Source: a virus
DNA: 64,000 nucleotides
Virus record (IMG/VR): IMGVR_UViG_3300032579_000531
Span: 1 to 64,000 of that record
Direction: 5' to 3' (one strand)
Shown here: one piece after another, positions 1-64,000 of the stretch
How positions within the stretch are numbered: position 1 is the first letter of the stretch
Layout of the letters: the number at the start of each line of letters is the position of its first letter
The notes under the pieces: model-generated
Database searches by the model: none
Seen by the model: only the letters and a program-made list of their open reading frames with translations
What the model was told of the DNA's origin: nothing
Program-made: the position numbers and the translations under genes

Positions 1-2267
1 ACACTAACTGCATATCCTGCTGTTTGACTAGTTACCAAGCTATCACCTTTGGTAACAGGACCAGTAACTTGACATGGAATACGTCCACGCAAGGCCAACG
101 GTAATCCTTCTGCTTCACGATTCATTAAGTATGCTGGGTTAGTAGATATAGCACCTGCAACACGTGCGTCGGCAAATGTTGTAGTGGTTGTAATTTCCTT
201 GTCACCGCCAAATACAACAACGGTACCTGGTTGGTATTCAACATCGCCGACATAGTTTTCTGCCAAGTCGGCGTATAGTGCTGTAGTTGCTGTGGCAAAA
301 ATTGTATTAAACGCTGCACCGGCAGAACCAATATTACCTGTACCAGTTGTGCCACTGTGTACAATACTTGGAACTGTTAATCCAGATAGTGTTACTGTTC
401 CTAAATTACCATTGTAGCCAGGCAAGTAAGCGGCTACGTTGGAATTTGTATATGAACTAGCAACAATAGAAGCATTAGCGGCTGTAATGTTGGCACGTAA
501 TCCAGAGATCTCTGTTTCTTGCGTTGACGCATTGGCTGTCCATGCTGTAGTAACTGCATCAACATATGATTTCATTCCAGTGTTGGCTGTAACAATAGCG
601 GCATTGGCAGCAACAACGTTGGCAATCATTGCGGTGTTTAGAGTATTTACATAACTAACCACTGCGGCGTTAGCCGTAACGATAGCGGCGTTGGCACCGG
701 TAATTTGGTTACTTAAGGTAACTTCGTTAGCATTATTGGTCTGTATACTAGTATATAATACTGCGGTATTAGCTTGCCATGCATTGTTTACACTAACAAT
801 AGCGGCGTTGGCGGCAGTTACGTTGGCATTTGTGGCTGTTAATTGTGGAGTAGTTGCAACTCCAGACAATGCAATACCATTACCATTGAAATATGCAGCA
901 GTTACGTTACCGGTTGCAGTTTCAATCGATCCACTTATATTACCAATGAACCAAGGAGCAGTAATGTTACCGGACGTGGCTAAACTAGTTAAGTTATTGA
1001 TACTTGCACCAGACATGTTTAACTGACTAGTAACTGTTACTGTACCTGCACCAACTGATGTTGCACTTATTCCGTTTGTGTTGATAGATCCAGAACTACT
1101 AATTGTAGTGTTACCACTGCCTATGCTTAAACTACTAATATTGTTTTGTGCTCCATAAATCTGTCCAGTAAAACCAAACGCATTTACGTTACCACCAATA
1201 CCAACTCCGCCGTAGTAAACAACAGCGCCAGTTGTGGTACTGGTACTTGGAGTAACAGAAGTGTAAACAATGTTGCCTGTGATGGCTGCACCGGCAGTAT
1301 ACAGGGTACCAAATCCGGTTGATCCAGTTGTAAGAACTTGTCCGCCGTATGCAAAAATATTTCCGGTGACAGATAAATTACCAAGTACACTACCTGTAAC
1401 AGAAGCGTTACCGATGGTTGCAGTTGTTGATACAATGTTACCGTAATGAGTTGCAGCATACACGTTGCCAGCAACACCAACACCACCTGCAACAATTAAT
1501 GCACCAGTTGATGTACTTGTTGATACAGTTGTATTACTTAAGAATTGGCTACCAAATTGGGTATTACCATACACACCACCATAGTTAATACTGTTACCAG
1601 TAGTTGCATTAAATGGAGTTTGGTAATAGATAAAATTATCTGTTGCGGCTTGGAAACCAAAGTATGCGAAATTGTTTGCACCAGCTTGGTTATATTGGCC
1701 CAAGATACCAACGTCTTTAGGAACACCAACAACAACGTTTGGCTGTAACTCTAAGATACTTGCACTTGATTGTAAAGAAACAGTATTGACCTGAACCAAA
1801 CCTTGTGTGTATAAATTACGGAAGAAGTTACTTGGGCTACCCAAGTCGTAGGTTAAGTTTGCTGTGGGAATAATAGCTGCACCAACACTGACATTGCCGT
1901 TGAACTGGCTAGTTCCGGAGATAGTAATATTGCCTACGTAGGTATTACCACTGTGGATACTGGTGCCTAAACTGTAAAATCCATTATTGGCAGTTACATT
2001 TCCGCCGGTGATATTTCCGCTAAAACTTGCAGTGGTGCCTGTTGCATTTGCAACAAACAAATTACTAGTTGTGACGTAGTTTGTGTTTAGTTGTTGTTGA
2101 ACGTTTGCATTTAACCAGTCTTGAATTGGCTGTGCCAATTGTTGTGACACATTAGCAAAACTTTCGTTAACTTTAATAAATGCATCACGAATATCATCGC
2201 CTGTACCGTCGTTAGGTCGAGTACCATCGTTAATACTTATAATTTGGTTAGGGTTCCAAAATGCCAT
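1..2267 (-). CDS. Phage tail-fibre-like structural protein (C-terminus beyond window)
   Basis: An open frame of at least 755 codons runs off the left edge. It begins MAFWNPNQIISINDGTRPND and is dominated by low-complexity T/G/N/V/A-rich repeats (many NITANAAI, GNVTAxx and GNISG-like units), typical of beta-rich trimeric phage tail fibres. Near the left edge the texture changes to a more globular stretch (YADLAENYVGDVEYQPGTVV), as in the C-terminal head regions of T4-like structural proteins. The ATG has an AGGA ribosome site and a GATAAATA late-promoter motif 24 nt upstream, fitting late virion expression. Receptor specificity cannot be told. Tail fibre is inferred from repeat style rather than a named domain. 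Confidence 0.8.
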   Translation of the reverse strand, partial: MAFWNPNQIISINDGTRPNDGTGDDIRDAFIKVNESFANVSQQLAQPIQDWLNANVQQQLNTNYVTTSNLFVANATGTTASFSGNITGGNVTANNGFYSLGTSIHSGNTYVGNITISGTSQFNGNVSVGAAIIPTANLTYDLGSPSNFFRNLYTQGLVQVNTVSLQSSASILELQPNVVVGVPKDVGILGQYNQAGANNFAYFGFQAATDNFIYYQTPFNATTGNSINYGGVYGNTQFGSQFLSNTTVSTSTSTGALIVAGGVGVAGNVYAATHYGNIVSTTATIGNASVTGSVLGNLSVTGNIFAYGGQVLTTGSTGFGTLYTAGAAITGNIVYTSVTPSTSTTTGAVVYYGGVGIGGNVNAFGFTGQIYGAQNNISSLSIGSGNTTISSSGSINTNGISATSVGAGTVTVTSQLNMSGASINNLTSLATSGNITAPWFIGNISGSIETATGNVTAAYFNGNGIALSGVATTPQLTATNANVTAANAAIVSVNNAWQANTAVLYTSIQTNNANEVTLSNQITGANAAIVTANAAVVSYVNTLNTAMIANVVAANAAIVTANTGMKSYVDAVTTAWTANASTQETEISGLRANITAANASIVASSYTNSNVAAYLPGYNGNLGTVTLSGLTVPSIVHSGTTGTGNIGSAGAAFNTIFATATTALYADLAENYVGDVEYQPGTVVVFGGDKEITTTTTFADARVAGAISTNPAYLMNREAEGLPLALRGRIPCQVTGPVTKGDSLVTSQTAGYAVS

Positions 2268-2290
2268 AGCTCATTAATCCTTATATACGT

Positions 2291-2298
2291 TATTTATC
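2291..2298 (-). promoter_or_regulatory. T4-type late promoter motif for the tail-fibre gene
   Basis: Minus-strand GATAAATA about 24 nt before the ATG at 2267. It sits in the loop of a 10-bp inverted repeat (CTTATATGCG / CGTATATAAG, one G-T pair). Confidence 0.6.
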
Positions 2299-2343
2299 GC
2301 ATATAAGGCAAAGCCAGTTTTGGTTTGGAATTAAGTAGGAGTA

Positions 2344-2670
2344 TTACTCAGGGCTAAAGCTAGATCCGCAACCACAGGATGTTACAGCATTGGGATTTTT
2401 GATGCTAAAACTACTGCCCATGTCAGATTCGACATAATCTATAACAGCACCTTGTAGGTAATTACTGCTCATAGAATCTACGTAGACAGTTACACCATCA
2501 ACTTCGATATCCCAATCATCCTCGGCTTGAGTATCGTCTAGGGTAAATCCATAGCTCATGCCTGAACAACCGCCGCCTTGTACAAATACTCGTAACTTAA
2601 GGTCAGGATTGTTTTCTTCTGCCAGGATATCTTTAATTTTTACTACTGCTGAGTCTGTTATTGTTATCAT
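2344..2670 (-). CDS. erpA: A-type iron-sulfur cluster carrier (ErpA/IscA family)
   Basis: A 108-residue protein of full family length. The three cluster-binding cysteines of A-type carriers are present: C35 in [10 protein letters not shown], then C99 and C101 in SCGCGSSF. The family delivers [2Fe-2S]/[4Fe-4S] clusters to apoproteins. ErpA fits slightly better than IscA by eye, but the subtypes cannot be separated without a tree. Its ATG overlaps the stop of the upstream superoxide dismutase gene by 4 nt, so the two are probably translationally coupled. Related A-type proteins are known from some marine T4-like phages. A role in maturing host or phage Fe-S enzymes (the radical SAM protein at 38-39 kb is a candidate client) is inference. 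Confidence 0.93.
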
Positions 2671-3212
2671 AATCTGCGGTTAACAGCGGCCCAATCAATG
2701 ATGCGCCAAATGTTATCTAAATACTTGTCTTTTTTACTACCGTAATCATTTTGAAAAGCGTGTTCCCACATATCAACTAGTAGTGCTATGTCAGTACGTT
2801 TTGCATGATTGTGTATTGTTTTAATTTGCCCGGATTTGCTTAGATAGCACCAACCCGACCCTTGAATCTTCATTGCTTCCGCTTTGAAGTTCTTTTTAAA
2901 GTCTACAAAGTTAGTATGGTGGCGATTGATAATATCTAAAATCTGTCCATGCGGTTTACTTACGCCAGGATGTTTAAATTGACTAAAGAATATACTGTGC
3001 AAATAAGCACCAGCTTCATTGAAATTGCGATCACCTTCGTGTTTATTAAAGCGATCAACATATCCTTTATACAACTTACCATAGTGCAAATCAATAAGCG
3101 CAGAACTCATTACAGGAGCCAATGCTGTACGAGCATAAGGCAGTTTAATCTGCTCTAGGTTGCCTTTTTCTTTTGCTTCTAGGAGGTCTATTGTTTTGCG
3201 TATATCGTTCAT
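2667..3212 (-). CDS. Fe/Mn-type superoxide dismutase
   Basis: A 181-residue protein matching the two-domain Fe/Mn SOD layout: [22 protein letters not shown] aligns with the classical LPYALDALEPxIS..HxGK region, and [12 protein letters not shown] with DVWEHAYYLDY. All four metal ligands are visible: H43, H72, D147 and H151. The GSGWCYL motif (GSGWxWL in the family) is kept. The N-terminus is about 20 residues longer than in bacterial SodB. It would convert superoxide to oxygen and peroxide in the cytoplasm (no signal peptide). It is followed by the Fe-S carrier with a 4-nt overlap, a sensible pairing because superoxide damages Fe-S clusters. An AATAAATA motif ends 5 nt before the ATG and there is no Shine-Dalgarno, suggesting a leaderless late transcript. 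Confidence 0.93.
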
Positions 3213-3216
3213 ACTA

Positions 3217-3435
3217 CTATTTATTACGATATACCACTCTACCGCGATTCATATCGTAAGGGCTCATTTCAACATCAACTGAGTCGCCTAGTAATATGCG
3301 TATATTATTTTGTCTTAATCTACCGCCGATTGTGGCAGTAATTTTATGTCCATTTTCTAGAATTATTCGAAACATAGCGTTTGGCAAACATTCTTCGACG
3401 ATACCCGACATTTCAATTGTATCTTCTTTTGCTAT
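3217..3435 (-). CDS. infA: Translation initiation factor IF-1, apparent AUA start
   Basis: The region from the ATG at 3411 encodes a 64-residue OB-fold protein clearly matching IF-1 ([41 protein letters not shown]). Reading 8 codons further upstream gives (I)[10 protein letters not shown], matching the conserved IF-1 N-terminus MAKEDxIEMQG residue for residue, but the start position is ATA instead of ATG. An AAGGGGA ribosome site lies 7 nt before that ATA, an in-frame TAA lies 4 codons upstream of it, and the internal ATG has no ribosome site. The full product is then 72 residues, the usual bacterial length. It would act in the 30S A site during initiation. A sequencing error turning ATG into ATA is the main alternative. 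Confidence 0.93.
3218..3225 (-). promoter_or_regulatory. Late promoter motif 5 nt before the SOD start
   Basis: Minus-strand AATAAATA followed by GTAGT and the ATG at 3212. It overlaps the stop region of infA. The spacing would place the transcription start at or next to the AUG. Confidence 0.55.
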
Positions 3436-3461
3436 TTTAATTCCCCTTTATATATGTATAT

Positions 3462-3469
3462 TATTTATC
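3462..3469 (-). promoter_or_regulatory. Late promoter motif upstream of infA
   Basis: Minus-strand GATAAATA about 26 nt before the ATA start and 12 nt before the AAGGGGA ribosome site. It lies in the last codons of the upstream gene. Confidence 0.5.
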
Positions 3470-3863
3470 GCCGCATGGTACTGATATCAACTGCTTCTTC
3501 GTTGCTAAACACAGGAATACCATTTGATTTGTGTAAGGTAGAAATACCAAGTACCTTGGTACCGGTGTATTCTTGGTTGGGCGCAGTTGTGCAAGCAACC
3601 CATCCAGTATCTCGACTGGCAATGTGCGGAGTTTCGCGACCGGGTGGAGTTCGCGGAGCACCCATAGACCAGTCAGTTTTGCGTTTGGGTGCAGGCTTGT
3701 TATTACTAAATCTAGGTTTCATTCGATCAAACTCTTTTAGCTTGAGTTCCCAGTCAGTCTTGCGCTGTTCGGCCTTATGTTTAGCTTCAGCGGATTCCCA
3801 CTTTTTGGGACCTTTCTTTTTACCGGTGGTACTGAGCCACGGGCCTTCTAGATGCATTGTCAT
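3465..3863 (-). CDS. Conserved phage protein of unknown function
   Basis: A 132-residue, very basic and hydrophilic protein. It starts MTMHLEGPWLSTTGKKKGPK, a style of N-terminus I associate with T4-like phage proteins, and is rich in K/R/W in the first 70 residues with no membrane segment. A + strand open frame covers the same bases, but the minus frame has the phage-like N-terminus and the promoter. The -10 element (TATAAT) ends 7 nt before the ATG, so the mRNA may be leaderless or start at the second ATG two codons later. Function unknown. Confidence 0.75.
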   Translation of the reverse strand: MTMHLEGPWLSTTGKKKGPKKWESAEAKHKAEQRKTDWELKLKEFDRMKPRFSNNKPAPKRKTDWSMGAPRTPPGRETPHIASRDTGWVACTTAPNQEYTGTKVLGISTLHKSNGIPVFSNEEAVDISTMRR

Positions 3864-3870
3864 AGTAAGT

Positions 3871-3899
3871 ATTATAGCTTATTTAGATTTATCGGTCGA
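3871..3899 (-). promoter_or_regulatory. Early sigma70-type promoter
   Basis: TCGACC, 17-nt spacer, TATAAT on the minus strand. The expected start point falls on the ATG at 3863. Confidence 0.65.
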
Positions 3900-4232
3900 C
3901 TGTGGAATCCAGTTGTGCTTGGCACACAGGATATGATTCAATGATTCAAAGTAAAAAATGTGATCGGGATAGCGTGATTTAAGTACAGTGATAATCTCTT
4001 CATCGGACTTGCCCTGCCCTAGAAACTTGTTGTTGTCCTGATCAAACCAGTAATAAACATCGTTATGCTTTTCTACTTTGACACGGTGTACAATCTCATC
4101 CAGGCGTTTAACCAGTTGGTCGTGTAGTAAATCCGCAGAGGATTTGTAATGATTTGTAATCCCGATAATGAGTTGCACAATAAAATACGTGCAAGCAAGC
4201 CAGAGTAATAATAGAGTGGTATCTTCGAACAT
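3879..4232 (-). CDS. Small membrane-anchored protein, unknown
   Basis: A 117-residue protein with one hydrophobic segment at residues about 6-26 (LLLLWLACTYFIVQLIIGI), followed by a soluble domain with YYWFDQDNNKFLGQG and a CAKHNW near the end. Probably anchored in the inner membrane with a cytoplasmic tail. An AATAAATA motif ends 5 nt before the ATG. It follows the next upstream membrane protein (4237) by 4 nt. No family recognised. Confidence 0.65.
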   Translation of the reverse strand: MFEDTTLLLLWLACTYFIVQLIIGITNHYKSSADLLHDQLVKRLDEIVHRVKVEKHNDVYYWFDQDNNKFLGQGKSDEEIITVLKSRYPDHIFYFESLNHILCAKHNWIPQSTDKSK

Positions 4233-4236
4233 AAAA

Positions 4237-4482
4237 TTATTTATTTTTTAAACTCTCTTTGATCTTGTCTTGGCTTTCTAAGATACCTGCTTGGATTTTA
4301 ATCATGTTGTATGTGGCAAACAGACAGAATCCAGCTAAAAGAGTTCCAATGACCTGAGTCGCAGTTGGTTGAATATACAGTAATACTTCAGCAGTTATCA
4401 TGCCAACGACAGCAGCAAATGCGAAATATCCCAAGGTTTGAGCGGTTGCTTTTACTACATACTTATTAATTTTCATATACAT
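4237..4482 (-). CDS. Small two-helix membrane protein, unknown
   Basis: An 81-residue protein with two hydrophobic helices (about residues 17-36 and 42-61) and a charged C-terminal tail ending KESLKNK. The start could be the ATG at 4482 or the next at 4476, which has better spacing to the AAAGGA site. First gene behind the promoter at 4524-4552. Holin-like by size, but nothing specific supports that. Confidence 0.6.
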   Translation of the reverse strand: MYMKINKYVVKATAQTLGYFAFAAVVGMITAEVLLYIQPTATQVIGTLLAGFCLFATYNMIKIQAGILESQDKIKESLKNK

Positions 4483-4522
4483 CCTTTTCCGAAGTTATTG
4501 TTAATTTTCTACTACAACTACA

Positions 4523-6019
4523 TTATATAGCATTATGGGAATTAATGGTCAACTTACGCACAAACCCATATACACTATAGGCTATAAACACACCAATGAT
4601 CACCAGCATTGTAGCACTAATCGGACTGGTCCAAAATGGGCTAAAATCTCCTCTTGATATTGTCATTTCTCTGCGGAAGTTTTCTTCCAACATAGGGCCC
4701 AGAATAAAGCCCAGCATTAAGGGTGCAGCCTCCATACCCAACTTCAGGAACGTATATCCGATTATACCAAAGACTACCGTGGTATATATATCTTCAATAT
4801 TGTTGTTGGTACTGTAGGTGCCGAGACAACAAAAGAATAAAATACACGGGAATAGTACTGCATACGGAATCTTGAATACTGTTAACCAAAGTCTAACCAT
4901 TGGTACATTCAAGATAAGCAAGAATACATTGCCAATCCACATACTTGCAATTAGTCCCCAAAATACGTCTGGGTGCCTGTCAATCATCTGCGGGCCCGGA
5001 GTAATACCTTTGATCATTAACGCACCTAGTATCAGAGCCATAACAGCATTTTCTGGGATACCTATTGACATCAGGGGAATAAAACTTGTACGAGCCGCGG
5101 CTTCATCAGCGGCCGCCTGTCCGGCTACTCCTTCAATGGCTCCGGTTCCTATTTCATCTCTATACTTGCTGAACTTTTTATCTATGGCATAAGCACCGTA
5201 TTGAGCAATAGTAGGACCGCCGCCAGGTAACAGGCCCAAGAAACTACCCACAATACTACCACGCAGGGCCGACGGAATAATACGTTTAAATTCGGCCCAA
5301 GTCGGCATTAATTTAATATTGCCAGTAAAAGGTGTACGCTCATCTCGTTTATCTAAGTTGCTGACAATTTCTGCAAGCCCAAAGCAACCAATGGCAATAC
5401 TAACTATTCCCACACCGTCCATCAAAAAAGGAAATCCCATTGTATAACGTGTAACACCACTATTGACGTCAGTACCAATCATGCCCAGCAGTACTCCGAT
5501 ACACACCATGCCCAGACCATTGACCAAACTACCAGTGGTAATTAAACTGACGCAGACAAATCCTAGCAACATTAACATTACATATTCTGTAGGACCAAAC
5601 AGGAATGCCACATCGCCTAGCATAGGAGCAAACGCCACAACAATAACAGCCGACACAGTTCCACCAATAAAACTACTGACACCTGCTGTAAACAGGGCAA
5701 GACCGGTGCGTCCTTGTAGGTGCATTTGATATCCGTCAATGCAGGCAACAATACTACTGGCATGCGGAATCTTCATGGTAATAGCACTTACACTATCTCC
5801 GTATTGTGCGCCATAGTAAATACCTGCCAACATAATAATAGCACCGGTTGTTGGCATTGCATAAGTCAATGGTAACAATAAACTAATGGTAGCAATCGGG
5901 CCCAGGCCGGGTAATAATCCGATCAAGGTTCCCACAAAGCACCCAATGGCGCAGTACATTAAATTTTGTACAGTAAATGCTGTGTCAAATCCCGATGCAA
6001 GGTGTGCAAGTATATCCAT
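4523..6019 (-). CDS. tctA: TctA, large membrane subunit of a tripartite tricarboxylate transporter
   Basis: A 498-residue, highly hydrophobic protein with about a dozen membrane segments and the TctA signature glycine-rich stretches: GTLIGLLPGLGPIATISLLL near the N-terminus, and the repeat-like SFLGLLPGGGPTIAQYGAYA in the second half, followed by EGVAGQAAADEAAARTSFIP. Length matches bacterial TctA (about 500). The family works with TctB and a periplasmic TctC receptor to import carboxylates such as citrate using an ion gradient. The start overlaps the tctB stop (TAATG). It is the last gene of the long early operon from 12256. Two TctC receptor genes lie 20 kb away (25.6-27.4 kb). A complete TTT transporter in a phage is unusual. 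Confidence 0.95.
   Translation of the reverse strand: MDILAHLASGFDTAFTVQNLMYCAIGCFVGTLIGLLPGLGPIATISLLLPLTYAMPTTGAIIMLAGIYYGAQYGDSVSAITMKIPHASSIVACIDGYQMHLQGRTGLALFTAGVSSFIGGTVSAVIVVAFAPMLGDVAFLFGPTEYVMLMLLGFVCVSLITTGSLVNGLGMVCIGVLLGMIGTDVNSGVTRYTMGFPFLMDGVGIVSIAIGCFGLAEIVSNLDKRDERTPFTGNIKLMPTWAEFKRIIPSALRGSIVGSFLGLLPGGGPTIAQYGAYAIDKKFSKYRDEIGTGAIEGVAGQAAADEAAARTSFIPLMSIGIPENAVMALILGALMIKGITPGPQMIDRHPDVFWGLIASMWIGNVFLLILNVPMVRLWLTVFKIPYAVLFPCILFFCCLGTYSTNNNIEDIYTTVVFGIIGYTFLKLGMEAAPLMLGFILGPMLEENFRREMTISRGDFSPFWTSPISATMLVIIGVFIAYSVYGFVRKLTINSHNAI
4524..4552 (-). promoter_or_regulatory. Early sigma70-type promoter inside the tctA 3' end
   Basis: TTGACC, 17-nt spacer, TATATA. The -35 and spacer encode the last residues of TctA (KLTINSHNAI). 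It drives the membrane-protein/infA/sod/erpA direction. Confidence 0.65.
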
Positions 6020-6435
6020 TATAGTGGTAAATTTAATCCAAGTAAATATTTGAATGCAAGTGTAATCAATACCAGCCCTATAGTAATTTTAATAACTCTT
6101 GCAATAGAGTAAGTTGATGCAGCAGTCGATGCAACTGAAGCAAGTATTACAATACCTAAGATCATGCCGCAGTATTCAGTAGCTACAGCAAACCCAAGTA
6201 GTGCCAGGGAAATAATAATAATGTTTCTAAATTTAAAATCAACCGGTACTGCATCTATCAAGCGACTTTTAATAATGATAATCAGTCCTAGTACAAGTAA
6301 GAATACACTGACTGCAATAGGAAACAGTCCTGCGCCCGGATCGGCAAAGTTGCCAACAGTATATCTAAATCCATTGAGGCCAAACACAATAGAAAACACA
6401 ATGAACAGTATACCAGTTAATAAGTTTTTATTCAT
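6019..6435 (-). CDS. tctB: TctB, small membrane subunit of tripartite tricarboxylate transporter
   Basis: A 138-residue protein with four predicted membrane helices (LLTGILFIVFSIVFGLNGF; LFPIAVSVFLLVLGLIIII; IIIISLALLGFAVATEY; ITIGLVLITLAFKYLLG) and the GNFADPGAGLFP motif typical of TctB. The start is placed at the second ATG (6435), which overlaps the upstream stop as ATGA; a start 4 codons earlier is possible. It ends TAATG into tctA, so both subunits are coupled. Confidence 0.92.
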   Translation of the reverse strand: MNKNLLTGILFIVFSIVFGLNGFRYTVGNFADPGAGLFPIAVSVFLLVLGLIIIIKSRLIDAVPVDFKFRNIIIISLALLGFAVATEYCGMILGIVILASVASTAASTYSIARVIKITIGLVLITLAFKYLLGLNLPL

Positions 6436-6677
6436 TGTTCTATCCACCCTTTAATTATTTCCATTGCTTTGACATTGTTGGTTTCATAGTATAATCTAAC
6501 ACTTTGTTGTTTACCTAAATCTCCATCATTGTTCCAGATCTTATCTACTTCGTTAAAGTAGTTTAGGAAGCCTTGTCCTAGTCTATAGTCTGGACTTTTA
6601 AGTAATTGCCAAGCATAGTGCTCCTCAAATTCCGCCCACCGTTCTTTGGAGATTCGGTATTGATTTGGATTTGTCAT
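6432..6677 (-). CDS. Small early protein, most divergent member of the cluster
   Basis: 81 residues, last of the 24 tiny genes before tctB. It has acidic and aromatic composition like its neighbours but ends IIKGWIEQ instead of the clear DAxxFxLKW tail. 4-nt overlaps on both sides. Function unknown. Confidence 0.7.
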   Translation of the reverse strand: MTNPNQYRISKERWAEFEEHYAWQLLKSPDYRLGQGFLNYFNEVDKIWNNDGDLGKQQSVRLYYETNNVKAMEIIKGWIEQ

Positions 6678-6895
6678 GAATACTTTAAGCAGAATAAACT
6701 TACTGCTGGATTTTCGGGATCATAAAATCGCATTTCGATTGCTTCGTGCTTGGATGTATAATTGCAGTCGTAGTCACGTCGTTCTATTAGTCCGTGTTCT
6801 TTAAGTTCTTCTTTAATACGTAGGGTTTTAACGGCCCACATTTCTGTGCCACGTTCGTGTCTATCGTGTGGTATTCTAATTATCTTCATATCCAT
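6674..6895 (-). CDS. Small early protein, LKW-tail family
   Basis: 73 residues ending PENPAVSLFCLKYS, a variant of the cluster's C-terminal tail D/E-x-x-DA-xx-F-x-L-K/R-W/Y/F. N-terminal part charged, no membrane segment. Overlaps the upstream gene by 10 nt. Confidence 0.78.
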   Translation of the reverse strand: MDMKIIRIPHDRHERGTEMWAVKTLRIKEELKEHGLIERRDYDCNYTSKHEAIEMRFYDPENPAVSLFCLKYS

Positions 6896-7134
6896 TTCAA
6901 CCTAAACATGATCGCATCTGCTTCATCCATGTAGTATAGCGTATTATTGTGATAAAAGCAATTGGGCAAAGTTTCTTCACACCATATTTTTATTTTAGTT
7001 TGCGTGTATACCCAATCTGCTGGACCATAAACTTTCTTATAGTCATAATATTTCAGTTCTATTAGAAACTCGGCATCTAAGGAATCGGCCATTTGTTGAG
7101 CTAAATCATTTGCGATTGCATCTTCTAAGTTCAT
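6886..7134 (-). CDS. Small early protein, LKW-tail family
   Basis: 82 residues ending MDEADAIMFRLKWI, one of the cleanest tails in the cluster. The mid-part LPNCFYHNNTLYYMDE is a likely beta-hairpin before the tail, seen in several relatives. Overlaps neighbours by 10 and 4 nt. Confidence 0.8.
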   Translation of the reverse strand: MNLEDAIANDLAQQMADSLDAEFLIELKYYDYKKVYGPADWVYTQTKIKIWCEETLPNCFYHNNTLYYMDEADAIMFRLKWI

Positions 7135-7349
7135 AGGTACTTTAATGTAAAAGAAGTTGCATCTGCAGGATTGTAAAATTCAAATTCTACACTGGGTAAT
7201 CGTAGTTCGTGGGTTTCCCAACTGTACCCTCCCTGTAAGAATCTATAACTAAAATCTGCGTGTTGACGCAAAGTTTGCCTGGGTTCTTGCACTATTTCTA
7301 TAGCACGGTTAGCATTAGTATTTTCTAGCACAATTATAGTCATAACCAT
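7131..7349 (-). CDS. Small early protein, LKW-tail family
   Basis: 72 residues ending FEFYNPADATSFTLKYL. Starts MVMTIIVLENT. Overlaps neighbours by 4 and 10 nt. Confidence 0.8.
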   Translation of the reverse strand: MVMTIIVLENTNANRAIEIVQEPRQTLRQHADFSYRFLQGGYSWETHELRLPSVEFEFYNPADATSFTLKYL

Positions 7350-7576
7350 TTCAACTTGAAGTGCGTAGCATCTGCAGGCTGTTCAAATCTAAAACAAAAT
7401 CCTTCAGTGCTGTTAAATCCGTGTAAGTGATATCGCCCGCCTTCGGCTGTTTCGATCCAGTTGAGTATTTCCCTAATAGGATACCTAGGACCATCAAATA
7501 CATCTCGCCATAGTATTATAACTTCTTCCCAACTAGTGTGCGGGCCATTAATATGCTCAAACGGTATTTGTATCAT
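7340..7576 (-). CDS. Small early protein, LKW-tail family
   Basis: 78 residues ending FRFEQPADATHFKLKWL. An aromatic-rich middle (TSWEEVIILWRDVFDG) resembles the upstream paralogues' W-rich helix. Overlaps neighbours by 10 and 4 nt. Confidence 0.8.
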   Translation of the reverse strand: MIQIPFEHINGPHTSWEEVIILWRDVFDGPRYPIREILNWIETAEGGRYHLHGFNSTEGFCFRFEQPADATHFKLKWL

Positions 7577-7818
7577 TTAAACTTCAAGGTAAAGGCTGTT
7601 GCATCCGGTTCGTCAATAAACCAAAATGCCGCTATATAATCGTGTTGGTAGCTTGCATCTGAAGTATCTAACAATTCTGACCACATTAAACTTAAATCAT
7701 TTTCCCTACACCATTTCTTCATTTTCCACATTACGGTTTTAGGGTCAGCAATTACGACTTGATGGCATCGATCAAGTACAGCTTGCGGAGGAGTTAGGTC
7801 AACATTGTTTACATACAT
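7573..7818 (-). CDS. Small early protein, LKW-tail family
   Basis: 81 residues ending FWFIDEPDATAFTLKFK. Contains a W-rich basic helix (MWKMKKWCREND). One-nt junction with the upstream gene. Confidence 0.8.
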   Translation of the reverse strand: MYVNNVDLTPPQAVLDRCHQVVIADPKTVMWKMKKWCRENDLSLMWSELLDTSDASYQHDYIAAFWFIDEPDATAFTLKFK

Positions 7819-8108
7819 TATGTGTATTTCAACTTATAAAATGTGTACTTGGCTTCGTCTATAATTTCAAATGTTTGCCCAATCATGTTATCAGGACGGT
7901 GTATACGAAATCCGTATGTTTCTTCTAACCATGTAGCGAATCCTTCTAATTCAAACTTCAGCCCTTCTGCTATACGTATATTATCGTATTCAGCCTTGGC
8001 TATCTGTAATGAACGCCAATGGTCATACTTCTCAGCTGAATCTGCTCTAGGGATTAAAGAATCTATCCGAGCTTCAAAATCTGAATATAAGTGATTGTTA
8101 TTTGCCAT
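7818..8108 (-). CDS. Small early protein, LKW-tail family
   Basis: 96 residues ending IDEAKYTFYKLKYT. The central part contains FELEGFATWLEETYGFRIHRP, a helix-strand layout shared with several paralogues. Overlaps the upstream gene by 11 nt. Confidence 0.8.
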   Translation of the reverse strand: MANNNHLYSDFEARIDSLIPRADSAEKYDHWRSLQIAKAEYDNIRIAEGLKFELEGFATWLEETYGFRIHRPDNMIGQTFEIIDEAKYTFYKLKYT

Positions 8109-8304
8109 CTACATTATCCAATACTGATTTAGCATACCAGCCCATGCGGCCTTCTGGGTCCATGCGTTGTATATCTTCCAGGCCTGTTCTCATGAGTTCG
8201 TTTTGTTCTTGTAGGGTGTATATACGATTGCGTAGGTTGCCAGCTTGCATCCATGACATAAGCATAGATACAAACTTACCGGCTATAGCTGACCAATCAA
8301 TCAA
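8098..8304 (-). CDS. Small early protein without the tail, unknown
   Basis: 68 residues with an amphipathic, possibly membrane-associated N-terminus (AIAGKFVSMLMSWMQAG) and a coiled-coil-like RIYTLQEQNELMRTGLEDIQ. It lacks the LKW tail. The only likely membrane-associated member of the block. Confidence 0.65.
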   Translation of the reverse strand: MIDWSAIAGKFVSMLMSWMQAGNLRNRIYTLQEQNELMRTGLEDIQRMDPEGRMGWYAKSVLDNVDGK

Positions 8305-8582
8305 TATTCATTCCTTAATATATCAAATGCATTGCCGTATTCGTATCGGTTGTATTTCATTACCGGAAACTTGCTGTCTGATTGCCACCGGCGATAGACA
8401 GTCTTACACCATTGCCAATTGCCGTGTATATCCCGAACAGGCCGCCAGGCAAACCACCGCTCCCATTTTGGCATTGCAGTTTTAACATCGTGTTCGGGAA
8501 CTATTCTCCAGTTGACGCCATCGTACATTTCCCAGTTATTAGTAGATGGGTTATAGCGTAATTTTCCAGCTTCTACAGTCAT
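8301..8582 (-). CDS. Small early protein, W-rich, pair with the upstream gene
   Basis: 93 residues, ten or more tryptophans (WERWFAWRPVRDIHGNWQW), ending YGNAFDILRNEY. It resembles the next upstream product (8579), which has the same WYWREWIWY-type core and ends YGDNFDRLKDDR, so the two form a sub-pair with an altered tail. Confidence 0.72.
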   Translation of the reverse strand: MTVEAGKLRYNPSTNNWEMYDGVNWRIVPEHDVKTAMPKWERWFAWRPVRDIHGNWQWCKTVYRRWQSDSKFPVMKYNRYEYGNAFDILRNEY

Positions 8583-8848
8583 CTATCGTCCTTCAACCTA
8601 TCAAAGTTGTCACCGTAGTATCTATGTACTCCACCTGGGCCAAAGCGTTCTGTGTACCAAATCCACTCACGCCAATACCAACGACCATTTATACATCTGG
8701 GTAGTATAGAACAGAAATGTTTGTGCCATATGGCTTTATCTCCACTAATTCTACTCATCTCTTTCCTAACTTGAATATCATCTAGTTGCCAAAGTACGTG
8801 TTGTTGTTTGTATTCCTCTGCATCAAATTTATAATCTTCTATGTCCAT
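8579..8848 (-). CDS. Small early protein, W-rich, pair with the downstream gene
   Basis: 89 residues with RCINGRWYWREWIWYTERFG and the end YYGDNFDRLKDDR, paralogous to 8301-8582. Overlaps neighbours by 4 and 1 nt. Function unknown. Confidence 0.72.
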   Translation of the reverse strand: MDIEDYKFDAEEYKQQHVLWQLDDIQVRKEMSRISGDKAIWHKHFCSILPRCINGRWYWREWIWYTERFGPGGVHRYYGDNFDRLKDDR

Positions 8849-9072
8849 TACTTAAACCTTAGTCTAAACATTATAGCATCTTGCTCGTTAGCAAACCAAT
8901 AACAATCTTCATGCGGGCCTTCCACAACCACTGCCATGGCAATATCCGGGAAATCTCTCCACCAAGCGGCATTCCATTGCCCGATATGCTCTAAACACCA
9001 AGGCTCGCAGTCTGAGTAATGACTGTAGGTTTTTACAGGCACGGTCAGTACAGGATTACGATCTATAGCCAC
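8848..9072 (-). CDS. Small early protein, LKW-tail family (GTG start preferred)
   Basis: About 74 residues ending WFANEQDAIMFRLRFK. There is no ATG near the gene head. A GTG at 9072 gives a 10-nt overlap with the upstream gene, matching the overlaps elsewhere in the cluster; a TTG at 9087 is the alternative. Confidence 0.72.
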   Translation of the reverse strand: MAIDRNPVLTVPVKTYSHYSDCEPWCLEHIGQWNAAWWRDFPDIAMAVVVEGPHEDCYWFANEQDAIMFRLRFK

Positions 9073-9287
9073 CTCAGCATAAACCAAGTGTAGTCTTCGT
9101 CGCGATCAAATATATAATAAATTTCGCTACAATCGCTGTTGGAATCTGGCCTGCATCGAAACGCTTCGCGCCACCGCTGAGCATACTGGTTTGGCCGTTC
9201 TAAATGCTCAATCGGCAAGGTACGCTTGGCATTCCAAAACGCACGATTAAATGTATCGTCTAGCACATTAACTCGAATCATCCCCAC
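9063..9287 (-). CDS. Small early protein, LKW-tail family
   Basis: 74 residues ending FDRDEDYTWFMLRWL. Contains RWREAFRCRPD. Overlaps the upstream gene by 10 nt. Confidence 0.8.
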   Translation of the reverse strand: MGMIRVNVLDDTFNRAFWNAKRTLPIEHLERPNQYAQRWREAFRCRPDSNSDCSEIYYIFDRDEDYTWFMLRWL

Positions 9288-9583
9288 CTTAGTAAAAACA
9301 TAGTACGATCTTGTTCCGTATTAAAATGTACAACCATACCCCGTTGTGTTATAGCACCATTACTTGCCTCAATCCATTGATCAATCTCTTTTTGATTTAT
9401 ATGCCACCAAGCATAATCTTCAATGATTAACAATAAGTCTCGGTCAATTGGAGACGTAGCAGGAATAAACTTGCCGCCTGTTTGTATTTGTATAACACCG
9501 TTAAGGAAGGTTAGTTCCTGTCCATTGTGTTCTACAGTAACTTGCTCGAGCGTTGGCGTCAGTTGTTTATAGATCTTTTTCAT
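9278..9583 (-). CDS. Small early protein, LKW-tail family
   Basis: 101 residues ending FNTEQDRTMFLLRWG. A longer N-terminal half with beta-like VEHNGQELTFLNGVIQIQTG precedes the common helix and tail. Overlaps the upstream gene by 17 nt. Confidence 0.8.
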   Translation of the reverse strand: MKKIYKQLTPTLEQVTVEHNGQELTFLNGVIQIQTGGKFIPATSPIDRDLLLIIEDYAWWHINQKEIDQWIEASNGAITQRGMVVHFNTEQDRTMFLLRWG

Positions 9584-9920
9584 ATATTAGTGTAATACGA
9601 TTAAGTGCTTGTCTAGGAGTAGTATGTCTTGTTTGTACATAGATCTGCCCGTCGGGGAAATCGTACGTTAGCATCCAATTAAAATAACGCTTATCGTATA
9701 TATGTCCTTCTTTGTACATTAAAGTTTCTACTAAGTTGGGTAATGTACGTTCTTCTGGATATATACCATCGGGACGTTTAATACGCTCAATTAAGATTTC
9801 CTCTTGTAATTCTCTGTAGGTTAGGGGCTCTACTACAATCTCTGTCCACAAGGGATTCTTACGTTCTCGATTTAGGACCGCAATCATGTCCTTGTCCCGC
9901 ATAATAAGTTTTACTTTCAT
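9567..9920 (-). CDS. Small early protein, altered tail
   Basis: 117 residues from the ATG at 9920, which overlaps the upstream stop as ATGA. Ends PRQALNRITLIYEKDL, where an A-x-x-RITLIY stretch sits at the tail position, so it may be a diverged member. Confidence 0.72.
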   Translation of the reverse strand: MKVKLIMRDKDMIAVLNRERKNPLWTEIVVEPLTYRELQEEILIERIKRPDGIYPEERTLPNLVETLMYKEGHIYDKRYFNWMLTYDFPDGQIYVQTRHTTPRQALNRITLIYEKDL

Positions 9921-10195
9921 AGCGTCTCTATATCCTTGCAAATAAGTTTAAGCCATACGAGTTCTCGTTCATCAACTTTGCCCCAACTAAGATCAGTGTG
10001 CGGACCTTTAACTAGGCAAACACCATTGGCATTTTCCATCCATACTCTAGTACTGTGCTTTACGGCTTCATCGTGCCAGACTGGATTGAACATACCAGTC
10101 TTACCTGGATGCACGTCAAACTGTGCCAAGTAACGGCAGGTAGTACGTCCAAACATTTTAACATCTTGTTTGAGTTCGTAATAGTAATTGATCAT
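9917..10195 (-). CDS. Small early protein, unknown
   Basis: 92 residues, ends KVDERELVWLKLICKDIETL, a tail variant (ELVWLKL) extended by about nine residues. Starts MINYYYELKQDVKMFG. Confidence 0.72.
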   Translation of the reverse strand: MINYYYELKQDVKMFGRTTCRYLAQFDVHPGKTGMFNPVWHDEAVKHSTRVWMENANGVCLVKGPHTDLSWGKVDERELVWLKLICKDIETL

Positions 10196-10196
10196 A

Positions 10197-10394
10197 TTAC
10201 CAATCTGTTTTTAAGCGGCGACTTTGCCCATGATTACAGTCAGCACAATACCGATGCTGGTATGCATATAAGTTACTGGCTTTCTTTTCAATCGCAGACC
10301 ATTTAAGCCAACGGTGTAAGCCAACACGACATTGCCAACGTTCTACAATAGGCTCTTGATCTTTTAATGTTCTAAATGTATTTTCTTTATTCAT
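10197..10394 (-). CDS. Small early protein with putative zinc-binding pair
   Basis: 65 residues, basic, with CRVGLHRWLKW followed by RYCADCNHGQSRR. The CxxC plus upstream C/H could bind zinc. No LKW tail. Function unknown. Confidence 0.7.
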   Translation of the reverse strand: MNKENTFRTLKDQEPIVERWQCRVGLHRWLKWSAIEKKASNLYAYQHRYCADCNHGQSRRLKTDW

Positions 10395-10396
10395 TG

Positions 10397-10714
10397 TTAA
10401 AACCCATGCCCGTCAACATATCCAATCATTTGTTGGCTTCCATCTTCCCAACGCTCAACTCTCATTAGTATTAATTGTCCTGTACCGCCATATTTTAATT
10501 TTAACATAGCTTCTTGGTCATCGTCAATGGTATCTACAAAAACCTGCCCGGGACCGCTAAAGACCTGTATAGGACGACCTTCTTCAAATAAGTTTTGAAA
10601 CTCGTACTTAGTTTCAAGTGCATGACAGCACCCACGCAACCACTCAACGTCTGCTTCGTCAATATGATCTTTTTCAATGCGCCAACGCTTTAGAGTCATT
10701 TCCATCATAGCCAA
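10397..10714 (-). CDS. Small early protein, internal LKW-like motif
   Basis: 105 residues. The family tail appears internally (DDDQEAMLKLKYGGTG) followed by about 25 extra residues (LILMRVERWEDGSQQMIGYV). Overlaps the upstream gene by 10 nt. Confidence 0.75.
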   Translation of the reverse strand: MAMMEMTLKRWRIEKDHIDEADVEWLRGCCHALETKYEFQNLFEEGRPIQVFSGPGQVFVDTIDDDQEAMLKLKYGGTGQLILMRVERWEDGSQQMIGYVDGHGF

Positions 10715-10896
10715 TATAATGCAAACAAGCTCGCATCCTCTTCTCGTTCAAACTGCATAAACTGTGTGCCAAAGGCAAATCGCTGATACCAACGATCAGG
10801 ATCCATTTCGCCGAACTGATCCCAACACCATTGGGCAATATCACGGTGCTTGTGATAATATTCAGTGCGATCTAATGTAAATTCAATCATAGCCAT
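10705..10896 (-). CDS. Small early protein, LKW-tail family
   Basis: 63 residues, among the shortest members, ending FEREEDASLFALYWL. Shares the start style MAMIEFTLDR with the neighbouring MAMMEMTLKR, suggesting recent duplication. Confidence 0.8.
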   Translation of the reverse strand: MAMIEFTLDRTEYYHKHRDIAQWCWDQFGEMDPDRWYQRFAFGTQFMQFEREEDASLFALYWL

Positions 10897-11120
10897 TTTA
10901 ATCTAAACATTGTTTCTGCGGCATCGCTATAAAAGTCCAAGTGTATTTCACGTATTACATTATAGTAAATACCAAACTTGTCCTCTTTGTAGGTATGCTC
11001 TCTAGCAGTAAAGCCCAACTCACGCCGCATTTTATCTCTTAATAAGACCATGCTACGACCGTGTTCGGCTATAATACTGTCCTGTACAATCCGCCATTCT
11101 TGTAATGAAAGTATAATCAC
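10887..11120 (-). CDS. Small early protein, LKW-tail family
   Basis: 77 residues ending FYSDAAETMFRLKWL. Mostly helical N-terminal half (DKMRRELGFTAREHTYKED). Overlaps neighbours by 10 and 4 nt. Confidence 0.8.
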   Translation of the reverse strand: MIILSLQEWRIVQDSIIAEHGRSMVLLRDKMRRELGFTAREHTYKEDKFGIYYNVIREIHLDFYSDAAETMFRLKWL

Positions 11121-11371
11121 GATTTAATACCCAAGTACTTTAAGTTATAGAATGTTAATGCCTCGCCTGTAAGGGGTGCGTAGATACGAATCTTAAATCC
11201 CCATGTAACAGGATCCGAATCGACGAAAAATACCAAATCGTCGCACTTTGATTTTAACCATTTGGCTTCTTCGCTCTGTTCCCATTGGTATATAGGTTCT
11301 GCTGCATACAGGTAAGGGTCTTCACAATCGCCCATTCTTATTTCTTTTACTAAGGTCCCCCTAGAGTCCAT
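11117..11371 (-). CDS. Small early protein, LKW-tail family
   Basis: 84 residues ending PLTGEALTFYNLKYLGIKS, the tail extended by a few residues. Overlaps neighbours by 4 and 11 nt. Confidence 0.78.
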   Translation of the reverse strand: MDSRGTLVKEIRMGDCEDPYLYAAEPIYQWEQSEEAKWLKSKCDDLVFFVDSDPVTWGFKIRIYAPLTGEALTFYNLKYLGIKS

Positions 11372-11618
11372 TAATTAATCCCCCAACAAATTCTGCTGTA
11401 TATTCTTCCCGGTACCGACGATGGCCACCAGTCTTTAACTGAAACATAAGCGCATCATGTTCATCTGTGAATGTAAAGTCCATCCAATCGTGTGTGGGAT
11501 GAAAGGATACTCGATCTCCTGGTAATCCGTAAGTTTCTACAGTCCAAGCAAGTAGTTCATTCCATGCGTGTTTATGATTTGCTGGATCTGCCCAAGGTAC
11601 TCTAATCGTTACGCTCAT
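11361..11618 (-). CDS. Small early protein, LKW-like motif with extension
   Basis: 85 residues. DFTFTDEHDALMFQLKTGGH carries the family motif, followed by about 20 residues (RRYREEYTAEFVGGLINGL). Overlaps neighbours by 11 and 17 nt. Confidence 0.78.
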   Translation of the reverse strand: MSVTIRVPWADPANHKHAWNELLAWTVETYGLPGDRVSFHPTHDWMDFTFTDEHDALMFQLKTGGHRRYREEYTAEFVGGLINGL

Positions 11619-11814
11619 TCTTTGCTTTCAACATGCGCCAAGCTCTTGGCTCTAAATGTTTGCACTCCCAAAATAACTTCTTCTTAACGCGACTATATCT
11701 AACGTAAACATGCCAGCGATCTAAACTCAATACAAATCCTACACTACGATCACCTGGGCGCCAAATGCTCAGTCCAGGTTTAACAGGAGCACCTTCGTCT
11801 CTCCACTGTATCAT
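11602..11814 (-). CDS. Small basic early protein, unknown
   Basis: 70 residues, strongly basic (YSRVKKKLFWECKHLEPRAW), without the common tail. Starts MIQWRDEGAPVKPGLSIWRP. Possibly nucleic-acid binding from charge alone. Confidence 0.72.
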   Translation of the reverse strand: MIQWRDEGAPVKPGLSIWRPGDRSVGFVLSLDRWHVYVRYSRVKKKLFWECKHLEPRAWRMLKAKNERND

Positions 11815-12068
11815 GAGAATTTTAATAATGCTGTTGTGTACATTTGCTCTGCATCCTTACGATTGCTGTACTTCCAATGTGATCCCCAACGACCACCTTT
11901 GTTGCGTAAGGGATCAAAGAAATTACGAATTTCGTGTTCAACTTCGTGTTCCAGTGTCCACGCCTCGCAACGAACTTCATACCACTTCTTATCTTTTTTC
12001 TTGCATTGTACAAGGGCAAAGCATCCAACTTGGCTTAGTGTTTTATTCTGATTACTCAATTGGCCCAC
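11811..12068 (-). CDS. Small early protein, tail variant
   Basis: 85 residues, ends RKDAEQMYTTALLKFS, a diverged tail. Two other frames are open here. This one is chosen because its junctions (4-nt overlap downstream, 13-nt upstream) and tail fit the cluster. Confidence 0.72.
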   Translation of the reverse strand: MGQLSNQNKTLSQVGCFALVQCKKKDKKWYEVRCEAWTLEHEVEHEIRNFFDPLRNKGGRWGSHWKYSNRKDAEQMYTTALLKFS

Positions 12069-12256
12069 CTTAATCTAAATAAGGTTTCACTTTCTGCGTC
12101 GGGTAAATAGAACCTCCAGTGATAACTGGGAAAGTCGGTCATGAAGTTCCATTTATCCGATTCAAAATGTTGTCCACACCATCGTATAATTCGCTCGATC
12201 TGTGTTGGGGTTAGTTTAGTTGTATTAAGTACTACGCAATTTGATTTAGGGTCCAT
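12056..12256 (-). CDS. Small early protein, LKW-tail family, first gene of operon
   Basis: 66 residues ending LPDAESETLFRLRWAN. The -10 TATAAT ends 5 nt before its ATG, so the message should start at the AUG itself (leaderless). It opens an apparent operon of 24 tiny genes plus tctB and tctA. Confidence 0.8.
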   Translation of the reverse strand: MDPKSNCVVLNTTKLTPTQIERIIRWCGQHFESDKWNFMTDFPSYHWRFYLPDAESETLFRLRWAN

Positions 12257-12261
12257 ATACT

Positions 12262-12290
12262 ATTATAACATATTGGCAATTAATTGTCAG
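12262..12290 (-). promoter_or_regulatory. Early sigma70-type promoter of the LKW-tail/tctBA operon
   Basis: CTGACA, 17-nt spacer, TATAAT, then AGTAT and ATG. It overlaps the end of the upstream gene. Confidence 0.75.
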
Positions 12291-12655
12291 GATTTTTTAA
12301 GTACTTCCCACATGGCTTTTTGATCCAACAGTTTCCGTTCAAGTTCTCGGTAACGGTCAGCACAAGCCCTAAGCTCTTCGAATTCTTTTTCAAGCACGGG
12401 ATTTGGTTGTAGCACGGCCAAGCGTTCTGTGATGGTTTTCAAGGTCTCTCGGAGACTCCACCCGTCAAGTTTGATATCCTTATCGGTTATTTCGATTTTG
12501 GATGCACTTGGTGCCCACGAGGCTGTTGTGGCTGTGGTATAGGAGAGTCCAGCAGACGGGATAGCTGTACCAATGGTTATATTACCATAGGAATGTCCAG
12601 CAAGTCCTGCCCCAGTTACTGGAATTGTTGTTGAATACGTTGGTTGTTTGGCCAT
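12287..12655 (-). CDS. Conserved T4-like phage protein, unknown function
   Basis: 122 residues. The N-terminal half is low-complexity (GNITIGTAIPSAGLSYTTAT). The C-terminal half is a charged helical domain (LDGWSLRETLKTITERLAVLQPNP ... LRACADRYRELERKLLDQK) of a type widespread in T4-like marine phages. Probably virion-associated by its two-part layout, but unproven. Its ribosome site AAGGA is inside a 14-bp hairpin arm at 12656-12689. Confidence 0.72.
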   Translation of the reverse strand: MAKQPTYSTTIPVTGAGLAGHSYGNITIGTAIPSAGLSYTTATTASWAPSASKIEITDKDIKLDGWSLRETLKTITERLAVLQPNPVLEKEFEELRACADRYRELERKLLDQKAMWEVLKKS

Positions 12656-12689
12656 AAAAATCCTTATACGGTTAAGTATAAGGATTTTT
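12656..12689 (-). promoter_or_regulatory. Perfect 14-bp hairpin that buries the ribosome site / terminator
   Basis: Inverted repeat AAAAATCCTTATAC - 6-nt loop - GTATAAGGATTTTT, ending directly at the ATG (12655) on the minus strand. The 3' arm contains the AAGGA site and a U-tract, so it could act as a terminator for the upstream gene and block translation of readthrough mRNA. Confidence 0.7.
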
Positions 12690-12711
12690 ACTTAATAAGT
12701 CAAATGAATAT

Positions 12712-13056
12712 TTAAACGTCTGTTAGTACTGTATGATCTGCTGGACGAGTTAGACTTGGATCGTTTGCATATTGAGCCGCAAATGATCTCCATTCTGTGT
12801 CGTCTTCGATTACGCCGTTAAACACATAAGTAACACCTTCTTTAACTTCACCTTCTGCAGGTGTAATTGGTGTCATTACTACTGTGCCTGCTGTTTTTGC
12901 CGCTTCAAAAATTGCTGCTTGACGAGCAGCAGACGCTTGGAATTTAACAAAATCATCTGCTGATAATGTATCTTTAGCCCAGATGTCTAAAGATACCAAT
13001 GTTGTTACTCCATCAACTACTTTGGTAGCTGTGTAAAAATTTCCTGTTGTTGCCAT
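12712..13056 (-). CDS. Small phage protein, unknown
   Basis: 114 residues, starts MATTGNFYTATKVVDG, acidic, no membrane segment. Contains an alanine-rich helix (FVKFQASAARQAAIFEAAK) and a beta-like GVTYVFNGVIEDDTEWRSF. Preceded by a GATAAATA late motif and an AGGAG ribosome site, suggesting late expression and perhaps a virion role. Confidence 0.72.
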   Translation of the reverse strand: MATTGNFYTATKVVDGVTTLVSLDIWAKDTLSADDFVKFQASAARQAAIFEAAKTAGTVVMTPITPAEGEVKEGVTYVFNGVIEDDTEWRSFAAQYANDPSLTRPADHTVLTDV

Positions 13057-13086
13057 GGTTACTCTCCTAAGTATAATACTTTATAA

Positions 13087-13094
13087 TATTTATC
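13087..13094 (-). promoter_or_regulatory. Late promoter motif upstream of 13056
   Basis: Minus-strand GATAAATA about 30 nt before the ATG. Between them are an AAGTA-TTA-TACTT mini-hairpin and the AGGAG ribosome site. Confidence 0.5.
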
Positions 13095-13923
13095 AAATTT
13101 CAAAACTAAATCCAGGGTCAAACTGCTCTGCACGGTCTTCGTAGCCCTTATATCCACGTGGATTACAAATAATACGAGTAGACCCGATCATATAATCAAA
13201 TACATCGTGGGTATGCCCGTGGGTCCACACTTTAATCTGTGGATTTTCTAAGATAAACTCACTGAGATCACTTGAATAAGCACCATTCATTAAATGGTCC
13301 CCGGCATACTGTGGCTTGATACTGGCCTTACTAGGTGAATGATGGGTTACTACCACAAACTTTTGATCAAACTTATCTTTAACTGTTTCTGCAATAAACT
13401 GCTTGCTTGCAAAGTGATCACTAACAGTACGCTCGGGATCTAAACGATGGTAAACATTCTTGGCTTCGTTAAATTGTGTAATCTGCTTGTAATCATTCAT
13501 TTGTTGTTTCATATGGAACATGGTCAAGGGATCTGCCTTGTTCATATCAGTCCACAGGGTAGCACCAACAAAAACAACATCATCAATGGTATGTGTTTGG
13601 TTTTCAAGCAGGGTTACATTATCGGGCAAATTGGATGCAATGTGAGCATAGGTCTTTTGATACTGAAAACCATAGTGTTCGTGGTTACCCATGACCATAA
13701 CAACCTCGCGATACTTGCTACACTCTTCTTCAAAGAATCTGTAGTACCTGTCAGGTCTTTGGTCTTTGCGTTCGTGCTCAAATAAGATCATGTCCCGGTT
13801 GTACATGTCTTTCTTTAGGCGTCGTGCTTCACAGATATCACCACTGAGGATTAATACATCGCCACCGGGCAAGGTAAGATCTGCAAAGTCCAAGTGTAGG
13901 TCACTAATTACTGCTACTTTCAT
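13093..13923 (-). CDS. Calcineurin-like metallophosphoesterase
   Basis: 276 residues from the ATG at 13923, two nt after the upstream stop; a longer frame to 13977 would overlap that gene by 53 nt and is less likely. Metal motifs are in order: DLHLDF (D-x-H), GGDVLILSGDICE (GD), VMGNHEHYG (GNHE), VVTHHSPS and HGHTHDVFDY (GHxH). Such enzymes hydrolyse phosphomonoesters, diesters or nucleotides. The substrate cannot be told; nucleic-acid end processing or nucleotide turnover would fit a phage. Confidence 0.9.
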   Translation of the reverse strand: MKVAVISDLHLDFADLTLPGGDVLILSGDICEARRLKKDMYNRDMILFEHERKDQRPDRYYRFFEEECSKYREVVMVMGNHEHYGFQYQKTYAHIASNLPDNVTLLENQTHTIDDVVFVGATLWTDMNKADPLTMFHMKQQMNDYKQITQFNEAKNVYHRLDPERTVSDHFASKQFIAETVKDKFDQKFVVVTHHSPSKASIKPQYAGDHLMNGAYSSDLSEFILENPQIKVWTHGHTHDVFDYMIGSTRIICNPRGYKGYEDRAEQFDPGFSFEI

Positions 13924-13924
13924 A

Positions 13925-14581
13925 TCAATCCCAAAGTGTTCTAAAATATTTTCCGAATAAACGAAGTCCGTTTTCAATGCGTTTGTTATGAGCTTCTAAT
14001 CCTGCACGGTCTACTTTTAACTTTGTCATACTTTTCATAAAGTCTTTTTCTTTACTACTTTCCGTATGATCATAAAACTCACTTTCACCAGTCTCGTCAT
14101 CTGCTAACTGTGCAAAGGTCCAAATAAGTTCATCTAGCATCCAGCTATAGCGAGCTTCGGCATAGTTGTCCCAATCGTACGAGTTTTTAATACCTTTACG
14201 AGCACCGGGGGCGGTACTGCGTAATTCTTTTGGCACGTCTTTGTTGTCAATCCAGCCGTAACCGTGCTTCTGCGTTTTAAGTTTTTGTAACATGGGATGA
14301 ATAACAAGTGCTAAGGTATGGTCCATGCCCCAAACATCATAGTTGTCGATTTTAACATACATACGACGCTTTTTATGTTCTTGTATCCAGTTACAAAATT
14401 TGCATAGCCAACTATCATTGCCATCTCGGTCGTTGGCCAACCAAGTTCCAAAGTCATGAACCCAGACTGGTTTGTCCATATGACCATTTTCATCGGGCAC
14501 TTTTTTAACCCAAAAGCATAGTAAGTCTGCTATTTGATAGGGACCTATCCAAGAGGTATACGGACCAAGATATACTTTCAT
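13925..14581 (-). CDS. Conserved phage protein, unknown
   Basis: 218 residues starting MKVYLGPYTSWIGPYQIADL, an N-terminus I associate with a conserved protein of large tailed phages. Charged, with no membrane segment and no catalytic motif recognised. First gene after the promoter at 14606-14634 and followed 1 nt later by the phosphoesterase, so the two may act together. Confidence 0.8.
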   Translation of the reverse strand: MKVYLGPYTSWIGPYQIADLLCFWVKKVPDENGHMDKPVWVHDFGTWLANDRDGNDSWLCKFCNWIQEHKKRRMYVKIDNYDVWGMDHTLALVIHPMLQKLKTQKHGYGWIDNKDVPKELRSTAPGARKGIKNSYDWDNYAEARYSWMLDELIWTFAQLADDETGESEFYDHTESSKEKDFMKSMTKLKVDRAGLEAHNKRIENGLRLFGKYFRTLWD

Positions 14582-14605
14582 TTGTGATTCCTTAGTTGAG
14601 CTACA

Positions 14606-14634
14606 ATTATACTGTTATTTGAATTAAAGGTCAA
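14606..14634 (-). promoter_or_regulatory. Early sigma70-type promoter
   Basis: TTGACC, 17-nt spacer, TATAAT, about 20 nt before the ATG at 14581. The -35 overlaps the 3' end of the upstream gene. Confidence 0.75.
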
Positions 14635-14992
14635 TAAATCTTTTTTGGGAAACTAGCCAGCCGATGCTATTTATGTCCGATTCAATTTCTTCAGTAACAT
14701 AGCTTTCTTCTACGAAGCCAGTGAAATCGGTACCGGAGAATCCAGTACCAGAACAATACCAATCTATGTAACTTTCATCTTCGCGGATATCAGATATCAG
14801 TCTGGCCGCATAACTCCACGAACAATCCCAGTTGATATTTGACAATATTCCCCAGACATCTTTTGGTTGATATTGATTGTTACATAATGCGGCATATAAA
14901 TTTTGAGCGTAGATTTCTTCATGACGAACTTTATCAATGATCCGGTTCGTACCACGTAAATCGCGTTCTAAATTAAACACTTTTCTTGGCAT
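14624..14992 (-). CDS. Phage protein, paralogue of 17364-17774
   Basis: 122 residues. Shares with the product at 17364 the pattern YAQNLYAALCNNQYQPKDVW ... CSWSYAARLISDIRE ... YIDWYCSGTG and a C-terminal EEIESDINSIGW. W and C residues are conserved between the two. Function unknown. Confidence 0.75.
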   Translation of the reverse strand: MPRKVFNLERDLRGTNRIIDKVRHEEIYAQNLYAALCNNQYQPKDVWGILSNINWDCSWSYAARLISDIREDESYIDWYCSGTGFSGTDFTGFVEESYVTEEIESDINSIGWLVSQKRFIDL

Positions 14993-15014
14993 ATAAAGTA
15001 TTTAACTTGGCCAA

Positions 15015-15043
15015 GAAAAAAGCCCGCCTAAGCGAGCTTTTTT
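15015..15043 (-). terminator. Rho-independent terminator
   Basis: Minus-strand AGCTCGC - TTAG - GCGGGCT stem followed by TTTTTT, 20 nt after the stop of 15061-15354. An A-tract on the other side makes it partly bidirectional. Confidence 0.8.
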
Positions 15044-15060
15044 GTGCTACTTAAACTTAA

Positions 15061-15354
15061 TTAAGCAACTAAGCCCATTGAGATAGCTTTGTATGCAACA
15101 GCAACCATCTTACGACTTGCTTCACCATGACGGTATTCAGTAACTTTAACGCCGTTACCTGCAACACGTTGGTTACCGTAAATAGCGTAGCCACGAGCGC
15201 GGATATCACTAATTGTTGCGGTAGGGTTCTTGATACCAAAACGATGTGTAATTTGAGCTGGGCTCAAGGTTTCACGGTTTAATACCAATGCTTCAAACAA
15301 ACGACCTTGTTTGGTCTTCAAATCAAATTTCTTTAGTTTTACAGTAATAGACAT
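15061..15354 (-). CDS. Winged-helix/HTH-type small DNA-binding protein
   Basis: 97 residues, basic. LSPAQITHRFGIKNPTATIS looks like a helix-turn-helix, followed by DIRARGYAIYGNQRV, a wing-like hairpin. Similar small HTH proteins are frequent in T4-like phages. It has its own promoter (15401-15430) and terminator, so it is a monocistronic early unit, compatible with a regulator. Confidence 0.75.
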   Translation of the reverse strand: MSITVKLKKFDLKTKQGRLFEALVLNRETLSPAQITHRFGIKNPTATISDIRARGYAIYGNQRVAGNGVKVTEYRHGEASRKMVAVAYKAISMGLVA

Positions 15355-15400
15355 GATGTCTCCTTTAAATTTAAAAGCTGTTTAGTAACAGCATGATGCT

Positions 15401-15430
15401 AGTATAGCAAACTTGTTGAGTTAAATGCAA
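15401..15430 (-). promoter_or_regulatory. Early sigma70-type promoter
   Basis: TTGCAT, 18-nt spacer, TATACT, about 40 nt before the ATG at 15354. Confidence 0.6.
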
Positions 15431-15487
15431 CTACTAATTTAACCAAAACCAGATAAATAATAGTATTAAACCATAAAGGAAATCAAA

Positions 15488-15703
15488 ATGGCATACGCAA
15501 TTTATAAAGCTGGTGTTCCAGCAGTAGTAGGTACAAAAACTTTCGTAACAGGACAAGTTGCTAGTCCGGTTACAGCCACTTCTGTGACTACAGGTGTAGG
15601 TACAGTATCACCAGTAACAGGTACAGCAGTTAAACGTGGTCAAAATAGTGACAACGGTACAATCGTTTCTGTTGCAAAAGCTAAAAATACACCACAGAGT
15701 TAA
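15488..15703 (+). CDS. Small T/V/G-rich low-complexity protein
   Basis: 71 residues on the plus strand, AAAGGA ribosome site. Repeated V/T/G/A runs with an SPVT motif (GQVASPVTATSVTTGVGTVS). A GATAAATA motif lies about 30 nt upstream. First of three similar plus-strand genes. Possibly a virion decoration or surface-exposed peptide; no family recognised. Confidence 0.65.
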   Translation: MAYAIYKAGVPAVVGTKTFVTGQVASPVTATSVTTGVGTVSPVTGTAVKRGQNSDNGTIVSVAKAKNTPQS

Positions 15704-15705
15704 TT

Positions 15706-16017
15706 ATGACTACTACAGTTAAAGTAACTACAGTTCCAGTTCCAGTAGCATCGGTTGCAAAGGTCAAGGTTGCAAGCCCTGTAGTTACAACTACAGCTGC
15801 CGCCATGACCAAGGTAGCTAATCCTGTTGTAGCTAAGGTAGTTGGCGTAGCAGTTGTAGCGCCTATTACTCCTGCAGCACCTGCGGCAGTTAAAAATACT
15901 GCATCAGTAGCAGGTAGTGATACCGCACAACCTGCGGCTATCGGTAAAAAAGCAAAAACAACAACTACATCGCCTGTTGTAGGCAGTCAAACAAACGGTC
16001 ACGCTAGTTATCTATGA
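15706..16017 (+). CDS. Small V/A/T-rich low-complexity protein
   Basis: 103 residues composed almost only of V, A, T, P, K with repeated (A/N)PVVxK units such as KVKVASPVVTTTAAAMTKVA. Starts 2 nt after the previous gene and overlaps the next by 4 nt. Compositional relative of its neighbours. Function unknown. Confidence 0.65.
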   Translation: MTTTVKVTTVPVPVASVAKVKVASPVVTTTAAAMTKVANPVVAKVVGVAVVAPITPAAPAAVKNTASVAGSDTAQPAAIGKKAKTTTTSPVVGSQTNGHASYL

Positions 16018-16352
16018 CATACCCTGGACAAGGAACACCTAGCCCCGTTATTGGCCAAGCTAACCATGTTCCTAGTCCTGTAGCACCTGTGGTAGCTCCA
16101 TCGAATCATCAACCTCAATATACACCGCCGCCTGTAGTAATTACTGCGGTATATACAGCGCCGGCACCAACTAGACAAGAAGTTGGTCAACGAGTTAAAA
16201 ACCCCAATCCTTATAACAATCAAGTGCCTATTGTTGCACAAGGTATACACACGCCACTGAATACTCCGTTAGGAGTTTATCCTGCAAAAGAAACTTCTAC
16301 ACAAGAATGGACTTGGGATTATGGCAACGGTGGCGGCCAGGGCAACTACTAG
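16014..16352 (+). CDS. Small P/V-rich protein
   Basis: 112 residues, proline-rich (YTPPPVVITAVYTAPAPT), then NPYNNQVPIVAQGIHTPL and a glycine/tryptophan end (WTWDYGNGGGQG). ATGA overlap with the preceding gene. Converges with the minus-strand methyltransferase gene, overlapping its end by 4 nt. Confidence 0.65.
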   Translation: MTYPGQGTPSPVIGQANHVPSPVAPVVAPSNHQPQYTPPPVVITAVYTAPAPTRQEVGQRVKNPNPYNNQVPIVAQGIHTPLNTPLGVYPAKETSTQEWTWDYGNGGGQGNY

Positions 16353-16960
16353 GTAGATTTAATACCACGTCCTAAGATAGTGCCATATACAGGTTGTTCT
16401 TCTGTATACAATACTTCAAACCCATTTGCTAATAAAAATGGAATTACACTTCCCGATTTACCTGAGTAATGTCCCCACCATTTGTTAAACCAAGTATCAT
16501 CGCATACTACTAAACAATGTTCGGCCATGTGCGGCAATGCCAAGATCATCTGCGATAAGTGGGCGCTTTGGCTGTTTACGTTATTCATTTCCAGGCCCAG
16601 TGTTTGATACCGAGCTTGTTGTTCTAGAATAAAGTCGGGAGTCTTATCCGGATGCCAATCCCAATCAAAATTATCTAAATAAAGAAAATTAATTGGGCGC
16701 ATCGAATAAATTCTATGATAAAGATAATCTTCACCACTTTGATTTAATATAGTACAGTTTGGAATGTGCAAATTTTGCACAAACTCACAATTGGCTGGAT
16801 CCATGTCAATGGTAATCAATTTAGTACCTAACTGACTGGCCCATTCGGCTAAAGTTTTAGTACTACCATCATCGCCATTACGGCTAGTACCTATCTCAAC
16901 AAATTCTCCCAAACTTAATTGATCTAGGTACTGTTCTGCTGTCCTAAAGACTTGACCCAT
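16349..16960 (-). CDS. Class I SAM-dependent methyltransferase-like protein
   Basis: 203 residues. Motif I-like FVEIGTSRNGDDGSTKTLAEW, an acidic motif-II end TKLITIDMDPANCEF, then INFLYLDNFDW and CLVVCDDTW. This is the layout of small Rossmann methyltransferases of the cephalosporin-hydroxylase/Methyltransf_24 type. Substrate unknown. Its ATG overlaps the upstream stop (TAATG). Confidence 0.72.
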   Translation of the reverse strand: MGQVFRTAEQYLDQLSLGEFVEIGTSRNGDDGSTKTLAEWASQLGTKLITIDMDPANCEFVQNLHIPNCTILNQSGEDYLYHRIYSMRPINFLYLDNFDWDWHPDKTPDFILEQQARYQTLGLEMNNVNSQSAHLSQMILALPHMAEHCLVVCDDTWFNKWWGHYSGKSGSVIPFLLANGFEVLYTEEQPVYGTILGRGIKST

Positions 16961-17121
16961 TACTCTTTATCGCGTTTACGATTCAGACTTTGACGAGCAT
17001 TAGCGGCTTCTGCTTCGGCATAGCCTTTGATAAAGCTACGACGTTGTGCTTTATCTGTCATTGTTGCGGCTACTCGTTTTACTGATTTGCTTACTTTTAC
17101 TGCACGTGGATCGTATGACAT
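16960..17121 (-). CDS. Small basic protein, unknown
   Basis: 53 residues starting MSYDPRAVKVSKSVKRVAAT and ending RQSLNRKRDKE. Strongly basic with an alanine-rich helix, so nucleic-acid contact is possible. TAATG junction with the methyltransferase gene. Confidence 0.65.
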   Translation of the reverse strand: MSYDPRAVKVSKSVKRVAATMTDKAQRRSFIKGYAEAEAANARQSLNRKRDKE

Positions 17122-17122
17122 T

Positions 17123-17359
17123 TCATTTTCCTTTAAGTTCGTTTAATACAAGTTCTTTACTGCGCTGAATATCTTCTTGTTCTAATGCCAGGGCCATTCT
17201 TGAGCCTAGCACATTAATAATATCAAGTATAGCACGTTCGCCGGATTCAGTCAAATGGCAGTAGTCCGCCCCAATACTTGAGTGATAGTAGTAATTACGA
17301 TCTCGTAGGATTTCTTTAATACTACCAACTATCATTTTTTCAACATCTTTAGTTTTCAT
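17123..17359 (-). CDS. Small phage protein, unknown
   Basis: 78 residues from the ATG at 17359 (MKTKDVEKMIVGSIKE); a longer frame to 17431 would overlap the upstream gene by 68 nt. Helical and charged, with NYYYHSSIGADYCHLTESGE in the middle. Confidence 0.68.
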   Translation of the reverse strand: MKTKDVEKMIVGSIKEILRDRNYYYHSSIGADYCHLTESGERAILDIINVLGSRMALALEQEDIQRSKELVLNELKGK

Positions 17360-17363
17360 TCGA

Positions 17364-17774
17364 TCAATCCTTGTCTTTAGGCCACTCACTCGGAGTCCAA
17401 CCCAGAGTCGCAAAATCTTCACGTATTTCATCTGTTACTGTTCCTTCCGGTACGTGTTTTTTTTCATTGAACTTTGATTCGGCTACTGCGGGATCTTCTG
17501 TAAAGTCGAAGCCACCACCAATGCCACTACAGTACCAATCCATATAATCTTCATTAACATCTTCGAATCCATTGCGGAAGTCCGCTACTATTCCGCCCGC
17601 GGCACGCCAGCTACACGACCAATATTCGTCTTTAAGTACAGGCCAGATGTCAGCAGGTTGCCAACGCATATTACACAGGGCGGCATATACATTTTGGGCA
17701 TAGTCCTTGCGGGTCCTTATTTTTTCTAAGAACCACGCACATTGCTCAAGATCGGTTACTAAATCTCTATCCAA
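17364..17774 (-). CDS. Phage protein, paralogue of 14624-14992
   Basis: 136 residues with YAQNVYAALCNMRWQPADIW, CSWRAAGGIVADFRN and MDWYCSGIGGGFDF, aligned closely with the 14.6-kb gene. Followed by EEIR-type VTDEIREDFATLGW. Function unknown; two copies in one phage suggest a duplicated early function. Confidence 0.75.
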   Translation of the reverse strand: MDRDLVTDLEQCAWFLEKIRTRKDYAQNVYAALCNMRWQPADIWPVLKDEYWSCSWRAAGGIVADFRNGFEDVNEDYMDWYCSGIGGGFDFTEDPAVAESKFNEKKHVPEGTVTDEIREDFATLGWTPSEWPKDKD

Positions 17775-18069
17775 GAACGCGAATCTCTCTTACATTAGCT
17801 ACCTTAAAGGCACGCCATTGAGAACGGTCCAAACACCACACACTCAGAGTTTCTGGCTTGTATAGTCGTGTAGTTTGAAATTCTTCTGTAACTACACGTT
17901 GTGGCATTGCTTCAGTACGCAAGGTACAAGGCATTGTGCGTAAGGTACCATCTACTTTAGTGAATGTAACTTCACAATCGTGTTCGTTGAGTAGATGCCT
18001 AAGTTCGCGGTTGCGAGCATCCAAGTCTAGGCCTTCTACAGTCTCGGTATATCTAATTCCAAATGTCAT
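17767..18069 (-). CDS. SH3-beta-barrel-like phage protein (DUF2693-type)
   Basis: 100 residues from the ATG at 18069, which overlaps the upstream stop as ATGA; a GTG at 18096 is the alternative. NEHDCEVTFTKVDGTLRTMP followed by LSVWCLDRSQWRAFKVANV matches the pattern I associate with small SH3-fold proteins of T4-like phages. Function unknown. Confidence 0.72.
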   Translation of the reverse strand: MTFGIRYTETVEGLDLDARNRELRHLLNEHDCEVTFTKVDGTLRTMPCTLRTEAMPQRVVTEEFQTTRLYKPETLSVWCLDRSQWRAFKVANVREIRVLG

Positions 18070-18239
18070 TTTGTTTCCTTGCGTTTTAATGTCCACGTAC
18101 CATCTTTGTTATCAATCCACTCAATGATAGCACCTTCTTCCCAGCCCAGCTCTTTACAGGCCTCTCCGATGTCAAGAAGCATTTCTCCTGGATGGTCTGG
18201 ATCTTCTACTATAGTAGTAATCCAACTATATCTTGTCAT
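18066..18239 (-). CDS. Small AbrB-like phage protein
   Basis: 57 residues: MTRYSWITTIVEDPDHPGEM ... LDIGEACKELGWEEGAIIEW, a swapped-hairpin AbrB-like layout common in T4-like phage small proteins. 4-nt overlaps on both sides. DNA binding is inferred from the fold type only. Confidence 0.75.
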   Translation of the reverse strand: MTRYSWITTIVEDPDHPGEMLLDIGEACKELGWEEGAIIEWIDNKDGTWTLKRKETK

Positions 18240-18499
18240 TCTTCAACTCCAAAATGTTCTTCAAACTGTCTCACAACATCTGGTGCCACAGCGTCAGCAA
18301 CCCAGTTATTAGATACAATTCTTGATGGATGTTCCTTACAAATGGTCATACATTCTCTCACAATCAACTCGGCGAACTTGGCTAAGTTTCCATCATATGT
18401 CATATTTTCAATATACAATCTAGGACTATCATCCCAATGTACTAATTGAATGCCTGCATCTTTAACAAGTTTTTTAAACAATTCACTATCTGGATTCAT
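18236..18499 (-). CDS. Small protein, FAELIVREC family
   Basis: 87 residues. Core NLAKFAELIVRECMTICKEH and C-terminus RQFEEHFGVEE. The family pattern is N-terminal MNERIKxL / AG, central KFAELIVREC, C-terminal IKxHFGVEE; this member has a changed N-terminus (MNPDSELFKKLVKDAG). Confidence 0.8.
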   Translation of the reverse strand: MNPDSELFKKLVKDAGIQLVHWDDSPRLYIENMTYDGNLAKFAELIVRECMTICKEHPSRIVSNNWVADAVAPDVVRQFEEHFGVEE

Positions 18500-18740
18500 T
18501 CTTCAACTCATCTATAGGTGGATAATCAATATAATCACCAAACTCCGAACTATACAATACTGCATCAGTTCCTAATATCTGAACTTCTAAATCGTGGTGT
18601 GTAATATCATAATCAACAAAGGTAAAGTCCTCATTATACACACGGAAGAAATAGAAGGTGCCGCCATTCATGTCAACGCCGTGCATGATAAATCCTTTTA
18701 CACCATTGGCAGGTTTAACACTTCTTATCTTCTCGTTCAT
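18486..18740 (-). CDS. Small protein sharing only the family N-terminus
   Basis: 84 residues. Begins MNEKIRSVKPANG like its neighbours but the rest (MHGVDMNGGTFYFFRVYNED) is a beta-rich unrelated domain. It sits inside the FAELIVREC block with 4- and 14-nt overlaps. Possibly the family leader peptide fused to another domain. Confidence 0.7.
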   Translation of the reverse strand: MNEKIRSVKPANGVKGFIMHGVDMNGGTFYFFRVYNEDFTFVDYDITHHDLEVQILGTDAVLYSSEFGDYIDYPPIDELKNESR

Positions 18741-18997
18741 TCTTCAACTCCGAAATGTTGTTTAATTACTAAAACCGATTCATTCATACCAGCGATAGCA
18801 CCTTGCTCGTAAGAGTAAACACCTTCGTCCGCAATTTTCTTTGTGAGGCTATTATTGTTGTATGTTTCAATAGTGGTTACACATTCCCGAACAATCAACT
18901 CGGCGAATCGTAGTCTTAAAAATTCATCTGGATTGCATCCACAATCACATTCTTGTAGATTAACTTGTTGCCAAAGTTGTTCAAACCGATTGTTCAT
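18737..18997 (-). CDS. Small protein, FAELIVREC family
   Basis: 86 residues from the ATG at 18997 (MNNRFEQLWQQVNLQECDCG). Core RLRFAELIVRECVTTIETY, end VIKQHFGVEE. A cysteine-rich patch CDCGCNPD is unique to this copy. Confidence 0.8.
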   Translation of the reverse strand: MNNRFEQLWQQVNLQECDCGCNPDEFLRLRFAELIVRECVTTIETYNNNSLTKKIADEGVYSYEQGAIAGMNESVLVIKQHFGVEE

Positions 18998-19229
18998 TAT
19001 TGCACCCCATATGATCTTTAACATAATCACTTACCCTATTAGCGTGGCTTCTAATTTCTTTATCATTAAGCGATTGTAAGTTATAGTTAAATGTTAGTGC
19101 GAGTTTAGCACATTCTTTAATAATCAACTCGGCGAACTTTTCTAATTCGTTGTATGACATATTGCCGTCACTTAGATTAGCCTCTGTAATGCCAACCTGT
19201 TCACTAAGTTCTCTAATCTTCTCGTTCAT
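18981..19229 (-). CDS. Small protein, FAELIVREC family
   Basis: 82 residues. MNEKIRELSEQVGITEANLS, then EKFAELIIKECAKLALTF, and the end VSDYVKDHMGCNNEQSV, a diverged tail. Overlaps the downstream gene by 17 nt. Confidence 0.78.
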   Translation of the reverse strand: MNEKIRELSEQVGITEANLSDGNMSYNELEKFAELIIKECAKLALTFNYNLQSLNDKEIRSHANRVSDYVKDHMGCNNEQSV

Positions 19230-19460
19230 TTATAGACCTTGTGATTTTCTATAGTCTTCGAATTTATAATATTCAGATAAGCTATTAAATGAAATGCTGT
19301 CCGTTTCGCTATTTTTATATTGTATTACAGCATTAAATTTAGTCTTAGCATATTGATCAAAATCATCACTTGATTTTAGTAGAATTTTATCAAACCTTGC
19401 TGCCTTCTTAAATGCTTTGGCGTTGCGACTATATTTTGTGAAATTTACAGTTACAGTCAT
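19230..19460 (-). CDS. Small basic protein, unknown
   Basis: 76 residues, K/F-rich (TKYSRNAKAFKKAARFDKIL), not part of the surrounding family. Ends KFEDYRKSQGL. Overlaps the upstream gene by 4 nt. Confidence 0.7.
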   Translation of the reverse strand: MTVTVNFTKYSRNAKAFKKAARFDKILLKSSDDFDQYAKTKFNAVIQYKNSETDSISFNSLSEYYKFEDYRKSQGL

Positions 19461-19690
19461 TCTTCAATTCCGAAGTATTCTTTAACACTTTCATTACAAT
19501 GCGTAATAGCATCATTCCATCCAAGATAAAAATCTCTATGCGTACTGTTAACAGCATATGATTTATTTTGTCGTATAAATTCCCGCACAATTAACTCGGC
19601 GAACTTTTCAGCAAATACCGGATCATAATAATGAATCGAATCTCCATTATTTTGAGCCTGTAGAGCAAGTTGTTTAATCCGTTCGTTCAT
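19457..19690 (-). CDS. Small protein, FAELIVREC family
   Basis: 77 residues: MNERIKQLALQAQNNGDSIH, EKFAELIVREFIRQNKSY, CNESVKEYFGIEE. The usual cysteine after RE is phenylalanine here. Confidence 0.8.
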   Translation of the reverse strand: MNERIKQLALQAQNNGDSIHYYDPVFAEKFAELIVREFIRQNKSYAVNSTHRDFYLGWNDAITHCNESVKEYFGIEE

Positions 19691-19920
19691 TATTTTGCCT
19701 TCTGATATTGTCGTTTAATTTGTTCTACAGCATGTTTAACTGAGGCATTATAACCATTTTCCCAATCTTGATACCCACTCTCCGGCTCGGCAATTTTCTG
19801 ACTTTTGATAATCTTGCAGATATCTCTAGCAATCAACTCAGCTAACAAGTTAGCACGACCTGCAAGTTCTGGTGCCGCAAATCCTGCTTCTAGCATTAGT
19901 TCTTTTATTCTATCGTTCAT
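19690..19920 (-). CDS. Small protein, FAELIVREC family
   Basis: 76 residues: MNDRIKELMLEAGFAAPELA, NLLAELIARDICKIIKSQ, HAVEQIKRQYQKAK. The HFGVEE end is replaced by RQYQKAK. N-terminus nearly the same as the copy at 22376. Confidence 0.8.
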   Translation of the reverse strand: MNDRIKELMLEAGFAAPELAGRANLLAELIARDICKIIKSQKIAEPESGYQDWENGYNASVKHAVEQIKRQYQKAK

Positions 19921-20159
19921 TCTTCAACTCCGAAATGTTGTTTAATTTGATCTGCAGAAAAGTATGCGCCTTGGCCGAATTCTGGAGCGATGTCGTTATT
20001 ACAGTCCCCTACTTGAACCGCAACACCTGCACATTCCCGAACAATCAACTCGGCGAACTTTTCTCTTAACGGTTCAGGAAGCATAATAGTGGCATACTGA
20101 TGTTGTTTTGAGAACTCTTCTATAGAATCGTCCCAAAGTTGTTTAATCCGCTCGTTCAT
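19917..20159 (-). CDS. Small protein, FAELIVREC family
   Basis: 80 residues: MNERIKQLWDDSIEEFSKQH, REKFAELIVRECAGVAVQ, DQIKQHFGVEE. Complete family pattern. Overlaps the ligase stop and ATG by 4 nt. Confidence 0.82.
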   Translation of the reverse strand: MNERIKQLWDDSIEEFSKQHQYATIMLPEPLREKFAELIVRECAGVAVQVGDCNNDIAPEFGQGAYFSADQIKQHFGVEE

Positions 20160-21457
20160 AACTTCTCTCCCGGTTCAAATCCGCGGAATCCTTTGAAACG
20201 TGGGAATCGTAAACTGTAAGTACCGTCTTGATTTTGTGTTACAGCATCGGCACGGACTTCAACAATGTTACCGACAAGGTTATCCCTAGCGGCCCAATAA
20301 GTAATGCGATTATCATCTGTAAGTCCTGATCCGACATTGGTCCTAATAAGTTTACCATCATCTGTTCCTTCTACAATTAATGCACCTAGTCGGCCTTCAT
20401 TCTTACCTGTGCCTTCTTCGGTGCCCACTACTGTTAAACTAACTTCAATGTAGGGCTTTTGTTTTAACCATGCCACTGAACGTTTAGTTTCGTATGGTGC
20501 GTCGGGATCTTTAATCATAATTCCTTCGTAACCGCCTGCGATTGCTTGTGCATTAATTTCCTTGAACTTGGCCTGGTGCTCGGGGTTTTCTAAGTCTAAT
20601 AACACTTGCCCAACAATATCTACGTTAGGCATATGATCGGCTAAAGGGGTAAACCACTGCTTTAACCAAGTACTACGTTCAATTTGTGTACGTGAGCTTA
20701 GTCCTGCTTGAAAATCTTTAAGTGTAAGGATGTCAAACAAGTTAAGCACAGCATCGTTGCTTTCAACATCGCTCTTACGATGCACTTGTTTCATTAGGTC
20801 CTGGAACGAACTTGACATTACTTCGCCATCTAAGACCATTGGCTCTTGAAAGAAGATAGCGTGTTTGCTAATTTGTTTTGCAATATGCGGAAAGTTTACT
20901 AGCTCTTTACCGTTCCGGCTAAACATACTGACAGCGCCAGAAGGATACACGATAGTAATAACACGAACTCCGTCCAACTTAACTTCCACCAACTTTTTGC
21001 CTGAGACTTTGCTTTCATGGTTAGCACCATCATGCGCTAATTGACAAGAAAATACAGGAACAGCATATTTCTTATCTGCATGTTTATTGACTGTAGTATC
21101 GCTAGTTCCGCAACGCATATCCTTAATAAGAATACGACGGTACCATTGATTCCACTCCTGTTCTGTTGCGTTCATACGCAAATAGTTAATCGCGGTAAGT
21201 GCGGCAATGCCTGTCACTTGACGTGAGCTAAGGGAGTCGGCCGTTTTCCAAAATGCATCAGATGTAATACCCTTACCGTCGCCTGACTTTTCTTCTACCT
21301 TCTTTACACCAAAGGTAACCATAGCATCATACGCCGCACGGAATCCACGAAACAATTCGTCGTTGCCTGCAATGCTCTCACGTTTGATAATAGCTTCTTT
21401 GGCCAACCGACTAGCATCTGCTTCTAGCTCTGCAACAACTTCCCAGGGTTTCAACAT
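20156..21457 (-). CDS. ATP-dependent DNA ligase (T4 gp30-like)
   Basis: 433 residues. Nucleotidyltransferase motif I is EVKLDGVR with K160 as the adenylated lysine. Later motifs include EPMVLDGEVMS (motif III/IIIa region), GYEGIMIKDP (motif IV) and WLKQKPYIEV (motif V), followed by an OB-fold end (NIVEVRADAV ... SLRFPRFKGFR). An N-terminal helical domain (residues about 1-130) is as in T4 ligase. It seals nicks in phage DNA replication and repair. It lies in an early operon behind the promoter at 21703-21731. Confidence 0.95.
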   Translation of the reverse strand: MLKPWEVVAELEADASRLAKEAIIKRESIAGNDELFRGFRAAYDAMVTFGVKKVEEKSGDGKGITSDAFWKTADSLSSRQVTGIAALTAINYLRMNATEQEWNQWYRRILIKDMRCGTSDTTVNKHADKKYAVPVFSCQLAHDGANHESKVSGKKLVEVKLDGVRVITIVYPSGAVSMFSRNGKELVNFPHIAKQISKHAIFFQEPMVLDGEVMSSSFQDLMKQVHRKSDVESNDAVLNLFDILTLKDFQAGLSSRTQIERSTWLKQWFTPLADHMPNVDIVGQVLLDLENPEHQAKFKEINAQAIAGGYEGIMIKDPDAPYETKRSVAWLKQKPYIEVSLTVVGTEEGTGKNEGRLGALIVEGTDDGKLIRTNVGSGLTDDNRITYWAARDNLVGNIVEVRADAVTQNQDGTYSLRFPRFKGFRGFEPGEKL

Positions 21458-21672
21458 TAAGCTACCTCTTTCTCACGGAATGATAAAATTATATCACGTA
21501 CACGCTCCCGGTCTACGCTGTCGCCTTCAAATTCTGTTTGACCAAAATCTTCTTCCATACGGACTTTGTATAACTGGGTTGCAAGGATAACCTGCTTAGA
21601 AGTAAAACCGTAATCGTAAATGCCGTTAGGACCATAAAAATCTAACATATATTTGGTAAAATTTAAGTTCAT
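21457..21672 (-). CDS. Small protein, unknown
   Basis: 71 residues: MNLNFTKYMLDFYGPNGIYD, acidic C-terminal helix (SVDRERVRDIILSFREKE). First gene behind the promoter at 21703; one-nt junction with ligase. Function unknown. Confidence 0.72.
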   Translation of the reverse strand: MNLNFTKYMLDFYGPNGIYDYGFTSKQVILATQLYKVRMEEDFGQTEFEGDSVDRERVRDIILSFREKEVA

Positions 21673-21702
21673 TTACGGCTCCTGTTTATTTACTATACAA
21701 CT

Positions 21703-21731
21703 ATTATACATTAAATGGATTTAATGGACAA
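21703..21731 (-). promoter_or_regulatory. Early sigma70-type promoter
   Basis: TTGTCC, 17-nt spacer, TATAAT, then a leader with GGAGC before the ATG at 21672. One of several near-copies of the same promoter-leader unit. Confidence 0.75.
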
Positions 21732-21736
21732 CCACT

Positions 21737-21931
21737 TTAAAAGTGGAAATCCCTTACCCAATCAAACCGTGTAGTAGCAGGAACCCAACGTCTTTGTTGT
21801 CTTTTGTGCTCAGGAAGATGTAGATCGAACTCAACAAGAACCCAGTCTCGTTGTTGCGAAAAAGCAACAGTTTCTTGGGTGCGTACAACACGAACAAAAC
21901 GATCGTTAAAACGAGCAACTGTTATTGTCAT
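21737..21931 (-). CDS. Small basic protein, unknown
   Basis: 64 residues, arginine-rich (MTITVARFNDRFVRVVRTQE; RQQRRWVPATTRFDW). Own promoter at 21961. A GGGGGG run precedes the ATG. Function unknown. Confidence 0.65.
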   Translation of the reverse strand: MTITVARFNDRFVRVVRTQETVAFSQQRDWVLVEFDLHLPEHKRQQRRWVPATTRFDWVRDFHF

Positions 21932-21960
21932 ACACCCCCCTTGTTATTCACTATACAACT

Positions 21961-21989
21961 ATTATAACATTTTGGGAATTAATGGTCTA
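21961..21989 (-). promoter_or_regulatory. Early sigma70-type promoter
   Basis: TAGACC, 17-nt spacer, TATAAT, with the common AGTTGTATAGTGAATAA leader toward the ATG at 21931. Confidence 0.7.
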
Positions 21990-22379
21990 CCAGTCCTGTT
22001 CTGCTTGCTCGGTGGTATTCTTTAGTTCATTCCACATATACTTCTGTTCGCATTCTTTGTAATAAGAATCGCGAGCTTCCCGTGCATCCGATGAACACCA
22101 CCACTGGACTGCTTCGTAACTACCTTGACATTCACGTGGAGCACACTCGCGAATCCACATAGCCAAGCCCCAATAGGTTTGTTTGTTGGCAGAGTCTGCA
22201 TTGTATAAGGCACGTTCAAAATCGTAGGCAAACATAGCTTCTAAGTGTCCACCTGGTGGCAAGCCGTCGAACAAAAAACGATTTAATGCTTCTGTAGTCT
22301 GCTCAGAGAAGCGCATACCCATATACCTAAGGTTTTCGTATACCTCTGTTTCAAAATCGAGTTTCATACGTTCAGTCAT
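21987..22379 (-). CDS. Conserved phage protein, unknown
   Basis: 130 residues. ALNRFLFDGLPPGGHLEAMF then FERALYNADSANKQTYWGL and ECQGSYEAVQWWCSS follow a pattern common in large phages (RFLxxGxPPGxFLxAVL ... AxxRADxxN). Probably a small phage adaptor; no activity known. Confidence 0.75.
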   Translation of the reverse strand: MTERMKLDFETEVYENLRYMGMRFSEQTTEALNRFLFDGLPPGGHLEAMFAYDFERALYNADSANKQTYWGLAMWIRECAPRECQGSYEAVQWWCSSDAREARDSYYKECEQKYMWNELKNTTEQAEQDW

Positions 22380-22582
22380 TTTTCAACTCCAAAATGTTTT
22401 TTCAAAACCTCAACACACCGACGAACTTCCATATCCTCACGGTTATTATCGCCCATATAACGCTTTTGTACAATATCAACACATTCCTGCACAATCAGGT
22501 CTGCAAGCACCTGCGCCCGATTAGCAATCTCAGGAGCCGCATATCCTGCTTCTAGCATTAGTTCTTTTAATCGTTCGTTCAT
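22376..22582 (-). CDS. Small protein, FAELIVREC family
   Basis: 68 residues: MNERLKELMLEAGYAAPEIA, VLADLIVQECVDIVQKR, CVEVLKKHFGVEK. Shortest complete copy, separated from the main block by the ligase region. Confidence 0.8.
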   Translation of the reverse strand: MNERLKELMLEAGYAAPEIANRAQVLADLIVQECVDIVQKRYMGDNNREDMEVRRCVEVLKKHFGVEK

Positions 22583-23013
22583 GCTGTTTCCTTTGCTACT
22601 GCTTCGTGTAGTGGGTTAAACTCATTACTTGAGTCTAGTACATACCAAACACCGTGATCATACAAATAAAAATATTCACAGCCACTGGCTTCGTAATGCT
22701 CAACAAAATCTGCTTCGCTACCAAAGCTGACGAACGTAGCATCTTCCTCTTCGCGATCGCGATCGTAGAAAGTGCATTGTTGAGCAATCCCATCAGGTAA
22801 GTATTCCGAACGTTGTGAAAAGTCATGCTTCTCACCAATGTCTGCACCAATGCACGACATATCTCCCATGGAGATCAACTTGTTTACTTTGATGCTATCT
22901 TGGTAGTAAGTATCAATGCATAGGCCAACATGCCCAACATAACCATCGTAATGACAATAGATGGCTTTAATACGATCACCGTGCTTGATACCGATTGCTG
23001 AACGTGTACTCAT
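22579..23013 (-). CDS. Conserved phage protein, unknown
   Basis: 144 residues, MSTRSAIGIKHGDRIKAIYC followed by HYDGYVGHVGLCIDTYY, a well-known phage/plasmid hypothetical family. Tyrosine-rich C-terminus (CEYFYLYDHGVWYVLD). Function unknown. Confidence 0.8.
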   Translation of the reverse strand: MSTRSAIGIKHGDRIKAIYCHYDGYVGHVGLCIDTYYQDSIKVNKLISMGDMSCIGADIGEKHDFSQRSEYLPDGIAQQCTFYDRDREEEDATFVSFGSEADFVEHYEASGCEYFYLYDHGVWYVLDSSNEFNPLHEAVAKETA

Positions 23014-23366
23014 TGTGCTTTTTCCTCCACCGATTTAACATGCTTACATTCGCCACGGAACATAAACCCTGGGCATGTACATTTTAACATATTATCTGTT
23101 TTCTGGACAACATAAGTATCACCCTTACTACCTGTAAATTCCCACTTTTCTGATTTTACTTCGTCTAAGTTGATTTCACCTAGTTCTTTAACTTCTATAA
23201 AGGTTCTACGACGTTGATCAAAGTTCAACGGTTTCTTAAAGGTAACAGTATCGCCTGATCCGGCTTTGATATAACCATACATCTTGCTCTTATCAGTAGT
23301 CAACAAGTAAGTATGGTTTGGAGTTGGATGAGCCCAATCCCGAGTAGTTTCTTTGTAGAATTTCAA
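23010..23366 (-). CDS. SWIM-type zinc-finger protein
   Basis: 118 residues. The C-terminus has KCTCPGFMFRGECKHVK, the CxCx(n)CxH signature of SWIM zinc fingers, preceded by a beta-rich domain. SWIM fingers bind DNA or protein. ATGA junction downstream. Confidence 0.8.
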   Translation of the reverse strand: MKFYKETTRDWAHPTPNHTYLLTTDKSKMYGYIKAGSGDTVTFKKPLNFDQRRRTFIEVKELGEINLDEVKSEKWEFTGSKGDTYVVQKTDNMLKCTCPGFMFRGECKHVKSVEEKAQ

Positions 23367-23675
23367 TTACATGCTCCAGTAAGATTCACTAGCAGGTGAC
23401 ATGAATACTGGAGTGTTAATTGGTTCCATGAACTTCTTACCAGTCATGATGTTAGTACGTTCAATCATGTTAGTATCTACCAACATAACTTTCATTTGCT
23501 TTAGGTATTCATCTGAAGCGCACATACGGATACCGTTCTTGCCAGTAACTCGAATATCAATCCAAGGAATAGTTTGGCCTGCAGCATTTAGGTCCAGGAC
23601 AATGTTTGTAATCTCACCAGTTAATTTACCAGCGGCACTAACCCAACTAATTTTGCTACCAATTTTTAAGTTCAT
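23367..23675 (-). CDS. Small beta-rich phage protein, unknown
   Basis: 102 residues starting MNLKIGSKISWVSAAGKLTG (SH3/Tudor-like beta start), then a C-terminal tail MEPINTPVFMSPASESYWSM. First gene after the promoter at 23706. Confidence 0.72.
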   Translation of the reverse strand: MNLKIGSKISWVSAAGKLTGEITNIVLDLNAAGQTIPWIDIRVTGKNGIRMCASDEYLKQMKVMLVDTNMIERTNIMTGKKFMEPINTPVFMSPASESYWSM

Positions 23676-23705
23676 TTACTGCTCCTTATTAATCACTATA
23701 CAAAC

Positions 23706-23734
23706 ATTATAGCATTTTGGCCTTTTTGGATCAA
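23706..23734 (-). promoter_or_regulatory. Early sigma70-type promoter
   Basis: TTGATC, 17-nt spacer, TATAAT, with the shared leader and GGAGC ribosome site before 23675. Confidence 0.72.
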
Positions 23735-23751
23735 CCAAAATTTTACCCCGC

Positions 23752-23782
23752 AAAAAACCCCCATTTAAGGGGGTTTTGGGGT
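23752..23782 (-). terminator. Rho-independent terminator
   Basis: ACCCCCTTAAATGGGGGT stem with TTTTTT on the minus strand, just after the stop of the PP-loop gene (23795). Confidence 0.85.
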
Positions 23783-23794
23783 GTTGTTTTTAGA

Positions 23795-24949
23795 CTACAC
23801 TAAGTAGCTGTCCAAATCTGGCAACAAATACCCTGGGATATTGATATTATTGTTGATAATATAGTAAGGACTTGTACATTTCTTTAATCCCACCTGAGTG
23901 CCAGCGTTACGTGATATATATTGATCGTTTATAGAGCTTAAGAACTGTTTATTAGTCCAACGCCAAGATTGAAAGTACTTGGGATTATAATCATTGATCC
24001 AATGGTCGCTTTTCCATAACATAGATCCTTTGGGTTTAGCGACCTGAAATGTATCTGGATTATAATCAGGACAACATACAATCTGATAGATGTGTTTATA
24101 GTAGGTGGAAATGTATTTTGTATCAGACCCTGTTAGCTTTAATTGTTTCATTTTTTCTAGGTTGTCTAAAATAAACTCAAGAATGTTGTGCGCCTGCATT
24201 ACAGGAATCATTGGTGCGTCGGGGGACCAATAAAACATTTCTGTATTTCTGTCCGGGTCCTGAGCTCCGCCTAGATTATCAGTAAAATACGCATAAAAAG
24301 AATTGTTACTAATCCCGCATTTAATTTTATCATATCCGAGTACTACGCCTACACTCTTATTTTTTTCTATTTGGGCTTGTTCAAATTTTGATTTACGATT
24401 AAATCTAAAAAACGATAGCATCGACTGATAGTGATTACTTGCAAAGAAATCTGATTCAGATAGTTCTTGCTGAATACATTCTGAGTAATCATCAACTACT
24501 ATATTAGTATTAGGATAGTTCTTTTTAATATAATCTAAGACAGGAACTACTGCGTATTCAAACTCACTGGATAAATTAGAAGAATCTTTATTGCTACTGT
24601 CGGGATCTTTGAATTTACGTTCAGCAAATGCCCAGCGTGTGAATATTTCATCAACGTGAATGCCATTACTTAAAAAACTATTCAATACCGTCCATGAGTC
24701 CATTCCACCACTAAAGTGTATGATTACATAGTCATACTTGTCGCGAATTTGCTGAGCACGTTCTCTATATAAATCTCTTAGGGTACCTGCGGGCCGGTGA
24801 CTCCAGTTGATAGCATTAAATACATCGTCATGAAACTTCCAAATCAATTCTTTGCCTGTTTTGGAGGCTTGAAACACAGCCTCAGACTTGTTTATGTATA
24901 TTTGATCGCCGACTGTATAATAGCCATGTGGTGAATTAATTGGAATCAT
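23795..24949 (-). CDS. PP-loop ATP pyrophosphatase family protein
   Basis: 384 residues from the ATG at 24949 (ATGA overlap with the upstream methyltransferase). DYVIIHFSGGMDSWTVL at residues about 73-89 is the PP-loop SGGxDS ATP-binding motif of QueC/ThiI/asparagine-synthetase-type enzymes, which adenylate a substrate and release pyrophosphate. The C-terminal 200 residues show no recognised domain. It lies last in a cluster with two methyltransferases and TctC receptors, so tRNA or small-molecule modification is plausible but unproven. Confidence 0.83.
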   Translation of the reverse strand: MIPINSPHGYYTVGDQIYINKSEAVFQASKTGKELIWKFHDDVFNAINWSHRPAGTLRDLYRERAQQIRDKYDYVIIHFSGGMDSWTVLNSFLSNGIHVDEIFTRWAFAERKFKDPDSSNKDSSNLSSEFEYAVVPVLDYIKKNYPNTNIVVDDYSECIQQELSESDFFASNHYQSMLSFFRFNRKSKFEQAQIEKNKSVGVVLGYDKIKCGISNNSFYAYFTDNLGGAQDPDRNTEMFYWSPDAPMIPVMQAHNILEFILDNLEKMKQLKLTGSDTKYISTYYKHIYQIVCCPDYNPDTFQVAKPKGSMLWKSDHWINDYNPKYFQSWRWTNKQFLSSINDQYISRNAGTQVGLKKCTSPYYIINNNINIPGYLLPDLDSYLV

Positions 24950-25575
24950 CGGTAGCACATAAATGAAGTAAAACACCAGCTGGCATCAATAATTTGTATA
25001 TTTTTAAATCCAATGCACTCTAAGGTATCCAGGTACCACTTGGGATCTCGGATATACATTATATCTTTTACAGCGTTTTCTTTAGATTCAATTTCTTCCA
25101 GAGTTACACCTTGCGCTAATTTCCAATTATGATAATGATTTATAGCAGTAGGATCCAGACTTGTCTTTTCGCTTAAGATAAAGAAACCGTCTGGTTGCAT
25201 ATTACGATGTATGTCTATTAGATATTTTTCTTTATCTTCTATAAAGTGTAAAGTCCAGTTACACAGAACAGCATCAAATGTTTCGTTGGGAAATCTATCA
25301 CTGTGTATCAATCTAGCAACGCTGGGATCACAATATTTTAACATTGCATGACTGGCCTCGACACCTATTAAGTTATCAAATCCTGCAGAATTTAATCTAC
25401 GTAGAGTTTCTCCTGTGGCGCAACCTACATCAATGATGCAACTCGATTCTTCTAAGTACCATTTGCACATACTAACGCATTTATCAATTACAAGATCGTA
25501 GTTGGGTATATGTTGACGTGCATGGTCAACAAAGTTTTTGGCAATGCCATCATCAAACTTCCAAGGTTGGGTCAT
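24946..25575 (-). CDS. SAM-dependent methyltransferase, CmoA-like pattern
   Basis: 209 residues from the ATG at 25575. FDDGIAKNFVDHARQHIPNYD resembles the F..xVAxxFxxMIxRSxPGY N-terminus of CmoA-type enzymes. Motif I is CIIDVGCATGETLRRL, motif II end GVEAS, motif IV DAVLCNWTLHFI. CmoA makes carboxy-SAM for tRNA wobble uridine modification, but a generic Methyltransf_11 role is equally possible. The adjacent PP-loop enzyme would fit a base-modification pair. Confidence 0.8.
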   Translation of the reverse strand: MTQPWKFDDGIAKNFVDHARQHIPNYDLVIDKCVSMCKWYLEESSCIIDVGCATGETLRRLNSAGFDNLIGVEASHAMLKYCDPSVARLIHSDRFPNETFDAVLCNWTLHFIEDKEKYLIDIHRNMQPDGFFILSEKTSLDPTAINHYHNWKLAQGVTLEEIESKENAVKDIMYIRDPKWYLDTLECIGFKNIQIIDASWCFTSFMCYR

Positions 25576-25585
25576 ATGGGTTATG

Positions 25586-26185
25586 TTACTTGATATTTTG
25601 GTAAAAGTCAATGGTCTTTTGTTGTTGCTCTCGAAAATCTTCTGCGGTTCCATTCCAGGGGCGGAACTCTAAATCTTCAAGACGTTGACGGTATTTGTCT
25701 TTTTTGAATCCATCAACTAATACTTGTTCTAGCTTCTTTGCTAATTCTGGATCCATTGTAGCTGGCGCAACGATGCCATACCAATTGTCTATATCTATTC
25801 CAGGATACAACGTACTTAAACAATCTATATCAAGGCCGCTGACACTATCTAATACAGCAATAGCGCAAACGTCGGGGTTAGCTTTTGCAGCCACCCAAGT
25901 GTCAAATGCAAAGTCTATTTCACCTGCAACCAATGCTTCAGCCTGTGTGGTACTACCAGTATAGGTGCGGGTAGTGGGTGTGGGTAAGCCGGCAAGTTTA
26001 ATCCATTGATTGATAACTCTTGCAGTTGGTTCGTGCCAGAATCCCAGAGTAAATCCCTCATGGACTTTTTTTAAAAAATCATTATAACTGCGAATATCTA
26101 GTGTGGAACGTGCTACAAGAACAAAACTGGTACGGGCTACAGGTGTTAACGGGACAAAACTGTCCCGTGTATATCCTAAGGACAT
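25586..26185 (-). pseudogene. C-terminal part of a split TctC (Bug-type) receptor
   Basis: 199 residues aligning to residues from about 90 to the end of TctC: SFVPLTPVARTSFVLVA, DTWVAAKANPDVCAIA, DIDNWYGIVAPATMDPELAK. It starts with an ATG that overlaps the stop of the N-terminal part (TAATG), so the halves could be translated in a coupled way and might still pair. The frame stays open with no internal stops. The break coincides with a diverged tandem repeat in the preceding part. Whether this is a functional two-piece receptor or a decaying gene is open. Confidence 0.75.
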
Positions 26186-26448
26186 TACGCTAGATTAGAT
26201 CCAACGCTGGTAGCACAACCTACCATTAATTTGTCTGCTAAGTTTGCACCAACTGAAGTAGCACAACCTACCATCAAACTACTATCTTTACTCGAGGCGT
26301 AACGAGCACCAACAGCGTTATTATCGCCTGGCATGTTTGTTACAGTAACGTCGTAACCTGCTTCTTTAAGAATATCCATAGCAATACGACCAACTGAGTC
26401 AGTTGCGCCACCTTGAGGATAAGGAACTACGATTTCTAATTTTGACAT
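26185..26448 (-). pseudogene. N-terminal part of a split TctC receptor, no signal peptide
   Basis: 87 residues. EIVVPYPQGGATDSVGRIAM matches the start of mature TctC (compare EIVVPYPPGGATDSLGRIVG in the neighbour at 26472), but there is no signal peptide; an ATG with a CGGAG site begins directly at the mature part. It ends in a direct repeat, LMVGCATSVGANLADK then LMVGCATSVGSNLA, where the second copy (41 nt, not a multiple of three) breaks the frame just before the C-terminal part. A GATAAATA motif lies 25 nt upstream, so it may be transcribed late. Confidence 0.75.
26204..26291 (-). repeat. Diverged tandem repeat at the TctC break
   Basis: Two adjacent coding units (LMVGCATSVG[A/S]NLA). 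The first 14 nt of each unit match exactly and the rest differ at mostly synonymous sites. Confidence 0.7.
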
Positions 26449-26471
26449 ATTATTACTCCGGGAATATGCAA

Positions 26472-27413
26472 TTATTTATCTACTTCTGCGGCAATACGCT
26501 TTAGTATCTGCAAATTACGTTTTTGTAACACAAGTAGAGATTCTGAAGTGCCACCATATGTTTTAATATTAAGCATATCCATCTTTTCGCGGTACTTAGA
26601 TTCTTTAAATGCTGCATTAATGATTCGGTTCAACTCGTCTACGGTAGCCTTGGGAGTACCTGTTGGAGCCCATAACCCGTACCATACACCCACATTCAAT
26701 TCTGGGTGTGCAGTTGATATAGCAATAGCCGAGCTGTCGGGTTTAATTTTTTTAATAACTGATAATCCACCCTGGTCCAATGTAGCAAGTACACGGACCT
26801 TGTCGGCAGCAAAGAACGGCTGAATTGCTAACCATGTATCAAATCCCGACATGACCTGCCCGCCAACTAAGTCCTGCATTTGCGGAGTAGATCCTTTGTA
26901 CAAAATGATTGTCGGACGAGGCAACCCCTCTTTCTTAGCCCAATCATAAAATATATTAGCAGTATTGGCATTCCAAAACGCCAAATTAAATTTATCTGGA
27001 TTCGCCTTAACATAAAATTTAAACTGTTCGTAATTTTTAATAGGACTACCGGAGGGCACCGCCAGTACATAACTAATATTTGCTAACGGTACAATAGGAA
27101 CAAAACTTTGTTCTGTGTATTCCATACCTTGTGCTTTAAATGCTATGTTAGCGTCAAGAGCACCTGTTGCACCAACAAACAATGTTTTGCCATCGGGTTT
27201 TCCTTTAGCAACATAATTGGCACCAATGACAGCATCAGCTCCGGGCTTGTTTACAACAATACTTGGCATACCGTGTTCATTAAGAATTTCGCCAACAATG
27301 CGTCCTAGACTGTCTGTGGCCCCTCCCGGTGGATAAGGTACTACAATTTCAATTGGCTGTGCCGCAAATACTGCTGTTGATACAAATAATAATAGTGTTG
27401 CTAAAAATTTCAT
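26472..27413 (-). CDS. tctC: TctC/Bug-family periplasmic solute-binding protein
   Basis: 313 residues from the ATG at 27413, which overlaps the upstream stop as ATGA; an in-frame start 11 codons earlier would spoil the signal peptide. Signal peptide residues 1-17 (MKFLATLLLFVSTAVFA), then QPIEIVVPYPPGGATDSLGR, the TctC/Bug signature, and later NVGVWYGLWAPTGTP and TVDELNRIINAAF. Full family length. It captures a carboxylate in the periplasm and hands it to TctAB; the partner genes lie at 4.5-6.4 kb in another operon. The ligand cannot be predicted. Confidence 0.93.
   Translation of the reverse strand: MKFLATLLLFVSTAVFAAQPIEIVVPYPPGGATDSLGRIVGEILNEHGMPSIVVNKPGADAVIGANYVAKGKPDGKTLFVGATGALDANIAFKAQGMEYTEQSFVPIVPLANISYVLAVPSGSPIKNYEQFKFYVKANPDKFNLAFWNANTANIFYDWAKKEGLPRPTIILYKGSTPQMQDLVGGQVMSGFDTWLAIQPFFAADKVRVLATLDQGGLSVIKKIKPDSSAIAISTAHPELNVGVWYGLWAPTGTPKATVDELNRIINAAFKESKYREKMDMLNIKTYGGTSESLLVLQKRNLQILKRIAAEVDK
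26473..26480 (-). promoter_or_regulatory. Late promoter motif upstream of the split TctC
   Basis: Minus-strand GATAAATA, about 25 nt before the ATG at 26448. It overlaps the stop of the intact tctC gene. Confidence 0.5.
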
Positions 27414-28261
27414 TTCTTCATCCAATCTACGTAATTTTTGTTCCACTCAGCGGGATCATTGAATATGTCCTCACACAAACTGTGATGACGTGCTTTTGAA
27501 TCTCGTGTAAACTCTACAACAAAGCGACCAATTTTCTTTGGATCTTTAAACATACCAAAGTTATCGGGGAACTCTGTTTTAAGTTGTTCGTAAACATCTA
27601 GGTTAGCAGTAAAGCCATTAATTTCCATAATAGTCTTTAGTGCAGCAATACTTGAGTTAGCGGCTGTACACTTGATACTGCCGTTAACTGCGGCCAGCAT
27701 AGTCATGTCGCCAGCTTGCCATTCTGTATAAGGGATTTCGTATTCCAAGTCGTGCCAAAAGTCGTGCGGTAGTATATCTTGGTTGCCGTTCCACATCCAC
27801 TTAGGATGGCGGCTTTCTACAATAATGTGATCACCTCTATGTGCTAAGTGTCTCATAAACCAAGCATGGTCGTGGTGGCCAAATAATACACCCCAACAAA
27901 AGATAATATCATATTTTTCATCATTACCAAGAAAGAACTCTGTTAAACTTTGGTTAATGATTTCCCAGTTATTATCTTTATGATACTTAGTTAATAGTTC
28001 AGTTGCCGTTTCGCAAAACTCTGGACTAATCTCCACACCTGTGTAACTTGCGGCACCATTGCTTAAACACCAATCGCCTGTTTGTCCAATGAAGCTACCG
28101 ATATCTAATATACGTTTATTAAGTAATCGCTCGGGAGGCAATAGCCATTCGTGTTTTTTAATTGTAATGTTAGGGTTCATTGGAACGCCACACTCTGGTG
28201 GACGATTCGCTCTAAAGTCTTTTTCCAAGAACTCAGGATGTTGTTTGAAGGAGTTTATCAT
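27410..28261 (-). CDS. SAM-dependent methyltransferase
   Basis: 283 residues. NKRILDIGSFIGQTGDWCLS is motif I, YTGVEISPEFCETATELL motif II, YDIIFCWGVLFGHHDHAWF motif IV. The layout resembles tRNA-U34/CmoB-like and small-molecule methyltransferases. The ATG lies directly at the 3' end of the tmRNA gene; it reads into tctC with a 4-nt overlap. Substrate unknown. Confidence 0.82.
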   Translation of the reverse strand: MINSFKQHPEFLEKDFRANRPPECGVPMNPNITIKKHEWLLPPERLLNKRILDIGSFIGQTGDWCLSNGAASYTGVEISPEFCETATELLTKYHKDNNWEIINQSLTEFFLGNDEKYDIIFCWGVLFGHHDHAWFMRHLAHRGDHIIVESRHPKWMWNGNQDILPHDFWHDLEYEIPYTEWQAGDMTMLAAVNGSIKCTAANSSIAALKTIMEINGFTANLDVYEQLKTEFPDNFGMFKDPKKIGRFVVEFTRDSKARHHSLCEDIFNDPAEWNKNYVDWMKK

Positions 28262-28603
28262 TTTATCTTTGAAAGTGAGAGAAGCCCCCGGAGGGGCTGG
28301 TTGTTTCTGTTACGAGGCATTTCCTGCCCTAAGCAGTTTTTAGGCTGCTAATGCGTAAACTGAATCGTTTGCGTCTATAGATTTGCTTGATTTATGGTCA
28401 TCGCCTACCCTGTTGCCTTTGTCGCTATCTCACCATGTCGAAACCTTGTCATCCCCACCCAAGTATACTGTCCCACGGACTTTGCACTCCCATTTGGTTG
28501 CACAATATACTTAGGTGGAGATGCCGGGAATCGAACCCGGGTCCACAATGCCTTTACTCTAAAGGAATTACAACAATTCTATTGACTATCTAACCAATCC
28601 TTT
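28262..28603 (-). ncRNA. ssrA: Circularly permuted two-piece tmRNA (ssrA)
   Basis: Read on the minus strand the order is acceptor piece, intervening stretch, coding piece, which is the permuted arrangement. The acceptor piece (about 28603-28514) has a CTAAAGGA/TCCTTTAG stem, then a tRNA-like T arm (GGACCCGGGTTCGATTCCCGG) ending CATCTCCACC at 28514. The coding piece starts GGGGATGACAAGGTTTCGAC at 28456; GGGGATG pairs with CATCTCC as a 7-bp acceptor stem. The tag frame at 28372-28340 reads ANDSVYALAA-stop, close to the E. coli ANDENYALAA. The 57-nt intervening stretch folds into an 11-bp hairpin that extends the acceptor stem. The final CCA is not fully encoded (CC then T), so it must be completed after processing. 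A C-rich hairpin ends the coding piece. It would rescue stalled ribosomes and tag proteins for ClpP-type proteases. Confidence 0.93.
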
Positions 28604-28609
28604 AGTTCT

Positions 28610-28637
28610 ATCATACAATATAATAAAACTGCTACAA
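28610..28637 (-). promoter_or_regulatory. Promoter of the tmRNA gene
   Basis: TTGTAG, 16-nt spacer, TATGAT; start expected near 28603. Confidence 0.6.
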
Positions 28638-28676
28638 TCATAAGATAGGCCAGATATGTCATATAATTATTTAGTG

Positions 28677-28853
28677 TTAAATACAGCTTGCGCCGTACTT
28701 ATTTTCACCTGGTGTGCTAGGGACAAACATGATAGCTAGGCTAACGACCCATCCAACGTATGGTACTAGAGTTAGTAAAATCCATACACCACTTTGACCA
28801 AAGTCACGAATACGTTGACTACCTGCGGCCCAAACAGGACTTATACGCTTCAC
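28677..28853 (-). CDS. Short DUF805-like membrane protein, probably truncated
   Basis: 58 residues from a GTG start. QRIRDFGQSGVWILLTLVPYVGWVVSLAIMFVPSTPGENKYG matches the C-terminal half of DUF805 membrane proteins (R-L-H-D-x-G-x-SG ... PGTxGxNxYG). The N-terminal helices of that family are missing, and a stop lies in frame just upstream. Either a remnant of a host gene or a domesticated mini-protein. Confidence 0.6.
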   Translation of the reverse strand: MKRISPVWAAGSQRIRDFGQSGVWILLTLVPYVGWVVSLAIMFVPSTPGENKYGASCI

Positions 28854-28875
28854 AGCGAGTGCCCGTTGTTAAAAA

Positions 28876-29205
28876 TTACTCAGCTACTGCGTCGAGTAAT
28901 GCACGGGCTTTGATATCTTCCAAGCTAGGCTTGGCTTTTACCTTGGTTGCTTTGGCAGATACTGTGCCATTGTACTTGGCATCAGCTGCGTCAATCGCCG
29001 CTTTATAGTCAGCGTTTGCATACAACTCAGTTGTCTTAAGGAATACAACCAATGCTGGCTTGGTCATGCCTTCTGGTAGCTCGAGCAAATTGATATCGCT
29101 ATCTGTCTTTGCAAGGATCTTAACACGAGTCATGTCAGTAGCAAAACGTACTTTATACTGACCTTTAGTTTTAGAAACACCACCAACTTTGAACAATTTA
29201 TTCAT
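28876..29205 (-). CDS. Small basic phage protein, unknown
   Basis: 109 residues from the ATG at 29205 (MNKLFKVGGVSKTKGQYKVR); a start 5 codons earlier is possible. N-terminal beta part, then a lysine/alanine-rich linker (NGTVSAKATKVKAKPSLEDI). Own promoter 75 nt upstream. Confidence 0.72.
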   Translation of the reverse strand: MNKLFKVGGVSKTKGQYKVRFATDMTRVKILAKTDSDINLLELPEGMTKPALVVFLKTTELYANADYKAAIDAADAKYNGTVSAKATKVKAKPSLEDIKARALLDAVAE

Positions 29206-29278
29206 TTTGTAAAACTCCATTTTTAAGTTAAATTAAATTTACTACATTGTATGCTGGACACACTCCAACATATTTCAT

Positions 29279-29307
29279 ATTATAGATTATTTCGAATTAA
29301 AATGCAA
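29279..29307 (-). promoter_or_regulatory. Early sigma70-type promoter with long leader
   Basis: TTGCAT, 17-nt spacer, TATAAT. A leader of about 65 nt precedes the ATG at 29205, longer than elsewhere. Confidence 0.65.
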
Positions 29308-29335
29308 CCATAATATGAAATTCCTTTTACCAAAA

Positions 29336-29464
29336 TTACTTGGCCAATTCTGTACTTTGGGACTTGACAGTTTCTACACCCTTGTCCATAATTCTAGCAA
29401 TACCACTAAAGCCCACGGTTGCCAGGATCAACCCAAATACTGTACCGATGATAAACATTTTCAT
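29336..29464 (-). CDS. Tiny single-helix membrane protein
   Basis: 42 residues: MKMFIIGTVFGLILATVGFS then GIARIMDKGVETVKSQSTEL. One membrane helix with a short charged tail, a layout common among T4-like phage mini-proteins. Follows the next upstream gene by 2 nt. Confidence 0.68.
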   Translation of the reverse strand: MKMFIIGTVFGLILATVGFSGIARIMDKGVETVKSQSTELAK

Positions 29465-29466
29465 AA

Positions 29467-29649
29467 TTAGTCTTTCTTAGAAATTGATGTCTTGGTTAAA
29501 CTCAGTAAAACTGCTGCCGCCATCCAATGTTCAAAATCTACTGGAATTGCCAGTGCAGGGAATAATGTATTCAATGCCCAGATTGCCGCAAGAGGCCCAA
29601 CGACAATCATTAATACCATGAATGCTAATGCCAAAAGAATTTTACTCAT
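29467..29649 (-). CDS. Small two-helix membrane protein
   Basis: 60 residues, hydrophobic segments LLALAFMVLMIVVGPLAAIW and a second AAAVLLSLT. TAATG-type contact with the upstream gene. Function unknown. Confidence 0.65.
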   Translation of the reverse strand: MSKILLALAFMVLMIVVGPLAAIWALNTLFPALAIPVDFEHWMAAAVLLSLTKTSISKKD

Positions 29650-29930
29650 TATACACTCTCCAACATATTTGCAGGGACCTTGTAAACTGTACCAGCTGTG
29701 GTACGAACAAGAACGTTTTTAACACTGACCTTTTCAACCACACCGTTATAAACAATACCACGACGTGAATCTGTAAACTTAACCGATGTACCTTTTACTA
29801 AAGTACCTTTATTCTTTTGACCTAACTGAGCACGGGCAAATTTAATTGCTTGACCAATGTCATCTAGTTCTGTGTTGGTAAAACTACCACTAATAATACT
29901 ACTACGAATGTCATGTAAACTTGAGTTCAT
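29649..29930 (-). CDS. Small phage protein with SH3/KOW-like end
   Basis: 93 residues. Helical N-terminus, then KGTSVKFTDSRRGIVYNGVV ... VLVRTTAGTVYKVPANML, a beta-barrel-like C-terminal part. Function unknown. Confidence 0.7.
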   Translation of the reverse strand: MNSSLHDIRSSIISGSFTNTELDDIGQAIKFARAQLGQKNKGTLVKGTSVKFTDSRRGIVYNGVVEKVSVKNVLVRTTAGTVYKVPANMLESV

Positions 29931-29939
29931 ATCTTATCC

Positions 29940-30281
29940 TTAATCTAAACGTGATCCGGCGTAAGCCTGGAAACCATATCGCTCAAATACTTCTGCCGCG
30001 GCACGAGCGCCTTCTTCTTTAGTGTCGATATTCTGACAACCCATATCACTCGGATTCCAAATCTGGAAACTACCGGTGTAACTTTTACGAATACCTGCTG
30101 CTTTCATTGCACGTCCTAACTTGGTGTTACCTTTGATACCAAAAATGTCTACCCAAGCAAAACCACAACTATACTGATCTTGTCCGCCTAACTTTTCATT
30201 GAAGTATTTGCGAGCGGCACGTTGAGCGGCTGTTTTAGCTTCAAACACAATTTCTTCAATTTGCTTTTGATCGTAGTTCAT
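29940..30281 (-). CDS. Conserved phage protein, unknown
   Basis: 113 residues from the ATG at 30281 (MNYDQKQIEEIVFEAKTAAQ), one nt after the upstream stop. YSCGFAWVDIFGIKGNTKLG and a GARAAAEVFERYGFQAYAGSRL end are typical of a phage hypothetical family. Confidence 0.75.
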   Translation of the reverse strand: MNYDQKQIEEIVFEAKTAAQRAARKYFNEKLGGQDQYSCGFAWVDIFGIKGNTKLGRAMKAAGIRKSYTGSFQIWNPSDMGCQNIDTKEEGARAAAEVFERYGFQAYAGSRLD

Positions 30282-30282
30282 A

Positions 30283-30438
30283 TTAAACTCCACACGCATC
30301 TAAAAATTTTGCTTGATCAAATCTAGGATTAGTTGATTGTGCTACCTTGGCAAACGCAATCGCTGTCGCTAACCGTTGGGCCATGTCAGGCATCGAACTA
30401 ATCTCTTTAGCCATTGCTACAAAGTGTTTTCTGCTCAT
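30283..30438 (-). CDS. Small phage protein, unknown
   Basis: 51 residues: MSRKHFVAMAKEISSMPDMA then QRLATAIAFAKVAQSTNPRF. Helical. First gene behind the promoter at 30469, with the GGAGC ribosome site of the common leader. Confidence 0.7.
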   Translation of the reverse strand: MSRKHFVAMAKEISSMPDMAQRLATAIAFAKVAQSTNPRFDQAKFLDACGV

Positions 30439-30468
30439 TTACTGCTCCTTATTAGTTACTATACAACT

Positions 30469-30497
30469 ATTATACTATTTTGGGAATTAATGGACAA
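30469..30497 (-). promoter_or_regulatory. Early sigma70-type promoter
   Basis: TTGTCC, 17-nt spacer, TATAAT, then the shared AGTTGTATAGTAACTAATAA leader and GGAGC. Confidence 0.78.
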
Positions 30498-30502
30498 CCG
30501 TT

Positions 30503-30688
30503 TTATGCTTGCCAATCTGTTGGTGCCAAGTCCACTGTTTCTTCAATTTCTGTCCACATATCGTACACACGATTAACTAGTTGAGCACGAACAGCAGGGT
30601 TTAACGGGAGCTTCTGCAACAATTCTTCAACTTCGTCCAGTTTGGAGTCAATTTCTTCTAGTAGTTCCAGAGTATAATTACTTGCCAT
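30503..30688 (-). CDS. Small acidic helical protein, unknown
   Basis: 61 residues, coiled-coil-like (LELLEEIDSKLDEVEELLQK), ends VDLAPTDWQA. Between two copies of the promoter unit. Confidence 0.7.
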   Translation of the reverse strand: MASNYTLELLEEIDSKLDEVEELLQKLPLNPAVRAQLVNRVYDMWTEIEETVDLAPTDWQA

Positions 30689-30718
30689 TTAATAGTCCTT
30701 TTTGTTCACTATACAAAC

Positions 30719-30748
30719 ATTATACATTATTGGTAATTTTTGGGTCAA
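30719..30748 (-). promoter_or_regulatory. Early sigma70-type promoter
   Basis: TTGACC, 18-nt spacer, TATAAT. It overlaps the coding end of the upstream mini-gene (ILVDPKITNNV). Confidence 0.72.
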
Positions 30749-30863
30749 CCAAAATTTGTTGCGTAAATACAACTCCGCCCAATGTGCCCTTATACATATT
30801 AGCAACGGATTTGATGTAAAACTGCATAACTTTACCGTTTTTTGTGATTAATGTATATGGCAT
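30720..30863 (-). CDS. Mini-protein, unknown
   Basis: 47 residues: MPYTLITKNGKVMQFYIKSV, ANMYKGTLGGVVFTQQIL. Own promoter just upstream; its last 10 codons double as the next gene's promoter. Confidence 0.65.
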   Translation of the reverse strand: MPYTLITKNGKVMQFYIKSVANMYKGTLGGVVFTQQILVDPKITNNV

Positions 30864-30892
30864 TTGTATTCCTTATTAATTACTATAACAAC

Positions 30893-30921
30893 AGTATAGC
30901 ATTTTGGGAATTAATGGTCAA
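30893..30921 (-). promoter_or_regulatory. Early sigma70-type promoter
   Basis: TTGACC, 17-nt spacer, TATACT, before the ATG at 30863. Confidence 0.72.
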
Positions 30922-30989
30922 TTCGAAATAGTGTGGGATTTTTGCAACAGAAATTGGTAAATATTAGATATAAAACAATAACGAATTCA

Positions 30990-31016
30990 ATAAAAAACCC
31001 GCCTAGTGCGGGTTTT
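30990..31016 (-). terminator. Rho-independent terminator
   Basis: AAAACCCGC - ACTAG - GCGGGTTTTTT on the minus strand. It overlaps the last codons of 31003-31383. Confidence 0.8.
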
Positions 31017-31383
31017 GTTTTATTATAGGTTTCACGTAAGCAACAGGAATAGTTTTTGCTCCGGATAACCAGTAAGCGCATAATCGATGCCTTCCTTCTA
31101 CTACGTATAAAGTAGGATCATTGAATTTAACATATACAGGAAGAGAGAAGGGTATATTGGCTTTTATTGTTGATATCATACTCTCTACTTTTCTCTTCTC
31201 GCCGATTTGTTTCTTAAAATGACCCCATATTCCTTTTGCCTGCGGAATAAATTTATCAATTGGTTCAGATTTTAAGTCAATGTCAACATTGTCGGGTGTA
31301 GTAGAATAAAAAACCCATGCTGCATTGGTCAAATCATGTAGATTTGGTTGTGGTTGCAGACCTACAAATTCTTTAGCTCTCAT
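31003..31383 (-). CDS. ParB/sulfiredoxin-like domain protein
   Basis: 126 residues. The C-terminal half VYVKFNDPTLYVVEGRHRLC then AYWLSGAKTIPVAYVKP carries the E/D-G-x-HR motif of ParB-like nuclease/ATPase domains. Such short domains occur often in T4-like phages, and here next to two more (31380 and 36080 genes). Overlaps the upstream gene by 4 nt. Confidence 0.78.
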   Translation of the reverse strand: MRAKEFVGLQPQPNLHDLTNAAWVFYSTTPDNVDIDLKSEPIDKFIPQAKGIWGHFKKQIGEKRKVESMISTIKANIPFSLPVYVKFNDPTLYVVEGRHRLCAYWLSGAKTIPVAYVKPIIKQNPH

Positions 31384-32363
31384 TTTGCACTCGCTACAAA
31401 CCTTAGGTCTCTGCTTGTGCTGCCCAACTCTTTTTTCATTTGTGGTCCGGCTTGTTTAACGTCAACACGGGCAACGTGTGTTTCTGGTTCGTCTTGAGTA
31501 GTTACATTTACCGGTTCGTCGGTCTTTGTATCAAATCCGTGTATGTTTAACTTGCGACCGTAACGACGTTCTAATTCTTGCCAAACACGATATCCACCTG
31601 TACTTTGTTTGTTGTCTGACACCAGGGTCAAGCCACGATTTAAAATTAAGAAACCATATAGGTCTGCGGCACGGTACTGATTCTTAGGACCAGAGTAAAC
31701 ACCTTGGATGACAAAACTGTCGCGATTTGATTTGTACGGACGACCAGTTGTACCCAGCTGACTTGTGCGGGTGCGGGTATCAAATACATAGTAAGTAACA
31801 GTACCGCGATCTACCCAAGACCAAAGTTGATAGCCGTGTCCCATTTCTGCTACTAAGTCGCCCATATGACTAGACTCATCACCTTTGGGTATAGGCTTGC
31901 CATCATTAGGCATAACGTCTAAATGTTCACGTTTGCTTTTGGCAACGCTAGGCACTAACGTAACTTCTGCTACATTTTTAATACCAACGTAAGCCTTTAT
32001 AGTAGGAATGCCTAATGCTTTTGCTACATTAGCTCTATGGTAACCATCTAAGATAAATCCATCACCAATAACAATAGGAGGTGCTTTACTAAAGTCCATT
32101 GTTTTATATTGTTCTACTTTAGACGAATCTAACTTAGGCAAATCTGTCTTAATAGAATTTACAGGAATATCTTTTAATTCAAATCCTGTAAAAGTATTAG
32201 TAATATAATCAGTATAATCACTGTGTAAATTTGAATCGTGATATTTGCGAATATAACCAATAATATCTTCTGTAGAAACAGATTGACTTTCCATAATACC
32301 AGTGCTACGACGTAGGCGTAGCTCGTCGCTGATTTCGTTTAGGAATAACTCAGATATTAACAT
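31380..32363 (-). CDS. ParB-like domain protein
   Basis: 327 residues from the ATG at 32363, which overlaps the amidoligase stop as TAATG. Around residues 75-130, LKDIPVNSIKTDLPKLDSSK ... VIGDGFILDGYHRANVAKAL is a ParB/Srx core (DGYHR motif). The C-terminal 150 residues (YQLWSWVDRGTVTYYVFDTR, YGFLILNRGLTLVSD) form a separate unrecognised domain of a type found in T4-like phages beside amidoligases. Confidence 0.78.
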   Translation of the reverse strand: MLISELFLNEISDELRLRRSTGIMESQSVSTEDIIGYIRKYHDSNLHSDYTDYITNTFTGFELKDIPVNSIKTDLPKLDSSKVEQYKTMDFSKAPPIVIGDGFILDGYHRANVAKALGIPTIKAYVGIKNVAEVTLVPSVAKSKREHLDVMPNDGKPIPKGDESSHMGDLVAEMGHGYQLWSWVDRGTVTYYVFDTRTRTSQLGTTGRPYKSNRDSFVIQGVYSGPKNQYRAADLYGFLILNRGLTLVSDNKQSTGGYRVWQELERRYGRKLNIHGFDTKTDEPVNVTTQDEPETHVARVDVKQAGPQMKKELGSTSRDLRFVASAK

Positions 32364-35158
32364 TACGTACTCATCTTTGCTCGACAACTAAACAAGCTAG
32401 GATCTTCTGCGCCGATACCACGTAACCAGGCCTGTGCTGTTGACCACGCACTGGTTTGGTCGTGGTCAGCAAAGGTGTGTACTACGTTTCCAGAATCAAG
32501 CTCGTATACAATCCACAGTGGAACACCATTGGGTGCTGTTGCTTGTACAGGATCGCCTGAACGGTATTGTATATACGCATCATCTCTACCAGTCAAATCA
32601 TTCACATATCGTTTGGCATCTATTGCCAGGTCTCGTAACTGTGATGAATGCCCGGGCATGGTTGGCAAGAAACCATAGATCCTGTTATCACTGCCGCCAC
32701 GTACTTCATAGTAGTCGCCAGTACTAGGACGTTGACTTAACATTCCCGCCGGCGGGGTAGTATTGTCTTGTTGCGGAGTACGATTTGCTACACGTTCTGC
32801 GCTGGCATCAGTTGGAACACTACTCATAGTAACTTCGCTACCACGTCTGCTTTCGATGCCTCGTTTAACTGCTTGCGCTTGAATCAACGTAATATCGTGA
32901 ACTTGATCTATTAGATTACCGCTGCTATCTTTAAACTGCCAAGTGCGTGGAACAGTATTGGCATCGTTTGCATCTTTTGGTGTGTCTTTTTCGTTGTGCA
33001 GTTCTAAATCGTCTACACTATCAAAATCGTGTTGCTGTGCTACCTTGACCAATAGTTTCTGTGCTTCTTCACGACTGACATTCATAATAGTATCAACCAC
33101 ACGGCCAGTTGGACGATAAACAACGTTCCAATTTGGTTTAGGTGCTTTGATACGTTTGGCTAGCTTTTCACGCTGACTCAACTCTGGTGCAGGTGCATCT
33201 GGATCTGCTGGACGTAAGTTAAATCCAATACCTTCTTTGCTGTACTTGTCGTATACTGAATCAGCAGCTTCGCCTTTGGTAGCAAAGCCGTTTAGAGTTT
33301 CTAGTGTTTCACCTGTGTTGACATCGTAAACTTCCCAGTCGCCTGTGGCACTACGCATTGGACGTAAGGTGTATTCCTTCTGGAAACCTTCCATACTACC
33401 GCCGGGACTGATTTTCTGTTTGGCACGTTCCCACGCATCGGATTTGGTATAACCGTTGTACTCTTGACCAACAACGGCCTTGCCTGTGGCATCCCATAGT
33501 TTCCAATCGCCTTTGGGTTCGTTGCTTAGAGCTTTATCGGCCCAGCTCTTTTTAAGTTCTTCACTGCTGATAGCACCTGTGGCAAAACGTGCAAATAAAT
33601 CCAATGCAGGATCACCTTCTACTGGTGCAATAAGTTTGTACAACTTCTTGTAGTATTCTTTGCGTTCTAGATCGGGACGGCTGGCAATATACATAGCCTG
33701 TGCATAGCGCATCAGGGTATTTTGTAATTTAGCGATATCTTCAAAGTAGTTTGTACCACCAGCTGAGCGGAACTCGATATACTTGGCACCTTTACGTTTA
33801 GTAGGATCTGGACTAGTATTTGCACCTTGTGGGTTAATACTTGTATACTTGCCAAAGCCAGCATTGCTGATCTCTAGAGCCTTTTGTGCTAGTTCCAACA
33901 GGTTGTGCTTCATTAGTTCTAGCGCACCAGCTACAGCTTCTTTGTTGCCACGCACACGTGTCTTGATCTTTTTCATTGCGGCTTCGGCATAGTGATTACT
34001 AGCACGACCAAATGATTCTAGCACGTGTTCATCACCTAAGAATAGTGCTAGTTTAACATAGTCAACATCGCCGCCCTTGTTAGGTAAACTAACGCCCATA
34101 TGGAAGCCAGTTGATTCGTTAGAATAAGCACCATTGGACTCGGCCCATTCAAAGAACTGTTGCAACTTGGCTAAACATTCTTGTAAGGGCATAGGAGGAC
34201 TAACAATCTCTACTGGCATGTTGTCCGAATCGTCTGCATCTAAACTTGAATCTGGTTCAAAAATCCAAGTTTCATCATCACGTGTAGCTGAATGATATCC
34301 ACCGGACACTTTGGTTTTAACACCTAATTCTTTACTTAAACTATCAGCTAAACTGCGAGCATTATCTTCGCTGAATCCACCCTCACTGCTCTGACCAGTG
34401 TAAGTAATAACGGGCCACACCAATTGAAATTCACTAGCAATGTCACTCATCCAACGCAGGCCAACATCACCAAAGAAACTACTATCGTCATCGACATAAA
34501 AATCATTGCGGAAGTCATCTAATGCTGAGTCGTAAGTGCCATCTTGTGCTTTAATACTGTCTTGAACTAGTTCGTCTAGTAGGCCTTCTGCTTCTTCGCG
34601 AGCATTAATATAGTTTGCATAGGCTTTGTTTGTTTTCATTGCCTCACGTTGTTCAACGGAGCTATTAAATTGAGGAGCCTCACTACCTTGTATCAAGGCA
34701 TCGCTAACTTCATCTTCGGACAGATCCATCAACTCTAACTGTTTACGAGTTTCGTCATCCCAATCAAAATCATCTTCTTCGATAATTTTTTTAATTAAAT
34801 CTTCTTGCTCATCACGGAAAGCATCGTACATTTTCTCGTCGACCCATTCCATATACTTTTCATCTAGCCCTTCTTGTAACTTATCCAAGTCTCGGCCATA
34901 TGTAGCATAACCGTACTCGTCGTTACCGAAAAAGTTTATAACATCATCGATGCTATTGCAACGCTCGTCAGCATCATAATCGGGTTCGGGATCTTCATCG
35001 TAATCGGCTTCACCGCCTTGTCCGGTAAACACAAGTTCTGCTTCAAATCCGGCCATGATGCCTTCTGCTTCGGGGCTACTAGCAAACTGCTGTAACGAAC
35101 GAGGATTCATGCGAAGCTCGTCTAATTGTTGTTCGGAAAGTAGGTCTTTATATCTCAT
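32363..35158 (-). CDS. Putative amidoligase-type large phage protein
   Basis: 931 residues, very acidic N-terminal third. The region of about residues 290-480 shows the ATP-grasp-like amidoligase pattern: GGYHSATRDDETWIFEPDSS, PVEIVSPPMPLQECLAKLQQ, STGFHMGVSLPNKGG, LALFLGDEHVLESFGR and KYIEFRSAGG. The C-terminal 350 residues hold three or four repeats of about 60 residues (WxVYDxxTGExxxTxxGFxxKxEA type), probably small beta domains. It might join amino or carboxyl groups on a peptide or protein. Neighbouring ParB-like genes are co-transcribed. The start has no clear Shine-Dalgarno. Confidence 0.7.
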   Translation of the reverse strand: MRYKDLLSEQQLDELRMNPRSLQQFASSPEAEGIMAGFEAELVFTGQGGEADYDEDPEPDYDADERCNSIDDVINFFGNDEYGYATYGRDLDKLQEGLDEKYMEWVDEKMYDAFRDEQEDLIKKIIEEDDFDWDDETRKQLELMDLSEDEVSDALIQGSEAPQFNSSVEQREAMKTNKAYANYINAREEAEGLLDELVQDSIKAQDGTYDSALDDFRNDFYVDDDSSFFGDVGLRWMSDIASEFQLVWPVITYTGQSSEGGFSEDNARSLADSLSKELGVKTKVSGGYHSATRDDETWIFEPDSSLDADDSDNMPVEIVSPPMPLQECLAKLQQFFEWAESNGAYSNESTGFHMGVSLPNKGGDVDYVKLALFLGDEHVLESFGRASNHYAEAAMKKIKTRVRGNKEAVAGALELMKHNLLELAQKALEISNAGFGKYTSINPQGANTSPDPTKRKGAKYIEFRSAGGTNYFEDIAKLQNTLMRYAQAMYIASRPDLERKEYYKKLYKLIAPVEGDPALDLFARFATGAISSEELKKSWADKALSNEPKGDWKLWDATGKAVVGQEYNGYTKSDAWERAKQKISPGGSMEGFQKEYTLRPMRSATGDWEVYDVNTGETLETLNGFATKGEAADSVYDKYSKEGIGFNLRPADPDAPAPELSQREKLAKRIKAPKPNWNVVYRPTGRVVDTIMNVSREEAQKLLVKVAQQHDFDSVDDLELHNEKDTPKDANDANTVPRTWQFKDSSGNLIDQVHDITLIQAQAVKRGIESRRGSEVTMSSVPTDASAERVANRTPQQDNTTPPAGMLSQRPSTGDYYEVRGGSDNRIYGFLPTMPGHSSQLRDLAIDAKRYVNDLTGRDDAYIQYRSGDPVQATAPNGVPLWIVYELDSGNVVHTFADHDQTSAWSTAQAWLRGIGAEDPSLFSCRAKMST

Positions 35159-35169
35159 AATCAGTCATA

Positions 35170-35197
35170 AAAATAGGGTAGATTTAGTCTACCCTAG
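35170..35197 (-). terminator. Rho-independent terminator
   Basis: Minus-strand TAGGGTAGA - 5 nt - TCTACCCTA followed by TTTTT, between the nuclease stop (35225) and the amidoligase ATG (35158). A late motif lies just upstream, so the hairpin is also in the leader of 35158. Confidence 0.78.
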
Positions 35198-35198
35198 T

Positions 35199-35206
35199 AT
35201 TTATCA
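35199..35206 (-). promoter_or_regulatory. Late promoter motif upstream of the amidoligase gene
   Basis: Minus-strand GATAAATA, 40 nt before the ATG. Confidence 0.5.
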
Positions 35207-35224
35207 TGCTACAGTCTTAGATGA

Positions 35225-36058
35225 TTAATCTGCGTCTGCGTTGGCACCGCATTTGGCACGTTTAGCGTTGGTTAATGCACCAAAGTTAACTGGCCATTCT
35301 TTACCTGGTTGTAGTTCAACACCGCCTGGTGGCAATGCAAACTGTACTCCAGCGTCTTGCATAATAGTAGCAACAGGCACACGGAACTTGGTTAAGTCAT
35401 TGCCCAAGTTTGGATATGGTGCTGTGTGTGGGAATCCCCATCCAGCGTACTGTTTAGTTTGGTTATCAATAACAATCTTGTAAAAGCCATGTGGTACAAC
35501 TACGCCTTTACCAATTGTTTTGTCGCCTGGGCCATATAAACCGCCAGCAATAACTGTAAATGAGTTGTTGCCTTGTACTGCCCAACCACGTACACTAGTT
35601 TCTAATAGTTTCCAGATACCACGGTTCAAACTACCTGCTTGTGGACTCATGTTAGTCATTAGGAATGATTCAAATTCAACCTGTGTGTCCCATGATAAGT
35701 CACCATCGGGTGCCATATGGCCTTTGTCGTAACCTGTGCCAGCATAGTCGCCAGGAACAGCGCCATTTTGAACAAATTGATTTGGAGCAAATGCGTTAGT
35801 ACGAGCAACACAACCTAATGCGTTTTGTGGTAATAGTTCATACATTACATAGTTAGGTAACTTGGCAGCCGCATCGTAACCTACCAAATATGCTTGTTGG
35901 CAAATTGGTTGTAGTTGACGTTGAGTCTGTGGGAAACCGTAGGGTGCGTGTACCGCACATTGAGCTGGTGGAAACGGCTGACGCTGTGTCCACGCACTAG
36001 CTTGAGTACTTGCTAGAGCTGTTACTGCAAATGCCAAAATGGCTAATAGTTTTTTCAT
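35225..36058 (-). CDS. Secreted DNA/RNA non-specific endonuclease (NUC family)
   Basis: 277 residues. Signal peptide residues 1-22 (MKKLLAILAFAVTALASTQA, cleavage near ASA-W). Catalytic pattern TGYDKGHMAPDGDLSW (DRGH-type motif as DKGH, H catalytic), then MTNMSPQAGSLNRGIWKLLE with the metal-binding N. Full length for the family. It would cleave DNA/RNA in the periplasm or outside the cell. A secreted nuclease in a phage could degrade competing phage DNA or scavenge nucleotides; that is inference. Confidence 0.9.
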   Translation of the reverse strand: MKKLLAILAFAVTALASTQASAWTQRQPFPPAQCAVHAPYGFPQTQRQLQPICQQAYLVGYDAAAKLPNYVMYELLPQNALGCVARTNAFAPNQFVQNGAVPGDYAGTGYDKGHMAPDGDLSWDTQVEFESFLMTNMSPQAGSLNRGIWKLLETSVRGWAVQGNNSFTVIAGGLYGPGDKTIGKGVVVPHGFYKIVIDNQTKQYAGWGFPHTAPYPNLGNDLTKFRVPVATIMQDAGVQFALPPGGVELQPGKEWPVNFGALTNAKRAKCGANADAD

Positions 36059-36079
36059 TATTGAAAATCTCCTTGTAAT

Positions 36080-37009
36080 TTATTTAGTGTGTGGTACCAA
36101 CGCAGGTATGGTTTCTATTCCACGTGCTCTTGCGGCTGTAACTCTGTGGTTTCCGTCAAGTACCCAGCCCTCTGCATCTGCTACTACAGGGCGATTCTTA
36201 ATGTCGCTTGGGGTGATGTTTTCAACGTGATCCCAGTCAATGTCAATGACACGACGGTAAGGGTCATCTTGATGTACATATTCAGGAGTTTTTAAATCTG
36301 CCACGGGTATATTTTTTAATAACCAAACTTTATGTGCTAAGATAGGTTTAGGCATATGGTATTCATCATGTATGCCTTGTACATACTTTAACACCTGACG
36401 ACTAGTATACATACCACCTTTACGTGACACATCAATTAATTCTTCATCTTCTGACACTTCTAATTTCTTAGGTTCTATCTTGCCGGCAAGTGCTTTTGAT
36501 AATTGATGTAAGGTATGTTTATAATCTTTGTCTTTGTGCAATATACCAATACCACCATTGGCTTCCCAAAGTTTGATGTTGGTATCCCAGTCATCTATTA
36601 AGATGTTGGGCGTGCCGTTGGCCTGGCGAGCAAATTTAAACTTTTCGTGATCAAATATAATTGCTTGCGGTTGATGTGCTCTTAGATATTTCTTTAACCA
36701 ATCAGATTTTCCCTCTGAACTATCCTCAACATTACTCATTAAGGGGCTACTCAAAATACTATACTTGTCTGTTAATTTTAAAATACCTGTCATTAAGCGT
36801 CCAGCATTTGGTAAGGGCGGTAGCTCTGCAAAAAAGCCAGGCTTCTTTGCAATTTGATCGACCCCTAATTCTTTACGGTGTATTTCGCGCCAGTATGCAA
36901 CATCGTGCGCTTGTGCAACTTCGCCAAAGAAATCGGCTAGGACGCCGTCCATATCAACATAGATTATGGGACGGGTTTCGTATTTGGATTTAAACTCTGT
37001 TGACCTCAT
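36080..37009 (-). CDS. Fusion: HAD 5'-nucleotidase-like domain + ParB-like domain
   Basis: 309 residues. N-terminal part (about 1-170) is a HAD phosphatase of 5'(3')-deoxyribonucleotidase type: IIYVDMDGVLADFFGEVA (DxDG nucleophile motif), YSILSSPLMSN and ILIDDWDTNIKLWEANGG (DD motif). C-terminal part (about 200-305) is ParB/Srx-like: PVVADAEGWVLDGNHRVTAA. Such a fusion may link nucleotide sensing to a second activity. A CATAAATA motif ends 4 nt before the ATG and no ribosome site is visible. Confidence 0.82.
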   Translation of the reverse strand: MRSTEFKSKYETRPIIYVDMDGVLADFFGEVAQAHDVAYWREIHRKELGVDQIAKKPGFFAELPPLPNAGRLMTGILKLTDKYSILSSPLMSNVEDSSEGKSDWLKKYLRAHQPQAIIFDHEKFKFARQANGTPNILIDDWDTNIKLWEANGGIGILHKDKDYKHTLHQLSKALAGKIEPKKLEVSEDEELIDVSRKGGMYTSRQVLKYVQGIHDEYHMPKPILAHKVWLLKNIPVADLKTPEYVHQDDPYRRVIDIDWDHVENITPSDIKNRPVVADAEGWVLDGNHRVTAARARGIETIPALVPHTK

Positions 37010-37013
37010 AGTG

Positions 37014-37021
37014 TATTTATG
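37014..37021 (-). promoter_or_regulatory. Late promoter motif 4 nt before an ATG
   Basis: CATAAATA, CACT, ATG at 37009. A leaderless late start is suggested. Confidence 0.5.
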
Positions 37022-37035
37022 AGGTAGTATCTTGC

Positions 37036-37590
37036 CTAGCCGTATAATTCCTGGTACCAGGATAAGTTCTTTTGCAAGAACATATGGTACATATTACGCT
37101 GTTTAATGCAGATCTCTTTGTTAATAGTGATCCAGTCTGCAGGTGCTAGTTTAACTTCTACTTCACTATCACCGTAGCAGTTTTTAGTTTCTAGCCCATG
37201 CTTATGACATAAGTGTTGTATGGGCTTGTTCCACCCTAAACAATGCATATAAAGCTCTTTATATCTGCGGTTTCGTGCCCAGAATATGGCCTCTTCTAGC
37301 ATGGTGCCAGCAATGCCCTGTCCGCGGAAGTCTTCGTGTACAATGACACCAAACTCCACAGCACGATTGCTTATTGCAATATGAATAGTACCAGCCCAAC
37401 GATTACCTTCTCGAGCTACCAGGAAGTAGTGTTCGTCTGGATTGCCAATGATACGATCCATTAGGCTATCAATAACATACTGACTGCCTGCTACGCCAAA
37501 ATATAACTGACGAGTTTCTTCGTCCTGAATTAATAACCAGTCGCGATACTGTGAGTAGTCTTTAACGGGTAAAAATTCAGTAATGATCAT
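37036..37590 (-). CDS. GNAT-family acetyltransferase
   Basis: 184 residues from the ATG at 37590, one nt after the upstream stop. AISNRAVEFGVIVHEDFRGQ then GIAGTMLEEAIFWARNR is the acetyl-CoA binding motif A (R/Q-x-x-G-x-G/A). It acetylates an amine on a small molecule or protein; substrate unknown. Last of three coupled genes. Confidence 0.85.
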   Translation of the reverse strand: MIITEFLPVKDYSQYRDWLLIQDEETRQLYFGVAGSQYVIDSLMDRIIGNPDEHYFLVAREGNRWAGTIHIAISNRAVEFGVIVHEDFRGQGIAGTMLEEAIFWARNRRYKELYMHCLGWNKPIQHLCHKHGLETKNCYGDSEVEVKLAPADWITINKEICIKQRNMYHMFLQKNLSWYQELYG

Positions 37591-37591
37591 T

Positions 37592-37684
37592 TTAGTACCA
37601 CTGTCCATTGACCATACGTGCTTTAACTGTACGAGTACGTGCTTCTACCCAGGCCGCATATAGTTCTTTTAAAAATTCACGCAT
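37592..37684 (-). CDS. Mini-protein, unknown
   Basis: 30 residues: MREFLKELYAAWVEARTRTV, KARMVNGQWY. Couples by TAATG to the upstream gene and by one nt to the acetyltransferase gene, which supports its reality. Confidence 0.6.
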   Translation of the reverse strand: MREFLKELYAAWVEARTRTVKARMVNGQWY

Positions 37685-37824
37685 TATAAACCTCTGAATT
37701 CAAAATACTTTTGCCAATATTCTGCATCGGCATGTGTTTTTGGTTCTTTAGCTGTTACAAACTGTTCTAAGGCGCTTGGTTGTGTTACAAAAAACTTGGT
37801 AAGTTCTTTTAATAGTTTTGACAT
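37684..37824 (-). CDS. Small protein, unknown
   Basis: 46 residues: MSKLLKELTKFFVTQPSALE, AEYWQKYFEFRGL. First gene behind the double promoter region at 37858-37886. Confidence 0.65.
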   Translation of the reverse strand: MSKLLKELTKFFVTQPSALEQFVTAKEPKTHADAEYWQKYFEFRGL

Positions 37825-37857
37825 TTTGTGTCTCCTCATGGTTTCTACTTAGTATTA

Positions 37858-37886
37858 AGTATAAACTTATTTATCATGCAGAGCAA
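37858..37886 (-). promoter_or_regulatory. Overlapping early and late promoter motifs
   Basis: TTGCTC, 17-nt spacer, TATACT on the minus strand, with a GATAAATA late motif (37868-37875) inside the spacer. Confidence 0.55.
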
Positions 37887-37899
37887 CATTTATTCAAAA

Positions 37900-38154
37900 T
37901 TATTTTACCGGTTTAAGTAACCATCCCTGTCCAGAATGTTCATGTAGCCACGAGTAGAATGGTGCAGGAATGTTTAGGATACCGTTGTTGTGTGCTAGAT
38001 ATTGATATTTGGGCAGTATTTCGTAACCGTTTATTGTAGTCGGCTGTGTACTATCTAATGTTATGGTATCAAATAATCCCGCACTAGTTTCTATTCCATC
38101 TATTAGAATAGTTAGTTGAGTCTTAGTAGCCAGCAGATCTGAGTAGTTCTTCAT
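37900..38154 (-). CDS. Small beta-rich protein, unknown
   Basis: 84 residues: TQLTILIDGIETSAGLFDTI and FYSWLHEHSGQGWLLKPVK. Overlaps the radical SAM gene end by 32 nt. Function unknown; coupling suggests a role beside the radical SAM enzyme. Confidence 0.65.
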   Translation of the reverse strand: MKNYSDLLATKTQLTILIDGIETSAGLFDTITLDSTQPTTINGYEILPKYQYLAHNNGILNIPAPFYSWLHEHSGQGWLLKPVK

Positions 38155-39397
38155 ATTCGGGTAAGTACCTTAGGATGCCATTGTTTCTACTGGCTTCTAA
38201 TAATTTAATGTAGTCAACAAGAGCAGGCAGTCTAAATGATTCGTCTGGTTGATTTTCCAAGTAATCTATATAACTACGAGCATCTTGGATAATCTGTTGC
38301 TGGGCAACTGCGGGATGTCTGGTGTTTATAATTTGTTCAGTGTTTGTGCTATCGTATCTATTGATCCAGCTAGATAATCTTTCTATCACCTGCGGTCTAA
38401 CTGCCATGGGCAGTACACTAGGACGCATAAATGCTGGGTCGTTTAAAAAATTACAACTCTCAACAGCTATATTATGATTATAAGCATATTCGTATACAGT
38501 ATCAAGATGCCATATAGTAAAGATAGTTGGAGTAATTCTTAACTGCACTAACCAGCTGGATTCCTGTGCAATTTCTATCCACTGCTCCATGATTTTAACA
38601 GAGTCGTCGATATTGCCGCCATATCTAACGTAATCGTTTAATGGATGAATACATTCAATACTCATGCCAAGATTAACCTGCTCAAACTGTTTGAGTAAAT
38701 CAACTATACTTTGATCCCATACAGTAAGGTTAGTAGTAAACCCCACTGTAATTGTTTTATGCAAATTTTCTTCTATTAGAGTTTCTAATATTCGTTTAAA
38801 GCCGGGAGTGATTAATGTTTCACCGCCGATAAAGTGTAGGTATTTAATTGTTGTACTTGCTCGTAATGCATCAAGGAAGGTATTGAACTTGGCTGGATCT
38901 TCGCACCAGCTGGCACGCGGAGTTTGGTCAATTATTCCTATGCGTTTAAATTCTGATGCCAACTTGCTACTACTTGCTGGGTCACAGAATATACAAGCAC
39001 TATTACAAAAGTTGCCTAGGTCAATTTGCCAGTCTTGCGGAGTTTGCTTTGTGACTGTATTTTTAAATTCATCAACCCAGGGACTTGATAACATGGTGTT
39101 AGTGAAGTCATTCAATTGAACACCAGTTTTAAGTAATTGTTTTTGACGACCACTTACTTTACCGTGCGCTTCCATTTGATAACATTCTGTACAACCTAAC
39201 AATTTTTCCCCACGTAACATAGACTCACGTACAGGAGCCATACCTTGTTGGAAAAACTCTAACGGAGCTGTGTCAGCAATGCTGGGCAAACTTGTTCTGT
39301 CCTGCTTGGTTGCCCAACGACAATATTCATAATGCCCAGAGTTATTGATTCTCATATGGAACCAAGGGCTCGGGCAAAATGAATCTTTAAATGTCAT
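38123..39397 (-). CDS. Radical SAM (twitch-type) protein
   Basis: 424 residues. LGNFCNSACIFCDPASSSKL provides the CxxxCxxC cluster motif; HFIGGETLITPGFKRIL is the GGE motif. An N-terminal part has CPSPWFHMRINNSGHYEYCR plus CTECYQME, extra cysteines like SPASM/twitch auxiliary sites. It would use a [4Fe-4S] cluster and SAM for radical chemistry on an unknown target. The phage-encoded Fe-S carrier at 2.3 kb could help mature it. 4-nt overlap with clpP. Confidence 0.87.
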   Translation of the reverse strand: MTFKDSFCPSPWFHMRINNSGHYEYCRWATKQDRTSLPSIADTAPLEFFQQGMAPVRESMLRGEKLLGCTECYQMEAHGKVSGRQKQLLKTGVQLNDFTNTMLSSPWVDEFKNTVTKQTPQDWQIDLGNFCNSACIFCDPASSSKLASEFKRIGIIDQTPRASWCEDPAKFNTFLDALRASTTIKYLHFIGGETLITPGFKRILETLIEENLHKTITVGFTTNLTVWDQSIVDLLKQFEQVNLGMSIECIHPLNDYVRYGGNIDDSVKIMEQWIEIAQESSWLVQLRITPTIFTIWHLDTVYEYAYNHNIAVESCNFLNDPAFMRPSVLPMAVRPQVIERLSSWINRYDSTNTEQIINTRHPAVAQQQIIQDARSYIDYLENQPDESFRLPALVDYIKLLEASRNNGILRYLPEYEELLRSAGY

Positions 39398-40014
39398 CGT
39401 TTAGTAACAACCTCGTCTGCAAGTCCATATGCAACTGCTTCTTCCGCTGACAGGAATGTGTCAAACTTCATAGCTTCGTAAAGTTCATCATACTCTTTGC
39501 CTGCGGTGTTGTGACGTGCATACAGTTCAGTTAGACGTTTATTAATACGAACGCTTTCTTCGAATGTACGCTTTGCATCTTCGAACTGCAAGTCTTGTAC
39601 GTGTACACTACCACGTGTACCTGGAGTACCTGAACTAACACGATGGATCATTGTGCGTGATTCTGGAAGAACTATTCGCTTACCTGCGGTGCCTGCCTGT
39701 GCAAGGAAGCTACCCATGGAGCAGGCCTGTCCTAATACTATAGTGGATACATCAGGTTTGATAAACTGCATTGTATCGTAGATAGCTAGGCCTGCTGTAA
39801 CGCTGCCACCAGGGCTGTTGATGTAGAATAATATGTCCGCATCTGGATTTTCACTTTCTAAAAATAACATCTGGGCAACAATTAAACTAGAACTGTGTTC
39901 GTTTACGTCTGTGTCCAGCATAACAATACGGTCACGCAACAAACGACTATAGATGTCGTAAGCACGTTCGCCATTGGCAGTTTTTTCCAGAACGGTAGGT
40001 ACAAAATTAGGCAT
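39394..40014 (-). CDS. clpP: ClpP serine protease
   Basis: 206 residues. Catalytic triad visible: S99 (GQACSMGSF), H124 (TMIHRVS), D185 (KFDTFLSAEEAVAYGL). INSPGGSVTAGLAIYDTMQF and the EES-rich handle helix are typical. No ClpX/ClpA-type ATPase is in the window, so it would mix with host unfoldases. Phage ClpP homologues are often prohead proteases, but this copy has the canonical cellular length and N-terminus. With the phage tmRNA it may bias the host tagged-protein degradation path. Confidence 0.93.
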   Translation of the reverse strand: MPNFVPTVLEKTANGERAYDIYSRLLRDRIVMLDTDVNEHSSSLIVAQMLFLESENPDADILFYINSPGGSVTAGLAIYDTMQFIKPDVSTIVLGQACSMGSFLAQAGTAGKRIVLPESRTMIHRVSSGTPGTRGSVHVQDLQFEDAKRTFEESVRINKRLTELYARHNTAGKEYDELYEAMKFDTFLSAEEAVAYGLADEVVTKR

Positions 40015-40067
40015 AACTTTCCTTAGTTGAATTGATTGTTTATTGTAACAGAAAAGCTATTGTGTGT

Positions 40068-40556
40068 CTAGCACTTTGTAAAGTCTTGATGTTTAAACCA
40101 ACGCTTCTGACCGTGTGCTGTTTTTAAGTTAAGTCCATAGTATTCAAAGCGTTCGCGGAACATAAAGAAATCTGGACCATGTGCGCCACTGTGTTTATCC
40201 ATGATACCGCCACATGCTTCAAAACGGTGTATGTCCCATTGGTACTGGTGAACCATTTCGTGTGCCAGGGTTTGCAAGAACCATTGTTGGCAAAACCATT
40301 TATCCATGATTTTAATAGTGCAGTAACTACCGGTATGGTCATAGTCGTTTTCCCATTGGCAAAATCCCCAGGTCTGTCGACGTACACCCTGTTCTATTTC
40401 GGGCTTGCGTAAACGGTTATCAAACAGGTAACGATTGCAGATATTATATGCGTAGTTTATATCTGCGTAGCTAGGGCGGAACTGTAAACGTCGCTGGTAC
40501 GTTATACTGGGAAGTTCTGCTTCCATTAATGCACGGATTGGATTCGGTCTAGCCAT
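40068..40556 (-). CDS. SprT-like zinc metallopeptidase
   Basis: 162 residues from the ATG at 40556; a TTG 6 codons upstream is the alternative. FLQTLAHEMVHQYQWDIHRF contains HEMVH, the HExxH zinc-protease motif of SprT-like proteins, with a downstream HSGAHGPDFFMF providing the third ligand. A TATAAATA late promoter lies 20 nt upstream and GAGG is the ribosome site. Such proteins occur in many phages; function in infection unknown. Confidence 0.83.
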   Translation of the reverse strand: MARPNPIRALMEAELPSITYQRRLQFRPSYADINYAYNICNRYLFDNRLRKPEIEQGVRRQTWGFCQWENDYDHTGSYCTIKIMDKWFCQQWFLQTLAHEMVHQYQWDIHRFEACGGIMDKHSGAHGPDFFMFRERFEYYGLNLKTAHGQKRWFKHQDFTKC

Positions 40557-40575
40557 TGAAATGCCCTCGCTCAAG

Positions 40576-40583
40576 TATTTATA
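40576..40583 (-). promoter_or_regulatory. Perfect T4-type late promoter
   Basis: Minus-strand TATAAATA, identical to the T4 late consensus, 20 nt before the ATG at 40556. Confidence 0.65.
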
Positions 40584-40631
40584 TAATACTCCTGGAGGGC
40601 ATTAACTACTAGTTTATACTACATAAACGGC

Positions 40632-41363
40632 TTAGTTATTGATTGTTACTTGTCCTACAACTGCACCAGGTTTCTGGATTGCTTCTGCCCTACGTGCTTG
40701 ATACTCGGCATTGTTTACAGGCATTAGGTTAAGTGTACTGGTACTGCCATCGGGTTTGACCACACTAATTTCTTGACCTTTTTGTGTAGCTACCGGGGTC
40801 ACTTCTGCATCACCCAAGGGTTTGTTACCTGTAATTTCGTCTAGTTCTTTAAAGGCTTCCTTGGCACCACGCTTGGTGTCTTGATTACTTCGAGCACTAG
40901 TCGAAAGTGCAACCAATACATAAGATCGAATACGTGTACCTTCTGCTACATGCTTCATCTCTACAGTTTCTACACCAGAGATATCAATGTCCGGGCAAAT
41001 ACTGCGGATTGCCATTTCGCTTTGTTCTGTAGTGGTAGTTCCGTTATCAGCGGAATACACTTTAGTTTGACTACGGACCTTGCCGCCTGCACTTGTACAG
41101 ATCTTGGCGTATGCAATAGTCTTGGCCTTCATATCAGCCATACCAAAGTCGCCACTGGTAGCAGTACCATTTTCAAATACTACACCGGGTGACTTGGGCA
41201 ACTTGAACATCCACTCGGGTGCCTGGTTGATCGCGGACTGCATATTAGCAGATTGCTGTGCTGATTGTAGTTGAGCTTGTTTAGTATAATTTGACTGAAT
41301 CGAATTAGTACCACAGGCACTCAATAAACCTGCTACTGCACCTACAATTAATAACTTCTTCAT
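40632..41363 (-). CDS. Lipoprotein, LPP20-like
   Basis: 243 residues with a lipoprotein signal peptide (MKKLLIVGAVAGLLSACGTN; lipobox LSAC). The mature part includes WMFKLPKSPGVVFENGTATS and AKTIAYAKICTSAGGKVRSQ, the general layout of LPP20-type outer-membrane lipoproteins. Own sigma70 promoter. A surface lipoprotein could alter the infected cell's surface, for example against superinfection. Confidence 0.75.
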   Translation of the reverse strand: MKKLLIVGAVAGLLSACGTNSIQSNYTKQAQLQSAQQSANMQSAINQAPEWMFKLPKSPGVVFENGTATSGDFGMADMKAKTIAYAKICTSAGGKVRSQTKVYSADNGTTTTEQSEMAIRSICPDIDISGVETVEMKHVAEGTRIRSYVLVALSTSARSNQDTKRGAKEAFKELDEITGNKPLGDAEVTPVATQKGQEISVVKPDGSTSTLNLMPVNNAEYQARRAEAIQKPGAVVGQVTINN

Positions 41364-41398
41364 TTTTCATCCCTTTAGGGTTTAGTTACGATAACAAC

Positions 41399-41427
41399 AG
41401 TATAACATTATGGTTAATATTTGTCAA
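41399..41427 (-). promoter_or_regulatory. Early sigma70-type promoter
   Basis: TTGACA, 17-nt spacer, TATACT, before the lipoprotein gene. Its -35 overlaps the end of the upstream gene. Confidence 0.78.
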
Positions 41428-41986
41428 TCACTTGCCATTTTGAATTTGGTGCAGTAGACAAACGACATACAACTCCTTGATACAACATCAAATTTTGGTT
41501 ACGACTATCACGCTCAACGAACATACGACACTGAGTACGTTTGTACCAAAAATACTTACGCTCAGGAACATAGGTATGTAAGTCAGTTTCGGACTCCCAT
41601 ACTATATCCCCAATTCTAACCGGATGAACACGAATATCCGGTAGATCACTACAGACCATTTGACTATCGGCATGCACTGAACTTGGTGCTTCTTCTAACA
41701 TATTGCCACGGTGTTGATCTAATGCTTGAACACACGCTTCTGTTTCGGTTGTGCCATATCCAATACCTTCTACAGTTTGCCAATCGTTGTTGATGTGTAG
41801 GCGATACTTTAATACGCACTTCTGACCACGACCGTCGGGGCCGACCAATTTCTGTATATCAACTGGGCGGCTGTTAATTACTTGTTGAGATATATTTGTG
41901 CTAATTCTAGTGTAGCAGTCAGCCCTGGGTTGAGTACAGTACGCCGCTCCTGCCACTGCGATTGCAGATATAATTAGTAGTTTCAT
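41414..41986 (-). CDS. Secreted protein, unknown
   Basis: 190 residues with an N-terminal signal (MKLLIISAIAVAGAAYC) and six or more cysteines suggesting disulfides in the periplasm (CTQPRADCYTR, MVCSDLPDIR, QGVVCRLS). Contains GYGTTETEACVQALDQHRGN. Part of a secreted-protein/wall-hydrolase block. No family recognised. Confidence 0.7.
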   Translation of the reverse strand: MKLLIISAIAVAGAAYCTQPRADCYTRISTNISQQVINSRPVDIQKLVGPDGRGQKCVLKYRLHINNDWQTVEGIGYGTTETEACVQALDQHRGNMLEEAPSSVHADSQMVCSDLPDIRVHPVRIGDIVWESETDLHTYVPERKYFWYKRTQCRMFVERDSRNQNLMLYQGVVCRLSTAPNSKWQVIDKY

Positions 41987-42264
41987 TTATTGTACCTATC
42001 GGGGTTGTTGCACCCTATACGTAAACTCCAAATAATAATTTTGGCTTTTTCGTTATAAGCACGATCTGATTCAGACATATCTTCGGGATTCTTATTCAGT
42101 GTTCCTAATAACTTCAATTGGTATTCGACTTGCTGTGTTATTTGGTCAATCTGTGGACAGTTTGCATTGCTAACCTGGATACTAGCCAATTGGGTGTAAC
42201 TAACCTGTGGACGGCTAGCACAACCAACTAGGCTAATAGCTAAAAGGATAGCAACAAGTCGCAT
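41983..42264 (-). CDS. Small lipoprotein
   Basis: 93 residues from the ATG at 42264 with signal MRLVAILLAISLVGCASRPQ (lipobox LVGC). Mature part is helical (QIDQITQQVEYQLKLLG). Size and position beside a wall hydrolase resemble an Rz1-like spanin lipoprotein, but that is only positional inference. TAATG junction upstream. Confidence 0.72.
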   Translation of the reverse strand: MRLVAILLAISLVGCASRPQVSYTQLASIQVSNANCPQIDQITQQVEYQLKLLGTLNKNPEDMSESDRAYNEKAKIIIWSLRIGCNNPDRYNK

Positions 42265-42617
42265 TAGAACTGTGCCTTGGCCAAACGGGCTTCGCGATTG
42301 CGTTCCCAACTTGCGTCTAGGTTAGCACCTTGTCTAAATAGTTTATCGTATGCTTTTTCGGCTACTCCATAATGCTCATGAGCTCCGGACTTTTCAAAAA
42401 AGTCGTAGTCAATGGTCCAGCGCGGAATGATAGTTACCCTAGCATCTGCATCATGCAAGATCGGTAGTTGTTGCCACTGGAACAATAACCGTTGAATAGT
42501 CTGTTCCCATTGTGTCTTGGCCCATGGTGTCTTGGCACGGGCTAATGCTTCGCGAGCCGCATCCAACCGTTGACCCAGTACTTCCATTTCATCACCATAA
42601 AAACGATAGTCTTTCAT
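42264..42617 (-). CDS. Phage protein, unknown
   Basis: 117 residues, helical, R/W/Q-rich (AKTQWEQTIQRLLFQWQQLP), ends DASWERNREARLAKAQF. Own AGGAG ribosome site. Function unknown. Confidence 0.72.
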   Translation of the reverse strand: MKDYRFYGDEMEVLGQRLDAAREALARAKTPWAKTQWEQTIQRLLFQWQQLPILHDADARVTIIPRWTIDYDFFEKSGAHEHYGVAEKAYDKLFRQGANLDASWERNREARLAKAQF

Positions 42618-42630
42618 TTCTTCTCCTTGA

Positions 42631-43017
42631 TTAATAGTTACGACCTAGTACAACTTGTACCCGTTCATATACTTCGTCTTCTTCTGCTGTGTATGTATGG
42701 TCTTTGTCCCGAAACATAAACTTGCTCATTATTTTGTGGAATTCATCAAATACTTTAAGTCGAGATGGATTTAATGTAACCTTGTCGTTTAGCAACCACG
42801 ACTTTACTACACGCAACGTATCCACAGGGGCAAGGTCTTTATCCATCAATATAGTAAAACATTCATCTATTGTAGAGTCAGATTGTCCCCGTAATAAGTC
42901 ACCGGCTTCTCGTACCATATCCTCTACTGTACCATGCTTCATAATGAACTGTGCCGAGCGTCCTTGCAAACTTGCCCAGGCAAACTCTTCTTCGTAAGTT
43001 AGTGTTCTATCAGTCAT
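42631..43017 (-). CDS. Phage protein, unknown
   Basis: 128 residues from the ATG at 43017, one nt after the upstream stop; a longer frame to 43128 would overlap the hydrolase by 110 nt. Helical acidic protein (MTDRTLTYEEEFAWASLQGR). No motif recognised. Confidence 0.7.
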   Translation of the reverse strand: MTDRTLTYEEEFAWASLQGRSAQFIMKHGTVEDMVREAGDLLRGQSDSTIDECFTILMDKDLAPVDTLRVVKSWLLNDKVTLNPSRLKVFDEFHKIMSKFMFRDKDHTYTAEEDEVYERVQVVLGRNY

Positions 43018-43018
43018 A

Positions 43019-43555
43019 TTAGATCTCAATGTTACTGTTTTTAGCCTTATTGTAAAAAATATGATCACCAATTTGTCCTGCTTCGTGCCGAGTGTCGACC
43101 CATTTTGGATCACGGATATATATGGCATGATAATACAAACTATGCATCAAGCCACTGACACGATAACCGGTTAAAACTTTTTCTGCTACTTGACGGCTCT
43201 CTGCCCAAACTGTAGGATCAGGGTTTGGTAACTTCTTTTGTAATGTCCACGAAAACTGAGACTTGGCATAAACTACCTTACAAACTGTATTGCCCCAGTG
43301 ACCGGTCTTCAACCGATTTACTGTCACATGAGCAACCGCATACTTTCCCGGCGTGGCTTCTACTCCTGCTTCATAATACACGTTTTTAGTTAAACAGTCG
43401 AGATCGTTCTTGGTGTAGTTTACCTTTTCTGTAGTTTGAATAATGTCTGTAAGCTGATCTATCTTGTCCTCAACCTTGTCCATACGCAATTCTTGACGCA
43501 GGAGTAAGAGTGCAAGTAGAGTGCAAGCAATAATAATTAAGTTACGGTTTGACAT
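43019..43555 (-). CDS. Membrane-anchored SleB-type cell-wall hydrolase
   Basis: 178 residues. N-terminal membrane segment (RNLIIIACTLLALLLL), short helical linker, then the Hydrolase_2/SleB domain: LTKNVYYEAGVEATPGKYAV, AHVTVNRLKTG, VCKVVYAKSQFSW. The glutamate in YYEA is the expected catalytic residue. Lytic transglycosylase or amidase activity on peptidoglycan would serve lysis or DNA entry. The anchor resembles signal-anchor endolysins. Confidence 0.88.
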   Translation of the reverse strand: MSNRNLIIIACTLLALLLLRQELRMDKVEDKIDQLTDIIQTTEKVNYTKNDLDCLTKNVYYEAGVEATPGKYAVAHVTVNRLKTGHWGNTVCKVVYAKSQFSWTLQKKLPNPDPTVWAESRQVAEKVLTGYRVSGLMHSLYYHAIYIRDPKWVDTRHEAGQIGDHIFYNKAKNSNIEI

Positions 43556-43782
43556 TATCTATCCTGATTGTAGTCGTCGGCACCATCATTAAACTTTTCA
43601 GAAGCCAACAGATTAATTTGATCACCAAATTCCTCTTCGAGCTGTTCTAGCTCGTCGTCTGACAATGGTGTGCCATCTTCATACTCAGCATAGCTAAAAA
43701 ATGCATCACAAAAGTCTGGATAGTCGTCAGCCTCAACGCCATCGACTTCTACATTTTTTACTCGACGTCCATTTAATTGCAT
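43555..43782 (-). CDS. Small acidic phage protein
   Basis: 75 residues, net strongly negative (DDYPDFCDAFFSYAEYEDGT; LEQLEEEFGDQ). One-nt junction with the hydrolase. DNA-mimic-like charge but no further support. Confidence 0.7.
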   Translation of the reverse strand: MQLNGRRVKNVEVDGVEADDYPDFCDAFFSYAEYEDGTPLSDDELEQLEEEFGDQINLLASEKFNDGADDYNQDR

Positions 43783-43786
43783 ATTG

Positions 43787-44116
43787 TTAAGCCTTTGGAA
43801 TGTGATAAGTGATGCCCTGTGGGCTTGCAGATTTTTTGTAACCCAATGTTTCGTAATCCGCTTCTAACAATTTTAAACTTGTACGGTCTTTAACTTGTGC
43901 CCGATCTACTTTAACTGCGATAAACTTTTTACGATAGTTGATATGAATACCCTTGGCCCAGTAAACTAACTCTAACGCAAGAGCCATGCGATCTGCGGTA
44001 ATTTTTTGTTTGTCTGAATAATGTGAAGATTCAACAATGTTACGCATACGGGCATCACGTGCGGCAGCAAAAGCATAGTAGCCTGCGGATTTTGTTTCTA
44101 GCTCTGTTGTTTTCAT
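43787..44116 (-). CDS. Small basic phage protein
   Basis: 109 residues: MKTTELETKSAGYYAFAAAR then RMALALELVYWAKGIHINYR. Helical, basic C-terminus (LGYKKSASPQGITYHIPK). Behind the promoter at 44147. Confidence 0.7.
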   Translation of the reverse strand: MKTTELETKSAGYYAFAAARDARMRNIVESSHYSDKQKITADRMALALELVYWAKGIHINYRKKFIAVKVDRAQVKDRTSLKLLEADYETLGYKKSASPQGITYHIPKA

Positions 44117-44146
44117 TTTTATTTCCTTTTGTTTAACTATACAAGT

Positions 44147-44175
44147 ATTATACTATTTTGGGTATTTTGGGTCAA
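44147..44175 (-). promoter_or_regulatory. Early sigma70-type promoter
   Basis: TTGACC, 17-nt spacer, TATAAT, with the common leader; ATG at 44116. Confidence 0.78.
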
Positions 44176-44179
44176 CCAA

Positions 44180-44208
44180 AAACACCGTTGTTTTTAAGCA
44201 ACGGTTTT
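44180..44208 (-). terminator. Rho-independent terminator
   Basis: ACCGTTG - CTTAAAAA - CAACGGT then GTTTTTGG on the minus strand. It overlaps the stop of 44194-44481. Confidence 0.72.
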
Positions 44209-44481
44209 ATTACGCTTTACTAGCATTTCTGATAAAGAAGGGTTCATAACTAGTGAAACTTTAAGGGCATTGATTTTAGTTTTTAAGTTAGCAAGTACTA
44301 ACTCTACTTCTTGCATAGACGAGTCCACTTGCAAATCTACAAAATATTGTGCTTTGTTTGCGGTGAATGCGGGATAAGTGTCTGCAACAATGCGAACAGA
44401 AACGGGAGTGTTAGAATACGGGCTACGCTTAAAAGTTACTTTTGCGTATAATGTACTTACAGGTGTATTTTTATAAAACAT
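44194..44481 (-). CDS. Small phage protein, unknown
   Basis: 95 residues: MFYKNTPVSTLYAKVTFKRS, beta-rich first half, helical second half (MQEVELVLANLKTKINALKV). Monocistronic, with its own promoter and terminator. Confidence 0.7.
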   Translation of the reverse strand: MFYKNTPVSTLYAKVTFKRSPYSNTPVSVRIVADTYPAFTANKAQYFVDLQVDSSMQEVELVLANLKTKINALKVSLVMNPSLSEMLVKRNKTVA

Positions 44482-44509
44482 ACTTACTCCTTTTAGTTAC
44501 TATAGAGCT

Positions 44510-44538
44510 AGTATAGCATTTTGGTAATTTATGGTAAA
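44510..44538 (-). promoter_or_regulatory. Early sigma70-type promoter
   Basis: TTTACC, 17-nt spacer, TATACT, before 44481. Confidence 0.7.
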
Positions 44539-44552
44539 CCAAAATTTGAGCC

Positions 44553-44583
44553 GTAAAAAAGCCCCAATTAAGGGGCTTTATGT
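44553..44583 (-). terminator. Rho-independent terminator
   Basis: AAAGCCCCTTAATTGGGGCTTTTTT on the minus strand, about 20 nt after the stop at 44601. Confidence 0.85.
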
Positions 44584-44600
44584 TAGTGTGTACTAACCTA

Positions 44601-44819
44601 TTACTTTGTTGCAAACATCTTGGTGAAGTCCACTGATTTTGTAGACTCGGCTACTTGCTTGGCCAACTCTAAATTTGTTTCGTATACAGTCTTGGTAAAG
44701 TCTGCATAAGAGTCAACTAAAGTTTCTAAATTTGAGCGGATTGCTTTATCTTCAACGAATGTCAAAGGTTGCTTACTTGCTTGTGCTACTTGGTCGATTA
44801 CGGATTTAAAATTAAACAT
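44601..44819 (-). CDS. Small helical, phasin-like protein
   Basis: 72 residues from the ATG at 44819 with a GGA site. NLETLVDSYADFTKTVYETN then LELAKQVAESTKSVDFTKMF resembles the amphipathic helices of phasins. Monocistronic, with promoter and terminator, hence probably strongly expressed. Confidence 0.7.
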   Translation of the reverse strand: MFNFKSVIDQVAQASKQPLTFVEDKAIRSNLETLVDSYADFTKTVYETNLELAKQVAESTKSVDFTKMFATK

Positions 44820-44898
44820 TTTGGTTTTTCCTTTATTAAGCGAAATGTTATGTGAAGCCCAAACTATTTGGCACCTCACTGTTTCATACTATGTTTAT

Positions 44899-44927
44899 AG
44901 TATATACTTATTTATGTGCGGTTGCAA
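44899..44927 (-). promoter_or_regulatory. Overlapping early and late promoter motifs
   Basis: TTGCAA, 17-nt spacer, TATACT, with CATAAATA inside the spacer; leader of about 75 nt to 44819. Confidence 0.6.
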
Positions 44928-45019
44928 CATTTTTATATTTTAATTTGCCCAAAAAAGGAATAAATATTGATGTAGTTCGCGATACTGGAAATATCCAACT
45001 ACTCTAACATAAAAGGACT

Positions 45020-45547
45020 ATGTCAGCAATGTATTTACACTATTACGTCTATGCCTATTTAAGAACCAATGGCACACCATATTATATCGGAAAAGGTAAG
45101 GGAACACGGGCATGGAAGCATTACAATGATGCTATACAGCCTCCCGCAGACTTGTCACGAATTATAATACTTGAACGGAATTTAACAGAATTGGGTGCGT
45201 TAGCCATTGAACGCAGAATGATACGTTGGTATGGGAGAATAGATACGTCAACGGGGATTCTGCACAATAAAACAGATGGCGGCGATGGCGGGAGTGGAGT
45301 TAAAAAATCCAAAGAAACTAAACTTAAAATTAGCATAGCTCTTAGAAACAGATCAGCTGAAGCTCGTGCAGAAACTCGGGTAAAACAAAGTATAGCAGGG
45401 AAACAAAGAAAACACTCTGCGGAAACTCGAACTAAAATATCAGAAGCAAATAAAGGCAAGTCAAAAATAGGTGGAATGACTGGCAAATTGCATTCCGAAG
45501 AAACTCGAGCTAAAATGAGTTTGGCGGCAAAAAATAGACGCCGATAA
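45020..45547 (+). CDS. GIY-YIG homing endonuclease with NUMOD3-like repeats
   Basis: 175 residues. [20 protein letters not shown] then GKGTRAW is a GIY-YIG motif (YVY ... YYIGKGKG), followed by R/E catalytic positions ([10 protein letters not shown]). The C-terminal half has three NUMOD3-like DNA-binding repeats ([33 protein letters not shown]). Free-standing, as T4 Seg enzymes. Likely a selfish element. A second partial relative lies at the right window edge. Confidence 0.92.
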
Positions 45548-45589
45548 AACACCCACTAAATAATATTATCCAATCAATTAGGAGATATT

Positions 45590-45841
45590 ATGATTAAGCA
45601 TATCAAACGTCTATTAGGCATTTCCGCCGAGACTCCAGTAGTAGAAGCACCGGTAGTTGAAGTTGCACCACAATCTTTTCCATTGCCTACAGAAGTTAAG
45701 GCCACTGTTAAGAAGCCAACTGTAAAGAAGGCAACTACACGTGCAGCTAAACCAGCTACAGCTAAAAAGACAACTGCAAAGAAACCTGTTGCTAAAAAAG
45801 CTACTGCAAAGAAAGCAACTAAAAAATCTACTTCTAAGTAA
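45590..45841 (+). CDS. Histone-H1-like lysine/alanine-rich protein
   Basis: 83 residues. After an N-terminal MIKHIKRLLGISAETPVVEA, residues 38-83 are KKA/KKT/PA repeats (KPATAKKTTAKKPVAKKA), like bacterial histone-H1 homologues and AlgP tails. Likely binds DNA and might compact it. AGGAG ribosome site. Repeat-rich sequence may vary in length. Confidence 0.75.
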   Translation: MIKHIKRLLGISAETPVVEAPVVEVAPQSFPLPTEVKATVKKPTVKKATTRAAKPATAKKTTAKKPVAKKATAKKATKKSTSK

Positions 45842-45851
45842 TTAGACGTAA

Positions 45852-46961
45852 ATGGACGTTAGTATCTACATTCCCGATGAAAGTGTTAACGTCTTTCGTT
45901 TTCATATCAATCAGTTAGCCGGAAGAACTTTCGATGACTGGTCTTATTACCACGATGCAGAAATATTTAAAACATCTGCACGTGGTCGTAAGATAGCATG
46001 TTTCCAAATTCCATATCCTTGGGATTCCCGAATTGAAGATCAGATTAACGATATCTACGATACTGTTGATTATATCTTGATCATAGGCAGTGAACTACAT
46101 GCAAAGACTGTTGAATTTATTCAACGATTTGATTTAAAGAAAATTAAATACTTTATCTGCGGTTACCTACATCATCGCATGGTCAATGCCGAAGTTCTCA
46201 AGTTCCTAGATTGGTTCACTACCAGCGTACATTTTTATAAGAATGTTCGTCCTAGTATACTGTACGAACTTAAACCATTTGATGCAAAACCTTTACAGTT
46301 TGATGCCTTGCTTGGACGCAAAAAGCCACATAGAGATTTAGCCTATAATTTTCTAACACAGAACAACATGTTAGATCAAGGTGTAGTCACTTATATCAAC
46401 GACTACAAGGTAAACTTTGATTCTAGAGACTCTGAAAAATGGGTTTGGCAAAGTGAAGGCATTGAGGACTTTGAAGTACGTAGTCAAACTATAGACTTTA
46501 CAGTAGACAGAGTAGATTACTATGGCTACAACATGAGTCTGAGTCAGATTATCCCCATAGACATTTATAACAAGACAGCGTACAGCTTAGTATGCGAAAC
46601 TAACTTCGACAACAACTTTGTGTTTATGACAGAAAAAACTGTCAAACCAATTCTTGCTCGTAGATTGTTTATTACCTTAGGTAATCAGTACCACTTGGCG
46701 GCCTTACATAGATTGGGATTTAAAACATTCAACGGCATCATTGACGAAAGTTATGATAATATCCCCGATCCAACTGAGCGTCATACAGCAGCTATGCACC
46801 AACTAAAATTATTATGCGAACAAGATCAAGCAGATGTAATAGAACGTTGCCGTGACATAGTTGACTACAACTTTAATTTAATGTACAGCAATGATTGGTA
46901 TAACTTGTTTAGAACAGACTTTGGTGACTTCTTCTTTAGTCGTCACAATCGCGTTATTTAA
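45852..46961 (+). CDS. Putative glycosyltransferase-like protein, paralogue of 51640-52860
   Basis: 369 residues. The C-terminal part FMTEKTVKPILARRLFITLG then LHRLGFKTFNGIIDESYDNI is shared with the gene at 51640 (LTEKVFKPIVAKRPFFLVST; GFKTFDRWIDESYD). This E-K-x-x-K-P-I block resembles the nucleotide-sugar site of GT10/fucosyltransferase-like enzymes in marine phages. Acceptor unknown; virion or cell-surface glycans are possible. It converges on a tail-fibre gene, so fibre glycosylation is a reasonable idea. Confidence 0.68.
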   Translation: MDVSIYIPDESVNVFRFHINQLAGRTFDDWSYYHDAEIFKTSARGRKIACFQIPYPWDSRIEDQINDIYDTVDYILIIGSELHAKTVEFIQRFDLKKIKYFICGYLHHRMVNAEVLKFLDWFTTSVHFYKNVRPSILYELKPFDAKPLQFDALLGRKKPHRDLAYNFLTQNNMLDQGVVTYINDYKVNFDSRDSEKWVWQSEGIEDFEVRSQTIDFTVDRVDYYGYNMSLSQIIPIDIYNKTAYSLVCETNFDNNFVFMTEKTVKPILARRLFITLGNQYHLAALHRLGFKTFNGIIDESYDNIPDPTERHTAAMHQLKLLCEQDQADVIERCRDIVDYNFNLMYSNDWYNLFRTDFGDFFFSRHNRVI

Positions 46962-48226
46962 TCAATAATACCAAAGTTCGCCCAGCGAGCATCACCTAAA
47001 CTTACCCACCCCAAAGGACCACCTAAACTAGGATTACTATTGAATACAATAGTTCCCTTGGGCTGATCATTTGCCGGAGGAGTGTCGGCACTACTAATTG
47101 ATACAGCGCCAATTATCAATTGATTAACTGCGGTAGCGCCGTCTGGGGTCAATGTAATATTGTTCTTGCCATTGGTACTTAGTACAAGAGTCTGACTACG
47201 TGGTGTGCCAATAATAGCAGTATTGTTGGATTGTTTACCAAATCCAATTTCAACTTCCTGATCCCAAATACTCAATGCCTGGCTTGGTTCAATGGTGTTG
47301 ACGCCAACACGCTGAGTAGTAGTGTATAGTGCGCCACCGCTTAACAGAGTTTCGCCCTTGACTTGCAATTCGTTTAGTTGCCCAACTGTTTGTAGATTAC
47401 TATTCAGAATACTATTACTCAAAGCATTACCAGTAATGATGTCCTGACCGTTTAAGGTAATCTTATTAAGATCAACACCCTGTTCTTTGATTTGGTCAAA
47501 TACCATGTCGGCATAGGCTGTATAGATTACTTGTTTTAAACTTGTTTGTACATTGTTTGTTGCGGCATTGACGATGCTGACATACATCGGGCTTGTTTCT
47601 GGAATTGTACCAGTAACATTTAAATCGCCTTCAATTGTAGTTGTGCCTTTAACAGTTAAGTCACGAGTTAATAGATTATTTTCTACTACAGTAACATCAT
47701 CCATGATAGTTAATTGGCAAGTAGTAGACTTATCGTCGATGCCTGTACTACCAAAGTTTGCAATGATGCCACCCTTGATGTTATCGCCGGAGACTATCCA
47801 GTCAGCAGGATCAATTGCCACGCCGGGTATACTGTTTGGGGGGAATTTTAATGTCTGACTTTGTATTGCAGCAGTTACAGCCGATTGGCAAATTTGCTGG
47901 AAGTCAATTCTATTAACTTGAGCATTGATGGACTCAGTTGTTACACGAACAGACTCTGCCTGCACCGATGATGATATGTTTGTGCTTAGAGATTCTAGTT
48001 TTAAATTTAATTGTGCTTCAATACTTTTTGCATCTATAGGTAATTGACTAATTCTAGCGTCAAGTTTTTTACCAATCTGATCTGCTAGTATTGATGTGGT
48101 GTCTAGGTTAGCAATGATATCATTGATCTTTTGATCAATTTGGGCCGCCACTTGTTGTTGAACTTGTGAGGTTATTTGCGAAATTATTGTTTGTACTATA
48201 CCACTTACGTGATTATCGATATCCAT
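46958..48226 (-). CDS. Phage tail-fibre/appendage structural protein
   Basis: 422 residues. The N-terminal 100 residues are coiled-coil-like (QITSQVQQQVAAQIDQKIND). The middle has beta-repeat units (NLLTRDLTVKGTTTIEGDLN) and the C-terminus VGVNTIEPSQALSIWDQEVE ... TPPANDQPKGTIVFNSNPSL, typical of T4-like structural proteins. It lies beside a methyltransferase and glycosyltransferase that might modify it. Confidence 0.8.
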   Translation of the reverse strand: MDIDNHVSGIVQTIISQITSQVQQQVAAQIDQKINDIIANLDTTSILADQIGKKLDARISQLPIDAKSIEAQLNLKLESLSTNISSSVQAESVRVTTESINAQVNRIDFQQICQSAVTAAIQSQTLKFPPNSIPGVAIDPADWIVSGDNIKGGIIANFGSTGIDDKSTTCQLTIMDDVTVVENNLLTRDLTVKGTTTIEGDLNVTGTIPETSPMYVSIVNAATNNVQTSLKQVIYTAYADMVFDQIKEQGVDLNKITLNGQDIITGNALSNSILNSNLQTVGQLNELQVKGETLLSGGALYTTTQRVGVNTIEPSQALSIWDQEVEIGFGKQSNNTAIIGTPRSQTLVLSTNGKNNITLTPDGATAVNQLIIGAVSISSADTPPANDQPKGTIVFNSNPSLGGPLGWVSLGDARWANFGIID

Positions 48227-48272
48227 CTTTACTCTTTAATTGATTACTGCTTCGGTGCTTCAATGCACCAAT

Positions 48273-49004
48273 TTATTCAAATTGAATAGATACAACGTGT
48301 TCGTAATTTTTCTTAATTAAACTCTTATACATCAAGTTCTTGTGTACAAGGAAATTTACGGCACCAGCGTCCATACTAAACTTAGCTAACTGCTTAAAGA
48401 ACATTGTGCGTCTTTGGAATACACCGTATGTTGTTAATGCGTTTGCAGCATTAATTTCATATACCATACTATTCCACAACGTACGATCCTTTACGTCCCA
48501 ATCGTGATTTTCAACATATAGCTTATAATCGCTACCATTTCTAACCATAATTGGCTGACTGAAATCACGATCTTTAAAATCTTGATTCTTGTAGTCGCGT
48601 ACTGTACTTATCACAAAACTTGTGGCCAGGCTACAAATTTTAGCAATCAATTCCTGTTGCATTTGATCACTGTCAGCAAAAGTAAAATACTCATCCATTG
48701 CTATAACACACTGGAATTCTTTTTGGTGTTTAGATAAATCAGCTGAATCAATGTATGTTACTGCAATTCCCTTGCTCTTAATATAAGCCAATGCGGTATC
48801 ACTTATTTCAGTAACTGAGATATGTTTGGCTTTGCAACTTAAAATGGCTGCATTAAACCCAACAAATAAAATGCTTTGAGGTTCAAGATTTTCTGTACGA
48901 TATACCCCATCCAGAATTTCTTGTTTACGAGCAACAACGACGTTAAACTTTGGATTAAAAATTAGTGCGGACAGAATCGCGTCGGTGTAGGTGGCAAAAG
49001 TCAT
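48273..49004 (-). CDS. Rossmann-fold protein, perhaps methyltransferase-like
   Basis: 243 residues. NLEPQSILFVGFNAAILSCK, then HISVTEISDTALAYIKSKGI and FQCVIAMDEYFTFA follow a nucleotide/SAM-binding Rossmann pattern, but the glycine loop is poor (FVGFNAA). AATAAATA ends 5 nt before the ATG and no ribosome site is visible. Function uncertain. Confidence 0.6.
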   Translation of the reverse strand: MTFATYTDAILSALIFNPKFNVVVARKQEILDGVYRTENLEPQSILFVGFNAAILSCKAKHISVTEISDTALAYIKSKGIAVTYIDSADLSKHQKEFQCVIAMDEYFTFADSDQMQQELIAKICSLATSFVISTVRDYKNQDFKDRDFSQPIMVRNGSDYKLYVENHDWDVKDRTLWNSMVYEINAANALTTYGVFQRRTMFFKQLAKFSMDAGAVNFLVHKNLMYKSLIKKNYEHVVSIQFE

Positions 49005-49009
49005 ACAAC

Positions 49010-49017
49010 TATTTATT
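49010..49017 (-). promoter_or_regulatory. Late promoter motif 5 nt before an ATG
   Basis: AATAAATA, GTTGT, ATG at 49004. It overlaps the upstream stop codon. Confidence 0.5.
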
Positions 49018-49927
49018 ACTTACGCAATAAATCGAGTGTAACGCAATGAAATCCTCCCCCTAATGTACGACTATGGCGCAATTCCAATGGTATAACTGTG
49101 AATTTGTGTCGCTCCAGGGTATTAATCAAGCCAATTTGATGCCGATCAACCACAACTGTGCTAGGATCCACAACTAGCATATTCATTGCAATCCACTTGC
49201 TTGCATAGGGATATTCGTAAAAACCTTGTGCTACAACTTCATTTACCCAAATCTTTTCCCACCCTTTAAACACTTGAGGGCATGTTGCTTCTGTTACACG
49301 ACTAGCGTTTAACATAACAAGTCCTTCGCGCAAGGGGACGATGGTTGAGTCGACATGTACTCCTGCATAGAAGTTACATAACTCAATATTTACTTGAGGG
49401 AATTGTTCACATAACCATTCGTATGCTCTGCGGTTACCTGACGCACTTTCTAAGAACAACATGCTATCACCTAGACGACATACATTTGCCGCATCCAATA
49501 TCATGCCTTGATTTCGTGGCATTACTCGACGGTCGTGAGTCTTGCTAGTTACTTCATCTAATACTAGTATCTCCTGATCTCTGCAGGGATACATCATTGC
49601 GGGATCAACTATGGTATTACCGTATACCAACAATCTATCCCTGGGGCAATAATTATACATTCCCCCAGTTACTGGATAATTGCGAGGACCAGGTCTGATA
49701 ACCTGTATTCCTAATCTGTGCAAGGTAGTTGCAAGTATATTTAGATCTTCGTCAGCTTCATCTACGATGTGCTGTGGCACTGGCCCTGCGGGTACTGGTG
49801 TATCTTTCCATAAAGTCTTTTCGGACTCTTGTGCAAATACTGGATCGTCGCTGGGCCAGTTTGCATATTTGGCACTACCTACTACAACGGACTTTAATGG
49901 GTCCCATTCATTATAACTGCTAATCAT
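49016..49927 (-). CDS. Amidinotransferase-family protein (glycine/inosamine amidinotransferase-like)
   Basis: 303 residues. EWDPLKSVVVGSA at the N-terminus, YNYCPRDRLLVYGN, ILDAANVCRLGD (catalytic Asp region), YAGVHVDSTIVPLREGL (catalytic His) and GGGFHCVTLDLL (catalytic Cys near the C-terminus). This is the full guanidino-group-modifying catalytic set. It moves or hydrolyses the amidino group of arginine; the acceptor in a phage cell is unknown. Overlaps the upstream oxygenase gene by 4 nt. Confidence 0.88.
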   Translation of the reverse strand: MISSYNEWDPLKSVVVGSAKYANWPSDDPVFAQESEKTLWKDTPVPAGPVPQHIVDEADEDLNILATTLHRLGIQVIRPGPRNYPVTGGMYNYCPRDRLLVYGNTIVDPAMMYPCRDQEILVLDEVTSKTHDRRVMPRNQGMILDAANVCRLGDSMLFLESASGNRRAYEWLCEQFPQVNIELCNFYAGVHVDSTIVPLREGLVMLNASRVTEATCPQVFKGWEKIWVNEVVAQGFYEYPYASKWIAMNMLVVDPSTVVVDRHQIGLINTLERHKFTVIPLELRHSRTLGGGFHCVTLDLLRK

Positions 49928-50442
49928 TTATGCCCTGTTATTTGTAAGGTATATCTATCTTCTAAACCAATATTTGCTGCCATGTGCGGTGCATCATGCG
50001 TCCATTCAACTACATCACCGGCACGCCAATCTACTACAGGTGCTCCCAAGGCTTCTAGGTAGTGCCCGGGCTTCCAATCTTCTAGTAGCACTAACGCACG
50101 ACAAATCGTCTGCTCTTGCCCATGCAGATTAAACACTTCAATATAACGTTTATATAGGTCTTGATGGACTGGCATTACTGTTCCTGTACGCATGCGATAG
50201 TAAGCAACTCCGATATCTTTCCATCCCATGCTCTCGTACAAATCAATGAACTTTTGATTCCACGTCGGTAATCGATGGCGCATGTCGCATAGCTCGCCGC
50301 AGATCTTGCCGGAGTAGCCCTGTGTTGTCCATTGTTCAATACTTACTGGATCGTTAAACGGTTCTGTGATGTAGTCTAAGGTCTTAAACTCGTCGTCCCA
50401 GAACTTGTCTAACTTATACTTGGTTATTACGTGTGTTGCCAT
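49924..50442 (-). CDS. 2OG-Fe(II) dioxygenase-like protein
   Basis: 172 residues from the ATG at 50442 (MATHVITKYKLDKFW). TGTVMPVHQDLYKRYIEVFN has an HxD metal pair, and GDVVEWTHDAPHMAANIGLE followed by DRYTLQITG supplies the distal His and Arg as in aspartyl-hydroxylase-like enzymes. Hydroxylates an unknown target with 2-oxoglutarate. Overlaps the upstream dehydrogenase gene by 29 nt. Confidence 0.75.
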   Translation of the reverse strand: MATHVITKYKLDKFWDDEFKTLDYITEPFNDPVSIEQWTTQGYSGKICGELCDMRHRLPTWNQKFIDLYESMGWKDIGVAYYRMRTGTVMPVHQDLYKRYIEVFNLHGQEQTICRALVLLEDWKPGHYLEALGAPVVDWRAGDVVEWTHDAPHMAANIGLEDRYTLQITGHK

Positions 50443-51637
50443 AATGGATAACCTTAATATTTCCTGTCTGTGGATACTTGCGCCATGGATCAATTATAAC
50501 ACTACCTTGTTCTATTCTGCAATATAAACTTTGATTATCTGTTACCCCGGCATAGCCATATGTAATTTGTTGATTGTGTGCTAACAATACACAGCCCATG
50601 ATTGCGTCTGGTGTTGACTCTTCTGTTAAGGGATCAATGTATGTAACAGTAATACCCATCTCTTGTAGGTAATAACCTACCAACAGGCTGTAACTACCTT
50701 CAAGGTATGCCACATTAGGCTTGTACGCTTTACCGTGAATAAATACCGGCAAGCCCTCTCGATTATCGTAAATGTAACGAGCCATGTTCTTTGCCTGTTG
50801 CTCACGTGCTTTCATGATAGTATCAAACAAGTCGTAACCTAGATCTAACTCTTCGGCCAAGTAGCGCAATGCGATATTATCACGAGGGTGGCAAGGACCA
50901 GCATCGCCTAAACCTGCTGTCATATATTTTGGACCCATGATACGCATTGTGCTATTAGCTAGTGCATCTGTTACTACGTCTACATTGATGTTGCCTTGTT
51001 TGATGGCAACGTCTTGAATCATATTTACTAGACCAATCTTGGCACTAATAAACGTATTGTAAAACACTTTGATACATTCTGCTTCGTCCCACGTACCTAC
51101 TACGTACCTCGGATTGTTTTCCATTATTGTATTATAGAAGTCGGTCAATAAACGAGCATCGCCGGTCTCGCTACCATCTTCAGTACCAATGATAACCATC
51201 TCTGGGTTAACCATGTCCCATTCAACTGATCCCATTGCGATTAAGTATGGGTTATAAATGAAACGTGCGTTGGTAATATTGTTTTTAAGTTCTCGTCGTG
51301 TAGTGCCTGGAAGAACTGTGGAGATAAGAACTACTAGTTGATTTGATGTTGCAAATTCATTTACTTGTTTAAGAACTGCGTTTACAATAGTGTAGTCAAA
51401 GTCTTTGTTCCGTAAATGAGTAATAGGTTGATCGCCGCCGTAACTAGGATCGTGTGGTGTTTGGACAGCAATAAAGATTAGATCTTTACCTTCCACTGCT
51501 TGTTGCAAAGTGGATGCAATAGTTATTTTGTCGCTAGTTACTGGATAAATATCATATCCAGTTACGTTATGCTTAGTTGCCATAGTTTCAGCACAAGCCA
51601 TTCCCAATTTACCAACCCCAATAAATCCTACATTCAT
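50414..51637 (-). CDS. UDP-glucose/GDP-mannose dehydrogenase family protein
   Basis: 407 residues from the ATG at 51637 with an AAGGA site. MNVGFIGVGKLGMACAETMA is the NAD-binding GxGxxG motif; LIFIAVQTPHDPSYGGDQPI and VLISTVLPGTTRREL follow; the central domain has CIKVFYNTFISAKIGLVNMI. The catalytic Cys (usually GGxCxPKD) appears as DAGPCHPRDNIAL. Makes a uronic-type nucleotide sugar from a UDP- or GDP-hexose. Fits the nearby glycosyltransferases. Confidence 0.88.
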   Translation of the reverse strand: MNVGFIGVGKLGMACAETMATKHNVTGYDIYPVTSDKITIASTLQQAVEGKDLIFIAVQTPHDPSYGGDQPITHLRNKDFDYTIVNAVLKQVNEFATSNQLVVLISTVLPGTTRRELKNNITNARFIYNPYLIAMGSVEWDMVNPEMVIIGTEDGSETGDARLLTDFYNTIMENNPRYVVGTWDEAECIKVFYNTFISAKIGLVNMIQDVAIKQGNINVDVVTDALANSTMRIMGPKYMTAGLGDAGPCHPRDNIALRYLAEELDLGYDLFDTIMKAREQQAKNMARYIYDNREGLPVFIHGKAYKPNVAYLEGSYSLLVGYYLQEMGITVTYIDPLTEESTPDAIMGCVLLAHNQQITYGYAGVTDNQSLYCRIEQGSVIIDPWRKYPQTGNIKVIHYGNTRNNQV

Positions 51638-51639
51638 AT

Positions 51640-52860
51640 ATGTTTTCCTTAGATAGATTCTATAATATACTTCATAATAATTTGATATCAAAATGTGCTA
51701 ACGGCAAATCTATATACTTTTTTCCGTTCGGTACATATGAAGACAAAGTTGTGTTGGCCAATAGCTTTAGCATCAATGACTACATAAACCCCATAAATGA
51801 AAAAGCCGATCGTCCGTTTTTTCAGTGCTATTTTGCTGACCAGGAACCGTATTATAATGAAACGTTTCCTATACTAAAAGATGCATTAATTCATCGAGAT
51901 CATGTTATGCCAGATACTCGCATTAATATTTTGGCTAACAGTGAAAAATCCCAACTTAAAAATGATTTTGTAAAATCACAAAACTATTACGATTGGTATT
52001 ATTTTTATCACGGATTTGTAGCATTAGATTGGTATAGGGATTTTCAGTATTTGACACCAGATTCATTTAATCGGTTTGATAAAGTATTTATATGTTACAA
52101 CCATCTTATCTCAAAATATCGTTCCTATCGATTGCACCTTGTTAGTAATCTTATAGATCATGATTTAATTAAGCATGGACGGGTTAGTTTATTTCTTGAA
52201 GATACACACGGTACGTGGGAAGAAGCTGTTTGGCATCCTGACACGCCGCTTGACACCCGTGCCCGTTTAAAAATATACAAGACATTACGCGGTGTAACTG
52301 ACACATTAACAATAGATACTGTTACCCCCAACGGTACATTGAGTGCTAATGTAAAATTTGATGATTTAACTAGTGCGTTATTCCATGTTGTTACGGAAAC
52401 TGTTTACTTTCACGATAAACTACATTTAACCGAAAAGGTATTTAAGCCTATTGTTGCTAAAAGACCATTCTTCTTAGTAAGCACCCCGGGGAGCCTGGCA
52501 TACTTAAAGAGCTACGGTTTTAAAACCTTTGATCGTTGGATAGATGAAAGTTACGATACAGAACAAGATCATTATATACGCATAGAAAAAATCACAGAAG
52601 AAATAGCTCGATTATGTGCCATGGATCGCGGTGCATTAAAACAAATGCACTTGGAAATGCAAGAAATATTAGAATACAATTTTAATCATTTTTATAACAA
52701 GTTTAAAGATATTATAGTAGATGAGTTAGTTGATAATTTTGAACACATACTTTGTCGGATCAACAATGGCCGACAACCTAATAATCATAGTAAGCATCAT
52801 CAACGATTTGAACTTTCTCCAGAATACCTCCAGGATGTAAAAAAGCGCCTTAAGCAATAA
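51640..52860 (+). CDS. Putative glycosyltransferase-like protein, paralogue of 45852-46961
   Basis: 406 residues, head-to-head with the dehydrogenase gene (starts 2 nt apart). C-terminal LTEKVFKPIVAKRPFFLVST, AYLKSYGFKTFDRWIDESYD as in the 45.8-kb gene. The start region has no clear ribosome site, so the exact start is unsure. N-terminal domain differs from the paralogue. Sugar and acceptor unknown. Confidence 0.66.
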   Translation: MFSLDRFYNILHNNLISKCANGKSIYFFPFGTYEDKVVLANSFSINDYINPINEKADRPFFQCYFADQEPYYNETFPILKDALIHRDHVMPDTRINILANSEKSQLKNDFVKSQNYYDWYYFYHGFVALDWYRDFQYLTPDSFNRFDKVFICYNHLISKYRSYRLHLVSNLIDHDLIKHGRVSLFLEDTHGTWEEAVWHPDTPLDTRARLKIYKTLRGVTDTLTIDTVTPNGTLSANVKFDDLTSALFHVVTETVYFHDKLHLTEKVFKPIVAKRPFFLVSTPGSLAYLKSYGFKTFDRWIDESYDTEQDHYIRIEKITEEIARLCAMDRGALKQMHLEMQEILEYNFNHFYNKFKDIIVDELVDNFEHILCRINNGRQPNNHSKHHQRFELSPEYLQDVKKRLKQ

Positions 52861-52912
52861 ATACTTGTACATTAAAGAACAGCAACAAGCTGTCGAGATC
52901 GAGGAGCTATGT

Positions 52913-53194
52913 ATGGGTGAAATTTTTAAGATTATTGGTGATTTGGGTTTTCCTGTTGCAGCGGCACTAGCTGGCGGGTACTTTGTATTCCTAACCATCA
53001 AACTATTACTAGGCGGTGTTCTTAGTAGTGTCAAGGGCATGGCCGGCATTATTACTGCCTTAGACAATCGTGTTAAAACGATGAACCACGATGTTATACG
53101 CATTGATACTGTAGTAAGTAACGCACTAGGTCTACGTCCTGATGTAGAACGTATTAGTCGTGCAGATGGCAAGACAGACGCAAGAAGAGATTAA
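52913..53194 (+). CDS. Small membrane protein, holin-like family member 1
   Basis: 93 residues from the ATG at 52913 (GAGGAG site 6 nt upstream). MGEIFKIIGDLGFPVAAALA with one membrane helix (FPVAAALAGGYFVFLTIKLLL), then IITALDNRVKTMNHDVIRID. Paralogue of the gene at 53378 (both MGEI ... GFP ... DR ... ND.IR). A late motif AATAAATA lies at 52857-52864. Possibly a holin or virion membrane component; unproven. Confidence 0.72.
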   Translation: MGEIFKIIGDLGFPVAAALAGGYFVFLTIKLLLGGVLSSVKGMAGIITALDNRVKTMNHDVIRIDTVVSNALGLRPDVERISRADGKTDARRD

Positions 53195-53385
53195 TGAATT
53201 ATATTGGTTACGATTTTAGTCTAACCGAACGTGGTATCGGATTAGATGACGAACTTGATATTGATAAATTGGGTTGGCATGCTGGAGACTATTTTCGATT
53301 AGAAAATGTCAATGGTCGTGTAATGTTGCGTAAAATAGATCCACTAGAAAAATTTCTAATAGACGGAGAATCAAAAAATGGGTGA
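53194..53385 (+). CDS. Small soluble protein, unknown
   Basis: 63 residues: MNYIGYDFSLTERGIGLDDE, then AGDYFRLENVNGRVMLRKID. Located between the two paralogous membrane genes with overlaps. Function unknown. Confidence 0.7.
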   Translation: MNYIGYDFSLTERGIGLDDELDIDKLGWHAGDYFRLENVNGRVMLRKIDPLEKFLIDGESKNG

Positions 53386-53701
53386 AATAGCAGAATTAGT
53401 TAATAAGTATGGCTTTCCAATTGTCATGGCAATCGGTATGGGTTATATTATTCATTATGTGTGGAAATGGGCAACAGTTGAAGTTAAGCCAGTGATTACA
53501 GATGCTAATACTGTGCTTATTGCTCTTATTGATCGTATCCGTATGTTGGACAATGACTTGATTAGACTTAATCAAAAGGTTAATACTGTGCTACACCTAC
53601 GCGGTAAAACAATTGAACACGAACGGGTCGAAGCTGAAGCAGAAATTAATAAATTAACCAAGTCAGATGACGACAAGGAAGCCGCAGGCGGCAATGGCTA
53701 A
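53378..53701 (+). CDS. Small membrane protein, holin-like family member 2
   Basis: 107 residues: MGEIAELVNKYGFPIVMAIG, membrane helix FPIVMAIGMGYIIHYVWKWA, then ALIDRIRMLDNDLIRLNQKV and a charged tail. Duplicate of 52913-53194. Confidence 0.74.
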   Translation: MGEIAELVNKYGFPIVMAIGMGYIIHYVWKWATVEVKPVITDANTVLIALIDRIRMLDNDLIRLNQKVNTVLHLRGKTIEHERVEAEAEINKLTKSDDDKEAAGGNG

Positions 53702-53850
53702 TTAGGCTTGCAGATATTACCTTTAGATCCATTTAAACTATAGACACTGATCCAACGGTCAAGTTCTGTGCCGTATTCAGCAAAACGGTATGGCAGGAAA
53801 TAGATGTGTAATGCCCACCATACGTAACTATCCAACACTTTGTCTATAAT
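53698..53850 (-). CDS. Small protein after the cyclase, unknown
   Basis: 50 residues from the ATG at 53850, overlapping the cyclase stop by one nt. MIIDKVLDSYVWWALHIYFL suggests a membrane-associated start; ends SVYSLNGSKGNICKPN. Converges with the plus-strand membrane gene. Confidence 0.62.
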   Translation of the reverse strand: MIDKVLDSYVWWALHIYFLPYRFAEYGTELDRWISVYSLNGSKGNICKPN

Positions 53851-55901
53851 CATTTTTCGTGTGCGATAAATTCGCCGTTCCAATTAGCAGGTAAGTCCTG
53901 TTGCTTCATGAACTCACAACGCTCTATCCAAATCTTGTAGTACTTGTCCATTTGTCCGCCAAAGTTACCAACGAGCTTTTTACACATCGCGGCCGCTTCA
54001 TCAAACTTCTTAGCCTTGTATAAGGCATGCATAGCATTGTGTTGTTCTCGATCTTTTGTGTAGTCTGCACCCTTGGTACGTAGAACTGTGTAGATTAAGT
54101 CTGCTACAGTCTTACCTTTAGGTTGTAAGTTATCTAGTAACAAGTAGAAGAAATCATCTTGAGTACGGTTATAAGTTTCTGCGCCAATAATACACAATAC
54201 ACCATAGGCTTTACAACGTGCTTCTAAGCGAGCAGCAGTTGATACGGAATCACCCAGAATATCGTAGCTATGTCTGTCAGTTGAGCCCATTTCACCAATA
54301 AAGCCAATACCTGTATTACAGCCCCAGCCCATTGCAGCAGGTGGTAATCCTTGTGCTTCCATTAGTTTAGTATATTCATCTACAGCATCTAACATCTCAA
54401 GTCCTACCTTAACGATAGTACGTGCATGATTAGGATCTTCAATAGGAGCACCGAACATATACATTGAAGCATCTCCTACATATTTTAAGACCATACCGTT
54501 ATTATCTAGCACCGGCTTGCTAATAGCGTCCATATAGCCGTTCATATACCGGCCAAGACCGGCCACATCGTCGCCATAATGTTCACCAATCGGGGTAAAC
54601 CCTCTAAGGTCGCTAAAAGCAACCGATACATCTTTTCGAACGCCTTGCTTTACAAGTTCGGGATTTTTCTGTAGCATCTCTACTACTTCCTTACTACAGT
54701 AACCAGCAAACTGTTTCTTAATTGCTTGCTTCTGTAAGAACTCGCTTACGAACTTCACCCCATAAGTATGGAGAGCAACCAGGACAAGACCACCAACCAC
54801 CACAGTAATGTCAAACAGCCAAGCCCTACTCGAATACATATAATTAGAAAGAGGAATAGCCCCGCCAATAACGATAACTGCTGAAAGAATGCCAACATAA
54901 GTCCACCTTGAAAGAAAAATTAATAGAATACCCAGTGCAACAAAGCCTATGACTTCTGCACCCTCGGCCCAGTCTGGACGAGTAATAACAGGACGTGTCT
55001 TGTTAGCAATTACAGTACCCAGTACAGCCGCTTGTAAATCTTGTGGTAGCATTTCACCTAAACTTGTTGCAACAGGGTTAGCTAGTCCTTGTGCCGATAC
55101 ACCTACTATAACAATCTCACCTTCAAAGTCTCGAGGCAAGTCAGTTAAACTATAATGGTCTGGAGTCAATGACCAGTCAATCCATATACGTGACAAACTA
55201 TCTGTAGCCACAATGCCTTGACTAGGTATACGCATCTTCTCTACACCGTTGTCATTTACTTTGATCTGTACAGTTGAATCGCCTCCGGCTACACGTAAAG
55301 TCTCCATTGCCAGGTTGGGATATAGTTGACCATTGTATGCAACTACTAACGGCATACGACGTACAACACCGTCTACTTCAGGAAATGTATTTGTAATACC
55401 AACACCTGCGGCAGCGGATTCTACTTGCGGTATATTAGCAATAATGCCAGGGAACTCTACAAACGCTTCTTGGTTGAAACTTCCAATGACCGCTGAACCT
55501 GGGGCTCGTGGATTGTTTCTAGTTGTTGCTCCTCCGACGCTAGGAAGAACTGTTGGGTATTGTTTAAGTGCTTGTACATAATCTTGGTCACGACCGAGGC
55601 GATCACGATCAGGAGTAAAAATATTGAAAACAACAAGACCAGCATTCCGCTTATAAAGATCGGCGATAATGCGGCCATAGATATCTCGACTGAATGGAAA
55701 TTGTCCATATTTTTCTAGTGCCTTTTCATCAATGTTTACTACGCTAACCCCAATCGGTTCTGCTGTCTTGCTGGTTACTAGTGTATCAAAGTAACGTAGG
55801 CGAACACTTTCAACAAATGTAGGATCTGATATACGCAGAGCAGTTACAAGGGCTAGAGTTAATAAAGCAGTCCAGGGACTGGTTAGTATTTTTTTGAACA
55901 T
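53850..55901 (-). CDS. CHASE2-domain adenylate/guanylate cyclase
   Basis: 683 residues from the ATG at 55901. N-terminal CHASE2 sensor (about 30-300: VVNIDEKALEKYGQFPFSRD, then DYVQALKQYPTVLPSVGG), three membrane helices (about 310-390), and a class III cyclase domain (about 425-590): VSVAFSDLRGFTPIGEHYGD (first metal Asp), MVLKYVGDASMYMFGAP (second Asp), SYDILGDSVSTAARLE. Most class III cyclases have N in GDxVNxAARLE; here it is S, so activity or its rate may be altered. CHASE2 cyclases are often paired with FecR-like proteins in bacteria, as here. A second-messenger output linked to the curli operon is inferred. Confidence 0.92.
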   Translation of the reverse strand: MFKKILTSPWTALLTLALVTALRISDPTFVESVRLRYFDTLVTSKTAEPIGVSVVNIDEKALEKYGQFPFSRDIYGRIIADLYKRNAGLVVFNIFTPDRDRLGRDQDYVQALKQYPTVLPSVGGATTRNNPRAPGSAVIGSFNQEAFVEFPGIIANIPQVESAAAGVGITNTFPEVDGVVRRMPLVVAYNGQLYPNLAMETLRVAGGDSTVQIKVNDNGVEKMRIPSQGIVATDSLSRIWIDWSLTPDHYSLTDLPRDFEGEIVIVGVSAQGLANPVATSLGEMLPQDLQAAVLGTVIANKTRPVITRPDWAEGAEVIGFVALGILLIFLSRWTYVGILSAVIVIGGAIPLSNYMYSSRAWLFDITVVVGGLVLVALHTYGVKFVSEFLQKQAIKKQFAGYCSKEVVEMLQKNPELVKQGVRKDVSVAFSDLRGFTPIGEHYGDDVAGLGRYMNGYMDAISKPVLDNNGMVLKYVGDASMYMFGAPIEDPNHARTIVKVGLEMLDAVDEYTKLMEAQGLPPAAMGWGCNTGIGFIGEMGSTDRHSYDILGDSVSTAARLEARCKAYGVLCIIGAETYNRTQDDFFYLLLDNLQPKGKTVADLIYTVLRTKGADYTKDREQHNAMHALYKAKKFDEAAAMCKKLVGNFGGQMDKYYKIWIERCEFMKQQDLPANWNGEFIAHEK

Positions 55902-55905
55902 CAAG

Positions 55906-55913
55906 TATTTATT
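55906..55913 (-). promoter_or_regulatory. Late promoter motif 4 nt before the cyclase ATG
   Basis: AATAAATA, CTTG, ATG at 55901; no ribosome site between. Confidence 0.5.
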
Positions 55914-56385
55914 TTATTTGAATTAGGTTATCTTTGAAAATACTCCAACATTCTTCCCAGGTCCAGTGTAGACTAGATTCTTTAACTTGTGCTCGATCTA
56001 GAGTTAAGCATTTACGAACAGCTTCTTCAAGATCCCAATCCATACACCCGTTTACACCCGGCTCAATAATGTCTATAGGGCCTTGTACCGGAAATGCCGC
56101 TACTGGAGTTCCTTGTGCCATTGCTTCTATAATAACTAAACCAAATGTATCTGCGCTACTTGGGAATACAAATACATCTGCTTGATTATAATAGTCTACT
56201 AGTTCTTGTCCTGATTTATACCCCACAAACTTAGCCCACGGTAACAATCTACGAGCATCTTTCATGTACGGCCCATCACCTACAATGACCAACGTATATT
56301 CTGTGGGATCTAATTCTGCTAAAGTTGCCAACAAACTGCTGTATTTCAAAATAGCCGCCGCAGTCCTGTACATATAAACTAACAT
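55909..56385 (-). pseudogene. C-terminal fragment of a family-4 glycosyltransferase
   Basis: 158 residues covering only the second (nucleotide-sugar) domain of GT4: LVIVGDGPYMKDARRLL, VDYYNQADVFVFPSSADTFG and LVIIEAMAQGTPVAAF with the E-x7-E motif. The N-terminal acceptor domain is missing. In another frame the bases just upstream encode RYYKENLDDVS, which looks like the missing KEKNLD-type linker, hinting at a frameshift and older full gene. The large curlin gene follows directly upstream, so insertion of the curli block may have cut it. Confidence 0.72.
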
Positions 56386-56436
56386 CGTCTAAATTTTCTT
56401 TATAATAGCGATATTTGTTTATGGTAAAGGATATCA

Positions 56437-58641
56437 TTAGTTACCCTGGCGAACAGTTATTGTGCCGCAGGTGGTATAACAAGTTTGTGTAACACTATAA
56501 CTTTGTCCACCAGTTTGTGTTAAATTTACACTTGCTGGAGCACCGCTATTAACTAAAGATATTGACGCAGAGTTTGCGCCGCTTGCACCTGTATTTGATT
56601 GCGTTACTGTAGCAGAGTTGCTGTTACCTGTTGCACTAACACTGATATAACTGGCACTAGTTCCTGTTTGACTTGTTGTTACTGTATTGCTATTACCTGT
56701 TACACTGGCAAATAATTGATTGCGAGCTGTACCTGTTTGTGTAATACCAACGGTGTTTAAGTTTCCATTAATAGTTACACTAGCAAACTGGCCAGCATTG
56801 GCAACAGTATTCTCTTGCACTACAGTCAAGTTATTACCAGTACCATTGACATAATCATATTGATAGTGCCCACCTTGATCAAGTCCTGTTGCTGTGCCTG
56901 TGCTACTTGTACCTTGATTTAAATTAAGAGTGTTACTACCTCCTGCAGAATACAAGTCTATTAGGTTATTACCTGTATGTGCAGTAGGATCACCTTGGCG
57001 TACAGTTATATGATTACTGCCTCCAGTAATAATTGCAGCAGTAGCAGTAGCACCATCTAATCTATTGCCTGCACCAACTTGCGTAATATTAATTGCGTCT
57101 CCATTACCAGTTTGGTTAATATAAATTACATTATTAGTAAGTCCCGGCATAGTGACTGCGTTAACTTGATTCTGTTGTGCGGTAGTAATTGTACTAGAGC
57201 CACCCGACGTGGATGTGTTGATCAATGTAGCTGAGCCATTGTTGGCTGTAGTTGTGCTACCATCACTCCATGTTGTGGTTGTAATAGGTTGGCTATAGTA
57301 GCTAGTAGTACTACCACTGGTACTAGATGTTGTGATAACAGAGTTTGCTGTGCTTACTACAGTTGGAGCAGAGGAACCGCCGGTTCCGCCGGTCTGTCCA
57401 GCAGTTAGCGGAGTACTACTCATACCACCAGATAATGTATTAGTTTGTGCGGCTGTTGGATTTTCTACTCCAGTGAAGGTAGCACCTTGTCCTGTTAATC
57501 CCAAGTTACCACTGAGCAATGTTCCATTGTAGTTACTATTAGTAAAGAACAAATACAAGTTACCATTACTAGCAGTACCTTCAACTAATATGCGCCCAGT
57601 ACCCAATGCTCTAAATGATCCATCAGCATTAACCAGAATCATAGTCCACGGATTAGTTGCACTATCACTTCCTGTATTAGGAATAAACGTAACATACTGA
57701 GTACTACCGATTGCTGTCCAGCTACCTGTTTCGTATGTGCCACCTGGGCTTGTGCTATATACCTGACATGTTGCGGTTTGTGTGCAAGCACTGACATTCC
57801 ATTGCGTATCTGCTACTTGACTTGCACCAAAGTGTACTCCGGTAAATGCCGAGCTTGATAAGGTTGTTTGTGTTGCTGTACCAACTACTGTAGAAACTGC
57901 GCCATCGCTATAGGTTGTTGTAGTTGTAGGTGTTGTTACAGTTACTTGTTGATTGCCAATAATAACTGTACTGGTTGCAGTTGTTGTAGTAGTGCCTGTT
58001 ACAGTAACTGCCGGAGCTCCGCCCACACCTTGTGTTGCCTGCGGAGTGACCATTGTAGTAAATCCAGCACTAGCACCAGGAGTACATGTAAAGATAGTTG
58101 TACCTGCGGCACATGCACCTGCATAGGTTCCTACTTCAATACTGGGATTGCTACTGGCATTTGTTCCAGACAAGTAGAAACTGATATTGTATGTTGAGCC
58201 TGCGGTTACACTTATACTTTGATAGATACCGTCGTAACTACCAACTGCGCCATCGTACCATTGATAAGGACTCCAATACCCAGCAGCCGATGGTACTGTT
58301 CCGTTTTGATACCATACTCCCCAATCAGCTGGTGCTTGTATTCCCACAGAGGTTGATCCACCATATTGTAAGTTACCATTGGCTAATAAGTTAGTGGATG
58401 ATCCCGACTTGGTAACTGCGGCATTGGTAAATGTCCAGTAACCTGGATCCTGTCTAAAAGCAAAACCAATGTAGTCTGCACCGGTTGTGTTGGCTGTAAA
58501 ACTATAATTGTACTGTATATTACCGCTAGAATAATTTAATACCCCACCCAAGTATCCACTTGGAAGATTCTGTGCGTGTGCCTTGGGAGTACAGAATCCA
58601 ACAAGGCTGGCGATAAGGATAGTGGCAAGTATTTTAAACAT
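56437..58641 (-). CDS. Large curlin-repeat protein with N-terminal domain
   Basis: 734 residues, signal peptide 1-23 (MFKILATILIASLVGFCTPK, AHA-Q). N-terminal part (about 25-190) is a beta-sandwich-like, PEP-CTERM-protein-style domain (SYDGIYQSISVTAGSTYNIS). Middle is T/S/G-rich linker. C-terminal part (about 510-734) is curlin repeats of the N-x-V/I-x-x-TQ-x-G type (NVIYINQTGNGDAINITQVG, LNTVGITQTGTARNQ, NSNSATVTQSNTG). It would be a CsgB-like nucleator or a large fibre subunit. It follows the FecR-like gene by 1 nt. Confidence 0.83.
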   Translation of the reverse strand: MFKILATILIASLVGFCTPKAHAQNLPSGYLGGVLNYSSGNIQYNYSFTANTTGADYIGFAFRQDPGYWTFTNAAVTKSGSSTNLLANGNLQYGGSTSVGIQAPADWGVWYQNGTVPSAAGYWSPYQWYDGAVGSYDGIYQSISVTAGSTYNISFYLSGTNASSNPSIEVGTYAGACAAGTTIFTCTPGASAGFTTMVTPQATQGVGGAPAVTVTGTTTTTATSTVIIGNQQVTVTTPTTTTTYSDGAVSTVVGTATQTTLSSSAFTGVHFGASQVADTQWNVSACTQTATCQVYSTSPGGTYETGSWTAIGSTQYVTFIPNTGSDSATNPWTMILVNADGSFRALGTGRILVEGTASNGNLYLFFTNSNYNGTLLSGNLGLTGQGATFTGVENPTAAQTNTLSGGMSSTPLTAGQTGGTGGSSAPTVVSTANSVITTSSTSGSTTSYYSQPITTTTWSDGSTTTANNGSATLINTSTSGGSSTITTAQQNQVNAVTMPGLTNNVIYINQTGNGDAINITQVGAGNRLDGATATAAIITGGSNHITVRQGDPTAHTGNNLIDLYSAGGSNTLNLNQGTSSTGTATGLDQGGHYQYDYVNGTGNNLTVVQENTVANAGQFASVTINGNLNTVGITQTGTARNQLFASVTGNSNTVTTSQTGTSASYISVSATGNSNSATVTQSNTGASGANSASISLVNSGAPASVNLTQTGGQSYSVTQTCYTTCGTITVRQGN

Positions 58642-58642
58642 A

Positions 58643-59785
58643 TTAATTCTGCTTGGTTGTTATAAAGGTATTGCCACCGGCATTGATTCTGTTGGTGATG
58701 GTTACATTACCACTCTGTGTCTGTACAATAGTAGAATTTTGACCTTTAGGAGTTGTAACACAACTTGTATTACTATTAGCATCACTGCGACATAACTGTA
58801 CACTGATTGCATCTACAGTAGCTTCTACCCCCGATGATTTTCTATAATCGGGAAGCAATTGATTCTTGGGTGCGGCTAACAAGTTACCAAATTCTGCAGC
58901 AAGTTGATCATTCATTATTTGTAACATGCTTTCAAGGAAGTCCTGATCTAATAGATTACGTTGTAGTGCATTGGTATAAACTTGATTATTTTCTGCAACC
59001 AATACACTACTTAGATCAACACCCTTAAGAAAATCTTGACTAAGTGCCGATTCAGCTGGCAACTTTTCTGCTTGTTGGCGTTGCTGAGCAGTTTTAATTT
59101 CTTGCGGTGGTGCCAGGATTAACATATTTCCAATAGCATCTTCAGTTAAGTGTAAGGTAACAGGCCTTGTGGGTGCTACATTACGTGCGGATACTTTAGT
59201 TGCCTGGAATGCTTGATCTAATGTTACAGTACCGGCGTCATTCATAACATCAATTTTACCAGTCACACAATAACGTTCAATCTCATCGGGCAACATATTT
59301 TTACGTGGACAGCTTGGCAATAGAATAAATGTGCTGGAACCTAGCTCATCAACTGTAGCAGTAAAATCAGTACCGCGAACAGCAACGGTAGCAGTAGGAG
59401 TGTTGATAGCCACCTTATTAGGATTGTTATGAGCAATCGCCCCTGATGCGTAGCGGACTGTACCACTAGCCATGTTAAGAGCAAGTTTGCCAGCATCTTT
59501 ATTTTTTGGATCATACACGAATTCGTCAATGACCAGTTTGGAGTTTTCATTCACTTGCACCTTAGTGTCATCGGCAAACACAATACCAACCTTGCCTTGC
59601 TTGGTAGTAATGGCGTCAGCCATATCAACACCGGTACCTTTACTACCAGTAAGTGTTGTTTTTGCTCGTTGTATTTGCGGAGGATTGTTTACTTGTTCTG
59701 TGATTGTGCCAATGGCAGCATGAGCGGAAATAGACAACAATAATGTTGCCCAAATTAATCGTCTTGTTGCTTGAACCATACACAT
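58643..59785 (-). CDS. Secreted FecR-domain protein
   Basis: 380 residues, signal peptide about 1-23. ADAITTKQGKVGIVFADDTK then VQVNENSKLVIDEFVYDPKN is the FecR domain (as in secreted FecR/LysM-like proteins), followed by GTVRYASGAIAHNNPNKVAI and TPTATVAVRGTDFTATVD. The C-terminal 60 residues (NSTIVQTQSGNVTITNRINA) look like a short curlin-like end. It overlaps the small upstream gene by 31 nt. Its place between curlin genes and a CHASE2 cyclase matches known FecR-CHASE2 pairs. Confidence 0.85.
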   Translation of the reverse strand: MCMVQATRRLIWATLLLSISAHAAIGTITEQVNNPPQIQRAKTTLTGSKGTGVDMADAITTKQGKVGIVFADDTKVQVNENSKLVIDEFVYDPKNKDAGKLALNMASGTVRYASGAIAHNNPNKVAINTPTATVAVRGTDFTATVDELGSSTFILLPSCPRKNMLPDEIERYCVTGKIDVMNDAGTVTLDQAFQATKVSARNVAPTRPVTLHLTEDAIGNMLILAPPQEIKTAQQRQQAEKLPAESALSQDFLKGVDLSSVLVAENNQVYTNALQRNLLDQDFLESMLQIMNDQLAAEFGNLLAAPKNQLLPDYRKSSGVEATVDAISVQLCRSDANSNTSCVTTPKGQNSTIVQTQSGNVTITNRINAGGNTFITTKQN

Positions 59786-59931
59786 CGTTGTAAGTCTCTC
59801 ATTAATTGATCTTTTGGCGTACCAGTAAGTCTGTGCGCCAGCTCTATAAAATCTACGGCTCTACTAGCCACATTAGACTGACCATCGCTCCACTGTTGAT
59901 ATACTGTGTTTAAGAAGCGAAGGTCTGTCAT
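59755..59931 (-). CDS. Small cytoplasmic protein inside the curli operon
   Basis: 58 residues: MTDLRFLNTVYQQWSDGQSN then ELAHRLTGTPKDQLMRDLQR. No signal peptide. Starts 3 nt after the curlin stop. Too short and unlike CsgE or CsgC. Unknown. Confidence 0.65.
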   Translation of the reverse strand: MTDLRFLNTVYQQWSDGQSNVASRAVDFIELAHRLTGTPKDQLMRDLQRCVWFKQQDD

Positions 59932-59934
59932 ATA

Positions 59935-60834
59935 TTAATGATGCTGTACAATGTTCCAAGTATTACTGCTACCACTACTTTGAATATTTGTAGTGTTGTT
60001 ACCGCTTGTAGCTGTTTGGTTCACAGTAAATGTATTGCTATTACCAGTTAACCCTAATACTAACGTGTTATCGTTACTACCAGTTTGGCTTGCTGTAATA
60101 GTATTACTAGAACCTGTTAAACTTCCAACTACTGCTAGGCCAGTTGCATTATAACCACCAATAGTAATACTGTCGCCATTGGAGCCACCAGTTTGTGTCA
60201 ACCCAAATGTATTACTTGCACCTGTACTGTTTAAAGTAACACTAGCATTAGTTGCCGCTGTTGTTGTAGTCCCTTGAGTCATTGTTAGACTATTACTTGC
60301 GCCACCGTTCATTGTGATATTATCAGTATTATTTGTACCGTTAACAATAGCAACAATAGAGTTACTACTACCGCCTGCTGTCACAGCGGTAAAGTTGTTA
60401 CCTGTACCTAATAAGTTAATATTCAAATTGGCAGTATTACCAGTTTGTGTTACACTAATATTATTACTTGCACTTGTAGCAGAGCCATCATTGTTACTAT
60501 TGATCACTGCTGTTGCATTGTTACCTGTCACAGAGTAATTGTAATTGTTACCAGTTAATCCGTTGGCCACAGTTGTCTGGATACCTAATTGTAAGGTATC
60601 GCCTGTGCCTACTTGATTTACTGTTACGTTATTACTATTACCAGTAATTACTGCCGGTGTTGTTGCACTTGAACCTGTGCCTTGTACACCTTCTACTGCA
60701 TCACCTGCGCCATTTTGTGTAATTGAAATGTTACTGTTACTACCTGATTGATTGATGTAGATGGTGTTATCTGCACCAAATGCACTTATAGTCACTACGG
60801 CTAGCATTGTTGTTATTATTTTCGCTAGTTTCAT
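59935..60834 (-). CDS. Curlin (CsgA-like amyloid subunit)
   Basis: 299 residues, signal peptide about 1-20 (MKLAKIITTMLAVVTISAFG). Mature part is almost only N/T/S/G/V with curlin repeats spaced 20-25 residues: NTIYINQSGSNSNISITQNG, NNVTVNQVGTGDTLQLG, NNISVTQTGNTANLNINLLG, TNTFTVNQTATSG-like ends and the terminus WNIVQHH. N-x-x-x-TQ/NQ-x-G is the core of CsgA amyloid. Exported by CsgG and polymerised outside the cell. Confidence 0.88.
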   Translation of the reverse strand: MKLAKIITTMLAVVTISAFGADNTIYINQSGSNSNISITQNGAGDAVEGVQGTGSSATTPAVITGNSNNVTVNQVGTGDTLQLGIQTTVANGLTGNNYNYSVTGNNATAVINSNNDGSATSASNNISVTQTGNTANLNINLLGTGNNFTAVTAGGSSNSIVAIVNGTNNTDNITMNGGASNSLTMTQGTTTTAATNASVTLNSTGASNTFGLTQTGGSNGDSITIGGYNATGLAVVGSLTGSSNTITASQTGSNDNTLVLGLTGNSNTFTVNQTATSGNNTTNIQSSGSSNTWNIVQHH

Positions 60835-60905
60835 TTTACTACTCCTTTTGGCCCCTGGCCTTATGTCCTGCGGTCCCTGCTTCTCCGCTGGTTGTTTTAG
60901 TTACT

Positions 60906-61868
60906 TCACTTTACTACCCCCAACTTTGCTTCTACATCTGCAGGTAAGCCTGTTTTATTAGACATACCTAATGGAATTGTTGGCTCGCCCTTGGCATTAG
61001 GATTAATATACGCTGGCGCTACTTGGTTGTAGTCCCATACCCCTTTGCGTTGGCCTTCCTTGATTAACTCTACTACACTTGCTTCAATAGTTGATTTAAG
61101 TGCGATAGTGGTTGCTTCGTTGATTGTTAAACCTGATTCAAATTGGAATATTGCTGCCGCAGCATCTGTTGCGCCGGTATTAGGTGCGCCAATTTGCGTA
61201 ACCATATGTCCCAAGCTACCTGGATCTATACTCTTAAAGATTGCAATACTATCTGCTGTTGAGTAAATGATCTTGGTAACAGTTACACTGGCTAGAATCT
61301 TACCGGTGTTAACACTGATAGCACGTAGACTAATTGTGATAATATCTTTACTGTACTGAGTTGTTGGGCCAATACCAAGGAAGTTATATCCTGTACCACC
61401 AGACTCCAGTCCGGTATCGTAACCAATAATTCCGCCTTCAATAATTACGCCGGCAAACTGTAATGGCATTAGCTTCTGTGCATCTTTACCTTCATATGCT
61501 TGACGCATTTGAGTAATGATTAACCGCTCTTTGGTCAAGGCATCAATGTTTCCTCGCTCAACAACATCAAACCATAAACCGTGACCAACGTCTTGCAAAC
61601 TGCGAATTAATAGTGCATCGCCACCTTGTGTAACTGCTGTACTAAAACTGGCAATACCAGGAACTGCTTTACGTTGTCCTGTTTTATCTGCAAAGTTGTA
61701 GACAGCCACAGTTAAACGACCAGCAGCAGGTGGAGGAATAGCATCAAACTCTTTTTGTAATTCGTTTTTAGGTACTACAGGTTTTGCCTCTAGTACTCCC
61801 ATTTTTTGGCTTATAGCACAACCAGAAAGTGCCGCTATTACCATTATGGATAAGAGTAATTTTTTCAT
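60906..61868 (-). CDS. csgG: CsgG, outer-membrane curli secretion channel
   Basis: 320 residues (family about 277-300) with lipoprotein signal MKKLLLSIMVIAALSGCAIS (lipobox LSGC). AAGRLTVAVYNFADKTGQRK, VPGIASFSTAVTQGGDALLI, WFDVVERGNIDALTKERLII, GGIIGYDTGLESGGTGYNFL and SVTVTKIIYST match the CsgG core, including the membrane-hairpin region. It forms a nonameric outer-membrane pore for curlin export. Start overlaps the csgF stop (TAATG). CsgE and CsgC are not in the window. Confidence 0.95.
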   Translation of the reverse strand: MKKLLLSIMVIAALSGCAISQKMGVLEAKPVVPKNELQKEFDAIPPPAAGRLTVAVYNFADKTGQRKAVPGIASFSTAVTQGGDALLIRSLQDVGHGLWFDVVERGNIDALTKERLIITQMRQAYEGKDAQKLMPLQFAGVIIEGGIIGYDTGLESGGTGYNFLGIGPTTQYSKDIITISLRAISVNTGKILASVTVTKIIYSTADSIAIFKSIDPGSLGHMVTQIGAPNTGATDAAAAIFQFESGLTINEATTIALKSTIEASVVELIKEGQRKGVWDYNQVAPAYINPNAKGEPTIPLGMSNKTGLPADVEAKLGVVK

Positions 61869-62335
61869 TAGTTTCCGCCTCCGGTAATGTTAAATTGACT
61901 CAATGGAATATTAATTGTAGTTACGTTACCCACGTTGTCTGTTACTTGCAATTGGATTTGACTACCATTATTGTTATAGTAGATCGTGTTGCCCTGGAAG
62001 GTAATCTGGCCAGTACTACTGCTACCGCCGGCAAACATTGCAGTGGCTAAATTCTGCGAAATCTGTGCATAAACACGCGATTCCAGGTTGGTTAGGAACT
62101 GATTTATAGGGGTATTGGCTGCATCTGCCTTGGCTTGTTGCGCGGCCGCTGTAAGTGCTTGCTGAATAGTCAATGCACGTTGATACTGCTGATTTTCCAA
62201 GGCCATTTGGAAAGTTGAGTAGCCGTTACCATTCAAACTAGCACTTTTAAATGAGTAGTCTGATATTGTAGTAGCGTAGGTGGTTGTCGCGGATAAGGCG
62301 ATTGCGGTTAGAATAACCTTGTTGATAATTCTCAT
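61868..62335 (-). CDS. csgF: CsgF, curli nucleation/anchoring factor
   Basis: 155 residues, signal peptide about 1-21 (MRIINKVILTAIALSATTTY). SYSFKSASLNGNGYSTFQMA-type start (in E. coli [20 protein letters not shown]) and QFLTNLESRVYAQISQNLAT then GNTIYYNNNGSQIQLQVTDN match CsgF. It caps CsgG and positions the fibre nucleator. First gene of the curli operon; the -10 TATAAT at 62358-62363 lies about 25 nt upstream. Confidence 0.92.
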   Translation of the reverse strand: MRIINKVILTAIALSATTTYATTISDYSFKSASLNGNGYSTFQMALENQQYQRALTIQQALTAAAQQAKADAANTPINQFLTNLESRVYAQISQNLATAMFAGGSSSTGQITFQGNTIYYNNNGSQIQLQVTDNVGNVTTINIPLSQFNITGGGN

Positions 62336-62357
62336 TACTTCTACCCCTGTTATTATT

Positions 62358-62363
62358 ATTATA
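62358..62363 (-). promoter_or_regulatory. Likely promoter -10 for the curli operon
   Basis: TATAAT with a weak -35; a TCCTAT ... ATAGGA hairpin lies about 40 nt further upstream. Regulation of this operon is otherwise not visible. Confidence 0.45.
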
Positions 62364-62435
62364 AGGTAGTAAAGTCGTGTAGACTCTAGCTCCTATAGTA
62401 TTTAATAGGACCTAGAACAAGAATTATGTAGTATT

Positions 62436-62744
62436 TTAAATTGTAGGTATTCTTTTAATTATTTCTTCGTAGAAAGAGTCCAATTCTCCACCAAATTGAC
62501 CTATCAGATGATCTGAAATATCTTTGCAGAGCTGGTAATTTTCTTCTTTGAGTGCTTTGATAAAGCCTTCGTGTAACTCTATATAGTTGGTTAAATTTGT
62601 AAATCCAGAAAGTCCAATCTTTTCAGGAGGCACTACACAATAGGTAGTTACCGGAATACCCTTAACATCAAACGTCTCAAGTTCTAATACTGTATGAGTT
62701 TGTTTTAATTGTTGTACTGCTCGGTGGTCCCAAACTATTTGCAT
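62436..62744 (-). CDS. Phage protein, unknown
   Basis: 102 residues: MQIVWDHRAVQQLKQTHTVL, then YIELHEGFIKALKEENYQLC and LIGQFGGELDSFYEEIIKRI. Helical, with no membrane segment. One-nt junction with the exonuclease gene. Confidence 0.7.
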   Translation of the reverse strand: MQIVWDHRAVQQLKQTHTVLELETFDVKGIPVTTYCVVPPEKIGLSGFTNLTNYIELHEGFIKALKEENYQLCKDISDHLIGQFGGELDSFYEEIIKRIPTI

Positions 62745-63277
62745 TACCTATCCTTCGAAATCTTTAATCTGCGGTAAATCTCTTGTACACCCTGCGCTTG
62801 GCTAATACAATCTTCCAAGGCATTGTGTAAGCCAGCTTTGCCTTTTTCGCGAGGGTCGCCGTGTACACCAAATAAGGTACGGCTGTCGCGAATTTGCCAA
62901 AACTGCCATGGAGTTGGCCAGCCCTGTTGACGATAAATGTTTTCAAGAATAACAATGTCAAACGCAGGTCCTTGGCACCAGATGTTGGTTACACCTACAC
63001 AAAACCGATTTAGGTCTCGGTACAGAGTTTCTAAACTAACACGGCCTTCTTCGCTAAGTGCTTCTTCACGAACATCCTGTGCTTGCTGTCCCCACCATGC
63101 TAGTGTATCTTCCTGTACTTCACGTCCCAGGGCTAGTTGTTCATCAACATCGATGCGATGATATAAGCTATCACCAAAACTATCTACAGTATAAGGATCA
63201 AACTTAACAGCACCAATTGTGAGAATAGCACAATCTGGGCGTGTACCTAGTGATTCCAAATCTAACATTATGTCCAC
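62744..63277 (-). CDS. DEDDh-type 3'-5' exonuclease (RNase T-like)
   Basis: 177 residues. MDIMLDLESLGTRPDCAILT gives the D-x-E motif I, IWCQGPAFDIVILENIYRQQ motif II, and AGLHNALEDCISQAQGVQEI motif III (HxxxD). Compact RNase T/DexA-like exonuclease. It would trim RNA or DNA 3' ends. Confidence 0.88.
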   Translation of the reverse strand: MDIMLDLESLGTRPDCAILTIGAVKFDPYTVDSFGDSLYHRIDVDEQLALGREVQEDTLAWWGQQAQDVREEALSEEGRVSLETLYRDLNRFCVGVTNIWCQGPAFDIVILENIYRQQGWPTPWQFWQIRDSRTLFGVHGDPREKGKAGLHNALEDCISQAQGVQEIYRRLKISKDR

Positions 63278-63280
63278 AAT

Positions 63281-63760
63281 TTATCCTTGCTTTAAAATTT
63301 TAAGAGATTCAGATTCCACTACACGTCTACGTAATCCTGAGCTAGAAAAGGAATGATCACGACCATTATATACAAGCTCTATTCCCCGACGTATGCATTC
63401 CATTCTTCCTGAGAATTCTTTATCTTTGTATTCAACACCAAGTACTCGTACGTCAAGTGGTAATATTAATAATAAGTCTATTAGATCTTGTTCTGTTTGA
63501 TAAACAACTACTTCGTCTACATACCGACAAGCGGCCAATTGAATTTGACGTTCCACAATACTTTGAACAGGATGGTTCTTGGTTTCAGGACGATCAATTG
63601 TTGGATCTGTTTGCAAGCCGGCAATCAAGTAATCGCAATGATTTTTTGCTTCTGACAACATAGAAATATGACCGGCGTGAGGACCTAAATCAAAAGTACT
63701 AAATGTAATTCCAATTCTTTTACCTTGTTCTTTTAATTCTCGTATTTTATTAAAGATCAT
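63281..63760 (-). CDS. Cytidylyltransferase-like protein
   Basis: 159 residues. IGITFSTFDLGPHAGHISML is an HxGH nucleotidyltransferase motif (as in glycerol-3-phosphate cytidylyltransferase and RfaE), and SFSSSGLRRRVV near the end matches the (ST)ST-x-(LI)R signature. Makes CDP- or ADP-linked precursors. A homing endonuclease gene ends inside its first codons. Confidence 0.85.
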   Translation of the reverse strand: MIFNKIRELKEQGKRIGITFSTFDLGPHAGHISMLSEAKNHCDYLIAGLQTDPTIDRPETKNHPVQSIVERQIQLAACRYVDEVVVYQTEQDLIDLLLILPLDVRVLGVEYKDKEFSGRMECIRRGIELVYNGRDHSFSSSGLRRRVVESESLKILKQG

Positions 63761-64000
63761 TTTTATATACCATTGATATTTTTTGTTGTTTTACCATTGT
63801 GTAAAATGTTGCCCTGTGTTTTATACCCAAATCTATCATAGCATCTTTAATTGATGGATATTCTATATTGTTTATTATAACAGGTTTATATTTTTGTGTA
63901 AAGGGTTTTCCTTTTCGTTTTGCAGATGCTTCTGCATGAGCTTTTTTCCATTCTGCCGATTTTGTGTAATTTTTATTCGATGCTTTTATTTTTTCTATTG
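63750..64000 (-). CDS. Homing endonuclease C-terminal part (cut by window edge)
   Basis: An open frame enters from the right edge: SAEWKKAHAEASAKRKGKPF then IINNIEYPSIKDAMIDLGIK resembles NUMOD3/NUMOD1 DNA-binding repeats of GIY-YIG or HNH homing endonucleases. It ends inside the first codons of the cytidylyltransferase-like gene. Confidence 0.7.
   Translation of the reverse strand, partial: IEKIKASNKNYTKSAEWKKAHAEASAKRKGKPFTQKYKPVIINNIEYPSIKDAMIDLGIKHRATFYTMVKQQKISMVYKNDL

Follow-up and report, generated by a model that had tools for sequence, protein, structure and literature searches.

Uncultured phage record IMGVR_UViG_3300032579_000531 (IMG/VR) carries a run of very small genes, many of which close on nearly the same residues, and this raises the question of what the shared ending is for. 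The window analysed here is a 64,000-nt stretch of this 78-kb record. The original prediction described a 24-gene block of tiny proteins, at least 15 of which, 60-105 residues long, would share a C-terminal anchor or docking tail behind variable heads.

A packed operon of conserved small genes

Positions 6432-12256 are indeed filled by 24 contiguous, tightly packed minus-strand ORFs; the expected small size holds, with a slightly wider actual range of 63-124 aa. Every junction (24/24) overlaps or leaves at most 2 nt. An ortholog or clear homologue was found in related contig 3300002933_000006 for 23 of the 24 genes, and the exception, 9063-9287, has a 58% ortholog from a 317-kb phage. Because these counterparts are kept, mostly with dN far below dS against that contig (e.g. 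0.08/0.49 and 0.075/0.91), the ORFs are real genes, and the heads of their proteins are under purifying selection. The features, in order of transcription, are as follows.

12257..12290 (-): promoter CTGACA-N17-TATAAT, -10 box 5 nt 5' of the ATG; leaderless transcript expected
12056..12256 (-): first gene, family member, LRWAN tail (AGG); HMM E 7.3e-16; dN/dS 0.077/0.50; AF2 fold beta-alpha-beta-beta-alpha, pLDDT 86.8
11811..12068 (-): basic small protein ending ..LLKFS, probable divergent member; ortholog ends LLLRWS
11602..11814 (-): small basic protein outside the tail family; conserved
11361..11618 (-): family member with extension past the tail helix; HMM E 1.6e-15; core gene among relatives
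11117..11371 (-): small protein ending FYNLKYLGIKS, borderline member
10887..11120 (-): family member, RLKWL; HMM E 9.9e-11
10705..10896 (-): family member, ALYWL; HMM E 1.2e-13
10397..10714 (-): small acidic protein, family membership not clear
10197..10394 (-): small Cys/His protein; weak HNH-like match, phrog_826, E 0.001
9917..10195 (-): conserved small protein; operon core gene
9567..9941 (-): conserved 124-aa protein outside the family
9278..9583 (-): family member, LLRWG; CTA AGG TGG GGA TGA, giving Shine-Dalgarno (SD) and the next gene's ATGA
9063..9287 (-): family member, MLRWL, CTG AGG TGG
8848..9087 (-): family member, RLRFK, CTA AGG TTT AAG TAATG
8579..8848 (-): W-rich protein, YGDNFDRLK; second small paralog family
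8301..8582 (-): W-rich protein, YGNAFDILR; second small paralog family
8098..8304 (-): conserved small protein, GWYAKSVLDN; core gene
7818..8108 (-): family member, YKLKYT; HMM E 9.3e-13
7573..7818 (-): family member, TLKFK; core gene, relocated in L015; HMM E 2.6e-16
7340..7576 (-): family member, KLKWL; core gene; HMM match; AF2 model pLDDT 87.8
7131..7349 (-): family member, TLKYL; HMM E 1.6e-14
6886..7134 (-): family member, RLKWI; HMM E 3.7e-15; head weakly like a gp23 helix
6674..6895 (-): family member, CLKYS; HMM E 1.1e-8
6432..6677 (-): last small gene, outside the family; phrog_6714 match (unknown function), E 4.1e-7
6019..6447 (-): TctB, overlapping the last small gene; cassette in only some relatives
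4523..6019 (-): TctA

As predicted, the block precedes tctBA, though two relatives lack tctBA at that place. The leaderless-type promoter anticipated ahead of the block is also present, as CTGACA-17-TATAAT with the ATG 5 nt past the -10 box. The same layout, a -35 box spaced 17 nt from a -10 box that itself lies 5-7 nt 5' of the first ATG, occurs in the window and at the orthologous position in L017, L023 and L013, and the -35 box is degraded in the L014/L015 pair.

Distribution and reshuffling of the family

The block is among many such stacks in uncultured large phages, made up of small sister proteins of ancient origin. Relatives were reached via neighbouring genes and single-ortholog alignments. 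The family is abundant in uncultured T4-type jumbo phages, with 1 to 22 copies per compared locus and 6 to 60 per large contig, the maximum being found in a contig of 417 kb. Relatives hold different sets of these genes in different orders, as with the altered order in L015 and G003, while the individual heads stay conserved (dN well below dS). The gp23 major capsid gene is present in G003 and in 7 of the 8 large contigs where the family occurs, and the 78-kb fragment itself holds no gp23.

Direct BLAST of the block and of its concatenated proteins against cultured phages returned no relatives, the neighbour-gene matches L005-L011 lay in other phages without the array, and when 84,980 prokaryote genomes were scanned by pattern, three matches came up, none a family member. 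Nor was a member found in BcepSauron, Aeromonas phage 65, Synechococcus phage B23, phiM12, HTVC008M or T4; the first two had been suggested by weak Foldseek matches. In P-SSM2 the single match was weak (E 0.026) and lay within a large protein. Distant members are encoded by the Agrobacterium jumbo phage Atu_ph07 (AUZ95034, AUZ95037 and AUZ95014; HMM E 6e-6 to 1.4e-4) but, unlike the window array, these are few in number and lack the LRW tail. Searching the literature for jumbo-phage arrays of paralogous small proteins brought up no relevant work.

The shared tail is the last helix of a predicted common fold

A family HMM, built from homologues and searched against the whole 78-kb record, identified 13 members, every one inside the block. 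The strict ending [FY]xL[KR][WYF] was found in 11 of 1375 six-frame ORFs (at least 25 aa, 64-kb window), all 11 of them again in the block. The predicted number of tail-sharing proteins was thus slightly high, because 11811-12068 and 11117-11371 are borderline extra members. Other parts of the description stood: the N-terminal parts of paralogs are very unlike one another (mean column identity 10-16%), though the Trp of helix 1 is near-invariant; and the genes form one operon of copies from an old amplification, variable in their heads and constant in the C-terminal part. The two W-rich products belong to a second small paralog family.

Two divergent members modelled with AlphaFold (pLDDT 88 and 87) have the same beta-alpha-beta-beta-alpha topology, and in both the tail DAxxFxL[KR]W forms the last helix. 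On these models, the members share one predicted fold, which is ferredoxin/RRM-like minus the last strand. Order of elements is the same as in RRM/ferredoxin-like proteins (TM-score ~0.5-0.6 to RRM domains); however, the latter are beta-alpha-beta-beta-alpha-beta, whereas the two modelled array proteins lack the final strand and the family has neither sequence similarity nor a significant Foldseek E-value. Comparison with the PDB by sequence and fold gave nothing significant, HMMER against PDB RRM chains gave no match, and no family member matched Pfam RRM. Searches of Pfam, NCBIfam and PADLOC gave no family match over curated cut-offs, Pfam recognising only the gp23 part of one fusion.

The tail had been proposed to act as a stand-alone docking or targeting tag, taking different heads to one partner such as RNA polymerase, the ribosome or the virion, and its higher conservation between orthologs (90%, against 73% for the head) and its nearly invariant F, L and W would fit such a role. 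Given, however, that both models place the tail as an integral helix within the domain, that the helix 1 Trp lies outside it and is equally conserved, and that several members run past it (11361-11618 by ~20 residues, and one homologue with a long C-terminal extension), so that it is not always terminal, we dropped this reading and consider it unlikely. The predicted fold might instead point to RNA-binding regulators of phage or host RNAs, as RRM and KH domains are among the best Foldseek matches; yet no match was significant (best E 0.18) and most family members are acidic to neutral, which makes such a role rather improbable.

The tail DNA often carries the start of the next gene

Part of the uniformity of the tail (Arg over Lys, usually encoded by AGG; a Leu codon with final G; NNA as the last codon) arises because the SD and the start codon of the next gene are embedded in it. 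The sequence TTG-AGG-TGG-NNA-TGA holds both the SD GAGGTG and the overlapping ATGA start, and in Arg-type tails (xTG AGG TGG NNA TGA) the SD stands ~5 nt 5' of that start. AGG encodes 29 of 35 tail arginines, compared with 6.6% in the bodies of the same genes and 3.4% in long genes. In a larger set, which leaves out motif-selected members, AGG was used in 133 of 158 cases (84%) with an overlapping start and in 7 of 22 (32%) without one (gene bodies 8%; p 8e-7, a raw value inflated by shared ancestry). Taking one member per similarity cluster, which partly corrects for this, the dependence held (p 4e-4 to 8e-4), and it was replicated on separate contigs (85/121 against 7/21). The preceding Leu codon ends in G in 73% of cases before Arg and 38% before Lys (p 8e-8), and anti-SD pairing is -8.4 kcal/mol for Arg tails, as opposed to -2.6 for Lys tails and -3.9 for long genes.

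As a marker test, a 17-nt DNA motif by itself was scanned over IMG/VR and gave 67 sites, 55 of them ending a family ORF by HMM; for a second motif in further loci the figure was 115 of 122. Stop-start overlaps of 1 or 4 nt, as in translationally coupled operons, are present: ATGA or TAATG occurs in 49 of 72 tails, and an open frame starts at the stop in 255 of 315. An SD in the upstream gene's 3' end is found for Arg-type but not for Lys-type tails. As Lys-type members have no codon preference and only a weak SD, dual coding is not the reason for their tail. Within the window, only 4 of 13 members have the Arg/AGG tail (12056, 9278, 9063 and 8848), and the others depend on the stop-start overlap alone. 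A different paralog family in the window, ending in FGVEE*, uses the same device, its Gly codon being GGA in 13 of 13 cases (24% background).

Many ORF calls begin with an MGIM/MVM-type N-terminus, which was rejected as an artefact, the first ATG there being the AATGG inside the LKW/LRW codons; judging by the sequence, the second ATG, which overlaps the upstream stop, is the likelier true start. AGG is still found at 32% in members without an overlap.

Discussion

We think it probable that an ancient and diversified ~60-100-residue family of T4-type jumbo phages makes up this block as an array of operon size; the shared fold together with the dual-coding tail we hold with high confidence. Host RNA polymerase would read the operon early in infection from the strong leaderless promoter. 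Stop-on-start stacking would let translation of each gene feed the next by termination-reinitiation, with each Arg-type gene carrying a ribosome-binding site for whatever gene sits behind it. Since Arg-type genes bring this site with them, they would behave as stackable cassettes, which fits the observed gain, loss and reordering. Through their variable strands, loops and extensions, the individual paralogs may bind different targets in host takeover, counter-defence or conflict with competing phages, a suggestion we offer tentatively, and our best guess at function is that these are early, host-RNAP-driven, diversified binders for host takeover or counter-defence. A broader proposal, equally tentative, is a jumbo-phage plug-in system of small counter-host genes in which the 3' end is both closing helix and full translation-start module and on which the LRW and FGVEE families converged; gaining, losing or rearranging heads would thus call for no new regulatory DNA.

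The AGG bias might alternatively mean that a single tail DNA has spread recently through gene conversion or recombination, as the paralogs' tail DNA is similar and cassettes do move. Yet AGG is nearly constant where the tail's remaining synonymous positions differ (Leu TTA/TTG/CTA/CTG, Phe TTT/TTC), and its use is tied to the overlapping start; we find this account very unlikely. The overlaps could also serve co-translational assembly of the array members as subunits of one heteromeric complex, for which overlapping gene pairs are enriched (PMC10666635) and with which the uniformly tight junctions would agree, although such an assembly is quite unlikely when copy number (1 to 60), content and order vary among relatives, unlike those of fixed complexes. 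Action on capsid assembly, of the phage itself or of a competitor, through mimicry of the gp23 N-arm is suggested by three phages in which the gp23 peptide ILPxIRRVMPxxIAxDIxGVxPM is fused to the family domain and by the weak gp23 likeness of the 6886-7134 head; however, only 3 of several hundred members have the peptide and the others show no likeness to structural proteins, so we give it little credence.

Returning to the array of diversified binders, T4-type and SPO1-type phages also carry clusters of short early host-takeover genes of unknown function, with strong early promoters and rapid gain and loss. The proteins of those clusters are mostly unrelated to one another, whereas here as many as 60 paralogs come from a single family. 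Hundreds of unannotated small jumbo-phage genes are now covered by a single profile and a single predicted fold, and if their products bind host proteins, the arrays would form an extensive, ready-sorted collection of candidate inhibitors of bacteria and of counter-defence proteins.

The arrangement also offers a simple rule for how shuffled gene stacks stay expressed, and predicts that swapping AGG for a synonymous codon in one gene will change how strongly the following gene is expressed. It serves as a warning that a ribosome-binding site can partly sculpt a conserved protein tail. SD motifs within upstream genes have precedent in termination-reinitiation coupling, with the same 4-nt (ATGA) and 1-nt (TAATG) overlaps and an SD in the upstream 3' end (PMC6728339, PMC10666635); what differs here is that the SD is built into a family-wide C-terminal helix motif, every Arg-type paralog having a portable ribosome-binding site. 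By analogy only, integron-type gene cassettes are likewise one-gene modules that have a constant 3' end and can be stacked and reordered, but the constant end of the array is coding and provides for translation rather than integration.

The small-gene block and its age

Genes are named by their lower coordinate. The features considered here are:
6432-12256, minus strand: block of 24 small genes
8301-8848, minus strand, within the block: W-rich pair from a separate family of small paralogs with the ending YGxxFDxL[KR], present in more copies in relatives
4523-6447, minus strand: tctBA, after the block; present or absent depending on the relative
18236-20159 and 22376-22582, minus strand: second paralog family (MNERIKEL..FAELIVREC..HFGVEE)

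Twenty-four contiguous ORFs of 63-124 aa fill the block in a virus record of 78,032 bases, and their junctions either overlap or leave a gap of at most 2 nt. Of the window's 1375 six-frame ORFs, 11 carry the C-terminus [FY]xL[KR][WYF], all 11 inside the block, and a family HMM run against the whole record finds 13 members, none of them outside it. The original prediction of a small-gene block with a common tail was therefore confirmed, although its count of at least 15 was slightly high; the W-rich products that it named as a sub-pair belong to a different paralog family.

The related contig 3300002933_000006 carries an ortholog or clear homologue of nearly all 24 genes, mostly at 46-90% identity and with dN well below dS for most; 9063-9287 is missing there, its ortholog (58%) being found in a 317-kb phage. 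Judged from these comparisons, the block genes are real and old. Heads are kept between orthologs but not between paralogs, whose mean column identity is 10-16%. The amplification is thus ancient, with separate constraint on each head, and the predicted amplification with variable heads is supported.

The tail belongs to the predicted fold

When 46-64 members are aligned, the tail is not their only conserved feature: helix 1 holds a near-invariant Trp, frequently followed by FG. AlphaFold2 models of two mutually divergent members, 7340-7576 (pLDDT 87.8) and 12056-12256 (pLDDT 86.8), both give strand-helix-strand-strand-helix, the former with a short extra helix, and in both the tail, at residues 67-77 and 54-64 respectively, forms the final helix. 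Furthermore, 11361-11618 continues for about 20 residues beyond its tail, and a homologue in the related record G008 has a much longer extension. The models thus suggest that members share one fold of which the tail is no separate tag, and the stand-alone docking tail originally proposed is not supported. Foldseek found no significant solved relative (best, RRM-like domains, E 0.18, TM 0.57), and good matches in a viral structure library were uncharacterised proteins of uncultured phages.

The tail DNA as a predicted ribosome-binding site

Aligned tail codons recurrently read TTG AGG TGG GCA TGA or ..TAATG, in which GAGGTG is complementary to the anti-Shine-Dalgarno CACCUC and lies about 5 nt (from GAGG) ahead of the next gene's overlapping start. 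AGG encodes 29 of 35 tail arginines, but its share is 6.6% in the bodies of these genes and 3.4% in long ones. Among 315 members not selected by motif, tail AGG was found in 133/158 with a start overlapping the stop and 7/22 without (p 8e-7). Reducing each similarity cluster to a single member left about 33/40 and 1/7 (p 4e-4 to 8e-4), and a second contig set had 85/121 and 7/21 (gene bodies, 8.3%). The preceding Leu codon ends in G in 73% of cases before Arg but 38% before Lys (p 8e-8). These three codon tests (AGG share, overlap dependence, Leu codon) support selection acting on the tail DNA. The predicted energy of anti-SD pairing comes to -8.4 kcal/mol for Arg tails, compared with -2.6 for Lys tails. 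The tail Trp is retained in 50/60 members without an overlapping start, as expected of a fold residue.

A blind scan of all IMG/VR with the 17-nt motif YTRAGGTGGGCATAATG returned 67 sites, 55 of which are family ORF ends by HMM, most of the remainder translating as xFxLRWA or similar; a second DNA pattern gave 115/122 in newly fetched loci. Within the window only 12056, 9278, 9063 and 8848 have Arg/AGG-type tails, and the other members rely on stop-start overlap alone.

The second paralog family ends in TTY GGA GTT GAA GAA TGA, placing GGAG seven bases ahead of an overlapping ATGA, and its tail Gly codon is GGA in 13/13 cases across fetched loci (background 24%); the device is thus not tied to one fold. 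A tblastn search of cultured phages gave no match to this family. Termination-reinitiation from an SD within the preceding gene is well established in the literature (PMC6728339) and requires tight overlap (PMC10666635), whereas here the SD is carried by the conserved C-terminus of a protein family, which is the new part.

Distribution and operon organisation

The family belongs to T4-type jumbo phages: it is present in 8/8 related IMG/VR records, eight large contigs (210-417 kb) hold 6 to 60 copies each, and seven of these eight encode the gp23 major capsid protein. Close relatives in cultured phages were not found, Agrobacterium phage Atu_ph07 having distant members without the LRW tail. Among 84,980 prokaryote genomes, scanned by pattern, there were three matches, none in the family.

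The core kept among relatives comprises 12056, 11361, 11117, 9917, 7573 and 7340, often joined by 8579 and 8098; the remaining genes vary from one relative to another. In the related locus L015, of which L014 (from G007) is a near copy, the pair 7573-7340 and gene 6432 occupy other positions, and in the 317-kb phage gene order is wholly different. A small protein of the latter's array (L042:4551-4865) matches phrog_5356 (E 5.9e-7, unknown function), and larger genes (231, 166 and 525 aa) lie within the small-gene operon of relatives (L017:1705-2890, L013:7537-9114).

CTGACA-17-TATAAT precedes the first gene with five bases between the -10 box and the ATG, predicting a leaderless transcript read by host RNA polymerase. 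The arrangement is kept in loci L017, L023 and L013, whereas the L014/L015 pair has a degraded -35 box. The leaderless promoter originally proposed thus stands, while its early timing is something we infer. The position ahead of tctBA described originally, with tctBA closing the operon, holds for the window, G002 and G004 but not for G001 or G006.

Possible functions

We regard the family as a large, unnamed one with a dual-coding tail rather than a new category, its known kinds being small phage host-interaction genes and translational coupling. Given that the proteins are small, soluble and for the most part acidic to neutral, that the promoter is strong, that turnover between relatives is high and that heads are conserved, the guess that we find best supported is that they are early binders which have diversified. 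Alternatively, the tail could be a common docking tag, against which its place in the predicted fold argues, the array members could form a heteromeric assembly, or they could bind RNA. A last rival is mimicry of the capsid protein, for which there is a lead. Three phages encode fusions of the family domain with the gp23 N-arm peptide ILPxIRRVMPxxIAxDIxGVxPM, in front in two cases and behind in the third (L017:7578-8018, L134:3312-3638, L133:1422-1898), and the L017 fusion additionally contains AFYAPYIPL, resembling a distant part of gp23.

Elsewhere in the window we noted:
25586-27446, minus strand: two or three TctC-like receptor genes, of which 25586-26448 is perhaps broken (internal repeat LMVGCATSVG)
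53850-55904, minus strand: phage-encoded CHASE2 plus adenylate/guanylate cyclase protein

Together, TctA, TctB and the TctC-like genes constitute a phage-borne tricarboxylate transporter set.

Follow-up and report, generated by a model that had tools for sequence, protein, structure and literature searches.

Gene content of the curli module

The window analysed here is a stretch of 64,000 nucleotides, positions 1 to 64,000 of the virus record IMGVR_UViG_3300032579_000531. The record, 78,032 bp long and classed as viral, carries phage genes (among them one for a head maturation protease) and encodes, outside the window, a long tail-fibre-like protein (recognised by eye). A run of minus-strand genes encodes the curli export proteins CsgF and CsgG, two curlins, a FecR-domain protein, a truncated glycosyltransferase and a CHASE2 nucleotide cyclase, and small-protein genes accompany them on both strands. 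The features, in window coordinates, are as follows.

62436–62744, minus strand: stand-alone cyclase C-terminal segment, 102 aa, just upstream of csgF (hhalign)
61868–62335, minus strand: csgF, extracellular chaperone or pore cap, signal peptide by eye (PF10614, 8.9e-12)
60906–61868, minus strand: csgG, outer-membrane lipoprotein secretion pore, lipobox LSGC (PF03783, 7.2e-40; 3x2r, 5e-71)
59935–60834, minus strand: curlin 1, CsgA/B-like subunit, 299 aa, signal peptide by eye (PF07012, 1.7e-4)
59755–59931, minus strand: conserved small gene, 58 aa, overlapping the FecR start (tblastn, ~20 loci)
58643–59785, minus strand: FecR-domain protein (PF04773, 2.9e-11; AF2; Foldseek)
56437–58641, minus strand: curlin 2, 734 aa (PF07012, 6.5e-3, below the cut-off)
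55909–56385, minus strand: truncated glycosyltransferase, 158 aa (PF13692, 4.8e-22)
53850–55901, minus strand: CHASE2 and class III nucleotide cyclase with a C-terminal helical extension (PF05226, 2.9e-38; PF00211, 2.8e-12)
53698–53883, minus strand: conserved small gene, 61 aa, just 3′ of the cyclase (tblastn, ~15 loci)
53378–53701, plus strand: module-linked small protein, 107 aa, with one transmembrane helix (by eye) and a conserved amphipathic segment
53194–53385, plus strand: conserved gene, 63 aa, between two small membrane proteins
52865–53194, plus strand: small membrane protein, 109 aa, first gene of the cassette; the conserved part starts at the ATG at 52913

These genes are a real virus set for building amyloid (curli) fibres on the surface of the infected bacterium, and sensing of the fibres is probably also a role of the set. 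The sequence-only reading of this DNA had proposed a phage-encoded curli secretion operon joined to FecR and a CHASE2 cyclase, and this holds; Pfam places the named genes on the minus strand in the order it gave, with the repeats of curlin 2 below the cut-off, and the small gene that it listed between curlin 1 and FecR is the conserved 58-aa gene at 59755–59931. It had also allowed that the contig might be a bacterial segment or a chimera. Three other contigs, whose CsgG is at least 98% identical to that of the window (L002–L004), preserve the layout, the glycosyltransferase fragment being missing only from L003, and a chimeric assembly is therefore unlikely. The virus record and the recurrence of the same layout on independent contigs rule out both concerns.

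The module is a further member of a published marine-phage curli set, to which it adds a few unreported details. Wittmers et al. described a type VIII secretion (T8SS) module in pelagiphages with the order CsgF-CsgG-CsgA/B-FecR-CsgA/B-adenylate cyclase, considered it to be of alphaproteobacterial affinity and transferred between myo- and podoviruses (Wittmers et al., 2022; PMC9599517), and the set is also treated in two further papers (Zaragoza-Solas, 2020; PMC7029224; Buchholz, 2022; PMC9004378). The gene order in the window is the same as in the pelagiphage module, while curlin 2 is longer than its counterpart there. The annotated order is also the same in Methylophilales phage Melnitz (MZ577097) and Pelagibacter phage HTVC008M (NC_020484), and their CsgG and cyclase proteins are 35-45% identical to those of the window, which has an extra truncated glycosyltransferase. 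At the nucleotide level, positions 40001–62400 of the window show no similarity to any phage record. The set is thus not the unusual combination that the sequence-only reading took it for: published in 2022, it is the standard form, present in 63/63 loci that are long enough.

The CsgG-CsgF pore and the curlins

The window proteins match the Pfam CsgF and CsgG families, and CsgG aligns to a solved CsgG (3x2r) with high significance. For the 299-aa protein, the curlin repeat match (PF07012) exceeds the curated cut-off. A profile built from curlin 1 and 43 relatives matches the solved bacterial curlins 8c50 (3e-39) and 8enq (6e-7). The AlphaFold model of curlin 1 is a repeated all-beta fold (pLDDT 86), for which Foldseek returned weak generic beta-rich matches only, with no curlin among the matches listed. 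Curlin 2 consists of an N-terminal extension of ~500 aa fused to C-terminal curlin repeats. Its first ~180 residues occur as a separate protein in two other loci (L017 and L018), and its N-terminal region has no Pfam or PHROG match.

Compared with the csgBAC-csgDEFG operons of E. coli, the window shares CsgG, CsgF and curlins, has no CsgE, and adds FecR, a CHASE2 cyclase and a small-protein cassette. CsgE had already been reported as not visible, and a search with PF10627 bears this out, finding none in the window record or in eight related long virus records while recovering the E. coli control. CsgE is an efficiency factor and not a strict requirement (PMC7029224), and CsgE, CsgC and CsgD are all absent from the pelagiphage module (PMC9599517). 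Of the parts of a type VIII secretion system, the window therefore holds CsgG, CsgF and a secreted subunit with curlin repeats, and lacks CsgE.

The FecR-domain protein and its C-terminal tail

The FecR protein of the window has a signal peptide-like start, a FecR beta domain, a helical linker and a C-terminal curlin-like strand repeat. The FecR domain (PF04773) is the sole Pfam family matched, and Foldseek with the predicted model supports the fold through the anti-sigma FecR domains of PupR and BDI_1681 (4m0h, 6ovk; E ~2.5e-4). Ahead of this domain, neither an anti-sigma domain nor a transmembrane helix was found; there is a signal-peptide-like start only, with no anti-sigma family match.

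The C-terminus is confidently predicted as beta structure by AF2 (residues 320-379, block pLDDT 87-94). Its final strand ends in a glutamine conserved in 64/65 sequences, and a second glutamine lies 21-22 residues before the terminal one in 47 of the 65. The kernel of the curlin repeat is N-x-psi-x-psi-x-Q-x-G (PMC10192328), and the glutamine spacing of the FecR tail equals the curlin repeat period. The terminal strand-Gln pattern occurs in 81/124 FecR proteins versus 30/1558 other proteins; the 11 bacterial FecR neighbours all lack it. In profile comparison the tail aligns end to end with the final curlin 1 repeats. This alignment has little significance (hhalign probability 6%, E 0.006 pairwise), its score being 18.8 where 30 column shuffles reached at most 16.1. 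In a position-specific scoring matrix (PSSM) test of the FecR tails, which did not pass all of its controls, only 14/124 tails score above the 99th percentile for the tails of other ORFs, a control that includes some unlabelled curlins. Pfam calls no curlin repeats in the tails of the FecR set, sequence searches of the PDB with the N-terminus and the C-tail gave nothing convincing, and no curlin is among the matches listed by Foldseek for the FecR model. The likeness of the tail to a curlin repeat is supported by these sequence comparisons; because the profile match is weak, the resemblance may be convergent.

The CHASE2 cyclase

A single protein of the window contains both a CHASE2 and a Guanylate_cyc domain. 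The metal-binding aspartates and the substrate lysine of the cyclase are invariant (columns D432, K474 and D478 in A2). Class III cyclases normally carry a transition-state asparagine, which was present in 41/41 bacterial cyclases checked. The window cyclase has serine at this position and, because serine replaces the usual asparagine, its activity is unproven.

The phage cyclases divide into two active-site types, each with 59 of the 118 sequences. The first pairs Lys/Asp with Ser and includes the window and Melnitz cyclases, while the second has Lys/Thr or Lys/Ser with Asn. The serine label changes about six times on the cyclase tree, which therefore suggests either exchange of the catalytic domain between phages or a recurrent change of the residue. 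In a FastTree phylogeny a branch with support 100 separates the sampled bacterial cyclases from every phage cyclase; within this limited bacterial sample, the tree is consistent with one entry into phages.

Small proteins, a cyclase-tail copy and the glycosyltransferase

The small-protein cassette consists of the 109-aa and 107-aa proteins; in many loci a third gene, of 63 aa, separates the two. It is placed either just 5′ of csgF or convergent to the cyclase. The window has the latter arrangement, with the genes past the cyclase on the opposite strand, unlike the placement before csgF in the pelagiphage module (PMC9599517). Other module genes lie within the available flank in 76/80 loci of the 107-aa protein, and the remaining four are short contigs. 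Searches of 289 alphaproteobacterial and 300 Burkholderiales genomes, run without a positive control, did not find the family.

In the pelagiphage module one or two genes ahead of csgF were called histidine kinases (PMC9599517), whereas in the myophage-type loci examined here the genes in that position encode proteins of ~100 aa in which no kinase domain was found. Pfam gives no HATPase match for these cassette proteins, and they lack an invariant histidine, so the idea that the small genes are histidine kinases finds no support. If the name was meant for the ~100-aa proteins, which we set against the published genes by position alone, it is doubtful.

The 102-aa product of 62436–62744 matches the C-termini of phage cyclases (hhalign probability 99.2%, E 2.7e-19), and its homologues sit beside csgF in many loci. 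The glycosyltransferase has a group 1 domain within only 158 aa. Its full-size relatives, of 337-356 aa, are near the module in other loci, and L003 retains a 19-aa remnant only.

Distribution in phages and bacteria

Public viral contigs contain at least 577 CsgG relatives of the module type. CsgF, FecR and the cyclase accompany CsgG in all 63 loci with enough flank, and a simple pattern finds a curlin in 60 of them; since loci were not strictly de-duplicated, these counts refer to contigs and not to independent events. Among 50,697 phage records, CsgG, FecR, the cyclase and both small proteins occur in the same six. Beyond these, the cyclase domain alone matches two Acinetobacter phage records, and CsgG alone matches one short Salmonella record. 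The latter, OR851715.1, is a 1,499-bp unannotated record named 'Salmonella phage S.Kent 1-2-1', and may be a piece of bacterial DNA deposited under a phage name.

For the bacterial comparison we took the 80 genome contigs closest in CsgG. The genuine bacterial curli loci among them have no FecR, cyclase or small-protein cassette within the available flank. Contigs that do bear these genes (L034, L037, L038, L039, L042, L043, L046, L060 and L068) come from metagenome-assembled genomes (MAGs) labelled Rhodobacteraceae, Sphingobacteriales, Saprospirales, Flavobacteriales, Synechococcus and Pelagibacter. One of them (L043) agrees with a virus contig (L028) in both length and match coordinates, and several others have flanking phage genes in common; the module-bearing MAG contigs are apparently phage contigs binned by mistake. 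A bacterial source of the full set was rejected, as its carriers lie in MAGs of unrelated taxa and several have phage genes, with four short contigs outside this check. Judged from these sequences, the gene identities, their order, their conservation and the virus-specific linkage of the full set are well established. Relatives of the module and the cassette also lie on viral contigs of 264-344 kb (L014, L115, L130 and L131), and the module is therefore not confined to T4-size phages.

FecR and CHASE2 cyclases also meet in bacteria. A FecR-domain gene lies within 8 kb of 11/40 best bacterial CHASE2 cyclases (Alphaproteobacteria and Burkholderiales), and csgG is beside none of the 40. These neighbours share the pair with the window, but without csgG nearby and without a curlin-like tail on FecR. 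Because bacteria have the pair without csgG, it looks pre-existing, which suggests that an older FecR-CHASE2 pair became linked to curli in phages.

A proposed mechanism and its alternatives

We propose that the module combines curli export with a FecR-CHASE2 sensor that would report the state of the fibre or curlin as a cyclic nucleotide, a reading to which we give a probability of about 0.5. CsgG and CsgF would form an outer-membrane pore exporting the two curlins; this is the best-supported step of the mechanism, by analogy with the known families. The exported curlins would then assemble into amyloid on the infected cell, and the large curlin 2 probably presents a non-amyloid domain on the fibre. 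Once exported to the periplasm, the FecR protein would bind curlin or the fibre base through its curlin-like C-terminus and, with the small membrane proteins, signal to the inner-membrane cyclase through the CHASE2 domain that the cyclase has in the periplasm. The infected cell would thereby make a cyclic nucleotide, probably cAMP, according to the curlin or fibre state. We infer fibre formation, the contacts of FecR with curlin and with CHASE2, and the direction of signalling; FecR-to-curlin docking and FecR-to-CHASE2 signalling are suggested by gene linkage and the tail motif. A benefit to the phage from adhesion or aggregation of infected cells, or from exclusion of competing phages, is a guess, and no clumping was seen in Melnitz-infected cultures (Buchholz et al.; PMC9004378). 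Clumping, a superinfection shield and a release pore are jobs already proposed in the literature (PMC9004378; PMC7029224; PMC9599517).

The leading alternative, rather unlikely in our estimate, makes FecR a structural component at the base of the fibre that nucleates it as CsgB does, or anchors it, through the curlin-like tail, with the cyclase as a separate accessory that regulates host genes. In most loci FecR is found between two curlins. Its C-terminus can be aligned to the C-terminal end of curlin 1, and the fourth-ranked Foldseek match of the FecR model is a 'cell surface anchoring domain' (5ix9, TM 0.72 over 62 columns, the matched part of FecR not being resolved). However, the tail has no curlin homology at a strict threshold, and bacteria without curli have FecR beside CHASE2 cyclases, which points to signalling. 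The fully specified form of the sensor reading is a virus-specific amyloid-sensing circuit in which the FecR tail would dock curlin or the fibre and act through CHASE2 on a cyclase with the non-canonical Lys/Asp and Ser site, tuned by the cyclase-tail protein and the cassette; taken as a whole, it is unlikely.

It is improbable that the CsgG-CsgF pore has been repurposed as a gated pore or a pinholin-like lysis timer, an idea put forward for Melnitz (Buchholz et al., 2022; PMC9004378). In its favour, CsgE, the periplasmic gate, is missing, and in Melnitz the module is near replication and structural genes. However, that proposal presupposed that curlin genes were lacking, and Melnitz as annotated has two, flanking FecR. 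As curlin genes are present, the release-pore idea has lost its main premise; they occur in nearly all loci, and a pore alone leaves their conservation unexplained. Nutrient import or iron-responsive regulation, taken from the FecR name and suggested in two papers (PMC7029224; PMC9599517), is very improbable, given a signal peptide and a PF04773 match without the N-terminal anti-sigma part, and no sigma factor or FecA-like receptor seen among the scanned window proteins.

The phage curli module has so far been published as gene content only, and in the papers cited here we found no description of a small membrane-protein cassette travelling with the module, a stand-alone cyclase C-terminus next to csgF, a FecR with a curlin-like Gln-spaced repeat at its end or two cyclase active-site types. 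These parts are specific constructs for testing, and they call into question two annotation ideas, FecR as an iron regulator and the genes before csgF as histidine kinases. If the sensor reading is true, phages that cover a cell with amyloid and bring a second-messenger sensor of their own would alter the view of surface remodelling while abundant planktonic bacteria are being infected.

Indications of the host

A permuted tmRNA lies at 28249–28627 on the minus strand, with the tag ANDSVYALAA and the betaproteobacterial model RF01850 as its best match (165.6 bits). Because the Melnitz tmRNA was reported as SAR11-like (PMC9004378) whereas that of the window is beta-type by Rfam, the two phages may have different hosts. 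The window also carries tripartite tricarboxylate transporter genes, a TctA and two TctC-like (4523–6019, 25586–26185 and 26472–27446, minus strand). The best TctA matches in the Burkholderiales sample are 56% identical and come from genomes of 1.7-1.9 Mb, which hints at a small-genome betaproteobacterial host. A 931-aa protein at 32363–35158 (minus strand) contains an amidoligase domain (PF12224, 2.8e-7).

Follow-up and report, generated by a model that had tools for sequence, protein, structure and literature searches.

The genes at positions 56437-60834 of a 64,000-nucleotide stretch of viral DNA, hereafter referred to as the window, form the central part of a curli (type VIII secretion) module encoded by a phage. 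The window represents bases 1-64000 of a 78,032-base IMG/VR virus record and contains a curli set consisting of the CsgG pore, CsgF and a secreted curlin-repeat subunit. Related viruses swap domains at the N-terminus of a second curlin, which suggests that an infected cell shows interchangeable binding modules at its surface. On balance, we favour the view that the phage module would provide an infected Gram-negative cell with a surface fibre whose second curlin bears exchangeable heads.

In the order of transcription on the minus strand, the module comprises CsgF, CsgG, curlin 1, a FecR-domain protein, curlin 2, a fragment of a GT4 glycosyltransferase and a CHASE2-cyclase (Table 1). The order CsgF-CsgG-curlin-FecR-(curlin)-AC is that of the type VIII secretion system (T8SS) of pelagiphages. 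An initial annotation of this DNA had been confined to the three open reading frames between 56437 and 60834. These are real, correctly placed and all encoded on the minus strand, but CsgF, CsgG and the CHASE2-cyclase of the same module were omitted, and the annotation made no reference to a viral origin. The GT4 fragment has no counterpart in the near-identical module of L004 and is regarded as an accessory. All ten virus records tested lack CsgE. The T4 late-promoter motif TATAAATA was not enriched and has zero copies within the module, and scans for sigma-70 promoters and terminators gave modestly more matches than shuffled sequences, on which no weight was put.

Table 1. Genes and protein domains of the curli module in the window
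Feature	Position	Strand	Evidence
CsgF, 155 aa	61868..62335	-	PF10614 8.9e-12; phrog_35372
CsgG outer-membrane pore lipoprotein, 320 aa	60906..61868	-	PF03783 7.2e-40; 28 related viral loci
Curlin 1, signal peptide and pure repeats, 299 aa	59935..60834	-	PF07012 1.7e-4, above cut-off
FecR-domain protein, 380 aa, periplasmic	58643..59785	-	PF04773 2.9e-11; phrog_37870 over full length
FecR C-terminal beta tail, residues 316-380	58646..58840	-	AlphaFold2; alignment of 22 FecR proteins
Curlin 2, 734 aa	56437..58641	-	signal peptide, domain A, linker, domain B, linker, curlin solenoid
Domain A, predicted jelly-roll head	58042..58572	-	60 viral loci; predicted-fold comparison
Domain B, second head domain	57358..57852	-	conserved in 9 viral loci
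Curlin 2 predicted solenoid, residues 504-734, about 10 repeats	56440..57132	-	AlphaFold2, fold alignment, motif count
GT4 glycosyltransferase fragment	55909..56385	-	PF13692 4.8e-22
CHASE2 and class III nucleotidyl cyclase, 684 aa	53850..55904	-	PF05226 3e-38, PF00211 2.8e-12

Curlin 1 consists of pure repeats after its signal peptide, as had been recognised at the outset. It contains nine strand-Q motifs against 3.0 +/- 1.5 in shuffled sequences, a number reached in 0/2000 shuffles, and its PF07012 match lies over the cut-off. The repeats of curlin 2 are found in its C-terminal part, where residues 501-734 hold 11 strand-Q motifs (3.1 expected; 0/2000 shuffles); the shuffle test gave no motif excess for residues 1-500. 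The PF07012 score of curlin 2 is 16.8 bits, below the cut-off of 20.7 bits. An AlphaFold2 model built on a 29-row alignment contains a regular ladder of about 20 strands, equal to about ten repeats, at residues 504-732 (pLDDT mostly 80-90), and residues 479-734 align to beta-helices with Z scores of 17.1 (SufB-SufD), 11.9 (HxuA) and 11.3. Motif excess and predicted ladder thus bear out the approximately ten repeats first assigned to this end of the protein, and the structure prediction proposed as a check returned a beta-solenoid for curlin 2. Judging from its position and repeats, curlin 2 may act as a CsgB-type nucleator or anchor for curlin 1. An export signal of the E. coli N22 type was not recognised.

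In the same model, domain A (residues 30-178) is confident at about 80 pLDDT and the middle of curlin 2 is poor. Fold comparison by VIA-align placed residues 22-197 next to ConA-like lectins at Z 8-9, values for a widespread fold that are no proof of glycan binding, and next to CBM4/6/35 at Z 5-6. The N-terminal beta-sandwich noted earlier is therefore supported at the level of prediction, and a distant relationship of domain A to CBMs is possible. Searches of Pfam, PHROGs, PDB sequences and named phages returned nothing for domain A, and its assignment to a known family was dropped on this ground. What had been taken for a long linker includes a second conserved domain, domain B (about residues 264-428), and only the remainder is linker; this conservation rules out residues 200-500 as a mere linker. 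Database searches with domain B gave no informative match, and its AlphaFold2 model is of low confidence. An assembly artefact as the origin of the fusion between domains A/B and curlin was ruled out by the identical architecture in records from other metagenomes. We found no published description of the anatomy of curlin 2, nor, in the texts found, of heads on it.

The heads of curlin 2 vary between related viruses. The protein is headless in L006, L015 and L018, carries domain A only in L036, domain B only in L007, where it makes up the whole N-terminal part, and both domains in the window, L032, L034, L035 and L037. L090 combines another domain with B, and PA14 heads are present in L010 (1.7e-11), L014 (6.9e-13) and the cultured phage HTVC008M (2.7e-6). 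Identities of domain A and of the module genes are discordant, which argues for shuffling of the heads: L034 is 76% identical to the window in domain A, compared to 46% in CsgG, 37% in FecR and 35% in curlin, and L006, L007 and L010 have CsgG proteins 78-83% identical to that of the window, yet lack domain A. In most of the 60 domain A loci in IMG/VR, a barrel with a terminal Phe follows; 8 of the 12 tested were assigned to PF03797 (Autotransporter; best 5e-13). In L018, L019, L053 and L077, domain A belongs to a barrel protein of its own, encoded next to the curli genes; no second copy was detected in the window's record or in G674, both of which carry A-curlin fusions and are fragments. That curlin replaces the autotransporter barrel as surface anchor is the best argument that domain A is meant for the outside of the cell. 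The combination of subunit and adaptor suggested initially fits these data, as a pure-repeat curlin, a headed curlin and an exporter stand in an operon-like array and relatives exchange the heads on a retained curlin chassis; all three proteins, FecR included, may conceivably co-assemble into one fibre, as was also proposed.

With regard to bacteria, a motif scan recognised no heads in 68 curli loci. It flagged 21 ORFs, which proved on inspection to be other proteins, wrong-frame ORFs, or curlins whose repeats were of low complexity or had been missed. Across 369 gammaproteobacterial genomes, the only match to domain A was partial and weak. A bacterial source of the heads is unsupported by this limited sample of loci and genomes.

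The FecR protein begins with a signal peptide, followed by a periplasmic domain of the FecR/PupR type, a disordered linker (about residues 222-307) and a beta tail, and its body has the fold of FecR/PupR signalling domains (Z 15.6 to PupR, and 14.1). An anti-sigma domain is absent, and with only about 25 signal-peptide-like residues preceding the FecR domain there is no space for one. A FecI/FecR-style anti-sigma role is therefore unsupported, and the designation of FecR as the sensor could not be upheld in this sense. The CHASE2-cyclase is the likelier sensor of the module. In the window it has kept both metal Asp residues, the substrate Lys and the Arg, and its transition-state Asn is replaced by Ser, which makes the cyclase product uncertain. 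L006, L018, L019, L090 and the phage Melnitz share the Asn-to-Ser form; the canonical form occurs in L007, L010, L015, L021, L027 and HTVC008M, in otherwise similar modules.

The tail of FecR was predicted by AlphaFold2 as a confident 65-residue domain with six strands spaced 10-12 residues apart (pLDDT about 80). A short curlin-like stretch had been noted earlier at this end of FecR; by sequence, the likeness to curlin is non-significant. The curlin profile gave p = 0.07 for the window protein and was non-significant in most family members as well; structure matches were weak (Z about 3 or less), and the tail was accordingly not accepted as a proven curlin repeat. The similar strand spacing is suggestive of a curlin-like tail without being significant. 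Phage FecR copies align through to the end of the tail, and Gln379 is the sole invariant residue C-terminal to the FecR domain in 22 phage FecR proteins with identities down to about 27%. Among the matches listed for 289 alphaproteobacterial genomes, FecR stops before the tail, at best around position 291, and in the alphaproteobacterial loci fetched, the match reaches about 319.

Homing endonucleases and a DNA ligase are encoded on the 78 kb record, which has many further PHROG matches. The virion hallmarks Gp23 (capsid) and Terminase_6N were searched across the 78 kb record itself and neither was found; the record is probably a fragment. Single virus records combine Gp23 and terminase with CsgG and domain A (G014, G015 and G017), and G009, with a CsgG 70% identical to that of the window, shows a partial Gp23 match. 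A 931-aa protein with an Amidoligase_2 domain is encoded at 32363-35158 (-) of the window and also occurs in G013 (69%) and G009 (43%). In L002, a 457-aa subtilase (PF00082 7.5e-16; 8140-9513, i.e. record positions 68140-69513) lies downstream of a 1105-aa repetitive protein on the same virus record.

Information on the host comes from a tmRNA and from transporter genes. The tmRNA at 28276-28627 (-) of the window belongs to the permuted two-piece type of betaproteobacteria (RF01850 2.4e-51; RF04321 1.2e-28) and encodes the tag ANDSVYALAA. Genes of a tripartite tricarboxylate transporter are located on this virus record at window positions 4523-6019 (-), 6019-6447 (-) and 26472-27446 (-). A profile search of the window identified TctA (PF01970 1.3e-141) and TctC (PF03401 1.3e-29), and one member of the scanned ORF set matched TctB (PF07331 2.7e-11), probably the 142-aa ORF at 6019-6447 adjoining TctA. 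TctA, TctB and TctC are typical of Burkholderiales. Based on the beta-type tmRNA and the Tct matches, the host is probably a freshwater betaproteobacterium, the presumed habitat being read off these same features and not from a sample label. The tmRNA type of a phage is a fallible clue to its host, as exemplified by Melnitz.

The nearest bacterial copies of CsgG are about 41% identical to the window protein and mostly alphaproteobacterial. In 80 CsgG records, a phage-type FecR or cyclase was present only in those resembling mis-binned phage contigs. The phage-type curli module occurs on MAG contigs of GTDB-species genomes (L101, L117, L119, L120, L121 and L148), which are probably phage contigs mis-binned into bacterial MAGs; L120 and the IMG/VR record L029 both have a length of 20,286 bases. 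The genes of the module are under purifying selection, with dN/dS values of 0.08-0.20 for CsgG, curlin 1, FecR, AC and the curlin part of curlin 2, computed against L006 and L010, where dS was estimable. By eye, heme oxygenase-like, PcyA-like bilin reductase-like and fatty-acid desaturase-like genes were noticed by the curli module of L090 (572-1799 and 11362-12087).

From the observed gene content and order, domain architecture, head shuffling and purifying selection, together with the predicted solenoid and jelly-roll folds, we infer the following course of export, polymerisation, head exposure, ligand binding and benefit. CsgG with CsgF would export both curlins, of which curlin 1 would be the bulk fibre subunit and curlin 2 a modular adaptor that docks into the fibre, or nucleates it, by its C-terminal solenoid. 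The N-terminal heads (A and B in the window, PA14 or others in relatives) would be shown outside as glycan- or surface-binding modules and be traded between phages through recombination. The CHASE2-cyclase, perhaps with the periplasmic FecR as its partner, may report on envelope or fibre status and make a putative cyclic nucleotide. The likely benefit would be that neighbours are kept close to a cell shortly before it bursts ("sibling capture") or that receptors are covered against superinfection. A broader proposal, which we put forward tentatively, is that curlin serves phages as a general amyloid chassis for swapped receptor-binding or lectin-like heads, i.e. as a programmable adhesive fibre, and that the phage-specific beta tail of FecR docks at the fibre base and couples it to the CHASE2-cyclase.

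Defence may instead be the principal function, with fibres or heads masking receptors or blocking the adsorption of competing phages and the binding of other cells being incidental. The diversity of the heads would suit an arms race, and superinfection defence was proposed for pelagiphages (PMC9599517), but the present data do not separate defence from the capture of cells; we consider this priority of defence fairly unlikely. Against surface display stand the sub-threshold PF07012 score of curlin 2, the lack of a recognised N22-type export signal and, as the main weakness, export itself. The two N-terminal domains of curlin 2 contain Cys residues and may be hard to export. CsgG conducts unfolded chains, and E. 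coli failed to secrete large folded CsgA fusions (mCherry, Bla, PhoA; PMC6302416). Since E. coli CsgG did not export folded fusions above a certain size, the heads must either cross unfolded or stay behind as a periplasmic plug. In the latter case, the heads would fold in the periplasm, the curlin part would thread out via CsgG, and curlin 2 would anchor the fibre to the pore or gate the pore where CsgE is lacking. The absence of CsgE and the N-terminal position of the heads, where an export signal is expected, agree with such a plug. Free variation of the heads (A, B, PA14, none) would, however, be odd for the plug of a conserved pore, and domain A is also found on an autotransporter barrel, whose passenger normally sits outside, so that retention of the heads appears distinctly unlikely. 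It is very unlikely that CsgGF is a pinholin- or secretin-like pore for lysis timing or envelope remodelling with curlins of secondary importance, as proposed from structure models and gene order for Melnitz, which has csgGF and for which csgA/csgB were stated to be missing (Buchholz et al., PMC9004378): the argument leaned on missing curlins, but next to csgGF, Melnitz's own record (MZ577097.1; L194 5277-8071) annotates FecR, a cyclase and two proteins with curlin repeats, and the curlins of the window are under purifying selection.

Display of exchangeable heads on curlin 2 thus remains the favoured reading. On the reason for phages to carry curli genes, three papers disagree (sibling capture, superinfection defence, import, lysis pore), and exchangeable heads would give a specific and testable one, namely the fibre as a display platform.

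Phage curli modules have already been published for marine pelagiphages and Melnitz, and the window is a further member. CsgF and CsgG were described in pelagimyophages, and freshwater fonsimyophages were said to lack both (Zaragoza-Solas et al. 2020, PMC7029224); two families of pelagiphages were reported to carry curlins, FecR and AC (Wittmers et al. 2022, PMC9599517). Clumping was not seen with Melnitz (PMC9004378), which counts against adhesive display, although curlin 2 of this phage is headless. Like the window, the pelagiphage T8SS consists of CsgF, CsgG, curlin, FecR, second curlin and adenylate cyclase in identical order, lacks CsgE and is distinct from bacterial operons. In place of SAR11 features, the window has TctABC and a tmRNA of betaproteobacterial type, and the three upstream genes that were tested include no histidine kinase. 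Its heads A and B and its FecR tail are undescribed in the pelagiphage papers (PMC9599517, PMC7029224), the terms being absent from their text, and neither mentions PA14. The cultured phages Melnitz and HTVC008M share the gene order of the module with the window, their FecR proteins are 38-43% identical to it, and domain A was undetectable in both by tblastn. Curlin 2 is headless in Melnitz, in contrast to that of the window; a "hypothetical protein" of HTVC008M (KC465899.1; L195 7091-8416) is the PA14-headed curlin mentioned above (Curlin_rpt 5.2e-8).

Bacterial curli systems, such as csgBAC-DEFG of E. coli and those of alphaproteobacteria, have the CsgG and CsgF families and curlin repeats in common with the window, but no heads were recognised in them, and within the 80 CsgG records the phage-type FecR and cyclase are limited to those that look mis-binned. 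Type V autotransporter adhesins are comparable in that most related phage loci attach domain A as a passenger to a PF03797 barrel, whereas in the window curlin repeats stand in for the barrel. Engineered curli display by CsgA fusions resembles the window in placing a foreign domain on curlin for presentation on the fibre. The phage heads differ from it in being natural, N-terminal, larger and attached to the second curlin, and a headed phage curlin would provide such engineering with a precedent from nature.
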